A stretch of DNA of 64,000 nucleotides from Heliocybe sulcata. Taxonomy: Eukaryota > Basidiomycota > Agaricomycetes > Gloeophyllales > Gloeophyllaceae. Shown here piece after piece: positions 1 to 64,000 of this stretch. The stretch lies in NCBI GenBank assembly GCA_004369045.1, contig ML213531.1:122483-186482 (forward strand), read 5' to 3'. The position numbers were made by a program, and so were the translations under genes. How positions within the stretch are numbered: the first letter of the stretch is position 1; every line of letters begins with the position of its first letter. The notes beneath the pieces were generated by a model. It made no database searches. It was not told the DNA's origin and saw only the letters and a list, made by a program, of their open reading frames with translations.

Positions 1-188
1 TATATATTTGCTTTGGAACTCCCTTCAACAACGTGCAGCCTTGCCAGCTCACTGGTTGTTAAGGTAGCCCTTACATCGCGCATGCTGCCTGCAGTTCGCA
101 GGAGATGGGTCAGGAAAGGATGTCAGTAGGTCTGGAGATCTCTCTCTGTGTTTACTGGTGATGCGACCTCGCCCTGATCCCGTACTTT
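1..188 (+). pseudogene. Gene A copy 1, 5' part (before transposon)
   Basis: This is the upstream piece of an unrecognised gene (family A), cut by the window edge and by the transposon that starts at 189. From about position 80 it aligns base by base with the minus strand of the intact-looking paralogue near 26.95-27.07 kb. Shared words include CAGGAAAGGA and a GACCTCG-CCTGA-CCC-TACTT run that leads directly to the insertion point. The reading resumes at 8429 with CAATGGTACGC, exactly as in the uninterrupted paralogue. Positions 1-80 align less clearly. No function can be assigned. Confidence 0.75.
186..188. repeat. Left target-site duplication (TTT)
   Basis: TTT immediately precedes the CACTG terminus, and TTT also follows the other terminus at 8429-8431. 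A 3-bp duplication fits the CACTA superfamily. The paralogous uninterrupted site in gene A copy 2 has a single pyrimidine-rich triplet here, reading TACTTCCAATGG. Confidence 0.8.
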
Positions 189-229
189 CACTGTGTTCAG
201 CATACATCTGTACGCTAGTCCGAACAGAT
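189..229 (+). repeat. Left terminal inverted repeat and sub-terminal motif
   Basis: It starts with CACTGTGTTC and contains GTCCGAACAGAT at 218-229. Both are matched in inverted orientation at the right end of the element. Confidence 0.85.
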
Positions 230-819
230 CAGACGTACCCGAAAATACAAAGATAGTTCGATGTCCCCAAATAGCTGGAGTAGCCCAGGTCCGAACAGAC
301 GTGACCTAGTTGGAAATACAAGGATGTTCCGAGACTCTGGCTAGCTGAGCGGTTTGCAGCATGAATAGATCCGACGTTGTCCCGAACACGTGGAGAAATC
401 ACATGTACGACGCGCTCATCTGCGCGAACCTCGAACAGACCCGCGCCTCTCAGCTATTCGACTCCTGCCTACTCCAACCTAGCCGCTTACTGCCTTCTGG
501 ATGTATACTTAGATACAGGCTATATGCATGATTATTTTAACTTCTGTCTTTCTAAGTTCCCCTACTGCTGTCGAGCTTAAGTGAAAGGCCGACTTAAACT
601 CTCGGTCTGCCATGGATGCAACACCACATGACCCGTACGCGCAACAACCAAGTCCCGTCTACGTGAGTTATAAGTCTCTTGCTATGACCGTCACATCCCC
701 ATCTCCCACTGCCGTCGCCCTCGACATCCTGCTCTTCCCCGCTCGACTCCGGCCTCCTCACCAGACCGCCAACGTCTCAGATCTGCTTGTCTCCCACCTC
801 TTCTGCCTGTTCCTCCAGC

Positions 820-3800
820 ATGAGCTATCGATGTCTTTGCCCTAAGTGCCAGGGAGCTTTGGTCAGCCAGTACATATACGACAAACATCAAGCCGAGATC
901 CAAGTATCCGAAGCCATCCGTAACATCCCCCGCCCAATACAGGACCTCTTAGGGCGGCTGGGTGACCAGCGGCAATCTACGGTGAGACGCACAGCTGCAG
1001 GACCGTCTGCTGTTCCCCCCACCATTCGAAGCACCGCGCACCATCCGTCTCTCTCGCAGCATCCTTCTTCATCAGTATTGGCACCTCAGCCTCCTGTTTT
1101 GGCTCCAGGGCAGTCCAATACACTTATCGAGCGATACCCTCGGTCGAGCGCTGCCATCTCCGAGTCTTCCTCTCCTTCAATCACGCCACAATATTCAAGT
1201 CACCTGGATGCCACGGTGCTTGATTTGTTCACAGATTCTGTACAGGATCCCATGCCCGAGGCAGAGCCCTTACCGAATCTCGTATGTGCTTGGACATTTC
1301 ATCCGGGAATTGATGTGCTAATTCAGTATGCTCCCAGCATCATCACACGTCCGTGATAGACCCCGCACTCCTTCTTCCATCTTTGCCGGCACTGTCGGCG
1401 GTTTCCAACGACAACAAGCCACCGCCTCCCACCACTGAGGATGAAGAGTCGCTATATGCATCCTCGCCGGGGCCACGCGACTCCGACTCCGACTCTTTCA
1501 ATGCCGCCATCCCTCCATCATCACTTGCTGACGACATCTTCCCTGCGGGTGACCCCCACCACGTCGACATCAATGTCCTTGATGAACCCGCGATATTAGA
1601 GTCACGCCCACCATCCAGTGCTCCCGACAATTCACTTGCATCTCCCGCGATACGTCTTCCAGGAGCGGTCTCGCCAGCTCCACAACGTACTGGCTGTGCT
1701 CGGAAGCCTCAAGTTCGGAAGGAGGTTCAGACTCTCGTGGAGAAGCGTCAAGAGAGAGATCTTGGTCTCTATGACGATCCGGACGACGGGGATGCATTAC
1801 AGGCGACATTGGCCGGCGATGCTGACTCTGGCGGTTCCATCAGCTCCAGCGTAGCGAGTCCGCTGGGTGCTATTCCACTTGCAGAGCCTCGCCCGAGTGC
1901 CATCGACTCCTACGCCGATTCACACCAGGCCTGGTTTGTCAGGATGGTTCTCCTCCTCGTCTCGTTCCTCCATATCAAGTATCATGTGACCTTTCGAGCG
2001 TGCGCTCTCATTTTATGGACTATGAAGCAGATCTTCATCTCCCTTGGGCACCTCGCAGCGAGTGACTCCATGCCGACTACGCTCACTATGGTTATCCATA
2101 CTCTAGACTTGGCAGATCGCTTCCAGATCTACCCGGCTTGTCCGACTTGCCATGAGCTTTTCTCCCCGTCTAGTTCCGCCGACTCTCACTGTCCTGACTG
2201 TAAGATCGGTATATATAAGCCCCAGAACCGCACGATGTTCGAGAGGATCACGCGACGAGCTCCCCAACGACCTATTCCAAAGATGGCGGTGCCCGTTGCA
2301 CCTCTATCCAGCCTTCTAGTTGACTTTCTAAACCAGGGCGACAACGAAACAGTATGCGAACAATGGCTCGACTACGAACCTCAAGCACCGGGAACCTACT
2401 CTCACGTGCTGGATGGCGAGGTCCCGAGAACAGTGAAAGGCCATGATGGGCAGCCGTTTTTTTCCCGAGGGTCTCTCTCTGAGCCTGAGGAACTACGGTT
2501 GGGCATGACGTTCAGTCTCGACTGGTATGTCTGATTATTCATATATGTATTCAAAATATTAGCCGCCCTGAAATGAATCCACTAGGTTCAACACGAATAC
2601 AAGTAATTACTGCAGTAGTCACTCCTCCGGAGTGATGTCGTTCTGTGTCTCCAACCTCCCTCCGGAACTTCGGTACGTTATCGATCCTTGTTGCTGCAAA
2701 AATATCGACCACGTACTCAGCATGCCCAACTAGGTACAAGACATCAAACCTTCTGATCCCCATCATGACACCTGGACCCAACAAGCCCACTGCCGAGCAA
2801 TTGCAGAAGTACATCAAGATTCTCGTCGATGACCTCATCAAATTATACGAAGAGGGTGTTCGCATTAAGACACCTGAATATCTGAAGGGTAAGTCTTCGT
2901 AATATGGGTCACAAACATGCCTCTGATCTCGTTATTAGGACGCCTAGTGTGTGTCTTTCTACTGGCAATTATATGCGACCACCCAGCCATGTGCAAGGTT
3001 TGTGGGTTTGCCAATCATGCACATAGCGAGGCGCCATGCACAAAGTGCCACGTATCTCGGAACGACATGTTCTCCGAAAAGGCATTGCGCAACAGTAAGA
3101 GATCATGATTAAAGTACTACCCTATGTACACAAATAACCATCGTGAATATTAGAATATCCAGCAAGAGATGGCAAGCAGCATCGAGCCCAATGCTATACG
3201 TGGAAATCCCTCCAGACGCAGGCCGAGCGCAACACCTTCTTCGAGACATTTGGATCAAGGTGGACCGAATTTGCGTGGCTGAATTATTTTGATCTTGTCA
3301 GGTATACGCTCGTCGACCCGGTGCACAACGTCCTCTTAGGCCTCGCAAAAAACCAGTGGTATACTCAATGGGTACGAAGGAACGCCATCCGAGCACCAAC
3401 ACCAATGCAAGGGCGGGAGTTGGGTATTATCCACAAGTTTCTCAGTACGGTAAGTATACATTTCATCGGTGCACTATGGTTGACTGAGCTTGTAGTTTGA
3501 ATCCCCTTTGTGGGCCAGGCGCCTCCCAACGCGAGTGGGAGAACCTGCTGGAGGCGCGCTCACCGCTGATGAATATAAGCTAGCTATGACGTGCCCAATG
3601 CCTATGATTGTGAGTCCGATTCCACTTGTGTTTCGTATCCACATCCGAAAGTGCAGGTGTTGCATGCTGCGTATCCTTTGCCACATGTTAGCGCTTCTCT
3701 GGGCTGCTACCAGCTCGAACAACTGTTCAGCTTGGCTGACTGGGCTTGCAGATCCCATTTGTCTGGGACGAATTCCTCAAGGATGCTCAGCAAGAGTTCG

Positions 3801-5595
3801 CCAAGCAGTCCAAGAAATACAAGGCAGATTTGACTAAGCACAAGAAGGATCTCGAGGAGTGGAAAGAACGTCATCCGGAGGCTATCGAGGAAGCAACGTC
3901 CACCCGGAAGGTAACTTTTAAGGGCGTACCGCCCGTATCTACAGGCCATGCTCCCAAAAAGAGAAAGCTTGGGGATGACAACAACACTCGACCTGTCGCG
4001 CCAGATCCACCGGGAAATCGAATGCACAAAGACGAGCCGGAGCTACTATTTTGTCTGGCTACTAGCTTGAAGCTCCTATTGGGTCGGTCTCTTGATGATG
4101 CATCTCTCACGAGGTCTCTACAGCTCCTTCGTGAATATCTTCTGAAATATCGTGAGGTACGCCAGCACAAGTACACATCATTCAAAAACTTTCATTTCCT
4201 CTTCTTATAGGTCTATGGCGAGGGCGCCATGAAGCCAAATCATCACTGGGTGGTCCATACCCCTGACCAGGTTCGCGATTTCGGGCCTGTCTATTGTTTT
4301 TGGCTGTTTCTTGTCGAGCGCCTCAACAAAACACTCAAGGACTATAACACGAACAACCACTCTGGCGGCGAACTCGAGATTACGCTAATGCGTACGTTCT
4401 ATCGGGAAGTCCGCATCCGGGATATGGTTAGTCTTTACATCTCGGGAGCATCATGCAACATTGCTCATAATTTGTAGACCTCAGCTATCGCCGAAGGCTA
4501 TGAAGATATCCACATAGCTGAAGACCAGCTTGCGATTTGGGCCCTTTCAAATGCCGGAGAGGAGCGCGGCACAGTCGAGGTGGCCGGAAGTCGAACAGAA
4601 GCTTCCGTCCTGAGTGAAGGTGCGTCATAATAGCAGTGGGAGTGGATTACATGTGAATGAAGATGATCTTATAGCGAGGACCCCAATTCGTCTACAAGCA
4701 GGGCCAGCAGTCTCGGTTCATGCCCAAAGACTACCTGACAACGTTGTCATGGCACTCTGTATGCATTACAATGCTCATTCGACGAGACCCATCTACCACA
4801 CTTTGCTTGAGCGGAATCCTCTTCCAGGAAGAAGATTGATAGCCTCAAATGCCATCCTGTTCGAGTACGCAATCCTTGACGGTCGGCGCATCGTGCCAAC
4901 ATCTTGATCTCAGCGCAAGGGGGCTGGTTCATCCATTGTGAAGGTCCTCGTGGATGGCCAGAGCTATGGCGGTGAGGTTCAGCGAATCTTTCAGCATACT
5001 CAATCTCTAGACAACGCGATATGGGCCGAGATGCGCTGGATGAAGTGCTGCAAGGTCCCATCAAAACGGAATTACTGGTGCAAGTAGTAAGTCCGATTCC
5101 TCTCAAGCGTATGATCAAACTTACCCGTGTGGTATCCTCAGCCCCGAGCTCAGCATAGAGTATTGGGAGCTCGGGAAATATCACGACACGGGCGATCGCC
5201 AAGTGCCACCCATCATCGTCCCATTTTCGTCTATTCAGTGCCAGCTCTCTAGAGGTGAATACCGAGACATGAAGCCTCGCGTATGGATTACGACGACAAT
5301 GGAAAGAGTGAGTCCTCTTCCCTCATCCATTAGCATATACTCATCCTCGTTACAACCCACGACAGCATGCGATTATAGACATGTCGTTAGACAGTGCTTG
5401 ATAGGGTTTCGTTGCGTACCGTACAGCCCATTCGCCGGTGTTATCATCGCCTGTCATTGCGTTCAAATGCTCTCTATTGCTTCTTACTGAAAATTACATT
5501 TGCTATTGGACAGGTGTCCCCCAATCACGATTACAGACCTCTACAAGTCAATCGAGACCACACCGCTGAGTACGAAGCAAGTATCGGCAGTGTGA
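820..5595 (+). CDS. Tnp2-type CACTA transposase, multi-exon, with one in-frame stop
   Basis: This is the transposase of the surrounding element, expected to cut and join its CACTG ends in the nucleus. The ATG at 820 opens a C-x2-C finger (CLCPKCQGAL). An intron at about 1282-1337 restores frame into a long low-complexity exon to ~2524. That exon ends in a second zinc-binding segment (YPACPTCHELF...C-x2-C) and the GHDGQPFF region usual for the family. Later exons give NLLIPIMTPGPNKPTAEQ, a C-x2-C...C-x2-C finger (MCKVCGFANHAH, CTKCHV), the hallmark DPVHNVLLGLAKNQW, PNHHWVVHTPDQVRDFGPVY and FLVERLNKTLK. The reading is coherent over about ten exons, but a TGA at 4905-4907 (after DGRRIVPTS) interrupts an otherwise continuous exon. 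The downstream frame stays open (KGAGSSIVKV). The gene therefore may be dead, or act only in trans as a shortened form. The C-terminal exons after 4900 are the least certain. Confidence 0.85.
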
Positions 5596-5798
5596 TTTGA
5601 CTGGATGAAGGATAGCGATTGGACAAGCACGGGAGCACCAGTATCAAGAAGAACAGAAGAACAAGTAAAGAGTCGAGCATTACTGAATGGTATTAGCAGG
5701 AGGAAGTCCCGTTCCGAGTCACATCAAGAGGGCATAGATACCGAAGACAGGAAGGACGTTGAGCTAATGTTGCCAGAGCCCAAGAGGAAGCAGCCAAT

Positions 5799-8021
5799 CT
5801 AGCCAGAAGTCTCATCCTCGGGCTGAGGTGTGTTCTTTCCAAACCCTTCTGGATCACCTCTTGTATACCATTGCTGCATAAGAAATTCCCAGCTGTCTTG
5901 GAATTCTTCGTAGTACCCGCGCTGTATGGTGAAGTCCCAAGGAACATGGATAGGTGGCCTCTCATTCCACCGGGTGCTGGCGTGAAAGCGCTTAGGACCA
6001 AACCGGGACAGATCCCTCTCCAAGAGGGAATTCAGGTAAAGGCCCATGATGTCTTCCAGAAGCCACTCGAACTCAACGCCCCAGGTCAGTGAATTCATTC
6101 TATCTGGAATCAACCACAGCTTACCTCACGTGAGCGCCATGAAGGTCTGATACGTTCCCAGACCTCGAATGCCTTCCACTCAAGTGGGTCCATCGCATCC
6201 GGGTTGTAGCCAAGATTGATGCCATGCACCGCTTCCAGTCTGCTTTGCTTTCCTTGTCTTCATCTTCGGGTCCTGATGCGTAGTCTGATACAATGTCGAT
6301 ATTTTCCAGGAGCGGCATCGGATCTACGCCATGCAGCTTCGCGTAAAGCTTAGCTCCTAGCCGGAGATGCTTCAGTTTCTGGGAAACAGTGTCAGCAACC
6401 ATCTCGCAGAAGAGAGATTAAGCAAACCGTTGTCCGGCGATTATGGCGGCGTGTATTGCTCTCATTTTCGAGCTGTTTTGCCATTTTAACTTCGTCTCGT
6501 TCCCTTGCAGCCTGGGCCTTGAAGCCGCGGAAGGTTTCCTTTGCCATCCATTCAATCGTCTTCCGATTGAAGTGTACAGATGAGTGTCGAAGGTCATTGG
6601 GCAGCTGCTCTGCGGCCTGTATCAATGTAAGTACACTTGCAGCGAGGAATACCGGTTAATATCACTTACCTCAAGTTCAGCCATAACAGAATCTGCTACT
6701 CGTCAGCATATGGTAGCATTTATTGGGTGATTTACCCACTGGTCGAAGTCGGGTGTGAAATATGGTTGGTTCGTCTTCTCATTAATCCGCAGTTCGCCTA
6801 CTTCAGGCCACTTCTCCTTTACGCCAACACCACAGAGCATACGGAAGGCACTGATTTCGAGGTGCTGACGGCAAGTCAGGCAGGTCTATGTAATTTTGAA
6901 GAATGATATTACTGACATTCAACAGCGCTTTTGCGCTTCTGAGCGGCGGGGAAAGATGTTCCGGAGCTTTCAAGAGCTCGTCCCAATGCTGGTCATCAAG
7001 TTCGTCCTTGCTTCCTTCATTGTCAGCCTCCTCGTCATCGGCACCACTTGTGTTCTTGTCCTTGCGGGCCTCGAGTCTCTTCTCGTGTTCGCGAATCTGG
7101 CAACGTGCGCGTCTGGTGTTATCGGCATGGCTCTGACTTGCTGTACTTGCAGCGATGGTTTGATTACTGGCGACTTGCTTCCGAAGAGTCTGAATTTCCT
7201 TCTCCATCTTGTTCTGGCGCTTCAAGACCTCCCGGAGCATCTGGTTCGGGTCAGCGTCATCGGTGTTGGAGTTACCGGTGTCTGGACCACTAAAAAATCG
7301 ATGTAAGCTGGCTCACGATCTGTAGATATATGCTATGCTTGACTTATGCTTTCGTCTGCTGGAGGAGCTCAGAGACCGGTATCGGAGACTCAGAATGTCT
7401 CGATCTATTGGAAAACACCAAGATCAGTGGTAATGTGTATGTATATGCTACTGTTCACTGACAACAGGGGCTGTTTCTGCTTTGCCTTCCGAGTCGAGCA
7501 CCTGTTTGGCTGACGACCGTTTCTAGGAGCCTCGATCCTTGCTGCGCCGACTGTCTTCCCATATGCATCTGGCTGCATATTCTGTGATCCATCAACAGAT
7601 GTCGCAGTGATGTCGGCAACCTTCTGCTTTGTGTTATGTGCGCTCTGAACCTTCTTAGGTCTGTATCCATAGTCGTGGTCGGAGTCAGTAGTATCTTGCA
7701 TTCGCCGCTTCCTTTTCGGTTGTTTTGGCTGCTCAGTGCTGGATATATGCGCGTAAATTGGTGAGTTGGCACAGTGATCAGCATGATTAATTGGACTGAC
7801 TTGTCTATAACCTCGGGTATGAGATCAGAAGATGCCGAATATGGGTCACCTTGAGGGCCATCCATATATGCATTGTGGATTCTAGTACCCGGTCCAGGTA
7901 GGTCGTTTAATGGGATAGCTGGAGGTTCAGAAAGGGCTAACTGGGCTGATGTATCCAACAGCGCCCATTTATCCACTGGGATATAGTGCGGACGACTAGG
8001 GACTGTCCCTCTAGATGCCAT
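5799..8021 (-). CDS. Second gene of the CACTA element, uncharacterised accessory protein
   Basis: Multi-exon gene convergent with the transposase; the stops lie about 200 bp apart. It starts at MASRGTVPSRPHYIP (ATG at 8021), followed by a basic region (QPKQPKRKRR) and a nuclear-localisation-like stretch (STRKAKQKQ). A coiled coil follows (LREVLKRQNKMEKEIQTLRK) and then an acidic segment (GADDEEADNEGSKDE). The C-terminal half is tryptophan- and aromatic-rich and ends in a Pro/Glu tail near 5800. No catalytic motif is visible. Its position between the TIRs suggests a role like the DNA-binding accessory protein (TnpA) of plant En/Spm, but that is analogy of position, not sequence. Internal exon edges are approximate. 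Confidence 0.7.
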
Positions 8022-8388
8022 CCGGTATACAGCCGGTAGACAGTACCTGGTATGAGGGGTAATGAGCGAGCGCAAGAGGATGAGCGCAATCAGGGAGCGC
8101 CACAGCACGTGGATCACGTGCTCGTGTATTTCCGTATTAACCCAAATAGAGCGGTTATTGCTATATTGTAAATGAATATTATATTGGATATATCAAATAT
8201 TGGGCGGCCCATTATATACCACTAGGCTGAGGTATTCAGAGGCTATATAGTCGAGCCAGTCACATCTGTTCAGAGGACGGAACATTTGGTATATGCTGAG
8301 GGTCCGTACAGATCTGTATTTATATAAATACCAAGGAATTCGAGGGTTTGCAGGGACCACCTATCCAAGGTCTTCGCGAGACGTCCAC

Positions 8389-8428
8389 ATCTGTTCGGAC
8401 ATCGACTACTTGTGCCTAGAACGCAGTG
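8389..8428 (-). repeat. Right terminal inverted repeat and sub-terminal motif
   Basis: Read on the minus strand it begins CACTGCGTTC and contains GTCCGAACAGAT (8389-8400 reversed). It mirrors the left end and is followed by TTT at 8429-8431. Confidence 0.85.
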
Positions 8429-9096
8429 TTTCAATGGTACGCATACCACAAAAGGCACCAGGGTACTCGTCTGGGGGTGCGGTTACATCCTCTGCATGGA
8501 CAGGCAATATACTTATCCTTCTCGCAGATGTGGTTTCTGCGGTGAGCTCCTGTCAAAGTTGCAAGACGCACTACGGAAATTGCACCAGATAGTGCTGGAA
8601 AAGGCGCTGGTGGCTGCGGAATACAAGGACTTTGACGACCTGCTCCGGCATATCTCGGACTTCCCTCCTTTTAATGTCACGGAAAGGTGCTCAGCCCGCG
8701 TGACAGAGTTTCTGGCCGACGTCTACTGGATGACGGTACGACAGCCGATCCCTTCTTGTGAGCACACCTGTGTTCGATGAGCACGTCCCTGTGCTCCGTG
8801 ACTCGGACTACGACTTCCATATGCTTGCTCTGTGCAGTCTGCCATCCGAGAAGACTCAGTAGGAGTTCCTCAGACGATATACGGATGTTTTTGGCTTAAG
8901 GGGACCGGTCATGCTCATATCCGTTCGGGGTAGTCCATCTGATTGCCTGCTGTTGAATATTGAAGGGCCGCATGCCGTTCTTAGAGTGGTGAGACGGCAT
9001 GTCCCGTGCGATGTCACGGCAAGCATCCCAGAAACGTATGTTACCGTGCTTATTTCCTGCAAGACATATAAGAGCGCCAAGGCGCAAGTATTGTAG
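8429..9096 (+). pseudogene. Gene A copy 1, 3' part (after transposon)
   Basis: Continues gene A after the insertion. The first bases (CAATGGTACGCATACC) match the exon at about 26.95 kb in copy 2. After the same small intron comes CGFCGELLSKLQDALRKLH, paralogous to CGFCGEILSKLQEAVHNFQ. The copy then lacks about 120 codons present in copy 2. It resumes at DEHVPVLRDSDYDFHMLALC and has a TAG just before EFLRRYTDVFG. It ends ETYVTVLISCKTYKSAKAQVL then stop at 9096, matching DNVVLIPCKKYKSANARLL of copy 2. The deletion and stop make this a pseudogene even without the transposon. Function unknown. Confidence 0.8.
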
Positions 9097-9370
9097 TAGG
9101 CATGTGTTAATGTGCGCGCTTTAGAGTCCTGTTGCAGCCACTGTCATCAGGTTTCCTTTCAATTGAGATTCAGGATTAATTATAAAGGTGTAGCCAGACC
9201 GTTCAAGCCGCACTACCAGATAAAGATGTGGCACGGCGCGTTCGCTACGATCACGTGCCCCGCGTGCGACATGATAAGATATCGCCATCGACGTCAACGT
9301 ATGCTGCTGCCTCTACACTGTCGCAGTAGGATCCGCTTGTTTCCTTGGATCCTCTTAAACCATTATTATC

Positions 9371-10100
9371 ATGCTTTGGCTCAGAATAGCATCTGTAGGA
9401 AGGAGAGGCATCGGCGAAGTGAAATGGACCAGTACTCAGCGACTGAGTCGCTTGCAGCCCATGCTCTTGAGACAGGTCGGAACGCAAAATGATAAGGTAC
9501 ATATTCTTTCGCATAAGGCTGTTAATATTGTTATGTATACGGGTCGTCCTCAGGATCACGAGTTGCATCAAGATCAGGAATCTTCGGAGAGTGTCTCGTC
9601 CTCCCAGGGCATGGCTCTGCAGACTCCGTCGCCGGCCGTTGCCACCGCGCTCATGTCAGACGAATCTGCCGAAACGCGGACTCAAAAGAAGAGAAAACAA
9701 ACGTCGGCTATAGTTCCATATATCTGTATTTCGTGGACCCTGATTTGATATATGTAGTGCACGCAAGGCCAACAAAGATGACAAGGCCAAGAACAAGAAC
9801 GTCAAGCTTTCCAGGAGAGAACAGCATCTGCAAGCCGTGCAGAATAATGCGAAGCAATACGAGGAAATGACTGCGCTGGAGGACATTATTGCAGAATTGG
9901 AGATAGACCCGGACAACCGTCATCTCATGAGGGATTTCAGAAGGGCTATGCATCTCCGAGACTGGGACAAAGGGTTTACCGAGACGGAGTTGGAGCACTT
10001 GGCGAGCGAAAACGTGGACCCATGCGATTCCCATGCTGTGGTGAGCACTGAGGACATCGGGCCCGGGTTTCTATTGGTTACAAGCGGTACTGACTCGTGA
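9371..10100 (+). CDS. Gene B copy 1, uncharacterised paralogue family
   Basis: A two-exon gene downstream of gene A in the same orientation. It opens MLWLRIASVGRRGIGEVKW; copy 2 opens MLWSRIAFVEWRAMGEAKR. A 55-nt intron (9703-9757) starts GTCGGC and ends ATGTAG. The matching intron in copy 2 is 53 nt, so the length difference leaves both frames open. Exon 2 has a lysine-rich linker (RKANKDDKAKNKN) and then an acidic, probably helical segment (RRAMHLRDWDKGFTETELE) that aligns with FEEAMSFRAWNNGFSESEVE of copy 2. It ends FLLVTSGTDS. I recognise no domain. Conservation of frame across a diverged intron suggests the protein was under selection. The first ~110 residues also show open alternative frames, so the start is uncertain. 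Confidence 0.55.
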
Positions 10101-10804
10101 ATAGGATGTAATTATAGAATCCTATATTATGCGGCACCCAGACTGGTGGCCTGACCTTGATTACGATTGAGGTACGTGACCTTGATTAATATTCTCGTTG
10201 CTTGCTAGGCTAATGCTAGGCCACCGATTGACTGATATAGGCTGTTTATTTGTATCACCGATCTCAAGCGTCTACTACATGTGGCTACGTCTAGTTCAAC
10301 TATATCTCTACGAGCTATCGCATGTCTTGCTGGCTTCGACTTCTACTGGACTCGAGACAACGTCCGGTGAGAGCTGCCATCGGAGACGAAGGATATGCAG
10401 ACGTTACACACCTGGAAGGCATGGGCTTGAGATCTGAGACGTGTGTCTAGCGTTACTTATCGTAGATACTTATTGTTTCGAGAGTAACGCACACGATCAT
10501 AAGGAGACGACATTACCTCGTCAAGATACGGTGACGTCCAGGCATGCCATGCAGAAGTTAGGAATGAGCCTGTTGGATTCCGTACGACTTTTCAGGTAAG
10601 GTAAATATTTCAGTGCTACAAGCAATGACGCACAAAACCACTGGCTAGGAGCTACCCGCGACGAGCACTGTCCCATAAGAGAATCAAAAGCAAATGAACA
10701 CGAGCTCAGGCACTTCAGGACTGTATCAATACCCAAGCTCTCCATCTAGTAACATCCCACTCGCCTTATATTATAACATCAAGCATACCCCCCTCTCCCG
10801 GCAG
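10101..10804. other. Intergenic, nothing recognised
   Basis: Separates the ends of gene B (plus) and the F-box gene (minus), which converge here. Only short unrelated open frames are present. Confidence 0.6.
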
Positions 10805-13800
10805 TCACGCCATAACCTTCCACATCCAACTCGGCCCCAACGGGTCTGTTCGCTCATGCCCGGCGCCAGTCCACATTCCCAGGACGCCCATCGCCGAGCC
10901 CTCGCCGCCCACCTGTACGCCTTCCATCGCCCACTCGTCCTGCCACTGGTCACCGTCGCGTCTGCAATGGATCTGCCAAATAGATGGAAGGTAGTTAGGA
11001 CGCTGGTAAGGAGGAAAAGGGGAAGGAAGACGTACCAGGTTCCACCTCACTTCCCCTTCCTCGCCGCTTCCAATCATGCCCACGACACCCCAGACGCGGC
11101 GCATCGTGTGGTCGGGGCCTGCCGCCTATTGCCTCTCCCACATTAGCACCTTCAGTCACTCTGCCTCGCCAGACCGTACACGCACCTGCCCCTCGACATG
11201 AATATCCGGCCGATCCGGAAACTCCTCGTTCCGCGTATACCGCTCAATATGCAGCTGCAGCGGTATAATCCGCATCGCCTCTTGCAGCGTGGGAGAGCTG
11301 TACCTGGTCGCTGGGGCATGCAGCTACCAGACCCACCCGCACTGTCAGCACCTAGAAAGATCCACGCAGACGGAGAGGAAATGGAGGAAAGGACTCACGT
11401 TGTTCACTAATGCAGCACATATCAGGGTTAGGATGGGAAGGGAAGAAGGCAGTAGAAACGCACGTATCAAATCACGATAATCCATCCAACACACACATCT
11501 CCTCCACGCACCCTCTACACCCGCCCAATCCCACCCGTCACACTCTCCCTCCACCCTCTCCTTTTCCTCTCCCTCCTTTCCTTTCCCCTCCTCCGCCTTC
11601 TCACCCTCTTTCCCTTCCCTCTCCTTACTCTCGTGGTACGGCTTAACCACCCTCCCCCGCACCCCACCTACCTCGCCCAACCCCCGCACAACGACCTCCC
11701 CCACCGCCTCCCTCAAGTTCGCCTCCACCACCAGCCTCACGCCTGCGAGGTACGCCCAGTCGGGTCTCATATCCCTCGGACGAGGGAGGGAAGCCGGCTG
11801 GCGTGAGGGAGGAGGGGTGGGGGAGAGGTTCAGCAGCGGGAGGAAGGACGGGACGCCAAGAGCGTCCGGGTCGTCCGAGTCATCTGAGGAGTCCAAGGGA
11901 TGCCAGGAGTGGTCGGAGGACTCTTCATCGTCGTTGTCACGGTCAGGAGAGTTCTGGGTGTTCGCAACCTCACCCTCGCCCCCGCCCTCGTCCTGAACCT
12001 CGCCTTCGCCCTCGCCCTCGTCCTCATCAAGATCCCCAACCTCTCCCTCCAATTCGATGAACTCGTCTTCCCCGTCAGTGCCCGCAATCCTTACTCTCAC
12101 CGTCACCCTCCCATGCTCATGCTCGTGCCCTCCTCCTCCTCCTCCTCCTCCTCCTCCTCCCTCTATCTCTGCCTTGCCTTCCGTCCCTGCCCCGTCCTCT
12201 GCCCCTTCTTCCACCCCCTCTTCCTCATCTCCGTCATAGTCTTCCCAATCTCCGTCCTCGTCATCGCGCTCCGCGCCGGTATCAAGCACCAACACCCTCT
12301 CCCCTCCCTCGCCCTCCTCACTCCTCAAGAACATCACCGGCTGCCTCTCTCTCCTCCCTCCCCTCCTCCTCGTACTCCCACCGCCTTCTTCTCCCTCCTC
12401 TCTTCCACCTACCCCACTACCCTCCCCTCCCTCTCCACCACCCTCTGCACTCTCCTTCTCTTTTCCCTTCCCCACACTCGACGAAGACACAGGCAGATAC
12501 GGCCCCCACCTCCGCTCCCTCCTCAAATACTGCAAATTATACACCCTCATCCGCGCAAGCCGCCTCGCCCGCGAAGACTGGGCCTCGGAAGAGCCGTACT
12601 CCGAGTCGTCCGAGTCGGAGACGGACATTAGAGACGGCATCTCGTTGTCTGAGTTCGCTTCGTCGGCGGTATTGGGAAGGGGAGGGGAGGATGCATGCTG
12701 CGGGGGAGAGGAGGATGCAACCTGGGGCGGAAGTGAAGATGCAGGCTGCGCATGAGAGGAGGATGCCTGCGGCTCGGATGAGTCTGAGCTCAAAGGATGG
12801 GATGCAGAGGCCTGGGACGTAGAGGTGTGCGCAGATGGAAAGACGACCTTAGGAGGCGGCGCGACCGGTATGAACCCGGTGTAGGCGACGAGGCGCCAGA
12901 AAGTCTGACCCATCTCCGATTCGTCGAATTCTCTGGAAAGATCACACATGTCAGCGGCATGAGATTTACAGCGTGAGAGAAAAGAGGAAAGGACTAAGAC
13001 GCACCGATCGAACACGCCCGACCGGCTCCTCGTCTCTGGTCGCCTCGCTCTTGCCTTGCCCTTGCCCTTCTCTTTCTCTTTACCATTTTTGGCAACAACC
13101 CCCTTCTGCTTGCCCTTCCCCTTCTCTTCCCTTCCATCATTATCGCCTTCCTCGGCTTTCTCCTGACCTTCCTGTTCAAACTGGACCGCATCCCCGCCGA
13201 CAAGCCTCCACCCAACCTCCGCCGGCCACCCATGCTCAAGCACGCCCCTCACCCAATCCACATTCCGGCTCTCAAGCGGCCACTCGATCTTCCCGTCTCC
13301 TTTCGCCCCGCTCCCCGTTGGCTGATTCGGAGCCTGCGCGGGAGGCGGTGGCGGTGTGAAGTTCGCCCAGCTCGCGAGACTCGCTGCGGCATTGCCGCTT
13401 GACGAGGCGAGGGAGGGCGGGATCGGGTGTGCTGTGTGTAGCGCTCTCAGCAGGGCGGTGAGAGCGCTGGTGAGGGCGGGGCGCGACGGAGCGGTCGGGT
13501 GGGAGGAGGGGGAGGGGGAGGTGCGGGAGAGGAGGTAGGAAACAGCGAGGATGCGGGACTTGAAGTCGTCTTCCCAGTTATACGGGATATCGGCAGGACT
13601 GGTATTGGCTCTCCTATTATATGACGATCAAGATGTAGAAGAAGGATAAGGGAGGGAGCAGCACCCACCCCGGACGGATACTGAGAGCACGCCGCGGATC
13701 ATCCCAAACGCCGAGATAGATCTCTCTCCACAAGTGCCCGTCGGGCGGGGCGGAGAGGACGTGGTGTAGCTTCTTGCATGTCAGCGTGAGCGCGTGCAGG

Positions 13801-13973
13801 GTGTGCGCAAGGAGGAGGGTGTGCGCCGGGCGGAGAGTGAGGTCCTCCGAGGAGAGGGGAAGGGAGGCAGAAAGTGAGACGCAGGAAGGGGCTAGGGAGA
13901 TGAGAATGGATTCGATAAGTTCGGTGGGGAGGGTGAGCAGCGCGGATTTGGAGGATGGCTGGGAGGTGGACAT
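10805..13973 (-). CDS. F-box domain protein with long acidic low-complexity middle
   Basis: Likely the substrate-recruiting subunit of an SCF ubiquitin ligase. The ATG at 13973 opens MSTSQPSSK, then an F-box at residues ~15-85: LTLPTELIESILISLAP, LTLTCKKLHHVL, LWREIYLGVWDDPRR. Exon 1 ends near 13670 and splices into RANTSPADIPYNWEDDFKSR. Exon 2 ends VFDR at about 13005 and joins EFDESEMGQTFWRLVAYTGF. A very long acidic and Ser/Gly-rich stretch follows, including a run of glycines and EDYDGDEEEGVEEG, then conserved-looking blocks RWGPYLPVSS, DWAYLAGVRLVVEAN and RRCVCWMDYRDL. Short 3' exons end DPLGPSWMWKVMA then stop at 10805. An in-frame ATG at 14054 would add 27 residues; I prefer 13973 because the extra residues do not look conserved. 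Substrates cannot be inferred. Confidence 0.8.
12131..12162. repeat. CTC/GGA triplet microsatellite inside the F-box gene
   Basis: About ten CTC units on the plus strand encode a glycine run on the minus strand. It is in frame, so length changes would alter the glycine tract rather than shift the frame. Confidence 0.85.
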
Positions 13974-14054
13974 CTGATCGATTCGGTCGCATGGGAGAGG
14001 TACGAGGATGGTCGGCTTAATGATTGATAGTGCGATAGCGCGCGTAGCGTACAC

Positions 14055-15203
14055 ACCTTTTCAGACTTTCCAGTCAGTACGAGCCTCCGCTACTTCAACT
14101 CCGTAAACCGATAGCTGCACTCCTTTGTGGCTCTGTTCACGAGACAGTATTATTCTTCACGATACTTTCGGAACTAATATTCAGCTGTCCGAATCAGATG
14201 TCGACAAGCTCGTATTCACTCACCTTCGCCTTCGCAACTTTACAGCACTCCGCGCACTTCGATAAGCTTCCTAGCGAGAGCATCTTTCACGTGTAGTGTA
14301 CGCACCTTTCCAAAGACTTTCCAGCACTTGACTTTGCTATTGATGTCTTCTTTGGACGTAGTCGATCGCCCAAGTGGTCTCTGCCTTCAACTCAGTCCTA
14401 CATGATATACCAGCCTCACAGGCACTTCTTCACTCACCTCTGTTTCTGCAGTATACCTCCGATGTCAATGAGACGTCCTCCAGAAACCGTATCTGGCCCA
14501 ACTTCTTGAGAACGCCGAGGTGTACACGCAAGCACGGAGGACGGCGATTCGAGATCTAGCTTGTCTTAGTCAACCTGCGGGCGCTTACATAGAAAGCACA
14601 ATTAGACGAGGTGCGCCACCGATTAATGATTCTCAGTACCGTCTCAAGTGACTAATATAATAGTGAGCACAATTTAAAACAAGGCCTCTGACTATGAGTC
14701 CGTCGGATATTTGGAGCGAATACAGTCGACTTTGTCACAATCCATACCTGTCGATAACCTACAATAACAGCCGTTACCTCCACCGACTTCGTTCCCTATT
14801 CACTTTCCTGGAGGGCTCATAACCCATCATTGGATCCCCGATCTTCATTAATCATTAAAGGCGCTCTGGTGATTATTAGGACTGGATGATCTGGGCTAGC
14901 ATTTGGATATCTAGCGCGCAATGGGTAGGTAAATCATCAGACACTTTTAATCCCTCCAATACAAGGCTTCACGAAGATACAAGAATTGCACCTCTCCACG
15001 AGGGATCTGGAGGAAAGGGTCTATAGCGAGATGATGGAAGAGAGTGGACGAACAAGTACTCGGAGACGGCTCGTCGGAAAATCAGTCTCAACGCCGGCTG
15101 GAGAAGATCATATAGTGCGTATATCGCTGCATACGCGACTGTCTGTGATCTGGGCTCACTACGGGTAATATTTTTAGAACTCTACTTTCTAACGCGATGA
15201 AAC
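14055..15203. other. Intergenic region with a short repeated promoter-like segment
   Basis: No convincing gene. About 35 bp just upstream of the F-box gene (near 14045-14078, GCGTACACACCTTTTC-AGACTTTCCAG) recur in slightly altered form at about 14296-14332 (GTGTACGCACCTTTCC and the same AGACTTTCCAG word), suggesting a local duplication of upstream sequence. Confidence 0.45.
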
Positions 15204-15675
15204 ATGAGCAGATCGATCTGGCGAATTGGGCGGGGGATATACATAGCGGGATCTACCCACATTAATGTCTCCTGCCTCGCGAACTCGTGGGCTCGACACA
15301 CCTACATCCCGCAAGCGCTCCAAAGCCGCGCGGCCCTCCTCCCCTCGTCCAACTCGTACGTCTTCCCCCATCCTTCCTCCTATCTCTAAACCAAAGGACC
15401 CGCACCCATGTCTTCGAACGGGAACAGCTCCTTGGCGCATTCCACATCGGACATGTGGCTCACGTCCGTGGTCAAATCCTTACTCCTACGGCCCGCAGGG
15501 CTCGAACGCGCCCGAGGCGCAGGCATTTGTGCTTGAGATGGAGGCGGCGTACGGCGACTGGACGCAGTCGGGGAGTCAAGGGGCGAATAGCGCGCTTGGT
15601 GGTAGGGATGTGGGGGTGCGGGTTGTGTGGGCGTCGGTGGTAGCGCTGACAACGGGTTTTGTCGTGGTGTGGTAG
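15204..15675 (+). CDS. Possible small or partial gene with hydrophobic C-terminus
   Basis: Two overlapping open frames occur here. One (from an ATG at 15265) reads MSPASRTRGLDTPTSRKRSK and ends in GGRDVGVRVVWASVVALTTG plus five hydrophobic residues and a stop at 15675. That is a small-residue site followed by a hydrophobic tail, as in GPI-anchored proteins. Just upstream of the tail is WSNPYSYGPQGSNAPEAQAF. Another frame (CLANSWARHTYIPQALQSR) runs into a possible intron donor near 15358. I cannot decide which frame is used and recognise no domain. It may be the last exon of a degraded gene. Confidence 0.3.
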
Positions 15676-15868
15676 GTTGTACGGATCGATGGATGGATGG
15701 TGATATCTATAGAATATGCGATCGTGATTTATTGGTTCGGAGGATTGTACCCGTTCGTGTTCGTTTACTTAGCTACTGTTACCGGCGTATTTCTCTTACA
15801 GTACTTCATCGTAATTTTATCTGTGTATTAGACTACTTTAAGATGCTCTCAAATGTATGCTCACATTA

Positions 15869-15993
15869 GAGTGTATTCGCTAAGTTATATAACCAGGGGT
15901 AACAACGCTCTGGGCCAATCAGCGGGCAGAAGTCGTCGAAAATTCCTTTCTTGTGTGTTCCTCCATTATTCATATAACCTAGCGAATACGCTG
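15869..15993. mobile_element. MITE-like element, 125 bp, TA-flanked
   Basis: The ends form an inverted repeat of about 22 bp: GAGTGTATTCGCTAAGTTAT on the left and CAGCGTATTCGCTAGGTTAT as the reverse complement of the right. They differ at three positions. TA dinucleotides flank both ends (15867-15868 and 15994-15995). Size, TA flanks and CAGNGTATT-type ends fit a non-autonomous Tc1/mariner-like MITE. No coding capacity. Confidence 0.6.
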
Positions 15994-16049
15994 TATTGTC
16001 TCATAGGTGTCTTCGTGCAAACGCGTTGATGCTGTCACTTCCAGTAACC

Positions 16050-16790
16050 GAATATATGACTGCCCTGTAAATGTGGCCCAATATCGGGAAGTCACGGTTG
16101 AAATATCCGTGCAATTGGATACATGATTATCTATTTGATATATCACATATCGTTAAAATGAGAACATATATCTACAATTTGTGTGATTTTATGACTTGCA
16201 AGGCATATTTGTTATTCACGTGCAAAGGTTAAGGTGAATGGTGATCTCATATTTGGCCGAAGCTACGGCAGAAAGTAAAAATTACAAATATTAGCTTCTC
16301 ATGTAGTTCTGTCTGTATTACATATATAGTAAAACATATCCATATACAGTAGAAGTTTGTTGGACATTTCAAATTTTCTGCTTCGAAATGATGATGGCTA
16401 ATATTTCTTCCAGCACCAGTGGGACAAATGTCAAAACGAAACCGGGGACCAACATTTGTCATGGTGATATATTCCATATATGGGTTCCCATTCGGGTCTG
16501 TTGGGGTATCCTGAAGTAAATTTGAAATTCCACACATCAAGCATATCTCGGAAGATATACCAGATATGGGCGATAATCCCAGTGCAATGAAATATTCGAA
16601 ATTGTTGTCGATCAAAAACCTCAATACAAATAAGAATTATACTTATAACTACACACCCCACAATATTTATAATTTACTTCAACATATTCCAACATAGTGT
16701 AGCTTCGTATGTATTTCATATATATAAATTCCTATACACAATATAACATATATAAAAAATAACCTGCCATTTCCGGTGAATATTATATAT
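16050..16790. other. AT-rich island
   Basis: A clear composition drop compared with the rest of the window, with many TATATA runs. A minus-strand open frame of 125 codons (16624-16247) reads FEYFIALGLSPISGISSEIC and ICPTGAGRNISHHHFEAENL. I do not recognise it, and it has no obvious splice partners. Confidence 0.45.
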
Positions 16791-17039
16791 CAAAGCCCAC
16801 ATCTCAATTTAGGTCGGCATTTACAGCGATCACGTATATTCGGTTCCCTCCGGTGTGTGGCTGTCAGGCGATCGTCACGGGGTTGATCACGTGCTTTCTG
16901 CGTGCATCCGCAGCGCCTCGTGTCTACCCTCAAGCTGTTTCGCAGTGGACAACTGCGACGACATGAACAAAAAAACATACATGAAGACATAACCCCCCTG
17001 AGCTTTAGCAACACAACTCACAGAACTATTCCTCTTCGT

Positions 17040-17799
17040 CTAGGACATGCTCCGGAGAGCGTTTGACAAAATGTCGAACGCGTCATTCTGTGCATCCTCA
17101 TCTGCGTCTCCCTCCAGCAGCCTACTCATCGACGCTCGGAACCACCCAGAAAGCAACCTGTTTAACTTGGTCTCTACCAAGTGCGGATCGAGGGCTCCCT
17201 GCTTCAGTACGCCGAGTCTGTAGAGGAACCTGAACTTCGCAAGTTGGCACGGATCTTCTCGGATGGCCGACCACTTGTCCGGCAGCAGGTGCAGCTTATG
17301 CGAGTACGGACATTTCTCAGCTGACAATTGGCATTTGACCATCATGTGTTGCACACATACATTCCTTCCTCTGTCGTATTACAAGTCAGTGCTGGTAACA
17401 TATATGTACTTACGACAGCTCACTTACAGCTTATCCCGGATGCTCTTCCCGTCTGGCGCATGTAAACACCGGCACGCTCGTTTATTGGGCCATCCATCGT
17501 GGTTGTAGGACCTGCAAGGGATGCGATTCCCTTCGTGCAGCACATCACTAGAATTTGAGGTGCTGTCCCAGTCAACAGCGCTCTGGTCTGTAATGGCAGG
17601 ATCGCTGCCCGCCTCCTCACACCAGTCTCTGTTCAATACCACTCCCTCTTCCATGTCCGTCATCTCCTGCATAAGAGAGAGTAGTAAGCCTAATTCCTGT
17701 TTCGTAGAAACAGGTTTGGCCAGCCGACCCCTCCTTCTTTCGCCTGACTAGGAAGGTGCTTGGTCGTGTTTGGTTTTGTGGCAACTGTGGCTGAAACAT
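17040..17799 (-). CDS. CCCH-type zinc-finger protein
   Basis: Probable RNA-binding or nuclear protein, judging only by the finger. The C-terminal exon contains C-x7-C-x6-C-x3-H (CVQHMMVKCQLSAEKCPYSH), which fits the CCCH class. A helical stretch follows (DPCQLAKFRFLYRLGVLKQG), then LLEGDADEDAQNDAFDILS, with stop at 17040. The preceding exon (PNKRACRCLHAPDGKSIRDK) joins through a GTAAGT intron at about 17354-17428 and gives DKLGRNVCVQH. A second, imperfect cysteine pair (ACRCLH) lies just upstream. The 5' part is less sure: an ATG at 17799 opens MFQPQLPQNQTRPS, and an intron with a GTCGGC donor is needed to reach EMTDMEEGVVLN. It could be a truncated member of a larger family. Confidence 0.5.
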
Positions 17800-17890
17800 C
17801 CATATCAGGCATGTTCTGCTCGCGTGTCATCCGGGAATTACCGGGATGAATGTGTCGCCAAGATGCATGGCTTGATCGGGAGGGCAGTTA

Positions 17891-18107
17891 TACTACATAT
17901 AGATCTATAACTGAGTTTGAAATATAGTTGGGACTTCGAAAACACTCCCACACCTGTGGCGCAATGTCATCTTGCAATAATATTCATATTATAACAGTAG
18001 ACCCTGCTGGCTAGAGAATAGAGTATGCCTTGAGGAGTATAAAACATAACAGTATTTGCTTGTACAATTTTGCCTTAATGTGAATGCAAAGATGTCGCAA
18101 GTTCCAG
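17891..18107 (+). repeat. Direct repeat, left copy (~217 bp)
   Basis: Begins CTACATATAGATCTATAACT and matches 18899-19125 in the same orientation with scattered substitutions and small indels. Shared words include CTCCCACAC, AATATTCATATT and GTACAATTTT. The copies are about 1 kb apart, so this could be an LTR-like pair of a small defective element or a simple local duplication. No primer-binding site or tract was identified. Confidence 0.65.
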
Positions 18108-18898
18108 TCGAGAGGTAGTTCGGAGTTTATACTTGTTCTCACGGCTGTGGCATACAGAATCTATGTCAGTTCCTGACTGTACTCATGCTGCCGTGCCCTA
18201 GGGATGCAAGATGGTGAACCTATGACAGCTTCAGCATATATAAAATGGCCCTTCTACTTCTTTTAGTATATTTTTGAGGTACGGTGCAGCAGCGCCAACC
18301 AAAAAAAATCGGCATTTTATGCTTTATTCGATGTTTTCTGAACTTCTACATAATGTTGGACTTCATGGATGCAGGTTCTAATCTCTGAGAGGGTGGAAAG
18401 GATTTCTAGGTATTTATGTAATAGATTTCTAGAAGCCTGAGAAAGTAATATTGCGGCGCGTAGCGCCGCTTCCGAGAAGAGAAAGCTTTGTGAGTGGCAG
18501 GAATCAAGCTGTAAATTGCATTCACACTCTGTTGGTATAATACAGTTTGCCAAATGTTGCTGTGCATGTGTTGGAGTGCCATAATGTAAGTCTGAGAGCT
18601 CAGCGGTGCATAGCGCCGCAAAGCTGAGCTGAGATGGGTCCCGTAAGCAATGGAAACCTGTCCTGGAAGGGTGTTCCAGGCTAAAAGAAACCGGAAATGC
18701 CACCATGAGGAACTGCCAATGTATTCCAACTATACTACAAGTTTTAGAATACTACCTGTACCTGAGGAACAGCTATCTCCTCTCTTCCTTTTCCTCCCTC
18801 TTCGAGTTAATTATTTAATATTAGTTAATTTTGACAAAGTCCACACCTATAGTATATGAGCCATTGGGAGAGCTGGGGGCTAGGTCTGGAGATATAGA
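18108..18898. other. Spacer between direct repeats, nothing recognised
   Basis: Contains short open frames only; the longest, on the minus strand (18729-18406), has no recognisable motif. Confidence 0.4.
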
Positions 18899-19125
18899 TC
18901 TACATATAGATCTATAACTGAGTTTGAAATATAATTCAGACTTCGAAACAACTCCCACACTTCAGGTGCAATGTCATTTTGCGATAATATTCATATTCTG
19001 ATAGTAGATCCTGCTGGCCAGAGAGTAAAATATGCCTTGAGATGTATAAACCCAACAGTATGAGTTTGTACAATTTTACTGCAAGTGCATCTCAGCGTAA
19101 ACACAAAGACGTCACAGGTTCCAGA
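18899..19125 (+). repeat. Direct repeat, right copy (~227 bp)
   Basis: Second copy of the 17891-18107 repeat. It starts with the same CTACATATAGATCTATAACT and ends near GGTTCCAG. Divergence by eye is roughly 15 percent, so it is not recent. Confidence 0.65.
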
Positions 19126-21095
19126 TCAAGAAGGTGGTTTGGGAAGGACCACCACCACTGGTAGTCTGGCGGCTGGCCTTTTCATGGCCCAAGGGATGAG
19201 TACTCTCGTTATCGAGAGGAAACCAACAGCTGTCCTCACACCTGGTACGCAGGGAGGAAACCGAGCCACGGTCTGTGTGCTCTGCACTGTCGTCCTTGTT
19301 GGCCATAGTCTGCGGCATCTTACTTTGGCTCTCGCCGTAGGCCCAGTACTACCTGTACCACTCTCGATTCAGTACACCTCTCTCTCTCTGTGCTGTCTGG
19401 AGTGTTGTCGATGGCACACTGCTCCATTCCATATGAGCAGCACCCATAAATGGCAACCGGTGCCTCTACTTATCACTCTCTCAGCTGCCCCGTTGCTGCC
19501 CGAGGAAAGGTTACTCCAGACTCCGCACCCTCGGAATTAACCATAGTCCCCCATTTCTCATGCCTTTCCTCTTTTATTCCTACCATTTCCCTGGCTCCTG
19601 TATTCTGGTACAGAACAGATATGGTAACTGCCCTTCCTTCTACAAACCCTGACCTCTGATACCATATATATGTCAATCATGCCTACTCCCCGAATACATC
19701 GACACCTACTATTGAATGGCCAATTTTGTCTAGCCCATAACTATATACTGTTCCAGTCTCAATTAACTAGATTTGACAGGTTCTTCTTACCCTTCTAATC
19801 TGCCGATGAACCCATTATTGTATGCTGGTTTTATAGCCAGGCGACTGTACCTCATATCCCTGCCATACACCCCAATCCCATCACCTCTTCTGTTACACTC
19901 TGTGTAAATCCATGGCATCCTACATTGTAAGAACAATACCTTGCTCAGCTCATAGTCATCCATCGCAACACAAAGTCTTTCTCAGCCACCCTCTTGGCAT
20001 GTCCCTCCATCATTTCTCTGCCTGTCTCTCCTTCTGGCTCCCCTCCATCCCGCTTCTCCCTTGTTACTTCACACTATACGTACACCTGGGTGGAGACATC
20101 CCTGCCCCTTCCTAGGACAAAGTTTATCTGGGTGTGCAGATCTTTCCTTATGGCGATAATCAACCGCATATATACGGGCTAAGCAAGTCACTGTTTCCCT
20201 TCTCACAAAATTCCCGCATGTCGCAACGTCAACCTGACCTCTGTATAATTCCATACTGCCGCCAGTCTTGTCGCTCGTGCTGTCCTGCCTGCCTTACTCT
20301 CCTATACTGCTCACGCCCTCATGCTCACGAGGGTTTTGTCCGCATCCCCCATGGCTCCTTCTGTACCTCTGTTGTTGGAACTGAACAGCGCTGCTGAGCT
20401 ATAGCACCCACCATCCATCTGGTAACAGCACCCCCGTCACCCCCTGATAGCGTCCAGGCCCTCCTCTTCAGGCCCACCACAGGTATGCCGGTTATCTCCC
20501 CATTACCCCCCTCCATCTATCTGACTTCTCAACCTGTCTACCCCTCCCAGATCGACTGGAGCTAATTACGCTCCGCCCATACCACACCATATCCCATATA
20601 TTCCTCAACCATGCACACTACTTTGGTGGTCATGTCCTGCGTGCCATTCCAATCACCCGTACGCACCAAGGCTTTACCCTTATTCACCCTCTTGTTGTTT
20701 GGATGGATGAAACTGCCCTCCAAGCGGAGGAGGAAGTGGAGCCTGTCAACCAACCCATCCTACGGCTGACTAATGGTGCACTAGAGATTTATGGGGCTGT
20801 TATTATCGGTTGCTGGCAGGAATCCCCGTCTACCATGTTCCGTAACATTGACCCATTCACGGATCTCACAATTGCCCTCACCTTCCTTGTTGCCCACGAC
20901 TCTGAAGATATACCTATGCCCCTCTCCATTGGTTTCTGACTCAGCTGTTGGTTCCTGCCATTTATTAGCCACTAGTTATCTAGTTTACCGTCTATATACT
21001 GGCTGCCCATACTCACCTTGTCCTGTCCTTACTCACATTGTCCTGTCCTTACTATTACTCCTTATCCGTACGTCCGGCCTACTGTCCCGGTGATA
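19126..21095. other. Pyrimidine-rich block with one coherent open frame
   Basis: The plus strand is strongly C/T-biased over almost 2 kb. Within it, one plus-strand frame is open from about 20541 to a stop at 20939, well before its first ATG (20703). It reads RLELITLRPYHTISHIFLNH, HPLVVWMDETALQAEEEVE and IYGAVIIGCWQESPS. It looks like real protein sequence, but I do not recognise it. It may be a remnant of a repeated gene or element. Confidence 0.35.
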
Positions 21096-22820
21096 GGCCC
21101 CAATACATTGAAAGGCACTAACACGCGATGAAACCCGCAGAAATGAGACCTAAAGGGGAACAACCCCAAAGCGTAGCACCAAACCCTTGGTGCTAGATGT
21201 CTGCGAGGTCCGGGGTAACGAAGGGTATGATAAATGTTCGGAGGGATAGGGTAGGGTAAGATATATAGGTGGGGCTAAAGGTAATTTGGTGCAGACCAGT
21301 TGCGGTCGTGTGGCAGTCTCAGTTTGATATGCTCACTTCGGGAGACACTTGTATCATACTCCGCTTGACAATGCGATTCTAACGCACTCGGTGCGCACTT
21401 CTAAGGATAACTTCTTGAGCTGTTGCGGAGTGCGTGCTTGCCGCATGGTCTCGGAGGGAGCGGGTTTGGGGTCGCCTGCGCAAGGCGATCGAGGCACGCG
21501 TACAATGCCGTCAGTGCACTGTGCATAACTATAAAACTCGAGGGAACTCGAATGCAATTAACGAGACCCATGGCACACAAGGCCGAACTTAGGAAAACTC
21601 GAACTGAAGGGCTTACTCGCCGCACGCACTGTTGGAAGGTTCGCGATAACTCTGGGTGAAGTCAGAAGGCAGACAAAAGCCTTATTCTCTGGAGGAAACT
21701 CTGGTGCCGAGAATGAGATACGAAGGGTGAAGATAACTTGTATTTCCAAGACAAAGAGGCAGAGATTAAATACAGATGTCGCTGCTACACTACTTGCAGT
21801 TGAACATGAACAGAAAATCAACCTCTGCAACCTATCTCCTGCATCACTCGCTCGTCCACAAGGTGTGCATTGCCCCATCTGCCCTGTACCTAACTCCTTC
21901 TACCAATCCCATCATCTCCTCGCAGTGCGGTGCCTGCATGAGTACACTCGTAGCCTAGCTTAAAATGTGCGGTATGTCTTGTCCTCGTGCTACACCGTAC
22001 AAGACCTTGTGTTGACGCGGCGATGCCACAGGAACTTGAGTGGTGGGCATAGTTGCCTAAGAGGGGCGCGGGCATGCTGAAAGAGGAAGTGGGTTGGGCG
22101 GGTGATGTGTCACCCGGAGGGAGCCGGAGGCTGATGATGGAGGCGGTGGTTGATCGCCCTGAGCACGCAACCCGACAGGCGGCGGTGGTGATGATAGGAA
22201 TGACAGGTCGGGACGCCAAGTGGGATAGTCAATCTAGAATGCCACGGAGGCCTAGACTCCTCGAAACTGACCGGGCTGTGTTGTGCCGAGTTACCGGTGA
22301 CTTGATCAGAAAGATCTGGCTGCCGGAGCTTATGCGCTGTTGTTGCCATATTCAAGAATAGCCTTTGAGACTAGAATAGCTCGTTTGAACTGTGTCCCGC
22401 TGAATAGACAGAGTGTCGCCATGCTGCGGGGAATAGAGTTGCAATGTCACCACCAGAGTGAATGGTCGGGGTCACCAGTAGAGTCGTCGCTTGACTTCCA
22501 AGGAGCTGCCAGCGGCGAGCATATGTGCAATAGAGTCGCAATGTTGCTGCAATCGCAAAACAACCCCAAAACACGTTTTCGGAGTCCTAAACCCTGATTA
22601 GCCGTATCAACAGACCCTGCTAGCCTGACTGGTTAGAAAATTATCTCTCTTATGTGTTCAAACCTCATAACAACAGTACATAAGTCTGCTAGATATAGTC
22701 AAGTAACAGGAACCATACCTCGTTTCAGCAGTACGTATGTAGCATGTTATATCACCTCCAAGAACCGTACTTCCTCAGACACTGTTGATTTGCATATGTA
22801 ATCACTTTTCCATCAGCTTC
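21096..22820. other. Intergenic region, nothing recognised
   Basis: Short overlapping frames on both strands only. A G-rich patch at 21240-21280 has GGGTAGGGTA but is not a telomere array. Confidence 0.4.
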
Positions 22821-22821
22821 T

Positions 22822-22829
22822 ATAAATAT
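22822..22829 (+). promoter_or_regulatory. TATA box of the MYND gene
   Basis: TATAAATA lies about 45 bp upstream of the ATG at 22869, with a pyrimidine-rich CATCCTCATCG between them as a likely transcription start. Confidence 0.55.
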
Positions 22830-22868
22830 ATGAGATGCTAGGACATGTTCTTACATCCTCATCGTTCA

Positions 22869-23553
22869 ATGGACCCCCCCCCCCCCATGCCTTTGTATGC
22901 AAGCTATGTCCTCAGAAAGCCACAGAGTTTTGCCGGAAGTGCTGGAAGACCTGGTACTGCTCATATGCACACAAGAAAACGGTATTTATAGTGCAATTAG
23001 TACCCATCACATGATTGACAGTTCTGCAGGACTGGCTCATACATCGCATTGAATGCCATTCCCTTCGGTTAGACCCGGTGCTACCAAGTCAGTCAGACCA
23101 TTCAAAGTTAGGAATATTCTTTCATGTGAAATTGAGTAAGTGTCAGCTCCTTTAACTCTGTTATCTATGGCTGAGTGCGCTCCAGATGAACATATCATGC
23201 AAAGCGTCATCATGAGCACAAGCGCTACCGGTCCAGTATCCCTAATACCCGAGCTCCGTGATTTCTTCCCACAGAAAACATATGTGCACGTAGACCTCAT
23301 GACAACACCTGATGGTCGCAAGGAACTAGATCACCCACTCCGTATCTTTTACGACCCAATTGCACTATGTCGCCAACATCCCAATGACTACAACATGGCA
23401 ATTGCGCATCTAACATTCGGTATCGCTATAACAAGGTGGTTTGGCCCTGTACTTGTACTCCGCTTTCTCGATTATCGCAGGACTCGCTACACGGAGGCTG
23501 GATCCAGGCTAGATATGGAAATCTTATCTGAGTTTTTTGTAACTGTACACTAG
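22869..23553 (+). CDS. MYND-type zinc-finger protein, small
   Basis: Three exons. Exon 1 encodes a MYND finger, CKLCPQKATEFCRKCWKTWY followed by C-S-Y-A-H. The finger is completed after a 48-nt intron (GTATTT...CTGCAG) by DWLIHRIEC. The ligand set is C-x2-C, C-x2-C, C-x3-H, H-x3-C, with His in place of the usual Cys at the sixth position. A GTAAGT intron leads to exon 3 (EHIMQSVIMSTSATGPV...), ending FFVTVH at 23553. The start is odd: ATG 22869 is followed by 13 consecutive C bases, and in that frame the finger is not read. An upstream ATG at 22835 is in frame but lies only about 6 bp after the TATA box. A C-tract of 11 or 14 would put 22869 in frame. Role unknown; MYND fingers usually bind proline-rich partners. 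Confidence 0.6.
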
Positions 23554-24603
23554 TCCCGTATCCCATACAGCTTGTCGTGGTATGGCACGTGTGATGTATC
23601 TGACCATTACAAGCTCTTTTATAGCGGACTAAGCTCTTGCAAAGATTGAATTGATCAGCCCATGTGACGTGTCCTGGGCTGTATTTATACCCGAAGTTAG
23701 CTGCAGATCATGAAGCCGTATGCTAACCTGGGCCCGCGCAGAACTTACTCAAAGCCAAGTAATGCGGTATGTCACATGTCGTGATGGACCCCCACCACTC
23801 AGAGATGGAAATAGAGCAACCAAATGCAGAACAAAGCAGTATCTTCCAAAGATCTCCTCCAAAGACCTCCTCCAACTTTCCTCGGTCTACGCAGATTAAT
23901 GGCCAGCATCATGGTATCGTGCTTAGCACAGAAGTATGCGGTCGGCGACAGTTAACCAGGGAATTCCGAGGCATTTCAAATCATCGTTACAATGTTAACG
24001 TGATTAATATTGACGTTACTCACGAAGGCCACGGATTACCTTCTGTCTCGTGTTGAATATGCATGATATACATGATATATTTCTGATCATACTTCGAAAC
24101 AGGTTTGCCCGGAGGGCTGTGGCTATTAGGAGGATCCAGAGTCTCGACGCTTTTGAGGGATGTGCCTCTGCACGTGACCGCGTCTTAAGAGGTAATGCCA
24201 TTACCTTAAACGGTTGACTTTCCGTTACCGTCGACATACTAACCATCTACCGTACATAACGTTATAATTAGATCTCCTTTTTAGAGTAGAACTTGCTATG
24301 CTCATGGTAGATGAAAGCATTCTCTCACCTTCGTAACTCCAAGCCTCAGTTACGGCTGACGACATTCGACATCGATTATGGACATTCTTCCCGTATTCCG
24401 TATGACCAATGAAAGAGAAAATCTTCAATGGCATCTGGTTCTAACTGCAAGTTGACGCGACTAGCCGGTAACAATTAATACAGGTGCAATGGCTCTTCTA
24501 CTCAGGGACAAGGTCACCAATCTCCGCCATCTCGCATTCATTTCCTTCGCGATCGCTTTCGCTTTAGAGCGCACAAGACACTCTACGTACGCCGTTGTAA
24601 GTA
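23554..24603. other. Intergenic, with one weak open frame
   Basis: A 95-codon plus-strand frame (23769-24056, MSHVVMDPHHSEMEIEQPNA) has no recognised motif. I do not call it a gene. Confidence 0.4.
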
Positions 24604-25448
24604 TTATATTAACCGTTGCCGTAGTAGTGCAATTCTCACATCTGCATCAGCGTCGCATGACATTAGCCAGTACCTTGTCCTCATCTTCGAGCGTATTCGC
24701 GGTGGAGCGCTCTCAGTACGTCCTGCTTGCGAGTCAGTACCGCCGGCAAGTCGAAATCCGAGTTTACTCGCAGTGCTCACCTCAGCATCGTCGTCCCACG
24801 GGTTCACAAACTGGGCGGACAGCTCCTCCACCTCCGACTCGCTGAAGCCATTGTTCCAGGCTCGGAAACTCATAGCTTCCTCAAAAGCCTCCTGGTCATC
24901 AGCTTTCCCTTGTTCCACCAAATCTATAAACACTCTCTCCTCCAATGTGAGTTTCTTGTATTTCCTTTGGTTCTGCTTTTGGTTCGTGTTCCTTCCCTGT
25001 TCTTTCTTTGACTTCGCGCCCTTACTCTTGGCCTTGCTTGCACTAAACACCAAGTCAGAATCCCCCAAATACAGACGAATGGAACTGTCGCTGACAAATG
25101 TTTTCTCTTCTCTTGACTATCCCAGACGCGAGCATGCGCGCCATCCTCCCCATCGGTACAGCCGTCAGGCTTCGGAGGTGCAGACAGTGTGTTAGATTTG
25201 TGCACATCCGTATCTTGGGAGGGCGAGACTCTCTGTGAAAAGTCCTCCTTGCGATGCAGCTCATTTCCCGCAGGACGAGCCGCATACTGGGTAATATCAA
25301 GACCCTCAGCCGGGAAATCATGTACCCTTTCATTCTGTGCTCCCACCTGTCTCAAGAACCATGGCTGTGGACGAGCTAGTCGCAGAGTTGACCTTTTCGC
25401 TTCGCCCATGGCTCTCCATTCTACGAATGCTATTCTGGACCAAAGCAT
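24604..25448 (-). CDS. Gene B copy 2, uncharacterised paralogue family
   Basis: Lies just downstream of gene A copy 2, in the same order and orientation as copy 1 at 9371-10100. The ATG at 25448 opens MLWSRIAFVEWRAMGEAKR. The N-terminal half is rich in Arg, Pro and Ser (LARPQPWFLRQVGAQNERV, QDTDVHKSNTLSAPP). A 53-nt intron at 25043-25095 (GTCAGC...GTTTAG) joins KRKHF to ASKAKSKGAKSKKEQGRN. Next comes an acidic segment (LEERVFIDLVEQGKADDQEA) and the conserved block FEEAMSFRAWNNGFSESEVE. The C-terminus runs about 30 residues past the copy-1 stop and ends RIALLRQRLI. No known domain. Basic-then-acidic organisation is the only structural hint. Confidence 0.55.
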
Positions 25449-25823
25449 GGTAACAGCGCTTCAGTCTTCAGAAGGACCCAAAGGAATGCAAGTGAGTTCT
25501 ACTGCGACAGTAGTGTACAAGGGTGAAGGCCACAGCGACCGATAATGATGCAGTTGCAAGTTCAAGTTGGGGCTTGTTACGCGACCCATGTGCCACATCA
25601 CGCCGACCTCGAGGCTCACTATTGAAACCATTCAATTCAAAGAGGAGGGGATATTAATACATACCAGTACTCTACTCAACATCCTTCAACATCTCTATGT
25701 CGCAGCACGGCTGAGACGGTGTACTACATCTTGTGTAAGATACGTTGCGCATCACTTCATTCACAAGAGAAGAGGCTAGTGTCAGCAACAACAAGACTCT
25801 GTCGGATTGCACTGACACTCCTG

Positions 25824-28724
25824 CTACAATAAACGCGCATTGGCACTCTTGTACTTCTTGCAGGGTATGAGTACAACATTATCCGGTCTTGGACTGTTTG
25901 CCGCGACACCGCACGGAATATGCTTTCTCCTCGCATGAACAGCCACAGGCTGCTCGTCGATATACTAAGCAACAGCAGAAATTAGGTCACTCACTCCAGA
26001 CAGATGTGAGCACGACCGAACAACTCACATCAAGAATGTCCAGATATCGCCTGTGGTACTTGTACATGGTCTTCTCCGCTTGCATGCTACACAGACCCAG
26101 CAGGTGAAAGTCGAAGTTCAGGTCCTGTAGGAGAGCGACGTTCTCATCGAGAGCAATTTTGTCTACGGTAAAGTATCGGCCGTCGGCCGTAGACAGTATG
26201 CATTGTTTGCGCTCCAGGTCTGCAAAAATCGGGGAGAGAGCAGGGTTCAGAGGCTCGTAGTCCGAGAGCGGCAGCCAGAATATCGGCGATTCGGCATCTC
26301 TCCATACCGGTACATTCGACGTTGATTGATAGCAGTAATATGATTTCACAATACATACCACCGCCTTCGATAAAACACGTCTGATCCTATCCGCGTTGTC
26401 CCCATCATTGGAGTGGATTAAGAGATGGTCGCAGGGTATTTCGCATAGCTCGATCAGGATCTCCCCGAAGTGGGCTTCTTCCGATCTCTGAAGCCCTTCG
26501 TCGTTGTCGCCCCGTGCGAAGGTGAGTCCCGCTTCTCCAGCTCGAAAATAGCGCACATGCAGTGTGTAGTGCACTCTGCTCGGACTAACCGGTGGCGTCA
26601 GTGTGCCCACGTTGTCCAAGAATTCTGCCACCCGAGCCGACTGCATTTCGGTGATATGGGGAGGAGGGAATTCTGAGATATCTCGGAGTAGATGGTCAAA
26701 AGCCTGATATTCCGCGGCCATCAGCACCCTTTTGAGCATTATTTGCTGGAAGTTGTGTACTGCCTCTTGCAATTTAGACAGAATTTCACCGCAGAAACCG
26801 CACCTGCGACAGGGATAAGTATGCGGCCTGTCTATGCGGAGCATCTGAGCGAACTCACCTGGGCAGGATCTCACGCACCTCGGTGCAAAGACCCCGTATG
26901 CATCCTCTCCTTAGCATTAATTCTACCTCCCGATGTTTTCCCCAGTGTTTTCGACGGTATATCGCGTACCATTGGAAGTAAGGGCTCAGGACGAGGTCAC
27001 ACGACCATTGAACAAGGAGGAAGATTTCTGGATTCACTGCCGTCCTTTCCTGCCCGGTCTCTTCTGAGCTTCGGGCAACATGTACAAGGCCATCGGCGAA
27101 GCATCTCATAGCAGCAAGTTCCTGCATGACAGCCGGGCCAGTGCAGAGGCAGAATGTGGTGGATGAGACTAAATAGGACAAGTATTTCCTCACAACAGAG
27201 ACATCGTCCACTGTCACATGGCTGACGAACGCAAGTTGTCAATGCAATGTACCCGCTGAAGTCAAAGATATACACACTTGTCGCCGGGACGCAGGAATGT
27301 ACGGAGTGCCGGGAGTATCAATACCTGCCAGCTTACGTCAGGTTCCTCGGATATGCAGTGATGCAGGTTACGATACAGCTGGCGTAGCATGTCCGAGATA
27401 GGCCGGTCGCCGTGTGCGACCATGTCCCACCATTTCTGGATGAAAGGCGCTAAGATGCGTCACCACCCTCCTCCTACCCACGCACGCTCGGTTATGACAT
27501 TATGCGGCAGTCTCGTAATGGCGAGCATCACGTGCATTGCTGCGAGACTCCCGACGTTCATGTCTCTTCAGAGCAATTATGAGTCAGCACAGGACGGAGC
27601 GAATGGAATGATACGTACATCGTCAATGGGAATAACTGAGTGTATACACTTATGAACCCTCCAGTAAGCTTACTCAAGCATTCGGGGCAGGTTGTGGTCT
27701 CGAATCCTGTCAAAAGCTGCGCCCGAGTTTCATGGATCTGTGCAGCTCTGCAGACGACTTTATCTTCATTCACGAATTGTAGCATACGATGAACTCGACC
27801 CAGGAGGAAGTCTGAGTTGCGGTATCGAGCGAATCGTCGGTGAAGATCGTCCAGGGTCAAAGAAAGGCCTAACTCCGCAAAGGTGACATGGAAGTTGGGA
27901 TGAAGGCTCATGAATGTCGCAATGTATGTCAGAGCCTGTTGAACAGATGTGATATTATTGCGTCTGTGAGCAACGTAAGCTAGAGGTATAACGGTCTCCA
28001 AATTGCGGCCTTACTTGAGAGACTTTACCAGTTGGCGGCAAAGGCGTCCGTCCTTGGATAATCCTTCAACATAGGCAGGGAAACACGATGCGCATACCGC
28101 ACTGTATATCCAGCGTAACATGTCTGTAGAGAAAAGACCCTCGCTGGGACTACCACCAAGGACTGGATGAAGGTCGAGCCCTCCATACCCGCAACAGATG
28201 CAATAAAGCCCCTCGCCCATGTTTCCGAATCTCCTTCTCATGACCCCCGAGGGTCCCAGGCCGAGACAGTTACCGGCAAGGCTGAACATATGACTGATCT
28301 GTCTGGAAAGAATGGACACCAGTTGGTCGAGAGTCCGGCCGATGCCGGGAATATTGGAAGCGGTCGATACGCTGCAAGGACGGATCTCGAAGCACTGACC
28401 TCCACATCGGATTCCAGTGGGCTGTGAGAAGCGCTGGGCGTACTGGGCATTGTCGAACATCAAAGTCAGACGATGCCGCCGGTGTTCTGGAGGCCCGAAG
28501 TTCATCGAGCTCTCTAGACGGTGTCCGAGGTAAGATACGGCACTGCCTATGGTCCTGCCAAGTCCTGGTGGGTCATGAGAAGCGACCGACTCGCTGGCAG
28601 TGGATATCGACACATATTCGTCGCCGAGAAGGGCTGCGCCAACTGGAAGGTCCGAAAGTGAGATGTCATCGGCAGGATCAGAGTGCACGGTCACTTCGTA
28701 GGGCTCTTGTCTAGTGGAAGCCAT
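25824..28724 (-). CDS. Gene A copy 2, fullest copy of an unrecognised family
   Basis: The ATG at 28724 opens MASTRQEPYEVTVHSDPADD. Exon 1 continues through a C-rich patch (GLYCICCGYGGLDLHP) to about 28015. An intron (27964-28014) joins RNNITSVQQALTYIATFMSL. Further exons give TCPECLSKLTGG, then the exon YLSYLVSSTTFCLCTGPAVM, which is the one hit by the transposon in copy 1. Next come REILPR then CGFCGEILSKLQEAVHNFQ, a long middle exon, HRRYLDILD, and a last exon ending DNVVLIPCKKYKSANARLL with stop at 25824. Many Cys are present but no standard finger spacing. Conserved splice sites and frame against copies 1 and 3 support a real gene, estimated at 800-900 residues. Function unknown. Exons between 27.6 and 27.2 kb are approximate. 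Confidence 0.6.
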
Positions 28725-28918
28725 GGAAAAGACGAGCTGCGGAGGCGGGGACGGCTACAGACCTCGTAAAGGAGATTCACTTATATGATGGTGAACCCTA
28801 CATAGCAATTATCACGATGCCTCCAAGGCTGTAAACTCGGGCCCGAGATTCGGCATTCAGAGGGGAGGCGATGTAAAACCATACTATCACAGTGTTAGCT
28901 AATGCGAGTTCGTCAAGT

Positions 28919-29173
28919 TCATGACTTACTCGACTTGGGAGTCCTGGGGCGTGGCTCTATTCTCGGCACGATTTCTCGATGCGCCTGTGCTGGTAGCATG
29001 GTCCAGTTGCCATTCGCGTTTACTCTGCGCACCCACAAATTAGAGTTTACACGGGTCAAGCTCCTCGGTGTCGGGGAACACTTCAACCTATCGACACAGA
29101 TATCACCTTCACAGCTAGATATTGCTCCTTGCAGGAACTGTAGTGAGCTGTGAAAGGAACTTCTTAGGAGCAC
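28919..29173 (-). other. Possible exon upstream of gene A copy 2
   Basis: An open frame (LLRSSFHSSLQFLQGAISSC) runs into a good GTAAGT donor at about 28929. It may be a 5' exon of gene A, part of gene Y, or unrelated. The assembly gap just upstream prevents a decision. Confidence 0.3.
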
Positions 29174-29356
29174 AGTGTCCGTTCCTGCGACGTACTCGAG
29201 AGGGGGAATATGCCTGTGGGTTAGATGCCGATGTCCTGCCTTAATAGCTGAATATTGATTAATGCTCGTACCTCTGATAACTAGACTTGGAGAAGCGGGC
29301 CACTGCGTTGCATGGCATTTTACGAGTCCTGAGGCCCAAGTAATATTTTAATTATA

Positions 29357-29526
29357 NNNNNNNNNNNNNNNNNNNNNNNNNNNNNNNNNNNNNNNNNNNN
29401 NNNNNNNNNNNNNNNNNNNNNNNNNNNNNNNNNNNNNNNNNNNNNNNNNNNNNNNNNNNNNNNNNNNNNNNNNNNNNNNNNNNNNNNNNNNNNNNNNNNN
29501 NNNNNNNNNNNNNNNNNNNNNNNNNN
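29357..29526. other. Assembly gap (170 N)
   Basis: Unknown bases. They fall between gene Y and gene A of module copy 2, so the true structure there is unresolved. Confidence 1.
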
Positions 29527-29843
29527 GAGCCAATCGAAATCCCGACGACGCGACTAGGACCCAAACAAATCACTTCATGTAGTGGGTTCCCACGGTAAGA
29601 ACGATCTCCGGCAAAGACGACCGCGTAGAAAATCACAATTTATACGGTAATTCACAGAAATATTGATAAACACACATGAAAGTAATAAGACCTTATATTA
29701 GAAAGTACAAGTGGATCTGCGCAGAACTGCGTGACGAGGGACAAACGGAAGCGGAACGGACACTACAAAACGCGGTTTGTAGGCATTTTGTAGTCACGAA
29801 TACAAGCGGACTGTGAAGCGGAACTTAAATCCTGTAATGAGCA

Positions 29844-30149
29844 CTACGCAAAATAACTCTCACGACTTCTCGGCATTGGCTTCCCACGCTGCTGCTGTTC
29901 GGCAACCCGCCCTACTTTTGAGCGTAAGGACTCCTCCTTCGTTACCTCAGGACTCGTAATATGCTCCGCAAGATGATCCTGAATATCCTTGCCCGCTGGG
30001 AAGCTGAAGACTACGGAATTATGGATTGTAAATGTATAAAATGGAATACGGTTTCCCTTGATTCCCCCCCCCAGGTCTGGCTCGACGCTGCGTCCTTCCA
30101 TCAGCCTGTATAGCATTCGCTCTGCTTCGTGCACTACAATTTGTGGCAT
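29844..30149 (-). CDS. Gene Y, uncharacterised, first gene of the module
   Basis: From the ATG at 30149 it reads MPQIVVHEAERMLYRLMEGR, then PDLGGGIKGNRIPFYTFTIH, SVVFSFPAGKDIQDHLAEHI, and a basic tail ending in the stop at 29844. The frame stays open upstream to about 30272 without an ATG, so more 5' exon may exist. A 9-G run lies inside the DLGGGI segment. A broken homologue is at 47.4-47.69 kb. It lies on the same strand as and upstream of genes A and B, and may be part of gene A, with the gap hiding the join. No domain recognised. Confidence 0.4.
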   Translation of the reverse strand: MPQIVVHEAERMLYRLMEGRSVEPDLGGGIKGNRIPFYTFTIHNSVVFSFPAGKDIQDHLAEHITSPEVTKEESLRSKVGRVAEQQQRGKPMPRSRESYFA

Positions 30150-30652
30150 GTTGTGTAGTCCTCTTCTGTGGGGAGCCCGGTCTGCGTGGATTTCACTGAG
30201 TTGCCAGCGAAGAGGAGCAAGTCCAAAGTCTACAAGTCCAAGTCGAACAGAAATAAAGTCGAACGCTATCAATAGCTCACTTGTTCTGTACGCGAGTTCG
30301 ACGCGTTTTGCCCAACGCTTCCGTCTGCGCTTTGAGTTTCCCTCACTTCTCCCTACGTATACAGAGCTCTGGTGCTGCAGAGAAGGAATCGAACATCATA
30401 AATCAATGTCGGAAGCGGTGTTTGTGCCATGTCTTGCAGCTTTCATTAGATGAACCCATCCTTGGACGTGACCAAAATCAAGCAAGTACTCAATAGGCTT
30501 GTTCTCACCTAGCTATGTACTCACCGCACCCGTCAGGCCTCTGTTATAGAACATCACTAATGCTCTGATATTTCTGGATCTACTGTCCTCTAGAAACGCG
30601 ACGACCTATAAGATGTCCAGAAGCACATACTCCGGCGGCTACCTTTCCTCCA
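29960..30652. repeat. Segmental duplication D1, copy at 30 kb (inverted relative to 47 kb)
   Basis: Reverse-complement homologue of 47005-47690, covering the first ~13 codons and promoter of the phosphatase gene plus the start of gene Y. Long shared stretches include GGGCAAAACGCGTCGAACTC and AGCTCTGTATACGTAG. Homology stops abruptly at about 30652, where transporter 3'-flank sequence starts. Confidence 0.8.
30613..30652 (+). pseudogene. Copied 5' end of the NIF/FCP1-like phosphatase gene
   Basis: Encodes MSRSTYSGGYLSS, against MSRNSYSGGYFSS at the true gene (start 47044). It is preceded by the same 5' flank (CGCGACGACCTATAAG) and then breaks off into unrelated sequence. An open frame continues to 31110 only by chance, through the antisense of the transporter tail. 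Confidence 0.75.
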
Positions 30653-30654
30653 TC

Positions 30655-31165
30655 GCGAGATTATGTACCACTCGACTCTGCCGCTCGGGGAGCAGGATCA
30701 GCTTCTGTCTCGGTACGGGTATATGGCTTGTCGACGGTTCTATAACTCCTGGCAGCTATATCCTGAAAACTGATGGACATGACAATCTTATATCCCTCTT
30801 ATCACTCGACACGGTTGACAGTCATCAAGCTACCCGCCGAACACCTTCACTGTCCCAGGTATCCAGACGTACACGAGCGAAGCCCAGCCTCAAACTGAGA
30901 CCGGCGTTCAGGTCATCAATACAAAATACAGAATACACCATCGTGTATGCAGATCTCATCAGACAATATGCTCCACATCCTGCTTCTCGCCCCCACTCTC
31001 GTCCAGGACAGGGGCCGTTTTGGTCCCCACGTGCACTTCCCCGCGCCGCAGCTCTTCCTCCCTCGCACGCGCGTCCCGGACGTACATCCCTGATCCTGGC
31101 ACGAATATAGGCACGCTATTGAAGTATTCGTCGAGCTCTGTGGGATTTCAGTATTGGTATTCCGC
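30655..31165. repeat. Segmental duplication D2, copy at 31 kb (source side)
   Basis: The last intron, last exon and 3' flank of the sugar transporter. Homologous in inverted orientation to 50290-50790. Confidence 0.75.
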
Positions 31166-33170
31166 TAGTAATAGGTAATGCACGGCACCTTCTAATGGGA
31201 TACCCTTCGTCTCGGGTAAGAACGACTGAAAGCAACATTCCTTCAACGCGCAAAGTTTCATGATACATCAAACACCTACCCAGAAGAACAACGCGTTGGA
31301 CATCGAGCACACAGCAAACACGAGATAGTACCTCCACCCAACACGGTCAAACGCGATCGGGCTGACTTGCGCAATCATGACTACCACACAATCAAGGCCA
31401 GTCCAATGCGACAAGGGCGGTACGCACAGTTCGAGATCCACGCAGCGGAGGAAGTGATAGAGGTAGCTTTGGCTCGGGTGGCGCTGTTGAACATCTCCAC
31501 AGGGATGGCCCACGAAAGCGGGCCGATGGCAGCTGAGAAGAACAGGTTGAACTAGTCCATGGTGTATAAGATCTTCTTCTTCTTCAGAATATCAACCAGT
31601 GGAGACTTACCAGCCACGTCATAGCGACAAACGCCCTGCTCGCGTTGGCATTGCCAGACCCCGCGGGGAAGAGCGCGATGATGATCGTCCCGATGATAAA
31701 CGTGACTCCAGACAGGATGTTCGCCCATACCAATGGTTTCCGTCTCCCGAGTCGATCAATAAACAACACGCAGAGCGCTTCGCCAATGAGCGCCACCACT
31801 GAGTTTCCGGATTGGAGCCCTAGCGTCGTGGAGGTGTCGATCCCGATGGACGCGTAGATCTGCGGGGAGTAGTACTGGATGCACGACACCCCGGTCATTT
31901 GGACACTTAATAGTGATACGAGATCAGGATGGCTCTGCGAGTCCTCTCGGGTCCGTCGTACCTGAATTGCAAGGCTACGCCGAGGAGCAAACGGCGGAGG
32001 TTGCTTGGGTTGAGGAAGAGCTGCGACCACGCGTTTTGAGTGAGTTGCTTCTCGAGCGAGACTTGGTCGATGATTTCGCGATACTCGGCGATGACGAAGG
32101 GGTCGGTGGGGTCGCCGTGGGCGTGGAGACGGGCGAGGACTTGCAGAACTTCGGTGTTGCGTCCTTTCATTGCGAGCCAGCGGGGCGATTCTGGTAGGAG
32201 GCTACCTGGATATTAGTGGCTTGCGCTTTCTCGTTGACTTAGGAGCACTTACAGGATGAACAGCGCCAAGGGCAGGGCAGCTGAAAGCGTGTGGTGTCAA
32301 GCTTTAATTCTACAGAGGGCACCCATATGGGACTCACGAAGTAGTTGGATGCCTGAAGACATCAGAGTCAGTCACACAACCGGACAGCGCATCGTCCCTC
32401 ACTCACCGAGAGGAACTCTCCACTGCACAGGTCCCGTCGTACCATGATACAACCCATACCCAATAAACGAAGCCACAAAGGACCCAATCTGCAACCCCCA
32501 TCCACTCGTCCATCAGATCTATAGATAACTTCAGGGCACACGACATACACACCCCCAACATAAACTGCTGCAGCGTCGTCAAGCTCCCCCTTATCGAAGG
32601 GTGCGCAATCTCCGACTGATACAGCGGCGCGAGCATCGCGAGCATCCCGATGCCCATCCCGGCAAGGAAGCGGCCGCCGTACATGTAGCTGATGCTCTGT
32701 GCGCCGCATTGCAGGCCCCCGCCGAGGAAGAAGAGGATGCAGCCGCATAGGATGGCTTTGCGCCGGCCGAAGGTGTCGGCGAGGGTGCCGACCCAGATGT
32801 TGCTGGAGTGGAAGGGATTTATGAGACAAAGAGCGTTCTGAGGATGAGAGTACGCACGATGCGAAGGCTCCGAGGAGAAGGCAGCCGGTGATGAGGCCTT
32901 GCTGCGTCGCGTCGGGATTTCCGGTCACTCTGATGAAGTCTTCCGCAGGCTGACAATAGTGTAAGTCGTTACTCTTAACATCGATATCCAAATCCTACTC
33001 ACGAGCACAGACGCGATGATCCCCAAGTCATACCCGAACGTCACCGACCCAAGCGCTGCGAACAACCCGCATAGCCAGGTGTAGAACTTGACGCTGTTAT
33101 GAAGTCCTCATTCGCTTTACGTGATAGAAAGACTCACCTTGGGAGATAGGTTGGACTGCGACAGGCCCAT
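30959..33170 (-). CDS. MFS sugar (hexose/pentose-type) transporter
   Basis: Plasma-membrane sugar:proton symporter family (12 TM segments expected). The ATG at 33170 opens MGLSQSNLSPK, spliced to KFYTWLCGLFAALGSVTFGY. Then come PAEDFIRVTGNPDATQQGLI, the N-domain signature GTLADTFGRRKAILCG, YMYGGRFLAGMGIGM and the central ESPRW motif. The C-domain has QMTGVSCIQYYSPQIY, LFIDRLGRRKPL and PETKGIPLEELDEYF. The last junction (PLE|ELDEY) uses a 52-nt intron. The tail FVPGSGMYVRDARAREEELR continues to a stop at 30959. About ten exons. It is divergent from the GH51 gene with 379 bp between start codons. A TATATAA on the minus strand at about 33222-33228 lies ~50 bp upstream. Substrate is not readable from sequence; the neighbour suggests arabinose or related sugars. 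The last exon and 3' flank are copied at 50 kb. Confidence 0.9.
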
Positions 33171-33549
33171 GGCGGACAAGTACTCGCTCAAGAATTCGAA
33201 GCACTCGGGACCGACAACACGTTATATACCCCGGTAACAATTCCATCATTATCTGCGAGCTCGCGGGGCGCATCAAGTTATGCCGTAGCATCAACCCTAA
33301 ACAGTATCACAAGACCCCCACATGATCGTACCCCGCAGAGCGAGGACGATGGATTGTGAGCGAAGCCTTGTGATTTGGGCGCGGTTCGCGGCCCGGGGAC
33401 GGTCCGCGCAGTAGTCAACAGGCCCGGGATGAGCGGTGCATGCATTGATGCTACATATTTCATCATGTCGTAATCGACGCCGGAGGCACCTCCAGAAGTC
33501 CTGTTGGCGGCTAACTTCACTTAGCCCAGCACTCGCCTTTTGACATCCC
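33171..33549. promoter_or_regulatory. Shared divergent promoter region, transporter / GH51
   Basis: 379 bp between two divergent start codons. A TATATAA serves the minus-strand gene at about 33222-33228. A GC-rich patch (GCGGCCCGGGGACGGTCCGC) sits at about 33385-33405 and could bind a zinc-cluster or carbon-repression factor. That last point is inference. Confidence 0.5.
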
Positions 33550-35454
33550 ATGGCCTCCACCACCCAACCTCGCATCGACATCTTCCCCTCCTCCCCCATC
33601 TCCCCCGTGTCCCCCCTCCTCTTCTCCGGCTTCATCGAGCACCTTGGACGGTGCATTTACGGTGGCATCCTCCCCTCCACCCGCACTACCTTTCCTTACA
33701 CCCCTCGCAACCCCTGCCCCCCCTCCGAATTCACCGAGACCCCCAAGACGCTCCTGACGCCGCAGGGGTTCAGGAAGGACGTGATAGAGGTGCTGCGGGA
33801 TGAGCTGGGGGTGCCAATGGTAAGATGGCCCGGGGGCAATTTCGTGAGTTCGTATCATTGGGAGGACGGGGTTGGGAGGAGGGAGGGCAGGAGGAGGAGG
33901 ATGGAGTTGGCGTGGGGGTTTGAGGAGGGGAATGAGTTTGGGACGGATGAGTATGTGTTTGACTTTGACTTGATTTGGTTGGCTTGATGGAGAGTGTTAT
34001 TGGTTTTTGATCTAGGTTTATTGAGTGGTGCAGGGAAGCGGCATGTGAACCCTATATCTGCTTGAACATGGGCACAGGCACGCTCGCCGAAGCGCTGCAT
34101 TGGGTGGAATACTGTAACGGAACGGGTGATACGTCCGTCTCCCGTCCTACCTATCCATGATCAGGACACCTCGCTCACATTTCTGGATAGCTACTACGCG
34201 AACTTACGGAGGGCAAACACGGGTCGGGACGAGCCTCACAACGTGAATCCAACTCTACCCAACCCAAAGGCAAAACTGACCGCTCGAATGTCCAGGTCAA
34301 GTACTGGGGCCTCGGTAACGAAGTTTGGGGTCCCTGGCAAGTCGGCCAACAAACCGCCCCAGACTATGCGCAGAAAGCCCGTCAATGGGCACACGCGATC
34401 AAGCTGATTGACCCGTCCGTAAAATTAGTCGCGTGCGGCGAGACGGGGCTCACGCAGTGGGACGCGACCGTGTTGGACGCTCTGGTGGACAAGGTGGATT
34501 TGCACAGGTGCGCTCTTAGCACGTGTGGCTGAAAAGAGAGACGGTGATGGAGGTGTAGCGTTCATTTGTATACGGGATTTGGGCCGAGAGATAGGACGCA
34601 GAAGGAGAGGGAGTATGGGCGGGGCGTGTATGGCCCTGACGCGGCAGAGTACGCGCTTGAAATCGCGCGCGGGTTGATCAACAAGGCTGTACGCCCATCC
34701 CGTCCCTCTTCCCACCTACCGGCTTCACTGACGACTCGGCATATGAGCAGAGAGTCGCCAAGCAGATTTCCAAACCTATCAAAATCGCTTTTGATGAGTG
34801 GGGCGTGTGGGACGAGACGGTCGGCACGGCTGAGAACGGGCTCGAGCAGTTTTATAATTTGGCGGATGCACTGGCGATGGCGAGTTGGTTGAACGTCTTT
34901 GTTCGGCAGTCGGACCTCGTAGACATTGCGTGCCTTGCGCAGAGCATCAATGTGATTTCGCCGTTGATAACGAGGTATGCATTTCGCACCATTGACTAGA
35001 CACGAAATTGATTACCGCTAGTCCTACCGGTATCTTAAAGCAGACGCTGTACTACCCGCTGTACCTCTTCTCAAAGTACATGCGGGGCGGAATGGCCGTG
35101 AAGGTCCACGTCGACTCGCCTACCTTCGCGGGGGAGACGCTCCCGGAGTGGATATCTACTATCAAGGGCGCGCCAAAGACGCTGGACGTCTCTGCTGTCC
35201 TGCATGGCAAGTCCCTGCGGGTAGCAGTGGTGAACAGGAGCGAAGAGCAGAGCGCCACGGTGCCTATTCGCGTCGCTTTCGCGCAGCTGAGGGAGGGTGT
35301 GGAGGTTGAGGTCCATGAGATTTGGCATCCGGATGCGACGGTTAGGAATGGGTGGCAGAAGGAGGAGGTGGCGGTGAAGATGAGGAAGGAGGGGTGGAAG
35401 GAGGAGTGGACCTTCAAGGAACATTCGTTTACCTTGCTGGTCGTGGACCTTTGA
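33550..35454 (+). CDS. GH51 alpha-L-arabinofuranosidase (EC 3.2.1.55), probably intracellular
   Basis: Retaining glycosidase that removes terminal arabinofuranosyl units from arabinan or arabinoxylan oligosaccharides. MASTTQPRIDIFPSSPI starts without a signal peptide. Early motifs are GFIEHLGRCIYGGI and MVRWPGGNFVSSYHWEDGVG. After short introns: NMGTGTLAEALHWVEYCNGT, YYANLRRANTGRDEP, then KYWGLGNEVWGPW with the acid/base Glu (GNEVWG). Later come HLYTGFGPRDRTQKEREYGR, IKIAFDEWGVWDETVG with the nucleophile Glu (FDEWG), LADALAMASWLNVFVRQSD and ISPLIT. The C-terminal beta domain runs from GILKQTLYYPLYLFSKYMRG to the stop at 35454. About seven exons, near 530 residues. One intron (about 34689-34754) contains coding-like sequence (TGFTDDSAYEQ), so an alternative longer exon is possible. 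Paired with the divergent transporter, it fits uptake and hydrolysis of arabino-oligosaccharides. Confidence 0.9.
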
Positions 35455-36491
35455 CATGGAACATAGAGTACCTAGAGTATAGGATAGGCCTGGCACGCTC
35501 GAGTCAGATCAAGTCGTTGGAAATCAGAGTACTGCGCGGCGCAGTTAGCGTGAGCACAACCGTAGACCTCGCGTTCGTGGGTCGTTGAGTGCGGGGCCCG
35601 AGCCATGACTCATCTATAGCGTACCCAGGCAAATGAGCCTTGCAGCCAGCTGAAGCAGCACGGGAGACCACGAGCAGCCAGAACATCGTGAAAGACGCAC
35701 CGTAAGGTCGGAGGTACTATATAAAGAAGATGCACTGACATCCTTGCATCCTCTGCGTCTTGGTGGGGCCTGGGGTGGGCTGGTATTCGTTCCTCCAAGA
35801 CCGTATCTCTGTTATGGTGGTAGGTCGGATATTGGTGCTGTTTTGACAGGACTCAGGTTTAGTCTTCCACTGGTGGTTGTATGGTTATCTCATGTTGAGA
35901 ATCGCCTCGTCGTTAGCTATAGAGACGTGACGTACGTTATTGCCTGCGTACTGCGGTATCTTGGTGCTATCTCTCGCCGCAGCTGTGGGACCTTTCTGGG
36001 AGGCAGACATGCACGAGGACGCATCTGAATTATGCAGTTAGTATCCATCCTTTGGGTTAAGGATTAGGACGTACCTCCTCAGATTTTATATATTGAGTCC
36101 ATGAACTTGAGTCCTGTCGGGAAGAGAATAATAAGCATGTACGCGTCTCTGCTGGATGAGAGCTCCGTATCATCTTGCACAGCTATATTCCCGGGTGTCG
36201 AAATTGTCCTCTAAAGGAGAAGCATTTATTGGGCGGTCGTGGATTATGCCCTCGCATGCTCGCGCAGCAGACGCAAGAACAATAGCTACCGCACGGACCC
36301 TATTGGCTCGGTCGGACCCAGCCGTCCAGGCTGTGCCGAGTCGCCACAGCCACAGCCACCTCGGGTAAGGATGACCTCGACGGTTCCACAGCTTGGCTAA
36401 GCACGATATCAGGCTGCTGTGCGGCGCGACTCGAACTTTACTCTCTACCACCACTACCGTCTCTTCCTGCTAACGATTTACGACTGTCATA
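35455..36491. other. Intergenic, nothing recognised
   Basis: No convincing gene between GH51 and the RCR-like gene. Confidence 0.5.
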
Positions 36492-37199
36492 ATGATTGGT
36501 GCGTCACATAGACGTTCTGGTGCGTAGGGTGCTGACATGTGATGACGGTAGGCGCTTTGAACGCAATTGCGCTTGGAGTGTTGGTGCTTGCGCCCTCTGT
36601 GAGGGCGGAGTATTGTTACAGGGACAAGTAAGCTTAAGCTTTATTCATTCGATATAGTGGTGGCAGGCGTGACTTATGCATCGTTCGAAAGTAATGGATT
36701 CGAGCGCTGCTCGCCGTACTCCCTCGGTGCGCGTATCGCCACGGGTATTGTCCTCAGTCCGTATCACCTTTCCCTCCATCTCAACTCTGAACCACCACTG
36801 ACCTATCCTTGCTGCTGACAGCCGTCGCGTTCCTTCTCTTCCTCGCCTTCCTCGGGGTGCGTAGGCGCCGGCGCGCTGCCCGCGCGAACATGGCGTACGT
36901 CAACCAGCCCCAGAGTCAGCCGGCGCCTCCGTACAACGCCTCGCCTTATGTCGGCTACCCTCAGAATGGGGCGGGGCCGCAGTACCCGCCGCAGACGTAT
37001 ACTGGGAACGGCGGGTACGGGTATGACCCCTCGGCTGGGTTTGCTGCGGTGAGTAGTGGCGTTTTGCTTTGGCGCGAGGGGAAGTGAGCTGACTGTGAGA
37101 CGATGGCAGCCGTCGGGTCCCCCGCCGCAGTATGGTGCGGGTCAGTATGCACCGCCGCAGGGTCCTCCGCCGGGGAAGGACGTCAAGGAGTCCGTCTGA
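36492..37199 (+). CDS. RCR-like single-pass membrane protein with PY motif
   Basis: Starts with a 7-nt first exon (ATGATTG at 36492), then ALNAIALGVLVLAPSVRA as a signal peptide. The luminal segment is EYCYRDNNGFERCSPYS with two Cys, followed by one TM helix (IATGIVLTVAFLLFLAFLGV), a stop-transfer RRRRR, and a Pro/Gln/Tyr/Gly-rich tail with PPPQYG. It ends PPPGKDVKESV at 37199. Five exons, about 150 residues. This layout matches fungal RCR proteins (Congo-red resistance, trafficking adaptors that recruit Nedd4-type ligases through PPxY). The family call rests on architecture plus the YCYRD...RCS motif, not on a search. It could also be another small basidiomycete membrane protein. Confidence 0.65.
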
Positions 37200-38252
37200 G
37201 CTTTGACTGTCCCTTCCAGTTGTCCGATATGTGTGTACCCGAAGACTGTATTGTCATATGCACTTTCATTCCACCTGTATCCGTACTACCTGTACTGACG
37301 TTATGCCACTAATTAATCATCGATTATCCCGTGTGGGTTCGTGTTTGCCTCGTTGCGCGTCAGTAACTCGAGCCATCTGCTCTGCGAACTTTATCATGCC
37401 ACTCCGGGCTTCCATTCGGTTCAGATTTGACGGGTGCTCTTAAACGGCCGCTTTAAGTCCCGGTGAGCTCACTATGGTGGATGAACAGGCTGAATGTAGA
37501 GGCCTGGAGTGGCAGAAGAGAATGAGTACGCATGCAATGTCAATCTTCCTCTTGACTGTTGCCATTGAGATTACTCGGCCATCCCGGCGCTGACCCCGGG
37601 CACGCCGAATGTGCACCCATCATAAGAGAAGTTAAATACTTTGCACATGCATCCACATCGCATTCGTATGCTCTTAAGCTGAATCGATAGCGCGACCATG
37701 CGAGACGTGCCAGTCTGACTTTACCTTCAAGTTTCCAGCGATCGACGAGATGATGACATCACAGTGCAGCTTCTTCGCTGTCTAGTTGATCCAAATGAGC
37801 ATGCCAAATCTCATATACAAAATAATTCCATAGCACGAAATGTTAGCAAAGGCTACTTATCTTCTTCGCAGATCTTCAGATACAGGAAGGTATCCTTGAT
37901 ATGATCGTTGCCGGCGACCGCCATCATCTAATGCGTCTTCTTGGTAAGTTCTTTTCTCCTGTATAATTTATTCATTCGTCCAGAAAATCTGCCAAAATTC
38001 GTGGCTGAGCAGAATATACAGCAGTACGCAGATACTCCTCAAGCATGTAAGTATCCGAGGTCTTATGCAAATACCAATCCAGGCGGGTCTATTCAGAGGT
38101 CGGACGCCGGCGGCTCCGGTAAATACAAGCGGTTTATTTCTGACGTTGTGCGTGCCTCAATAGAGCGCAGACGGAAATTCCCGTTTTCCCTTGTACTCAT
38201 CAATATCAGCAGCAGCCGTTGCCCGGCGTTGCATCTCCTCCTGACCGACTAG
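37200..38252. other. Intergenic / 5' region of the Msb1-like gene
   Basis: No convincing gene. A 103-codon frame at 37941-38252 ends exactly where the Msb1-like ATG begins and is probably chance or 5' leader. Confidence 0.5.
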
Positions 38253-41200
38253 ATGCCCAGTCTATTCTCCCGCTCAAGGACCACATCGACTCCTACAAGG
38301 TCTGTTGGCGCCAACGGCGCTCCGTACGATGAATTCGGGAGGGTCAGCAGCAAGGACGCTGCCGCCCGGGGCAGCAACACCGTCGCCGCCGCGAAGGGTA
38401 CCCGCGACAAGAAGAAGGGCGCTGACAAGGACCGATTTCGTCTCAGAACGCTGAGCTCGGCGACGCAGCGGAACTCCGTTGACCTCGACGATCCGCTTGC
38501 CAACATTCCTGATGGTAGCTTCCTCGCACTTGATCTGGAGTTCCCGCATCTGGAGGGAGAAGAGCGACCCAAGGATCACGACTACGGCTACCTTTCTTAC
38601 CAGCGGCATGTTGTGCTGGGGCTCGAGCAGGTAGCTCGCCTGGTCGAGGTTATCGCCGCAGAGCTGGGCACAAGAGGCCTCACAACACCCTTCATCTTCT
38701 CGACATTAGCGCTTGACATTTCCTTCAATTCCATCAAAAGCCTTATCCGGTCATTCCTGCGCACATGCGCGAACTCCAAATCCGCCGACGCAGAGCGCCA
38801 ATGGCGGGACGAAGTCCGATTCGCGGGTCCGAACGAGTTGGGCATGACGCTGCGCTGGGGGCTGGCAAGGCTCGTTCGCATACACGGAGGCCAGGAGGTG
38901 CGGGGCTTGGTGGCGTATGAGTACTATGCGGATTGGCGAGATGCTGAAGCCGGTATGTGCCTGCAAATCATGCATGTCCGAGATCGCCAGCTCATCTAGC
39001 GCCTAAGCCCTCAATTATCCCGAGACACATTTTGAAGCCTTCCTTAGCGAGCTGACACCCACCCTTGGCTCTTTAATCACAAATCTGCTCACGCTCCTTT
39101 CACGTTTTACTGCTCACTCCTCGAGTTCTGGTCACACTCCTCCGACACTCTCTCCCCTCTTTGGTCCGCTATTTTTTGGACTCGGACCGGCAGCACTTGC
39201 CTTCCATCACACATACGTTCATTACTTGCGCGCTGTCAACGCTATGGAGCATATCATGCTCGCCTTCATCCGCTGGCAGGACTCACCCGCGAAGCAAGCC
39301 GGTGGAAGTGCCGCCTCCATGGGTATTCCGGGCCGCCTGAAGGACTGGATCCGTGGATACCCTTCCATGTTACCCGATATCCACTCTGCACGCAGTCGAG
39401 ATGAGAAACCGCAGCCACGCCGAGGAGTCCGTACCATGCGCGTTGTCAGCGTCCGCAGGAACGTCCGGATGTACTCACGCGACCTGGTGAAGACTGGCGC
39501 GAGCTGGGCGACACGACCGCGCGGCCTGCCTGGGCAGGGCGAAAACGGATTGGCATCGTCAAAAGAATGGCAACGGATTGCTCCCCCAACACTCAAATTA
39601 CCGCCTCGGTACTCGGACGGCTATAAGAAGCGAATGGACATGCCGCCCAACTTCCATCCTCAGACTGGCCCGGGTGCGTCGTCGATGAGCAGTACGCCGA
39701 GCACGTCCTCTACCGTGTCCAGCGGGTCCACGCTTGTTGACGACGACATTGGGGAGAGCTTGCTGGAGGTCAAGAAGGGTGAGGTCAGGAGTTTGACGGC
39801 GCTGAAATGGGGCGAGTTTGAGACAATGGGGTTCAGCAATTCGGTCGCGGCTGAGAAGAAGCTTGAGTTTGATCTGACTGAGGGAGCACGGGCGGTAAGT
39901 CTCGATCGATCGCTCCATTCATTGCATCGCATTGTGGGATATGAATTATGGATCGTTGATGTATTCGACAGGAACGTGCAGCAAAGCGGGCGACCCTGAC
40001 GTGGCAGGACTTCTCGACGGCGGGTTTCTCTCGCACTGACGTGCCGCTGAGTGCGACACTGCAGTTCAGCGTGCCCGTGTCGCAACAAATCAATTCGTGG
40101 CCGGGTCATTCAGCGGAGATTCACAAGAAGCTGAAGAAGACGCAGAAGTCGCTGCCGTCGTTCGGGTGGGACACGGAGCCGGTGATGGCGCAGGAGGAGG
40201 TGATTGAGGAGGCGTTTCTGGATGTGTTCTGTGATCTGATTTTTGGGGGCGGGTGGATGGATAACGAGAGGATGGAGGAGCATGATCGGGAATGCAATTG
40301 GGCTTTGGTGCGTCTTGTCGTACCTGATCAATTCCGTTGTTCCGACTTATCAACGTATGGTATGGAAGGTCGAGTTCAAAAGCTTGCCGATCTCGAGGAG
40401 CAATACGGTTTCGGGCACGAACGACCCACGGACGTCGACCACGCTCATTCTATTTGAGGAGTTTGTGCCCTGGGAGTATCGGAGGCAGCTCGGATCGAGT
40501 GGGAGGAAGCGATTGCCTTCACTCTTCTCGCCTTCGTCGAAGTCGAAGCAGTGGAAGCCTGCAGCTACTCTGAATGGCCGGCCGTATGTCATTGGCCACG
40601 TCCCGAAGAGCCCTACTGTGCGCGAAGTGGAGTTTGAGGGTTTATTGAGGGGCAACGCGAGTTTGACAAAGATTGTCAGTTTGGACGGGACTGTGCGGAA
40701 TTCGGCAGTGAATGGTGCCTCTCCGAGACCAAGCTCTGCGGGCGGTCGTGTCAATTACTTGCAGGCCAATGGTACTCCCCAACCGCCACCGAAGCACAAT
40801 GGTCACGACGACGATGCGCCCGCCACACCTACGAAGAAAAGCTCGCGATTTCGTCTCGCGGGCGGACTACCAGTAGGAGGGCCTGCCAGCACCAAAAAGG
40901 CGGGGATGGTGCCTGCGGAGGCGAACCCTGTCGATTTCGAGACGCGCTTGGCCGGTATCAGCGATGAGGAGGTGAACAACTCGAAACACCAGCGCAGGCG
41001 GTCGAAAGACGATGCGTGGGTGGATATACTTGTTGCCAGCAATAGCAGGAAGATGTCCGACCAGACCGCTGAACTGCGTGCACCCCGGGCGTTGAGAGCG
41101 GGCCGATCGGATCCTGAGCTTGCTAGCCAGGAAGTTGCGTTGGCGTTGGCGGGTGTGATGGGCAGGGTGTCCTTGGATGACGATGAGGAGGATATGGAGC

Positions 41201-41838
41201 CTGTGCCGATGTCAGCGGAGCCCGTAGAGGACGGGGACCACTTCCTCGAGGAGGATACTGAAGAGTCTGTGCAGAACGAACCACCGAAGAGGCGCCTTGG
41301 TTACTTTGATCTGCATCCCGACCGGCGGCCCTCAAGTATGACAGCGTCTGTCGATGATTCGCGGTATTCCCGGGAAGCTGATGACGACGACGCGTACGAT
41401 GGGACTGCCCATGTCTCGCCACCCTCCAATTATTCGTTTGCGTCAGATGACTATGAGCTGAGTCCGGAAGCTGTGTTAGATGACGAGGGCGCGGGCTATG
41501 AGGACGACACTGGGTCTGATATACCCTCGCATGTGGAGACCATGCTCGCACCACCCGCACCCGCATCTGATGCCAACAAGAGCAAGACTGCGTCGCTCAT
41601 CGAGATGTACCGGGAACGAGAGCGGGCGGCGGCGCAACGCGCTCAGGCTGCGAGTACCCCTGGGAAGGCGCCCATGTCCAAGCTGAGCCCGTTACCTCCG
41701 CCCCCAGCCGCAGGCGACGATCCAGATGCTCTGGAGCCGCCGCACATCAACTTGATGGAGACAGGTCGCCAGTCGCCTCCCCGCTACATCCATGGTGCTC
41801 CTCTCCATAACGTCCTCGAGGAAGAGGAGGAGGAGTAG
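38253..41838 (+). CDS. Msb1/Mug8-domain polarity protein
   Basis: Fungal Msb1-family proteins act with Rho/Cdc42 GTPases at growth sites. Exon 1 (38253-38952) starts MPSLFSRSRTTSTPTRSVG and enters the Msb1/Mug8 domain at DEFGRVSSKDAAARG. The domain continues LEQVARLVEVIAAELGTRGL, STLALDISFNSIKSLIRSFL and RWGLARLVRIHGGQEVRGLV. Intron 38953-39007 leads to ALNYPETHFEAFLSELTPTL and LFFGLGPAALAFHHTYVHYL. The domain runs on through LQFSVPVSQQINSWPGHSAE and VEEFVPWEYRRQL-like sequence (LFEEFVPWEYRRQLGSSGRK). The last exon is long, acidic and Ser/Pro-rich, with EEDMEPVPMSAEPVEDGDHF and an ending of six Glu; stop at 41838. Four exons, about 1130 residues. The family call is from remembered motifs; the low-complexity tail is typical of these scaffolds. 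Confidence 0.75.
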
Positions 41839-42740
41839 GCGGCATCTGACGACGCCCCCACTACGTTCTGGATCTTGACTCCCGACCGTCGAACTGCTGC
41901 CATCACGTGCTTTCAGTTATACTCGCCGTTTTGCTTCCACCTTCCGACGCTGGCATATACGTTATCACTCTGGGTTATTGGTCTGCATCGCAAAGCCGGT
42001 TTCTGATGTTGTCCTGCATTCAAAGACTCTCATTTGCCTCGTCGCTTCGTCTCGTAACATATTATATTATCTCGCTCTTTATGCTATACCCCACATCCCA
42101 CTGGCAGACGACTAACCTGCGGACGTTTGTTTGCTACATTATGTGTCGCCCGCGGTTCCTGCTGCTGGTCCTATGTTGTCGATTAATGTGTCATCTGCGA
42201 TATATAGCTACCATGTCATGTAGTAGTGGCCCGCGCGCAATCGTGATATCCATTCCTCAATTCCTTGTCCTGGAAACATTCATGGTCCTTGCTATCTGAC
42301 TTGTAGTCAGACTGAAGTATAGCGTTTGAGGAGGATCTGTGAGTTTCGAGGTTGTGGGACTTGACCAGACTTGAGGCTTTTGCGCCGTGTTGTCCATACT
42401 AATCTCTCTGCATCAGCTGCATCAGCCACAAGTTGGACCAGTGCCTAAGCTTAAGCGCTTAAGACCTAAACTTCAGAGATTTCAGCGAGTGTAAGAGTAG
42501 CGTGGCGTCATCGAATTCCAGTTTGAAGTCCCAATAAGAGAGATTATACTAATACATGATTTTGGGGGTATACAGGTCTAAGGTCTAACGATGCACGACA
42601 TACATTCTGAATAAATTACATGACATTTTGCAAGCTAAGCTACGAGATTACCTATAATGTATCACTTGAGAGGGGGGTCATCTGCGTTGGAAGTCAAATC
42701 GCGCAGGTGTTCGTGTATCGGTCGTCCGAAAGGGTTCAGA
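41839..42740. other. Intergenic between convergent genes
   Basis: Nothing recognised. A 14-bp perfect palindrome, CTTAAGCGCTTAAG, lies near 42453. Confidence 0.5.
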
Positions 42741-44465
42741 TCAATGCTTGCCTTGCCTCGCCGCCTTGACGCTCCGCCACTCCATCGTCAGCGCCGGGAC
42801 AATCGCGAAACACGCCCACGCGAGGGGGACGTAGAACGCGGTCGTGACGGCCTTGCTGTACACAGCGAGCACCTGCGGGAGCTGGTCCTGCGGCACGATC
42901 TGGCGGAGGGCGGTCGCGCCGGTGTTGACGACCGTCGCGGCATCCAGGCCCGCCACACGTTCCAAGCCCACAGCGAGCTTGTTGGTAAAGATGTTTTCGG
43001 CGACGGAGACGAAGATGGCGCCGCCGAGGGACTGGCCGAAGAACATGAGCGCGACGCCGGTGGAGACGTCTTGGCGGGGGAGGGTCGCTTGCGCGGCCAT
43101 GCCGGGTTGTTGGAGGCCCAGACCTAGCCCGAAGCCGAAGAGGATCTGGTACCCGATCCACATGGGGTGCGCGGTGGTGGGGGTGAAGGTGGTGAGAAGA
43201 CCGGCGCCGATGGACATGAGGACGGCGCTGAGGAGGAGGAAGGGGGTGTAGTACCCGAAGCGGGAGACGCAGAGGCCGGCGAGGTTGGAGGCGACGACGA
43301 GGGAGAGGATGAAGGGGAGGAGCATGATGCCCGAGTGCAGCGTGGAGACGCCTTTGATGGCTTGGAACCAGAGGGGGAGGAAGTACACGAGGGGGATCAT
43401 CGCGCTGGAGGCGGAGAGGGAGAAGAGGAAGCCGGAGAGGATGGAGCGCTGGGTGAAGATGCGCGGGGAGAGGGTGGCGTTCTCTTTGGATAAGATTTGG
43501 ATGGCGATGAAGGCGAGGAGGAGGACGGCAAAGACGACGAAGAGAGCGATGATGCGCGCGCTGGACCAGGCGTAGGTCGTCCCGCCCCATTGAAGCGCGA
43601 GCAAGAGACAGATCATGGACGGCAAGAACACCAGTGTGCCGAGCGGGTCGAGCCGCTTCATCTTCTGCGCGAAGGTGAGCGCAGGTCCCGGCTTGTTGGA
43701 CGGCGGCAGGTGCAGGATGAACATAATTACTACGACGGAGAGCGCGCCGACGGGGAGGTTGATGTAGAAACACCACCGCCAGCTGACGTGCTGCGTGAAC
43801 GCGCCGCCGAGCAGCGGTCCAATGACCGACGAGATACCAAAGATGGCGCCCATCACGCCCTGGTAGATTGGCCGGCGGTGCAGCGGGATAATGGGGATCA
43901 TGATGATAATGACGCCGGAGAATATGCCGGCGGAGCCCAGGCCTGCTATAGCGCGCCCGACGATGAGCGCGGTGGAGGTGGGCGCGGCGCCGCAGATGGC
44001 GGAGCCGGCTTCGAAGAGGAGGATGGTGCCGAGGAAGATGGATTTGATGGGGTAGAAGGTGTAGAGGCGGCCGATGAGGAGCTGGGAGGCGCAGCCGGTG
44101 ATCATGTAGGCGCTGCCGTACCAGCCGACGTCGTCGAGCGAGTGGAACTCGTCGGTGATTTTGGGGATGGCGGTGGCGATGATGGTGCGGTCCTGAAAGT
44201 GGTTGATTAGCGTGGTGAATAATGAAGAAGAGAGTGAACGTACTAGTGCGACCAGGAAGAGAGCAAGGTACAAAGCCAGCATGATGACTATGACGGTGGC
44301 CGTAGGGGGGTAGTGATGCTCGTCATGGGGGGTGTGGCCCTTCTCGAGCTCGCCTTCTGTTGGACGAGCATCGTTCGGGAGATCAGCCACAACAGCAGTC
44401 TTTTCAGATGGAGTTGGAGGACTGGCCATGGCAGGTGGGGTTGCGTTAGATGCTTTCTTCTGCAT
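42741..44465 (-). CDS. MFS multidrug/toxin exporter, 14-TM (DHA2-type)
   Basis: Proton-driven efflux pump family. The ATG at 44465 ([17 protein letters not shown]) opens a polar N-tail that ends [18 protein letters not shown]1 is [20 protein letters not shown], and a 51-nt intron (44193-44243) joins VAL to [16 protein letters not shown], the motif D1 region of the 14-TM group. Then come [36 protein letters not shown], the motif C region [20 protein letters not shown] and [12 protein letters not shown]. The C-half has [19 protein letters not shown]-like sequence ([14 protein letters not shown]) and ends [10 protein letters not shown] at 42741. Two exons, about 558 residues, full length. A GTG-initiated upstream extension is rejected because a TATATAAAA box sits just upstream. 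Substrate unknown; no biosynthetic genes nearby. Confidence 0.9.
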
Positions 44466-44501
44466 GAAGGAGCGGTGCAGAATACCTCCTGAGGCCGTAG
44501 T

Positions 44502-44509
44502 TTTATATG
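44502..44509 (-). promoter_or_regulatory. TATA box of the MFS exporter
   Basis: TATAAAA on the minus strand, about 37-44 bp upstream of ATG 44465. It supports that start. Confidence 0.5.
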
Positions 44510-44528
44510 CACCCCTTACGCTTGACAC

Positions 44529-45428
44529 TCACGTACGCATCCGGCAGGAGCGTTAAGGATCGCGTAGAGCATGGGCCGGCCCTGCGCAGTATTATTAGAG
44601 TCTAACCGCATCCGCCCTGAGAGCAGCATGACCAGAGATCCGACGTCGGATGTGAGTTGACTGACTTGGTCTCGCGGGAATGCAGTCTCGAACATTAGGT
44701 CAGATGGCTGCGGAGACTGAGAACGCAGAATTGATACACTCGTGCGGTTCATGACGAAAAGTGTCGGCTTTGATTTGCGCAGTTGAAGTCAAGACGTGAA
44801 CGGACCCGATGGCGTCGGCTGGGCGTGCGTACGCGGCAATTTACTGCGAGCCGGGCTGTATTTGACTAATAATTGATATGTCATACACATCCCGTATGAG
44901 CCGCCGGGACACAACGATGTCAGCATATCGTCCTTAGAGAGGTGCAATGCATTGTACCTACGTTGCGGTGAGTTTCCTGCGATGTTCTGGCTATCCGCGG
45001 CCGTGCTCTCCCGTGCTTCTTCAGCTGGCTGCAAGGCTCAGGGTTCTTGTGTCTGCTAGTACTGAATATAGTGCGCGAGCTAATCCACGAACGCCCTCCT
45101 CCGTTATAACGGACAGTTCTGACACCCGAAAAGATAGTTACGCAAGATTATACGGAACTTTTGTCCGGCACAGATGCGTGCATGTTGAGAGATAGCGCCA
45201 AGGCTACCCAGTACGCAGGCAATGATGAGGTCTATAACGACAGTTCTCAACGCAAGATGAAGCAGCCGTCACGTGCGGGACACGACCAAAGCTGACCATC
45301 AAGTCCCGTGGAAGCAGCACCGATATCTGAAGCACAGCACCAAAAATCATTCGCGATCAATTTCAGAAACAAAGCAACTTCACAATATGCGCCTCCCAAG
45401 CCTAGATCCAGCACTCCCATATCATATA
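44529..45428. other. Intergenic, nothing recognised
   Basis: Short frames only, between the MFS promoter and the phosphatase 3' end. Confidence 0.5.
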
Positions 45429-47044
45429 TCAACCCTCGATGCCATCCTCCACCGGTATACCCAGCCTCTCCAACGCTTCCCTCCCTTTCCCTGCCCAGTA
45501 CCGCACCGTCTCCTCATCCTCGAACCACATCTTCGTCTCCGTTACGTCCGCGCTCTCCGGGACCTCGACGGGTGGTGAGACAGTCGATACGGCGTCATTG
45601 CCCGCTTTCACTTGCTCTGTCTCCCCAACCTCGGCTTGATCCACTGGAGAGGCGGATGCCCCTCTGACCTTCTGCCGCTTGTCCAGGTGCGCGTCCTGGC
45701 CATCCACAGACTCCGAACTCTCCGAGGTCAAGGCTGCAGGAACTTCTCGATCCTGCGCCTGGTACGTCTTAATTTCATCGCGCTTGGGCCCCCACAGCCC
45801 GCCTCCTCTAATCCACCCCGCAACATTGCTCTGTACCCTGGTCTCGTCCAAGATCCCGATGATAGCCAGGAGCGTCTGATCGTACACCTTCCCCTCCGCT
45901 CGCTCCAGCAGCGCCTGGACCTGTTTTCTCTTCTTCCTCCGCTTCCGCTTGTGCGTCCGTTCGTCAAGGTCTTCACTCGGATCTGGAGAAAGCGCGCCGC
46001 TGGTATCAGGCGAAAGCGTACCGCTGGTGTCAGGGTCAGCATCGAGTTCTTCTTGTCGTTGCTTGGCGCGCTGGGCTTCCAAGATGTCCAGGTCTGATCG
46101 ACGGAGTGGGGAGTCGTATTCTTTGATGCAGACGTGGTTGTATGGCTGGAGGTGCGCTTTCAGGGGCGAGTCGTCGAGGAGGACGGTGGTCAGCGCGGAG
46201 TGTGCTTCGGCGCGCGGCGTAGAGGTTGAAGGGCATGAAGGTACCGGTTCCGGGGAGCTGGAGGGCGAGGAGGAGGAGGAGGAGGAGGAGAGGGACGAAA
46301 AGTAGGCCCAGGGTTTGGTTAGGTCTTTTGTTGTTTGCGTTTTCTGGCCTGCGTATCTTATGAGGTTCGATCAAGTTGGGACTTGGGTGTGGACATACGG
46401 TACTGGTGCTCTGAAAGCCCAAGCGTGTCCCTCGCCCACACGGCTTTCAGCTCCCCCTTCTTCTCACCAAACGCTTTCCCCACCATATCATCCACGCTGT
46501 GCGGCTGTGCGCTGCTCCACACCATCACATCCAGCCACTTCTTCGTGTCGGGATGGAATACGTAGTTCCTGAAGGAAAGCATGTACGGGCGGGGGTGGGC
46601 AGAGCGGATGCGGGGGCCGGTGCCGCGAGGGCCTTGGTGCGGGGAACGGATGAGCAGGGTGCCGTTTAGATCTAAGATGAGGAGCTTTCGGGGTGAAGAG
46701 GATTGGGGAAGCGGCTCGGAGGGGACGAGGGAAGTGCGTAGGTAGGTGGGGGAGGGCGACCGGCGGGGTGGTGGTGGTGGACTTGGTGACTTTGCGAGTG
46801 GCGAGGATGCGGGTGGAGGTGTGGGAGAAGCGCGGTCGCGCTGGGACGAGGAAGGGTCGTGCACGACGTACTGGTTATAGTCCGGCGATGGTCTGCGCTC
46901 TCTGCCTCTTTGCCAGGTTGGTTGGCGGTACATGTCATCGTATGGATATTGCTGCTCATAGTAGTGGCTAGAGTCGTTGTAAGGACGGGAGTGGTATTGT
47001 CGCCGGGAGGAAAAGTAGCCGCCGGAGTATGAGTTTCTGGACAT
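45429..47044 (-). CDS. NIF/FCP1-like HAD phosphatase-domain protein, probably catalytically altered
   Basis: Two exons. The ATG at 47044 opens a disordered N-region (MSRNSYSGGYFSSRRQYHSR, Pro/Ser runs). The HAD domain starts at KLLILDLNGTLLIRSP, then HPRPYMLSFRNYVF, WLDVMVWSSAQPHSVDDMV and LGLSEHQY. The intron joins QY to RQKTQTTKDLTKPWAY. A Ser run follows, then TTVLLDDSPLKAHLQPYNH (the DDS motif), a basic stretch HKRKRRKKRKQVQALLERA and the C-terminal end at 45429. The nucleophile Asp of DxDxT is present, but the second Asp is Asn-Gly (DLNGT). Such NIF proteins may bind rather than cleave phospho-substrates. Its first codons and promoter were copied to 30 kb. The promoter region at 47 kb now leads on the other side into a broken gene Y. 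Confidence 0.85.
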
Positions 47045-47690
47045 CTTATAGGTCGTCGCGCTTCTAGGGGGCAGTAAATGAATCGGTAGATGCAGCAATA
47101 TCAGAGCATTGGTGATGTTCTCTAACAGAGGCCTGACGGGTGGGGTGAGTACATAGGGTGAGAACAAGCCTATCGAGTACTTGCTTGATTTTGGTCGCGT
47201 TCAAGCGTGCGTTCATCTAATGAAAGCTGCAAGAAATGGCACAAACACCGCTTCTAACATCGATTCCTTCTCTGCAGCACCTGAGCTCTGTATACGTAGA
47301 GAGTAGTGAGGCAAACCTCAAAGCGCAGGCGGAAGCGTTGGGCAAAACGCGTCGAACTCGCGTACTCGCGTACTCGCAGAACAAACTTAAGTGAGCTCAA
47401 GAGCTATTTATAGCATTCGCCTTATTTCTGTCCGATTCTAACTTGTAGACTTGTAGACTTTGGATTTGCTGCTCTTCGCTGGCGGACGGCTCGACTCGTT
47501 CAGGTCTGCGCAGGGTGGGCTCCCCAATGATAGAAGACATTCCACAGATTGTATTACACGAATGTTGATGCATGATGGAAGGACGCAGCGGCCGAGCAAG
47601 ACCTGGGTCGAACTGAGCTGAATCCTGTAGTCTTCAACTTCCCACCGGGGTCAGGATAGTTGGGATCATTTTGCGGAAGATATATCTAGT
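47005..47690. repeat. Segmental duplication D1, copy at 47 kb
   Basis: Covers the phosphatase 5' end, its upstream region and the start of a broken gene Y (plus strand). Inverted homologue of 29960-30652. Relative to that copy it has tandem micro-duplications (CGTACTCG twice near 47360, ACTTGTAG twice near 47445). Confidence 0.8.
47400..47690 (+). pseudogene. Gene Y copy, broken
   Basis: Matches gene Y at 30 kb (ACTTGTAGACTTTGGA, GATGGAAGGACGCAGCG, TAGTCTTCAACTTCCCA), but the start ATG is ATT, a stop follows within ten codons and the PDLGGG segment is deleted. Confidence 0.65.
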
Positions 47691-47832
47691 TATTGGAGGT
47701 ACGAGCCATTCAGTTATAAGGGCAGGACATCGGTGTTGGCATAATAGTGCTGCTCGGTTTGGGCAACGGATTTATTTCTGAACTTCTAGATGCCTCGGTC
47801 GGCTTTCCATCGAGGCATATCATCCTCTTACC

Positions 47833-48165
47833 ACGTACAAGTTCCGTAGGCGATATCTGGATATCCCTGATGTAAGTCGATCGGTCGTGCTCTCGTCTGT
47901 CTAGAGTGACCTAATTTCTGCTGTTGCTTAGTATATCGACGAGCGGCCTGTGGCTGTGCATGCGACGACAAAGCATACCCCGTGCCATGTCGCGGAAAAC
48001 AGTCCAAGACCGGATAATGCCGTGCTCATACCCTGCAAGAAGTACAAGAGTGCCAATGCGCGTTTATTGTAGCAGGAGTGTGTCAGTCTGTGATCCGATA
48101 GTCCTGTTGTTGTTCACACTAGCCTCTTCTCTTGCGCATAGTAATGTGATGCGCAGCGTATACAG
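47833..48165 (+). pseudogene. Gene A copy 3, last two exons plus 3' flank only
   Basis: Begins at YKFRRRYLDIPD, homologous to YKYHRRYLDILD. The same intron follows (ends GCTGTTGCTTAG), then YIDERPVAVHATTKHTPC and DNAVLIPCKKYKSANARLL, with stop at 48072. Flank homology to copy 2 continues about 90 bp past the stop (CACTAGCCTCTTCTCTTG). No gene B follows. It lies 3' of broken gene Y, so the order Y-A is kept with the middle deleted. Confidence 0.8.
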
Positions 48166-50289
48166 GAAACATCTCTGCAAGATTCTTCTATGCTCGAGCT
48201 CATCGGAATCATCAAGATACGCGGTCTTTTGGTAGAGCTGGATGATCGAAAAGGCAAGCATTGCTTTGGGGAGAGTACTCAGTTGTTCTGGGACGACGGG
48301 TGTTGGCGACATGTATGAGACAATTGCGATTGGCATCGGCTTAGCTCGAAGCGCATCGCGACCACGGCACTGCTCTGCGTGCTACTGCAGCGGTGCTCAT
48401 CAATGGACAGTATGTGCTAAATTCGTCTGAAAGCTCGTTCGACCCTGGACTGCAGTTCCCGACATTCCATACGGTGTCGCTGATCAATATTTGGCTGTGC
48501 ATGATCTCGTCTGCCTTCTAACTTGCTCCCTTCCCAACGCCGCCCGACTGTGCACTAGTCCGCTTTGCTGTTGAGGGTGTCTTTTATAACTTAAGAGTGT
48601 TATTGATAACCCTGCCATACTGATGGGTCTCGCGGTAGATTCAACTTTCACGCCAAGGCTTTTCAATCCCTGGCGCACCCACCCTCATGATCGGGGGAGG
48701 GGCCATGATGGCTTAATACGACAGGCTTCTTTGAACAGCGATATAGAGGGAGGTCGTATCAGGCGTTGATGCGTCTTCATCTTGAACGGGTTCCAGGACG
48801 ACGCGATGGTTCTGCTTTGTAGCCCGACCCTCCTCCTCGTGTCTCATGGTTGATGGAGAGACCCGAGACGATGGAATCCGTGCCGCTGAATACGACGGCC
48901 TTCTTAGAGAGTAGCAAGAGAGCATTGGCGACGTCGGAGAGGAGTCACAGCGCCATCAAAGCAAGCCTTGGTTCGTTCTCCGTACCGCCTCACCTCTCCA
49001 GACCAATTCCCCGCTATGTCTTTTTTCTCTGTCTCCTCGGTGCACCGCTCTTCTACCCTTGTGATAGGCAACGCCGAGCCCTTGGCATCGTTCGCTACGC
49101 AGCCGGTCTGCTACCGCACGATCGCATGTGTACCACTTGTACCTCACGTTGCGCGTCCCTGGCACAGCAGGAGTACCGACGATCGGAGTGGCATTCGTCG
49201 AGGAGGGAACGGCCGGAGTGTATCCAGTATCGCAGAGAACAAATCGGCAGGCTTGGGCGGGGGACTCGGCCCTCCTTGGTAGGCTCCGCAGTCCTGGTCT
49301 TCAAGGTCATCGGGCTCCTGGATGCGATCTCCGACCTCATTCTGTATCGCCCGTCTGTCCACTCCTGCGACTGGTATCTGTTAGTCGCAAAATGCGAGTC
49401 GCCATCGGGGTCGGTCACGACACAAATAGTGTCCCCCTTCCTATGTCCCAGATGGGACTCTAACTGCGCCTCGCAGGACGTTAACGTTACAGCAATCCAG
49501 ACTTCCCGCCTCCTGCGAACCGCAGCTCCTTAACAGCACAGGTATCCGAATGTCTGCGCGCATGAGGACAAGGTCAGCTTACTTCGTTACGGCTGCGGGG
49601 AATGTAGTTTTGTAGATGGTCGAGGAGTAGGATCTTTCTGAGTATTTAATCCGCTCTGTAGAGGCTAGCCGTAGGCCCCCTTCTCCGTGGAATATGGGTG
49701 GCTCGCCAGTCCAGCGGGACTATACCATCCCTCATGCGCGTGCGTACAAAGACCCGGCAAGTTCTGCAGAGGCGATGGGGCAAGGAGTCGAGATTTGGAC
49801 TTGTCCCGAGGAACAGCCGATCTCGAGGCCCGTCGACGAAAGATTAAAGAGGACGAGAGGGCGGGTATTTGGAGAGGAGGAGGTAAGTAGCTGGGTAGGC
49901 ACGTCTGGTCGGCGCATCATGTCCTGCTCCTCGATATCTGTGACGTACATCGAGGTGAGGGAGATCTGCTTGAATTACTGATACCCGTCTATAGAGAGGA
50001 GGAGGGAAGATGGGTCCGTCAAGACCAGGTAAGCGTGGATACGTAGAGATTGGACATACCGAGGATGTTCGTGCCATAGTCTCTCCAGTCATCGATGTAT
50101 CCCTGCTCCTCCAAAGGGACCTCGACTCATAAACCGGATCGATGTCCCCCGAGCCGCGAGGCACGACGTGAATGGAATCGTTCACCCTGCCGCCAGAGCC
50201 TCGGGACCAAACGTCCCAGCGCCATCTGACAAAGTAGGCATGCGTCAGTCGCGTCAGTTGAACGATTCTGTGGAAGATAGGGATGGCGG
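48166..50289. other. Accessory region, no supported gene
   Basis: Many overlapping frames on both strands at 48.9-49.5 kb. The longest plus-strand frame (48850-49533) has no recognisable motif. A short frame at 49700-49880 contains DLEARRRKIKEDERAGIW, which looks like a coding remnant, but I cannot assign it. Confidence 0.4.
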
Positions 50290-50790
50290 ATTGGACTATA
50301 ACTAGTGACTAGCGGAATACGCATACTGAAACCCCACAGAGCTCGATGAGTGCCTATATTCGTGCCGGGATCGGGGATGCGCGGGCGAGGGAGGAGGAGA
50401 TGCGGTGCGGGGAGGGAGTGGACGGGGGTGCGGGGGAGAAGGGGGGTGTGGAGCGTATTGGCTGATGGGACCTGTGTATTCTGGATTTTGGATTTTGGAT
50501 TGAATATTGATGATTTGAACGCCGGTCTGGGCTTCGCTCGTGTTCGGATGGATGCCGGGACGAGGATCGGGGTTGAATGTTCGGCGGGGAGCTTGATGGC
50601 TGTCAGCTGTGTCGAGTGATGAGAGGGATATAAGATTGCCATATCACAAGTCTCCAGAGTATAGCTTCCAGGAGTTATAGAACCGTCGACAAGCTATATG
50701 TTTGTACCGAGACTGCAGAAGCTGATCCTGCTCCCCAATCGGCAGGGTCGAGTGGTACATAGTCGATAATCCCTGGGCGGGGGATACAGA
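50290..50790 (+). pseudogene. Segmental duplication D2: copied tail of the sugar transporter
   Basis: Starts in the homologue of the last transporter intron (CTAGCGGAATACGCATACTG). It keeps the acceptor (CCCCACAG), then a last exon with a 12-base deletion after the ELDE codons followed by PIFVPGSGM, and the 3' flank. Matching continues to about 50770 (AGTTATAGAACCGTCGACAAG). No upstream transporter exons are present. Confidence 0.75.
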
Positions 50791-52294
50791 TGCACGAAAG
50801 TCTTCCCCATGTAGGTATGCCGCTAGGCCTGTTCCCTCGTCTCGGATAGGGAGGCGATGGGGTGTTCACCAAGACCAACATCCCCAGAAACGAAGCGGGG
50901 GTGACTTCCGCGTCTTGCGCTTGCCACTCTCCAGTGTGGCAAGTTTAGCCAGCCTGCGACGAGACTCGCGTGGGCCGGAAGAACCACGCCAGCGTAGATG
51001 AGATTAGGTTGAGACTAGAGACTAGGTAATAAGCTTTCGCAGCCTAATAATAATCTCGGGGGGATTACGTAGACCTCACTGAGCTTTAGCTTTGATGACG
51101 GAGGGAGGCAAAAAGAGGATAACGGACACTCACAGATAAGGTGCGGCCTGAGCAAGCTGCCGTCATTTGGTATCTCTGTCGGTATAACCTTGGATATGAT
51201 AGCGAGTTGCTCACCCTTGAGAAAATAAACCTCCGGGATGAGGTGAGCCGGGAGGATACTCACTGCGGCCATGACATCCAAGGAGAGACCGAGAATGCTC
51301 CTCTGCGATTGCACAATCGGACGATAGGGCGTCTCGGGAAAGGGGATTGGCGTACGTACTCCCGGACTCTGGTCCTTTAAGGCCTTATCCTGTCAAGGTT
51401 GTTACCGTCCCTAAGCTTCAGGATACCATGACGTTCATTATTACGGGTCGCAGTGCGAAAGACGAAGCCCACCATCCAATGAGACGCTACGAAACCAGCG
51501 CGTGGGTGGCACGCGTTCGGCTCGTGGGCTTCACAGCCCACCGCATCCCTTGCATTCAAGGTATGAGCTGATCTCCAGGTATAGGCATAAGTTTACGCAC
51601 TTCCTAATTGCTCTCATCGTCGTCCTGCGCTGTGAGAAGGCTCTAGCTAGTAGGTCTGTAGCTGACTGATGGAACTTACACCAACCGAGCGAGGCTGCGT
51701 ATCGGTATATACTACGGTGGTTCAGGAAAGAGGAAAGTTGTTGTCGTCCTCTACATGAGACTGGCGGGAGTCACTTTGGATTTTCTACTATCTATCGTCG
51801 CGAAGCAGAATAAGAACATGTCAGTGAATTTGCGTAGAGCCTGGACCTACATGCGCCATCGTAGGGTCTGTAGCGAATGAGAGGCTATCGCGTCGGATGC
51901 GGTCCAGACCGCGGTCCCTAGCGAGATTAATGCTATGAGGCTAGACCTGGTGATGCTTCCCATTCGCTCTTATTCTTCGCCCAATCGGTTTGCCTCGGAC
52001 CCGCACTGGAGAATGGACAAGAACCTGATCGCAATGGCTGCTTGAGACCGCGAACGCACCCTCGTTTCTCCTCAGGTCGACTTGTTCGGTCCTTACGTTC
52101 ACTCAAGATAAGCCATTTCGCCAGCAGCCGCCCACAACAAAGGATACCAGGCTGAAACGTATATAACCGGGAAACCGTCTACGCAAACGGGAGCCACCTC
52201 GCCACAAATTCAATCCGTAGACGTAAGTGACTGTAACAAAAACGCGTGACGCCAGTACGCGCCTTCTCTTCCCTCCTCCTCCTTCACCTCAAAA
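50791..52294. other. Intergenic, no supported gene
   Basis: A minus-strand frame (51314-51015; AAVSILPAHLIPEVYFLKGE) may be a degraded exon but is unassigned. 51.6-52.2 kb holds nothing recognised. Confidence 0.4.
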
Positions 52295-53104
52295 ATGGCC
52301 TCCTTTCTGCGTAGATTCGCATCCTCAGCTTCAGCCGCCACCTCTCCAATGTAACGCCCATCGCCTACCTCTACAGCCGTCCTTGCTAACGTCCTACCCC
52401 ATCCCAGGTCAAACGTCTTCGTACGCCCACTCACCCCGTCCCTACACCCATACTGACAGCGTGCAGTTCGACGTCGCAATCGGCCAACAGCCCTCCGGCC
52501 GCATCGTCTTCAAGCTCTACGACGACATCACCCCGCGCACCGCCAAAAACTTCCGCGAGCTCTGCACCGGCCAACACGGCTTCGGCTACTCTGGCAGCAT
52601 GTTCCACCGCATCATCCCAAACGTGCGCCACCCTCCTTCTCCTTCTCTTCCCCCGCACACTGAATTCAACGCGCGTGGTAGTTCATGATCCAGGGCGGCG
52701 ACTTTACGCGCCACAACGGCACAGGCGGAAAGTCCATCTACGGAGAGCGCTTCCCCGGTACGTCCCTCCTCCTTCCCATACCCAATCCTTCCAACCTCCA
52801 ACACACCCCACAGACGAAAACTTCAAACTGCGGCACGACAAGCCCGGCCTGCTCTCCATGGCAAACGCCGGCAAAAACACCAACGGCTCGCAGGTCCGTT
52901 CCCCTACCACAAGCCGCTACACGCGTACTCACTATCCCCCAGTTTTTCATCACCACGGTCGTCACGCCCTGGTTAGACCAAAAGCACGTCGTTTTCGGCG
53001 AGGTGGTGGACGGCATGGACGTCGTAAAAGCGATCGAGGCGCAGGGCACCGAGGCGGGTAAACCGAGAACAAAAGTCACCATCACCTCCTCCGGGACGGT
53101 GTAG
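52295..53104 (+). CDS. Cyclophilin peptidyl-prolyl isomerase, mitochondrial-type
   Basis: Catalyses proline cis-trans isomerisation. The ATG at 52295 opens [19 protein letters not shown], an Arg/Ser/Ala-rich presequence that suggests mitochondrial targeting. It is spliced through a tiny exon to [20 protein letters not shown]. Then come [18 protein letters not shown], the active-site block [19 protein letters not shown] (catalytic Arg present), [33 protein letters not shown], and [11 protein letters not shown] with the cyclosporin-binding Trp. It ends [10 protein letters not shown] at 53104. Six short introns, including between SNVF and FDV. Mature length about 165 residues, as usual for single-domain cyclophilins. 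A cytosolic location is possible if translation starts at the internal Met before SNV. Confidence 0.9.
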
Positions 53105-53281
53105 CCGTTTCCCCAGTAGTTAGTACGTAGATTGACAACTAATTGAACTAATTCTTGCAGTGAGGTGAATACAAAGTGCGTTGACCTTGACAGATTTGAC
53201 AATGGCCACAAGCAAACGTACAAGTTATCCAAATACCGCCTCGTCCAGACCCGTCAACATGAAGACCAGTCCGCGCAACCC

Positions 53282-56200
53282 TCACCCCACCATCCTAAAC
53301 CTCACCACAACCTTCTGACCCGGAATAAACGGATGCGTCCGATCCGCCAACACAACAATCTCCAACTCCCCCGCCATCCTCCTCCTCCTCACCCCCTCCC
53401 CCTCCTCCTCCCCCCTCAAACAATGAAACCGCGTCACAATCGCCCCCCCAGCCGCAACAAACGTCCCCACAAGCCTATCACACAATCAGCACCATCACCA
53501 CCCACAAGAGCCAAAAAGAGTGAAAAGCCAGCAGACGTACAAAAAATCCAACCCCACCCCCTCCCCCACCCCGCGCGCCGTCCCGTCCGCCCAGCGCTGC
53601 ACCTCGCTCGGGTGGCGCCACGAGTACGCCACGATCACATACGCACCCTCGAACTCGAAGATCACCGGCGCCTCCTCGTGGCCCTGCCCATTGAGGAACT
53701 TGAACAGCCGTGCTTTCAGCACTGCCACGAGGGCATTTTGGTGCGGGTACGTCGAGTGCTGCAGTGGAGGCGGGACAAACCCCGCCCACAGGTTCCGGCG
53801 AGGTGGGGTGGTGGACGAGCGCGGCACGTCCGTTTCTGAACCGCCTTCCTGGCTCCGACGTCGGCAGTTATCGCAGAACTTCGATTTCGACTTTTGCTTT
53901 TGCCGGACAACAACACTCCCACAAAACGGGGTCCTACAAACTTTGCTCGTCTACCCCAACCCCAAAGTGAGACTCCACTCCAAACCGATAAAGAATCCCA
54001 CCTACTTGCCAAGTATCTTCGCTAAAGGATACTCTCTTCTGTTGGTCCAAACCACCTTCACCGCGCCTACGCGCCTGCGAAGCCCTGCTCTTGGTTCTAC
54101 AAGGCTCGCACAGCTTCCAGCGGTAATTGACCACGGGGATGATATTACTGCACGACCTGCGGCTGCACACGCGGCTTGCTTGCTCCTTCATACGAGTCGC
54201 CCATCAGGCGCGACACTCCTCAGCTAAGCCAAAGACTCACCGATACATTCAAACTCGTCGCATGCGCAGGTTTATCATCATCAAGACCCAAAGTGTCCTT
54301 CTGAGCAGCCCAGCCGACCCTCTGTCTCCGATCCAACCTATTCCTCTCCCGACACGGAGCACACAGCTTCCACCGCCCCCCCAGCGGCAGCAAGTTCCCG
54401 CAAGCAGAATGCCCACACACCCTCTCCCCCGCCTCCCCTCCCTCGCTCTCTGACGGCTCCCCGGAATCCGTAGACTCCTCTATAGGCGTCAACTCGGACA
54501 AGTCCGAAAGCTCATCGCCAGACAGAGGCGCCGAAAGGGGGTCGTTGATGTTGTCCACCGGGTCCTCGCTGCCGCCCGGAGGCGGTTCTGCCCATGAGAC
54601 CGGGGATGGGTCAGGGTCCACGGGCTGGGTGAGTCGATCACTGGACAGTGGGTCCTCCACGTCCATTCCGTCGGTAACAACAGTCACAGCCGCAGCACCC
54701 GCAGAAGCCGAGGCTGGGACACTACTCATGTTGTCAGCAAGTGAGGGACCGTCAATCGGCTCCTCGTCGGGATAGCACAGTTCGCCCAAGTCGTCCAGAT
54801 CCAGATCTAAGTGATCAACTGTAGTCAGAGCAGCAGGAGCTGTGTTTTGGCCGGATGCGAAAGAGGTTAGGAAGTTAGAAGCGGCGGTACTTGATGGATT
54901 CGCTACGTCAGTCAGAGCTGGAGAAGTTTCAGCTAGAATATCGCCAGGCGCTCGAGACGAGGAAGACGACGCTCCCCGCGCTTCTTCCACCGCAGTATTC
55001 GAGATAACCGGCGTGTCGCTGCCGCGCTTCTTCCCGACAGCATGCCTGCCCTTCCGCGAACCGTCGCTTCTGCGGGGACTATCAGCCTTGGTCGGAGTAC
55101 CACCCTTTGCCCAGTCCCTCCATCGCTTCAGGCTACAAGCATCGCACCTCGGCGCCGTCGAATCGGACGGGACGGCACGACCGCACCCCGGCGACTCGCA
55201 TACCCTCTGCAACATGACAATCGAATCAATATAGCTACTTACGAAATCGATCTCGGTAGAGCCACGTACCGTGCCTGGGAGGAGGGTTGGCTCCGTCGGG
55301 AGAGAGTCATCGGTTTTCTTACGTGCGGGGAGCTTGATCGTGAGGCGTGAACCAGAGGGGGTCACGTCAGCCGAACCGACTATTGACGACGGAAGTTGAC
55401 TTGGAGTCGAAGGAGCGGTCAAAGGCAGGGGCGTTTCCGAGGGCGGGGGAGTCAGGCCTCTCATTACCGGCGAGCGCGGTGAAGGTTCAGGTTCAGGAGA
55501 GGTCAGGTCGATGACTTGCGGAGCGACTCTGAAGCGAGAATGTGAAAAACCGGCAGGGCCGGTCGTGATAGCCTGCGGAGGAATCGGAGGAGGGGGCGGC
55601 ACGGGTGGCACGGACGGGGAAATTGACAAAGACATAGAAGGGGTTCTCCTGGATATCTGGCCGGACTGTCAGTACCAACCATCAGCCGTACAGTGCTGTC
55701 TGCGATTACCTTGACGAAAGGCACATCCTGCGTCGCAGGGCCCACTAGCTCCCCGTGAATATTAAAGTAAGGAATGATGTTGGGTGCAGAAGGGCGTGGC
55801 GGAGCAAAGTTCGAGACCATGACGCGACGTGGGGGGCCGATAGCAGCGTCCTGCATCGACCCAGTGTGTCCTCCCAATGTCGGCGACGAGACGGCAGGGT
55901 ATACCGGGATACTCGGTAAGGATAAAGGGACCTGGGAGGATTGACGCGTATGCACGGTCTTGGATTCATTCAAAGATTTCTGAAGATAGGAGGTAAATGA
56001 CGTGCATTGGAATAGCGATAGCGCTTTTTACGATCAGAATCAAAAGAAAGGCGGAGGAGAGTGAACGGTAAATCGCTGCACGGCCCTTCTATTCGTGCAG
56101 AAGGAGGGACGACGAGAACAACGAGGCGAAGCGGAGAAACTCTGTAGATAATATTGGATAGAGACTCACCCGTCTCTCCATGCGACCTGGTGCTCCCGCG

Positions 56201-56550
56201 AACATGTTTTGCTCCCTCTTCTCTAACTTCGCCTCCCTAGCCGCAAGCTGTTTCCCGTGGCATTCCTGGCATATTTTCCATAGCCACGCTGGCGGGATGA
56301 CGTTCTCGCAATGCGGTCTTGAGCAGACGCGCGGTTTCGCCTGCGGAATGCTCGGGGTTATTAGGGGCGCGTCTTCAGAGATACTGTGAGTGGCATCGGG
56401 CTGCGCGAGTTCGTCAGAAAGAACCTGGAGCTTCGGTCGTGTTTGCGCTTCTACAACAGCTTGAGACAGAAGTTGGAGCCGGGAACGGTTGCTTTGCGCG
56501 GAGGGTGGCATCGCGGTGCGTTCGCCTTCCATGGCCACTTGAACAGACAT
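53282..56550 (-). CDS. Large protein with five C-x4-C...C-x2-C knuckles, unrecognised family
   Basis: The ATG at 56550 opens MSVQVAMEGERTAMPPSAQS. A motif [RK]VC-x4-C-x(12-15)-C-x2-C occurs five times: RVCSRPHC..CQEC (~56330), RVCESPGC..CDAC (~55205), RVCGHSAC..CAPC (~54425), RVCSRRSC..CEPC (~54175) and KVCRTPFC..CDNC (~53950). Three of the five carry RWKLC or WKIC before the second pair. Between knuckles 1 and 2 is a Pro/Ser-rich linker with HGELVGPATQDVPFVK and PQVIDLTSPEPE. Between 2 and 3 is a long acidic segment (DLDLDDLGELCYPDEEP). The C-terminal region (NLWAGFVPPPLQHSTYP, LFKFLNGQ, APVIFEFEGAYVIVAYSW, GTFVAAGGAIVTRFHCLR) ends VVRFRMVG at 53282 and may be a folded domain. Seven exons, about 900 residues; exon 1 is followed by a long 185-nt intron. 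Likely zinc-binding and nuclear; function unknown. Confidence 0.7.
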
Positions 56551-57334
56551 TCGAAGCGTAACCCCTATATATCGTGCTATGAGCGGCTAATATAATCCAG
56601 CAGAAAGCGATATGGAGCTCACCGAACACTGGGTCGGCCGGTGACGGTGTCGACGAAGCAATATCCAGAGAAAATTTTCACTTCGGACGTCTCGTCATCT
56701 TAGCGACCGAACGATACCGGCAAGCGGATTTCGGGGAAAATCAGGTATATATCCGGCAGTGGATAGAACGGGTACGGAAGTTTGCCGTTATTTGTTCAGT
56801 GTAAAGGATCGCTTATCGATGTGTGATGGCAAGGTAATCAGGGGCAATCTGCTTCGCAGATAACATCGGGAGCAGCCTTACCTTCATTTGAGGGAGTAGC
56901 GGCACATCTCCGCCTCGCGCTAGCGAAGGGTAACCACTGAGCTACATTCGGGACATTGGCACTCTTGTTACTAGTCCTCACTGAGGAACTAGCTGGTTTT
57001 TGTCCTAGAGGGGTTGCTTGCTAAATGGATAGGACTCGTGGATTCATGTACCAGTGAAAAATATGTGCAGCAAGTACTAGACAAGGAGAAATGTACACAG
57101 AAACAAATCTTTACACTGTTTCACACTGCTTCAGAATATACAGCTAATGTACAAGTCTGAGAGGAACAAGAATTTTCTCAGCTTCTCAGCAGACATGCAG
57201 CTATTCAAGGAGAATTTTATGAAATAGCACCATGAAGCCTATGTAAGTTAATATGAAAGGGGCAGCCATATGGTGGATTTTGATGCAAAAAGTAGCTCAA
57301 TAAGAGAATATCATTCTTGATGAGTTGTCAGAAC
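56551..57334. other. Intergenic, nothing recognised
   Basis: Promoter side of the knuckle gene and 3' side of the DUF262 gene. Contains a tRNA-like A-box word (see rejected items). Confidence 0.5.
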
Positions 57335-59608
57335 CTATCTCCCATAACCCCTCCCACCATCTTCTTGCCTGGACCAACGTGGGTCACTACTTCTTCCATA
57401 ATTCCTTCCATCCCTACTATGCTGATACTGTCCCTGCCTCTGATCTTGATACTGATCATAAGGGTCTCCTCTACCTTGACCTTGATATGCTGGTTTGTTG
57501 TGGGCCTGGTATTGAGATGATGGATGTTGATTTTGTATAGAATGCTGAGGTACAGAAGAATTGATGGGGATACTGGTGGACTGTGAGGGAGAGAATTGAC
57601 TTGAAGCTTGAGCTCTATGTGATGCAGGTGCAGCTGGTGGTGACCTTCCCTGGCCAGCACCAAGTCTTGCTGACCTGATTGCTGCCAGCCTGTCTGGAGC
57701 AGCTGGTGGTGCTGGCAATCCACTTGGAGGCAAAGGGGAAGAGATTTTGGATGCTGCTGAAGGTCCAAGAATGGCATGACTGCCATTCCCAGGAGGGATT
57801 ATCTGTGGTGGAGGCACAGATTTTCCTGGTGGCCCAGAACCTGGAGTATCTTTACCTTCATCCTTAGCACTTGCCACCTTCTTCCCCTCAGGACCCTTCT
57901 GAGCCTTCTCTCCTCCACTTCTATCCTCAACCCTTCTCTTCCTCTTAGGGACATATGCCACCTTCCTACCTGCAGGTTCTCCATCTCCCTTCACATGGCT
58001 AGGCTTGATATCCCCAATAAAAGCCAGCATGGTCTTTATAACCATGTTATTCAGCCGGATATCCTTGTGCTCCTGTCGGACATGAATCCGCATATCACGG
58101 ATAACACGGGACAATTGGGGAAGAGATAAGCGATCCTTTTCACGGGAAATAAGCACAGCAATTGTCACAAACTCGACTGGAGCAATATTGGTAGGCTGCT
58201 TGAAACAGTTTGACAACTGCTTATCCTTTCCTAACTGGAGGAAGACGGAGAATGTCCGGTGCGCATCGTCCTGAGTCTCCTCGTCGAAACTCTCCTCCGT
58301 GGAGAGCCACTTCTCGATCTGAACTATGGTTCCTCCGGATTTGAGCTTGGGGAACTTCTCCATGTTGTAGAGCGCCTGGGCGAAGCACCGAAAGTCGGTA
58401 CCTCGCCCGCTATCCCATACCAGGGTTGACGAATTTCCAGTGAGGTCGCTGTAGGTGGCTAGGAGCTCCCGCACAAAGTCAGCCTTGGAGCTTGATATCG
58501 CTTGCAGTTTCTCTGAAAAGGGGTACGTCCGTATAACGCACGCGGAGACCTCTAGTGAACGTACCGGCGGGAGTCAGCGCCATCCCAAGCTGTACTCGCT
58601 GCTCGGTGATCAAGGTTAGATAGGAAGGCAATTACGAAGATGAAAGCTTACCTGGAATATCTCCCTTTCTTCATTTTCCAGCAAGCCGTCGTACTCTATA
58701 CACACGAGTTGAAGTCGAGACCATTCCTTACGGTATCGCTCGGGGAGCATCTTCCGAACCCGACGCGAAGTGGGATCGTCCTTGAACCAATACTTCTCAT
58801 TCGTCCAGCTAAATGAACGTAAATCGGTGCCTATTTTAGGAATGCGATGCCACCCACGGATCTTTGACTAGATGGAGAAGCGCCACGTCAGGGTCAGAAA
58901 AGTGACAGGGAGTTCTGTTAGACTCACACGGGATCTGGAATAATGCGAAGCAGAGTTCTATGTCAGCCGGAGGTTGGGTAAATCATTTCTCAGACGTACC
59001 AGACCGTCCATGAACCTGCTCCATGTATCAATATCCGCCGTCGAGATAGACTGACGCTGTCATGGCTCACTTTTGGATAGACGTCAGCCGCTGCTTCCCG
59101 TCTATACATGTCCTATGCTCCGTCCCTTCCTCGTCAACCTTCACCGCTACAGACGCACGGTTAGAAGAGCGTGGCACGACGGCGATGATTATATGAGACG
59201 CACCAAGGATAACAGGTGGGACGTAGTAATGTCTCATCAGGGAGTCAACGAGTGCGCTCTGCTTGTGCTCGGGCCATACCACCTCTAATAAAATAGAGGC
59301 CACATGAGCTGTCTTCCGTGACCGCAGAGTATAGTCCGAGAGCACTCACCGCGTTGATAATCCGGGTTCAGGTCAATGTCTCCATTGTGGATCTGTTCTT
59401 TTGTACATAGTGAGGGCTATAGCAGAATACACAAACGATATGTTTGGAATTCACCATACAACGATTGCGGAGTGTAATGTACGGTCCTCGGCTTCGACAG
59501 GACTTTCCGCATCTTCGCAGCTCCCGCCTTTCCTGACCGAGTTTGCGTCCTTTCATTGTCTTCGTCATCGTAGTCAAGATCAGTAAGGTCGGAGTCGTCG
59601 GTGCTCAT
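57335..59608 (-). CDS. DUF262 (ParB/GmrSD-like) domain protein
   Basis: Eukaryotic member of the DUF262 family; the bacterial relatives include nucleotide-dependent nucleases. The ATG at 59608 opens MSTDDSDLTDLDYDDEDNER. Exons then give TPQSLY|EQIHNGDIDLNPDYQR, WPEHKQSALVDSLMRHYYVP, PVIL|AVKVDEEGTEHRT and CIDGKQRLTSIQK|FMDG, where DGKQR is the family's DGxQR signature. It continues YWFKDDPTSRRVRKMLPERY, LQLVCIEYDGLLENEER and QRVQLGMALTPAEKL-type sequence into the last long exon (RELLATYSDLTGNSSTLVW). The C-terminal ~200 residues are Pro/Ser/Gln-rich, with a basic VPKRKRRVEDRSGG nuclear signal and RG/RGG-like repeats ending GGRGYGR at 57335. About 620 residues, eight or so exons. Divergent from MAD1, 136 bp apart. 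Cellular role in fungi unknown. Confidence 0.8.
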
Positions 59609-59744
59609 GTTGAACTGAGAGATTAAGTTGCGGTGGAAAGAGGTGACGGTTATGGCAAGAAGAAAGAGCGCGTTGTGGCTGAAGTCGCCGCAAACGCGAC
59701 TTTGCTTCCGCCCACCAAGGCTGGCCACAACCACAAACTTGAAC
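59609..59744. promoter_or_regulatory. 136-bp bidirectional promoter, DUF262 / MAD1
   Basis: Only 136 bp separate the two divergent start codons (59608 minus, 59745 plus). No TATA box is seen. An ACAACCACAAACTTG segment precedes MAD1. Confidence 0.6.
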
Positions 59745-62233
59745 ATGGACAATAGCAAGTTCGTAACGCCGGCGACGAGGTCGACTAGATTGCCTTCAGC
59801 AGTACGGTCGTCGGCTGTGAAACGGGACTCTTTGCAAGCCGAGCTGGAGCGGGGTGTGTGGCTTCATCGTTTCAACTTCCGTTATATTGACCGCTCACAG
59901 CATGGCTTACCACCTTCTGGATTGTCCATAGATCCGCAATACTCTACTGCGAAACGGCAACAACGGACTCAGGCTTTCACTTCTAATCTGGCACAGGCTT
60001 CGCTAGAGCGACAACTCGCAGCTGCGAAGACGGCAAAGACGGACTTGGAGAAGCGGTTACGGGAGAAGGACGTCACTATTGATGGTCTTGAGCGCGACCG
60101 CAGATGGCTTCATGAGCGATTGGAAGAGGAGAAGCAGGCTAAGGAACAGGAACTGGTGCTTCACGAGGAGGATAATGTGCGTTATGCTGGTTATCTTAAT
60201 GCTACGCCGTCGTACTGAGACTAGCGCTGGTCACGCAGCGGAAATTCGAGAATCAATTACGAACCCTTCGCACCTCGCACCGAAATCTCCAAGAGGAGCA
60301 CACAGACCTGAAAGAACAACATGACCAACTCTCCAGAACGACGTCGCTGACAATAGCCTCTCAGAAGACTCGCATCTCAACATTGGAGCGGCAGGTTGAA
60401 GCGCTTGAAGGGGAAGTGCAGGACCTACGACGGCTCGCTGATGAGCGGAGCCAGATCATCCAGGAGGTGCAGGACCGCTTCGAGGACCTTAGCGTGGCTC
60501 AAGAGAGCTTCTCGAGGGAGAGCCTGGACGAGGAGAACTGGTCTGTCATACGCGAGGAGCTGCATCGCCAGGTTGACTACATACGCACCCTTGAGTCGAC
60601 GAACACGAAGCTCACGCAGGAGGTGAACGCTTTGAGAGAACGGTATACCAGCGTTGAGGTGCTAAGAGAGGAGAAGAGGGGCTTGGAAGCTAAGCTAAGA
60701 GCATTGGAGCCTCTGCGAGAAAAGGTCGTGAGGTTGGAGGCCGAAGTCGAGGCTGCGCGTAAGGAACGCGAGGACTGGTGAGTTCTCTGGACTCCTTCAC
60801 CAGGCGTGCACTTTTGATGCTTTGTCCAGGGCCTCAAAGAATATCGCAGCCTCGCCGTCCCAGACACCCGTCACAGTCACTCAGAGTCTGTCTGCCCTCC
60901 GTATGGAGCACGCACGTCTGCTCGAAGAGCACGGAGCAACTGTGGCACTCTTGCATCAGCGCGAGAAAGCACTCGAGGAAGCCACTAGCCGCAATCACGA
61001 GCAAGAGGAGACTATTGACAAGCAGCAAGAAGAACGCCGGGTCCTCAAGGACATCGCCAATCGGCAGGAACAGAAAGCCATGCTCGCTGAGCGTGAAGTT
61101 GGTTTCCTCCAGGCTTTACTGGTGAGCAGGTTTGTTGTACTACTTTTCGGTGCAGCACCTGAGCTGCTCAAAGGCTAGCTACAATGCGGAGGAAACCGAG
61201 AAGGAAGGTCCGAAATTGGATGACGTATTGTCGCAGCGAGTGCAGCAGCTGGAATCTTTGCTGGCTGACTATAAGGCGAGGAACCAGGAGCTAGAGAAGG
61301 ATCGCCTTGAGGGCGGGGGCAGCCTCCGGTCATCTGATAATGGGCCGAGCAGGCAAGAACTACTGGAGGCTTTGCAGGCTGTCAAAGAACAACTGGCGCA
61401 AGCAGATAAAGGTGCGAGTGTGTCTGTCTTCGTTTCTGAGTCTTCTCAACAAGTCGCCCGGCCGTAGCCCTTGAGGACGCCCAGGCAGAACGCGACAAAC
61501 AGCTCGAGAAGATCGACGCGCTCGAGCAGACACTCTTCGAACTAGAAGGCGAGATCGGTGCCGGGCGCCACGTCCCTCCAGGAGCGCGTGTTCTCTCACT
61601 CAAAGAGAATCCCGAGCAGCAATGGTTCGACATGCGGCAGGAGGTCATGGACCGGCTGAAGAGTGAGAACGAAGCTCTCATTAACCGCTTGAAGGAGCTC
61701 GAGGAGAGCGGCGTCCAATCATCTGACGACGCTGAGAGACGCCAGGGCTTCGTCCCTCGCGAGAGCTGGGAAGCCGTGAATGAAGAAAAGCTAGAGCTGA
61801 GAGAGACGGTGAAGCAGAAGGAGAAGCGGCTGATGCGCCTGCAGGAGGTTTGCACCTTTGAATAAAGCACAACGTCGTCGTGGACTTACTTTGCGATGAA
61901 CAGGTCTTCCAAGCGAAGAGCCAAGAGTTCAAGGACGCCGTGGGCTCGCTGCTGGGCGTGAAGCTCTCGTTCTACCCGAACGGCCAGGTCCGCGTTACGT
62001 CGCAGTACGATGTCAACGCTTCGTTCGTGTTTCGGCCCGCCTCCAAGGAAGATGGCGGAGGCGCAGCGGAGATGCAGTTGGTTGCCCAAGGTGAGGGCGT
62101 GCCGGCAGATATTGAGGCGATGATACCGCACTGGGTTCAGGATGAACAGTGTATACCGGGTTTCCTATCAGGCGTGACGCTGACGTGCTATGACCGATGG
62201 AAGGAGAACAAAGACCAGGAGGCCCAGCAGTAG
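59745..62233 (+). CDS. mad1: Spindle assembly checkpoint protein MAD1
   Basis: Coiled-coil partner and kinetochore platform for MAD2. The ATG at 59745 opens MDNSKFVTPATRSTRLPS. After the first intron nearly the whole protein is coiled coil (ASLERQLAAAKTAKTDLEKR, ISTLERQVEALEGEVQDLRR, ELHRQVDYIRTLESTNTKLT). A MAD2-interaction motif is visible at 61587-61613: RVLSLKENP, with the same spacing as human KVLHMSLNP. Before the C-terminal domain comes KRLMRLQ|EVFQAKSQEFKDAV; the RLK that binds Bub1 in other species reads RLQ here. The globular C-terminal domain is SLLGVKLSFYPNGQVRVTSQ, FVFRPASK, FLSGVTLTCYDRWKENKD, with stop at 62233. About seven exons, near 720 residues, typical length. Intact. Confidence 0.9.
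61587..61613 (+). other. MAD2-interaction motif within MAD1
   Basis: Encodes RVLSLKENP, matching the basic-hydrophobic-hydrophobic-x5-Pro consensus of MAD2 ligands. Confidence 0.8.
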
Positions 62234-62421
62234 GCATCGTCTTATGTGCGATCAATAGCCACCTGTAGAACATATCTTTTAGTATGTACTATAACTGCTT
62301 GTGCCATTTCGACCAAAATATTCTCTTGCGCCTGAGTGATGACAGAGTTGTGGCTACGGAGTTGTGGCTACGGTGCATATCTCGGAGTAATACCAATGGG
62401 GGCACAACAGAAAGCGTGTAT

Positions 62422-63590
62422 CTAGAGCCACTGTTTACTGCCGAGGTGCGAGATGAACTGGCCAGACTTTTCTACCGTTAGATTGTCAATGACTTCCATC
62501 ATATGCCGAACAGACTCCTGCGGCGTCATGGGACCCTTCCAGTGCGGATACTTCTTCTGGAATCTCCCCGCCAGCTCCATCGTCTGCTGCATATCCTCCG
62601 GAGAAGCTATCGTTGCGATATAGACTGTCAGTCTGATTCATGACGAATGCAAGGGCACTCACGCTGTTCAGCTCCTGGCGGGGCCGTGCTGCTGGTGTCC
62701 ACCACCCCCGGGGTCAAAGCGAGGAACGCGATGCCGTCCTTCTTGTAGTCGACCGCATACTTCGCGACCGTCATGTTTGTTGCTGCCTTGGTTATAGCAT
62801 ACGGGGCGGTGGCTGTGACCTCGACTTCAAGGGTGGAGTCGAGGTCCGCCAGTCCGCTCGATATAGTGATCACTTTCTTGGCGGTACCCTTTTGGATTAA
62901 GGGCAGGAATGCGTTGGTAGTGAGGACGACCCCTACGACGTTGACCTCAAACTAATATCCGTAGTGTCAATGGACGCTAGCGAAGAGAATCAAATCTGAC
63001 CCACCGATTCCCTCAGGTCTCGCGCCAGTTCATCTTGAGCTTCTGGCGGGCTTAGTCAACACGTCATGTCAGTGCATGGGGCTGGCAGGAATATAACATA
63101 AGGTACGTACTATCCACGGATACCGCCTTGAGCACGTCCGGCAGGGACCAAAGCGGCATTGTTGATGAGCACGTCTAGCTTGCCTCCAGTAACGCGGGCC
63201 ACCTCGGCGGCAGCATCCTGCAATGCACGAGTGAATATATCAATGCCCTTTAACATAGCGTCCAGCTGAGCGTACAAGCAGAGCTTTAGAGTCCGTGATG
63301 TCAGCCTGGAGTACATGGACGTTCGGGCGGTTGATGTCTGCCAGCTTTGTGGCCGTGTTCTTGTTACGAACCAGCGCGAAGACCTGGTTCTCCGGATTGG
63401 AGCTCTGTTAAACGGCCCTCAGCACTCATATAAGAATGGTCGACAACTGCAGACAGAGCGTACCAGCTGATTGACGAATTCAAGCTGTCCGATTAGTTAT
63501 AGGACACTGGTTAGCATTGCGATTTCAAGGACTGCCTCATTTACTCACCCCGATTCCTCGGGAGGCTCCTGTAACGACGTAAAAAACCAT
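62422..63590 (-). CDS. Short-chain dehydrogenase/reductase (sniffer/carbonyl-reductase-like)
   Basis: NAD(P)H-dependent oxidoreductase of unknown substrate. The ATG at 63590 opens MVFYVVTGASRGIG, the TGxxxGxG cofactor loop, followed by FVNQ and SSNPENQVFALVRNKNTATK. Then come VHVLQADITD and KLDVLINNAALVP (NNA motif). Later: FEVNVVGVVLTTNAFLPLIQ, KVITISSGLAD with the catalytic Ser, and APYAITKAATNM with the Y-x3-K pair. The product-side segment GIAFLALTPGVVDT is followed by the C-terminal exon ending GQFISHLGSKQWL at 62422. About seven exons, 260-270 residues, classical SDR size. All catalytic residues present. Convergent with MAD1, 188 bp between stops. Confidence 0.9.
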
Positions 63591-64000
63591 TCTTATGGGG
63601 ATTAATGCTGTTTAAAAGGTGGAACTGTCGGAGGCCTCTTTTATATTCAGTCAGAATCGGGCGGCCGGTGCCGGCATATAGCGAATTTGCATACTCAGGT
63701 ACACGTCATCTCTTGGCAGCTCATCTTGGCTAACTTGTGGACAACTGCTCGCGATGTTAACTTGCAGTGCTTGAAGCTTGCAGCTGAAGCTTGACAGCTA
63801 AGTTTGTCAGATTCATGTTTGGAATATTGGCGATATCCAGTCGATGCCGGAGTCGCAATGCGCCGTACGCGAGCAGCTTTCAAGTAAAAACCAGCCCATC
63901 TTTGAAAGCCTTGATTGTGCGTAGACACAGCAGCACTTGTACTTGCCAGTGGAATCAAGGCTGAACGAAGGGCGCTCGGTTAGCATTACACAGCGCTCTT
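63591..64000. other. Upstream flank of the SDR gene, nothing recognised
   Basis: Contains a short repeated AGCTTGAAGCTTG-like stretch near 63770-63795 and no supported gene. Confidence 0.5.

What the first reader, a model, noticed from the sequence alone, without database searches (positions are those of the whole stretch)
24604..30272. A dispersed Y-A-B gene module of unknown function, three copies in 64 kb
Copy 1 (1-10100, plus) has A-B, copy 2 (24604-30272, minus) has Y-A-B, and copy 3 (47005-48165, plus) keeps only the start of Y and the end of A. Order and orientation are kept in all. Splice sites are conserved. The proteins show paired cysteines (CGFCGE) and a conserved C-terminus (VLI-C-K-YKSA-A-L) but match nothing I recognise. 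This could be a fast-evolving host gene family, a fused single gene, or cargo of an unidentified element.
Basis: partly seen in the sequence, partly recalled or inferred. Interest (0 to 1): 0.8.

Follow-up and report, generated by a model that had tools for sequence, protein, structure and literature searches.

The report
Fast-evolving mushroom gene family, no module
The repeated "three-gene module" is really one member of an undescribed, fast-diverging mushroom gene family, beside a copied piece of a neighbouring gene's start and a small extra gene; what the family does is still unknown.

Summary
The window lies in a 31.6-Mb genome; a deposited protein names it Heliocybe sulcata, a basidiomycete. 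The repeats are real, but there is no Y-A-B module.

"A" is a seven-exon gene (25824-28724, minus, 859 aa). Family members lie at 14 places in this genome at E 1e-3 or better, seven of them on this contig. Relatives occur in Schizopora paradoxa and, more weakly, Coniferiporia weirii. No Pfam family matched. Members share an N-terminal, usually doubled "PGPGR...LE" motif. A model of a Schizopora relative suggests an armadillo/HEAT-like solenoid and a C-terminal beta region. In 6 of 9 A comparisons synonymous change significantly exceeds nonsynonymous.

"Y" is not a gene. Its gaps break frame, and it holds the 5' region and first 13 codons, in antisense, of the host gene beside copy 3. A dispersed repeat separates Y from A. 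Copy 1 is interrupted by an 8.24-kb EnSpm/CACTA-type transposon. "B" is probably a small gene, found beside two copies only.

Verdict: a fast-evolving host gene family, not element cargo. Function unknown; best guess a solenoid adaptor or receptor.

The parts
25824..28724 (-). Gene A of copy 2, 859 aa; exons 28015-28724, 27619-27963, 27478-27565, 27278-27435, 26859-27221, 26029-26803, 25824-25964
   Evidence: Splice model with the start set by hand at 28724; 100% match to deposited P0001 in shared exons. P0001 starts further upstream and lacks a stretch that the C12 paralog supports
24681..25448 (-). Gene B of copy 2; exons 25096-25448 and 24781-25042; a third exon 24681-24722 was read by eye. 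An alternative without the second intron ends at 24604
   Evidence: first-exon gaps against copy 1 of 3 and 21 plus 3; selection test not significant
29960..30651 (.). 'Y': duplicated non-coding flank. On the + strand 30613-30651 reads as the first 13 codons of the host gene that starts at 47044 (minus)
29286..29959 (.). Dispersed repeat inserted between Y and A, with inverted ends (TTACGAGTCCTGAGG) and a 170-base N stretch; right-hand limit approximate
   Evidence: Copy 3 aligns on both sides without it; other places in the genome; inverted arms
30659..31169 (.). Further flank of copy 2, matching 50308-50764 near copy 3
   Evidence: 72%, E 2e-85
75..188 (+). Copy 1, piece of A (codons about 479-516), ending at the transposon
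189..8428 (.). EnSpm/CACTA-type transposon in copy 1: ends CACTG[T/C]GTTC, TTT duplicated on both sides, Transposase_21 gene
   Evidence: PF02992 E 1.5e-13; ends and empty site
8429..9100 (+). Copy 1, rest of A after the transposon, with the conserved stop
9371..10097 (+). Copy 1, B
47006..47733 (+). Copy 3, flank corresponding to Y and the stretch next to it
47830..48161 (+). Copy 3, end of A with last intron and last exon (47932-48069)
46399..47044 (-). First exon of the intact host gene beside copy 3, with a below-cut-off NIF phosphatase match; its start was copied into Y of copy 2
   Evidence: (PF03031 E 6.8e-4, 19.8 bits, cut-off 21.8)

Best explanation
Gene A belongs to a multicopy, fast-evolving family of ordinary nuclear genes of mushroom-forming fungi. 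Shown: it is multicopy and strongly diverged here, relatives occur in Schizopora, and most A comparisons show purifying selection. Supported only by a model of a relative: the middle is an armadillo/HEAT-like helical solenoid, preceded by GPGR motifs with helices and followed by a beta region. Inferred: it is an intracellular adaptor or receptor whose solenoid holds a partner, whose variable C-terminal part gives specificity and whose N-terminal helices dock or assemble. The copies spread by segmental duplication and decay by deletion and transposon insertion.
For: 14 places at E 1e-3 or better. Other-species relatives: 8 rows at E 1.9e-4 or better. A profile of the 11 other-species proteins scores the window's A at E 8.2e-10 and 8 of 9 Heliocybe models at 7.8e-8 or better, best of 189 decoys 1.9; the reverse profile scores 11 of 11 at 1.5e-8 or better, best of 231 decoys 1.6. 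Selection: 6 of 9 A comparisons significant. Solenoid: Foldseek on the P0009 model, E 2.0e-4, probability 1.00 to designed armadillo proteins. Y. Heliocybe rows fall on one side of a 97/97 branch.
Confidence: 0.66

Rival explanations
1. The family is a set of recognition receptors (self/non-self or biotic), diversifying in each lineage, with a DM9-like C-terminal sensor.
For: Separate radiations with long branches. The Heliocybe C-termini compare with DM9 at HHalign probability 22.3% against 0.4% for the reversed control. Two members lie within about 30 kb of a telomere-bearing contig end.
Against: 22% is weak, and the other-species C-termini give 0.3%. The Pfam DM9 model matches 8 stretches of the genome, none at a family locus. 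Selection is purifying where it can be measured.
Confidence: 0.14
2. Y-A-B is cargo, or the coding part, of an undescribed mobile element that moves as a unit.
For: Copies are dispersed, lie among repeats, and copies 2 and 3 share flank beyond the gene.
Against: Shared ends differ from copy to copy; the shared flank includes the start of an intact host gene; identity is only 68-85%; no transposase was found other than that of the insert in copy 1.
Confidence: 0.06
3. A, and B with it, are decaying pseudogenes with no present function; copy 2 merely happens to be open.
For: Copies 1 and 3 and those at 86 and 104.6 kb are truncated, interrupted or carry stops. B's selection test is not significant.
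Against: Copy 2 is open over seven exons, models of several paralogs are open over 700-850 aa (though the finder can splice round stops), and 6 of 9 A comparisons show purifying selection. Part of that signal may be old.
Confidence: 0.14

Closest known systems
Uncharacterised Schizopora paradoxa proteins (e.g. SCHPADRAFT_1001338, called ARM repeat-containing by UniRef; SCHPADRAFT_940000)
   Same: N-terminal PGPGR motif, in most of them doubled, followed by helices; similar length and a following helical region
   Different: 16-21% overall identity to A; C-terminal part not significantly alike; they group apart from the Heliocybe members
Armadillo/HEAT-repeat proteins
   Same: The modelled helices of P0009 match armadillo and adaptin solenoids
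   Different: No Pfam repeat match in the members scanned; low TM-scores; the N-terminal motif and C-terminal region are extra
DM9 domain proteins (PF11901)
   Same: Pattern W-V...PIV-G...LY in some Heliocybe C-termini, weak profile match
   Different: No Pfam match at any family locus; other-species C-termini do not match
EnSpm/CACTA transposons (the insert in copy 1)
   Same: CAC..GTG ends, 3-bp duplication, Transposase_21; features as in passages of PMC12730594
   Different: It is an insert in copy 1, not the A family; the second Plavaka lineage was not excluded

Membership tests
Schizopora-type GPGR/solenoid family (unnamed) | N-terminal PGPGR motif and the helices after it, by profile | tested here: met
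   Window A at E 8.2e-10 against the profile of 11 other-species proteins, best of 189 decoys 1.9
Schizopora-type GPGR/solenoid family (unnamed) | C-terminal beta region (HYPILAG...FYVLVLRYDP) | tested here: inconclusive
   Profile of six proteins: best Heliocybe match E 1.1, two shuffles better; similar only by eye
Armadillo/HEAT-repeat proteins | Recognisable repeats by sequence | tested here: not met
   No Pfam Arm or HEAT match for A, 7 members of alignment A1, or 10 other-species proteins
Armadillo/HEAT-repeat proteins | Right-handed helical solenoid | tested here: inconclusive
DM9 proteins | DM9 repeat by Pfam model | tested here: not met
   PF11901: 8 matches in the genome, none at a family locus
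DM9 proteins | DM9-like fold of the C-terminal region | tested here: inconclusive
   HHalign probability 22.3% for Heliocybe and 0.3% for other-species C-termini; region not folded alone
Mobile element carrying Y-A-B | Same ends in several copies, with target duplication | tested here: not met
   Shared stretches end at different points in the copies compared
EnSpm/CACTA transposon (insert in copy 1 only) | Transposase, CAC..GTG ends, 3-bp target duplication | tested here: met
   criteria from passages of PMC12730594

The most novel reading that the evidence does not exclude
A previously undescribed recognition-receptor family of mushroom-forming fungi: N-terminal GPGR helices for signalling or assembly, an armadillo-like solenoid, and a variable DM9-like C-terminal sensor, diversifying separately in each lineage within repeat-rich clusters.
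Probability: 0.13. Interest if true: 0.65.

Novelty: new variant of a known kind. Interest (0 to 1): 0.36.

Why it matters
No Pfam family matched and the deposited members carry labels such as hypothetical protein, yet the family has separate radiations in Heliocybe and Schizopora. Unnamed families that expand lineage by lineage are plausible places to look for fungal recognition genes, and a defined motif with gene models makes that testable. The Y result also shows how a duplicated host-gene start plus a mobile repeat can look like a gene.

Tried and rejected
Pfam on A, B and a Y reading: nothing above cut-off; the fourth protein of that call, from the insert in copy 1, matched Transposase_21. 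Pfam on 7 members of A1 and on 10 of the 11 other-species proteins: nothing above cut-off. Solved-structure sequence search with two profiles: best E 0.41, then no match. Whole-protein search with A, and a search with the seven-row alignment, returned only A's own deposited protein. The denser region search worked, but it missed A's own deposited protein, so absence of a species from these lists means little. Rfam: no match at gathering level in the window. DM9: weak or negative; no DM9 structure was seen among the listed structure matches, which shows nothing. Searching the genome with the Schizopora protein P0009 gave only two marginal matches (E 0.05 and 0.07, both at the C12 paralog).

Papers: the searches listed no paper that I recognised as describing this family; one search found no paper with all its terms and none with the locus-tag prefixes. 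One search was for the transposon. Of all papers only passages of PMC12730594 were seen; the rest were listings.

Gene models come from my own simple splice finder. It can splice round real stops, so paralog models are approximate; C46 is doubtful and C30 (+) is cut by the end of the fetched stretch. One search was a script error, mended. Seven other-species proteins lack a significant C-terminal test: the profile used six of eight full-length ones, since my pattern missed P0009 and P0011.

Full report
Where it is. The window is G000:C29:122483-186482 in a 31.6-Mb, 51-contig genome with TTAGGG repeats at some contig ends. The A protein matches deposited H. sulcata protein OE88DRAFT_1648692 at 100% over the aligned part. 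That Heliocybe is a member of Gloeophyllales, and Schizopora and Coniferiporia of Hymenochaetales, is recalled and comes from no call.

The observation. Self-comparison confirms the three regions. Copy 2 is a full A gene with B and flank on both sides. Copy 1 is the second half of A with B. Copy 3 is flank plus the end of A. Elsewhere on C29 there is an A piece at 86 kb in which B is deleted: homology runs from window position 25433 straight on to 24561. A copy at 104.6 kb carries in-frame stops.

Y. The copy 2/copy 3 alignment of Y has gaps of 1, 3, 7, 8, 9, 12 and 14 bases among others, so no frame is kept. At 29959 Y meets a dispersed repeat. Of 31 rows found with the 1661-base query 29540-31200, one is the query itself, two are the flanks near copy 3, and 28 lie in the repeat part, the best at 96-100% identity; a few of these rows are pieces of one place. 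Copy 3 aligns on both sides of the repeat and lacks it. At the other end, 30613-30651 read on the + strand gives M S R S T Y S G G Y L S S. The intact host gene beside copy 3 starts at 47044 (minus) with M S R N S Y S G G Y F S S, and the similarity ends there. The first ORF of that gene has a below-cut-off NIF phosphatase match (E 6.8e-4). So Y is the stretch between this gene and A, duplicated with A. Since the host gene is intact only beside copy 3, that is probably the older site (inference). A further flank block is displaced (30659-31169 against 50308-50764), so the duplication was rearranged.

Copy 1. Positions 189-8428 begin CACTGTGTTC and end with the complement of CACTGCGTTC, with TTT on both sides. 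Leaving them out gives a sequence that matches copy 2 at this point. The insert encodes a Transposase_21 protein (E 1.5e-13). Passages of PMC12730594 describe fungal EnSpm families with CAC..GTG ends and 3-bp duplications.

A as a family. Searches of the genome with A, two diverged paralogs and the N-terminal part of the C12 paralog give 14 places at E 1e-3 or better: seven on C29 (86, 101-104 on the minus strand, 104.6, 122-131, 148-151, 170 and 199-202 kb), two on C30 about 23-30 kb from a telomere-bearing end, and one each on C12, C10, C37, C46 and C24. Three weaker places (C10 at 499 kb, E 1.2e-3; two on C41, E 0.06 and 0.07) are left out. The region search with the C12 paralog found 11 proteins at E 10 or better: eight from Schizopora paradoxa, two from metagenomes and one from C. 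weirii. Eight rows are at 1.9e-4 or better (seven Schizopora, one metagenome); C. weirii is at 0.09 and the last two rows at 3.2 and 4.3. Two-way profile tests support the link. The profile of the 11 scores 8 of 9 Heliocybe models at 7.8e-8 or better and C10 at 0.07, best of 189 decoys 1.9. The Heliocybe profile scores 11 of 11 at 1.5e-8 or better, best of 231 decoys 1.6. E-values are for 1000 sequences. The matched part is mainly the first 290 residues. The 11 were found with the C12 paralog, so C12's own score is not independent.

Selection. Of nine comparisons of A with other copies, six have a bootstrap share of pS<=pN between 0 and 0.003 and three do not reach 0.05 (0.07, 0.12, 0.15). In the A-C12 comparison synonymous sites are saturated. 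Three of three comparisons among other paralogs are significant, with saturated or nearly saturated synonymous sites. The two B comparisons are not significant (0.42, 0.13). The gaps in B's first exon are multiples of three, so B is probably but not certainly coding.

Evolution. On a tree of 20 rows, Heliocybe and other rows are separated by a 97/97 branch, found in 96% of 200 bootstrap trees. A and C12 are sisters (100/100). C46 and five other rows are long branches whose place is unsure.

Conclusion. The repeat is real but of an ordinary kind: a diverging host gene family with local duplication and decay. The family itself is undescribed as far as these searches reach. The module reading does not hold.

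Noticed in passing
window 189-8428: Complete-looking EnSpm/CACTA-type transposon with a Transposase_21 gene on the plus strand and a long second gene model on the minus strand (4747-8265).
   Followed up: partly
window 29286-29959: Dispersed repeat with inverted ends; very similar pieces occur on several other contigs, which suggests recent spread. No clear target duplication was found.
   Followed up: partly
window 17893-18071 and 18900-19077: Direct repeat of about 179 bases, 85% identical, about 1 kb apart.
   Followed up: no
window 38253-44528: Host genes between the copies: Msb1/Mug8-domain ORFs (38253-39996, +) and a major-facilitator transporter (42744-44528, -).
   Followed up: no
L032 (G000:C30:20500-30400): Two family members in opposite orientation, about 23-30 kb from a telomere-bearing contig end; a manganese superoxide-dismutase-like reading (recalled by eye) lies next to one of them.
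   Followed up: partly
P0001 against window 25824-28724: The deposited gene model lacks a stretch (between NVITE and LSSTTF) that the C12 paralog supports, so the public annotation of this gene is probably wrong there.
   Followed up: partly
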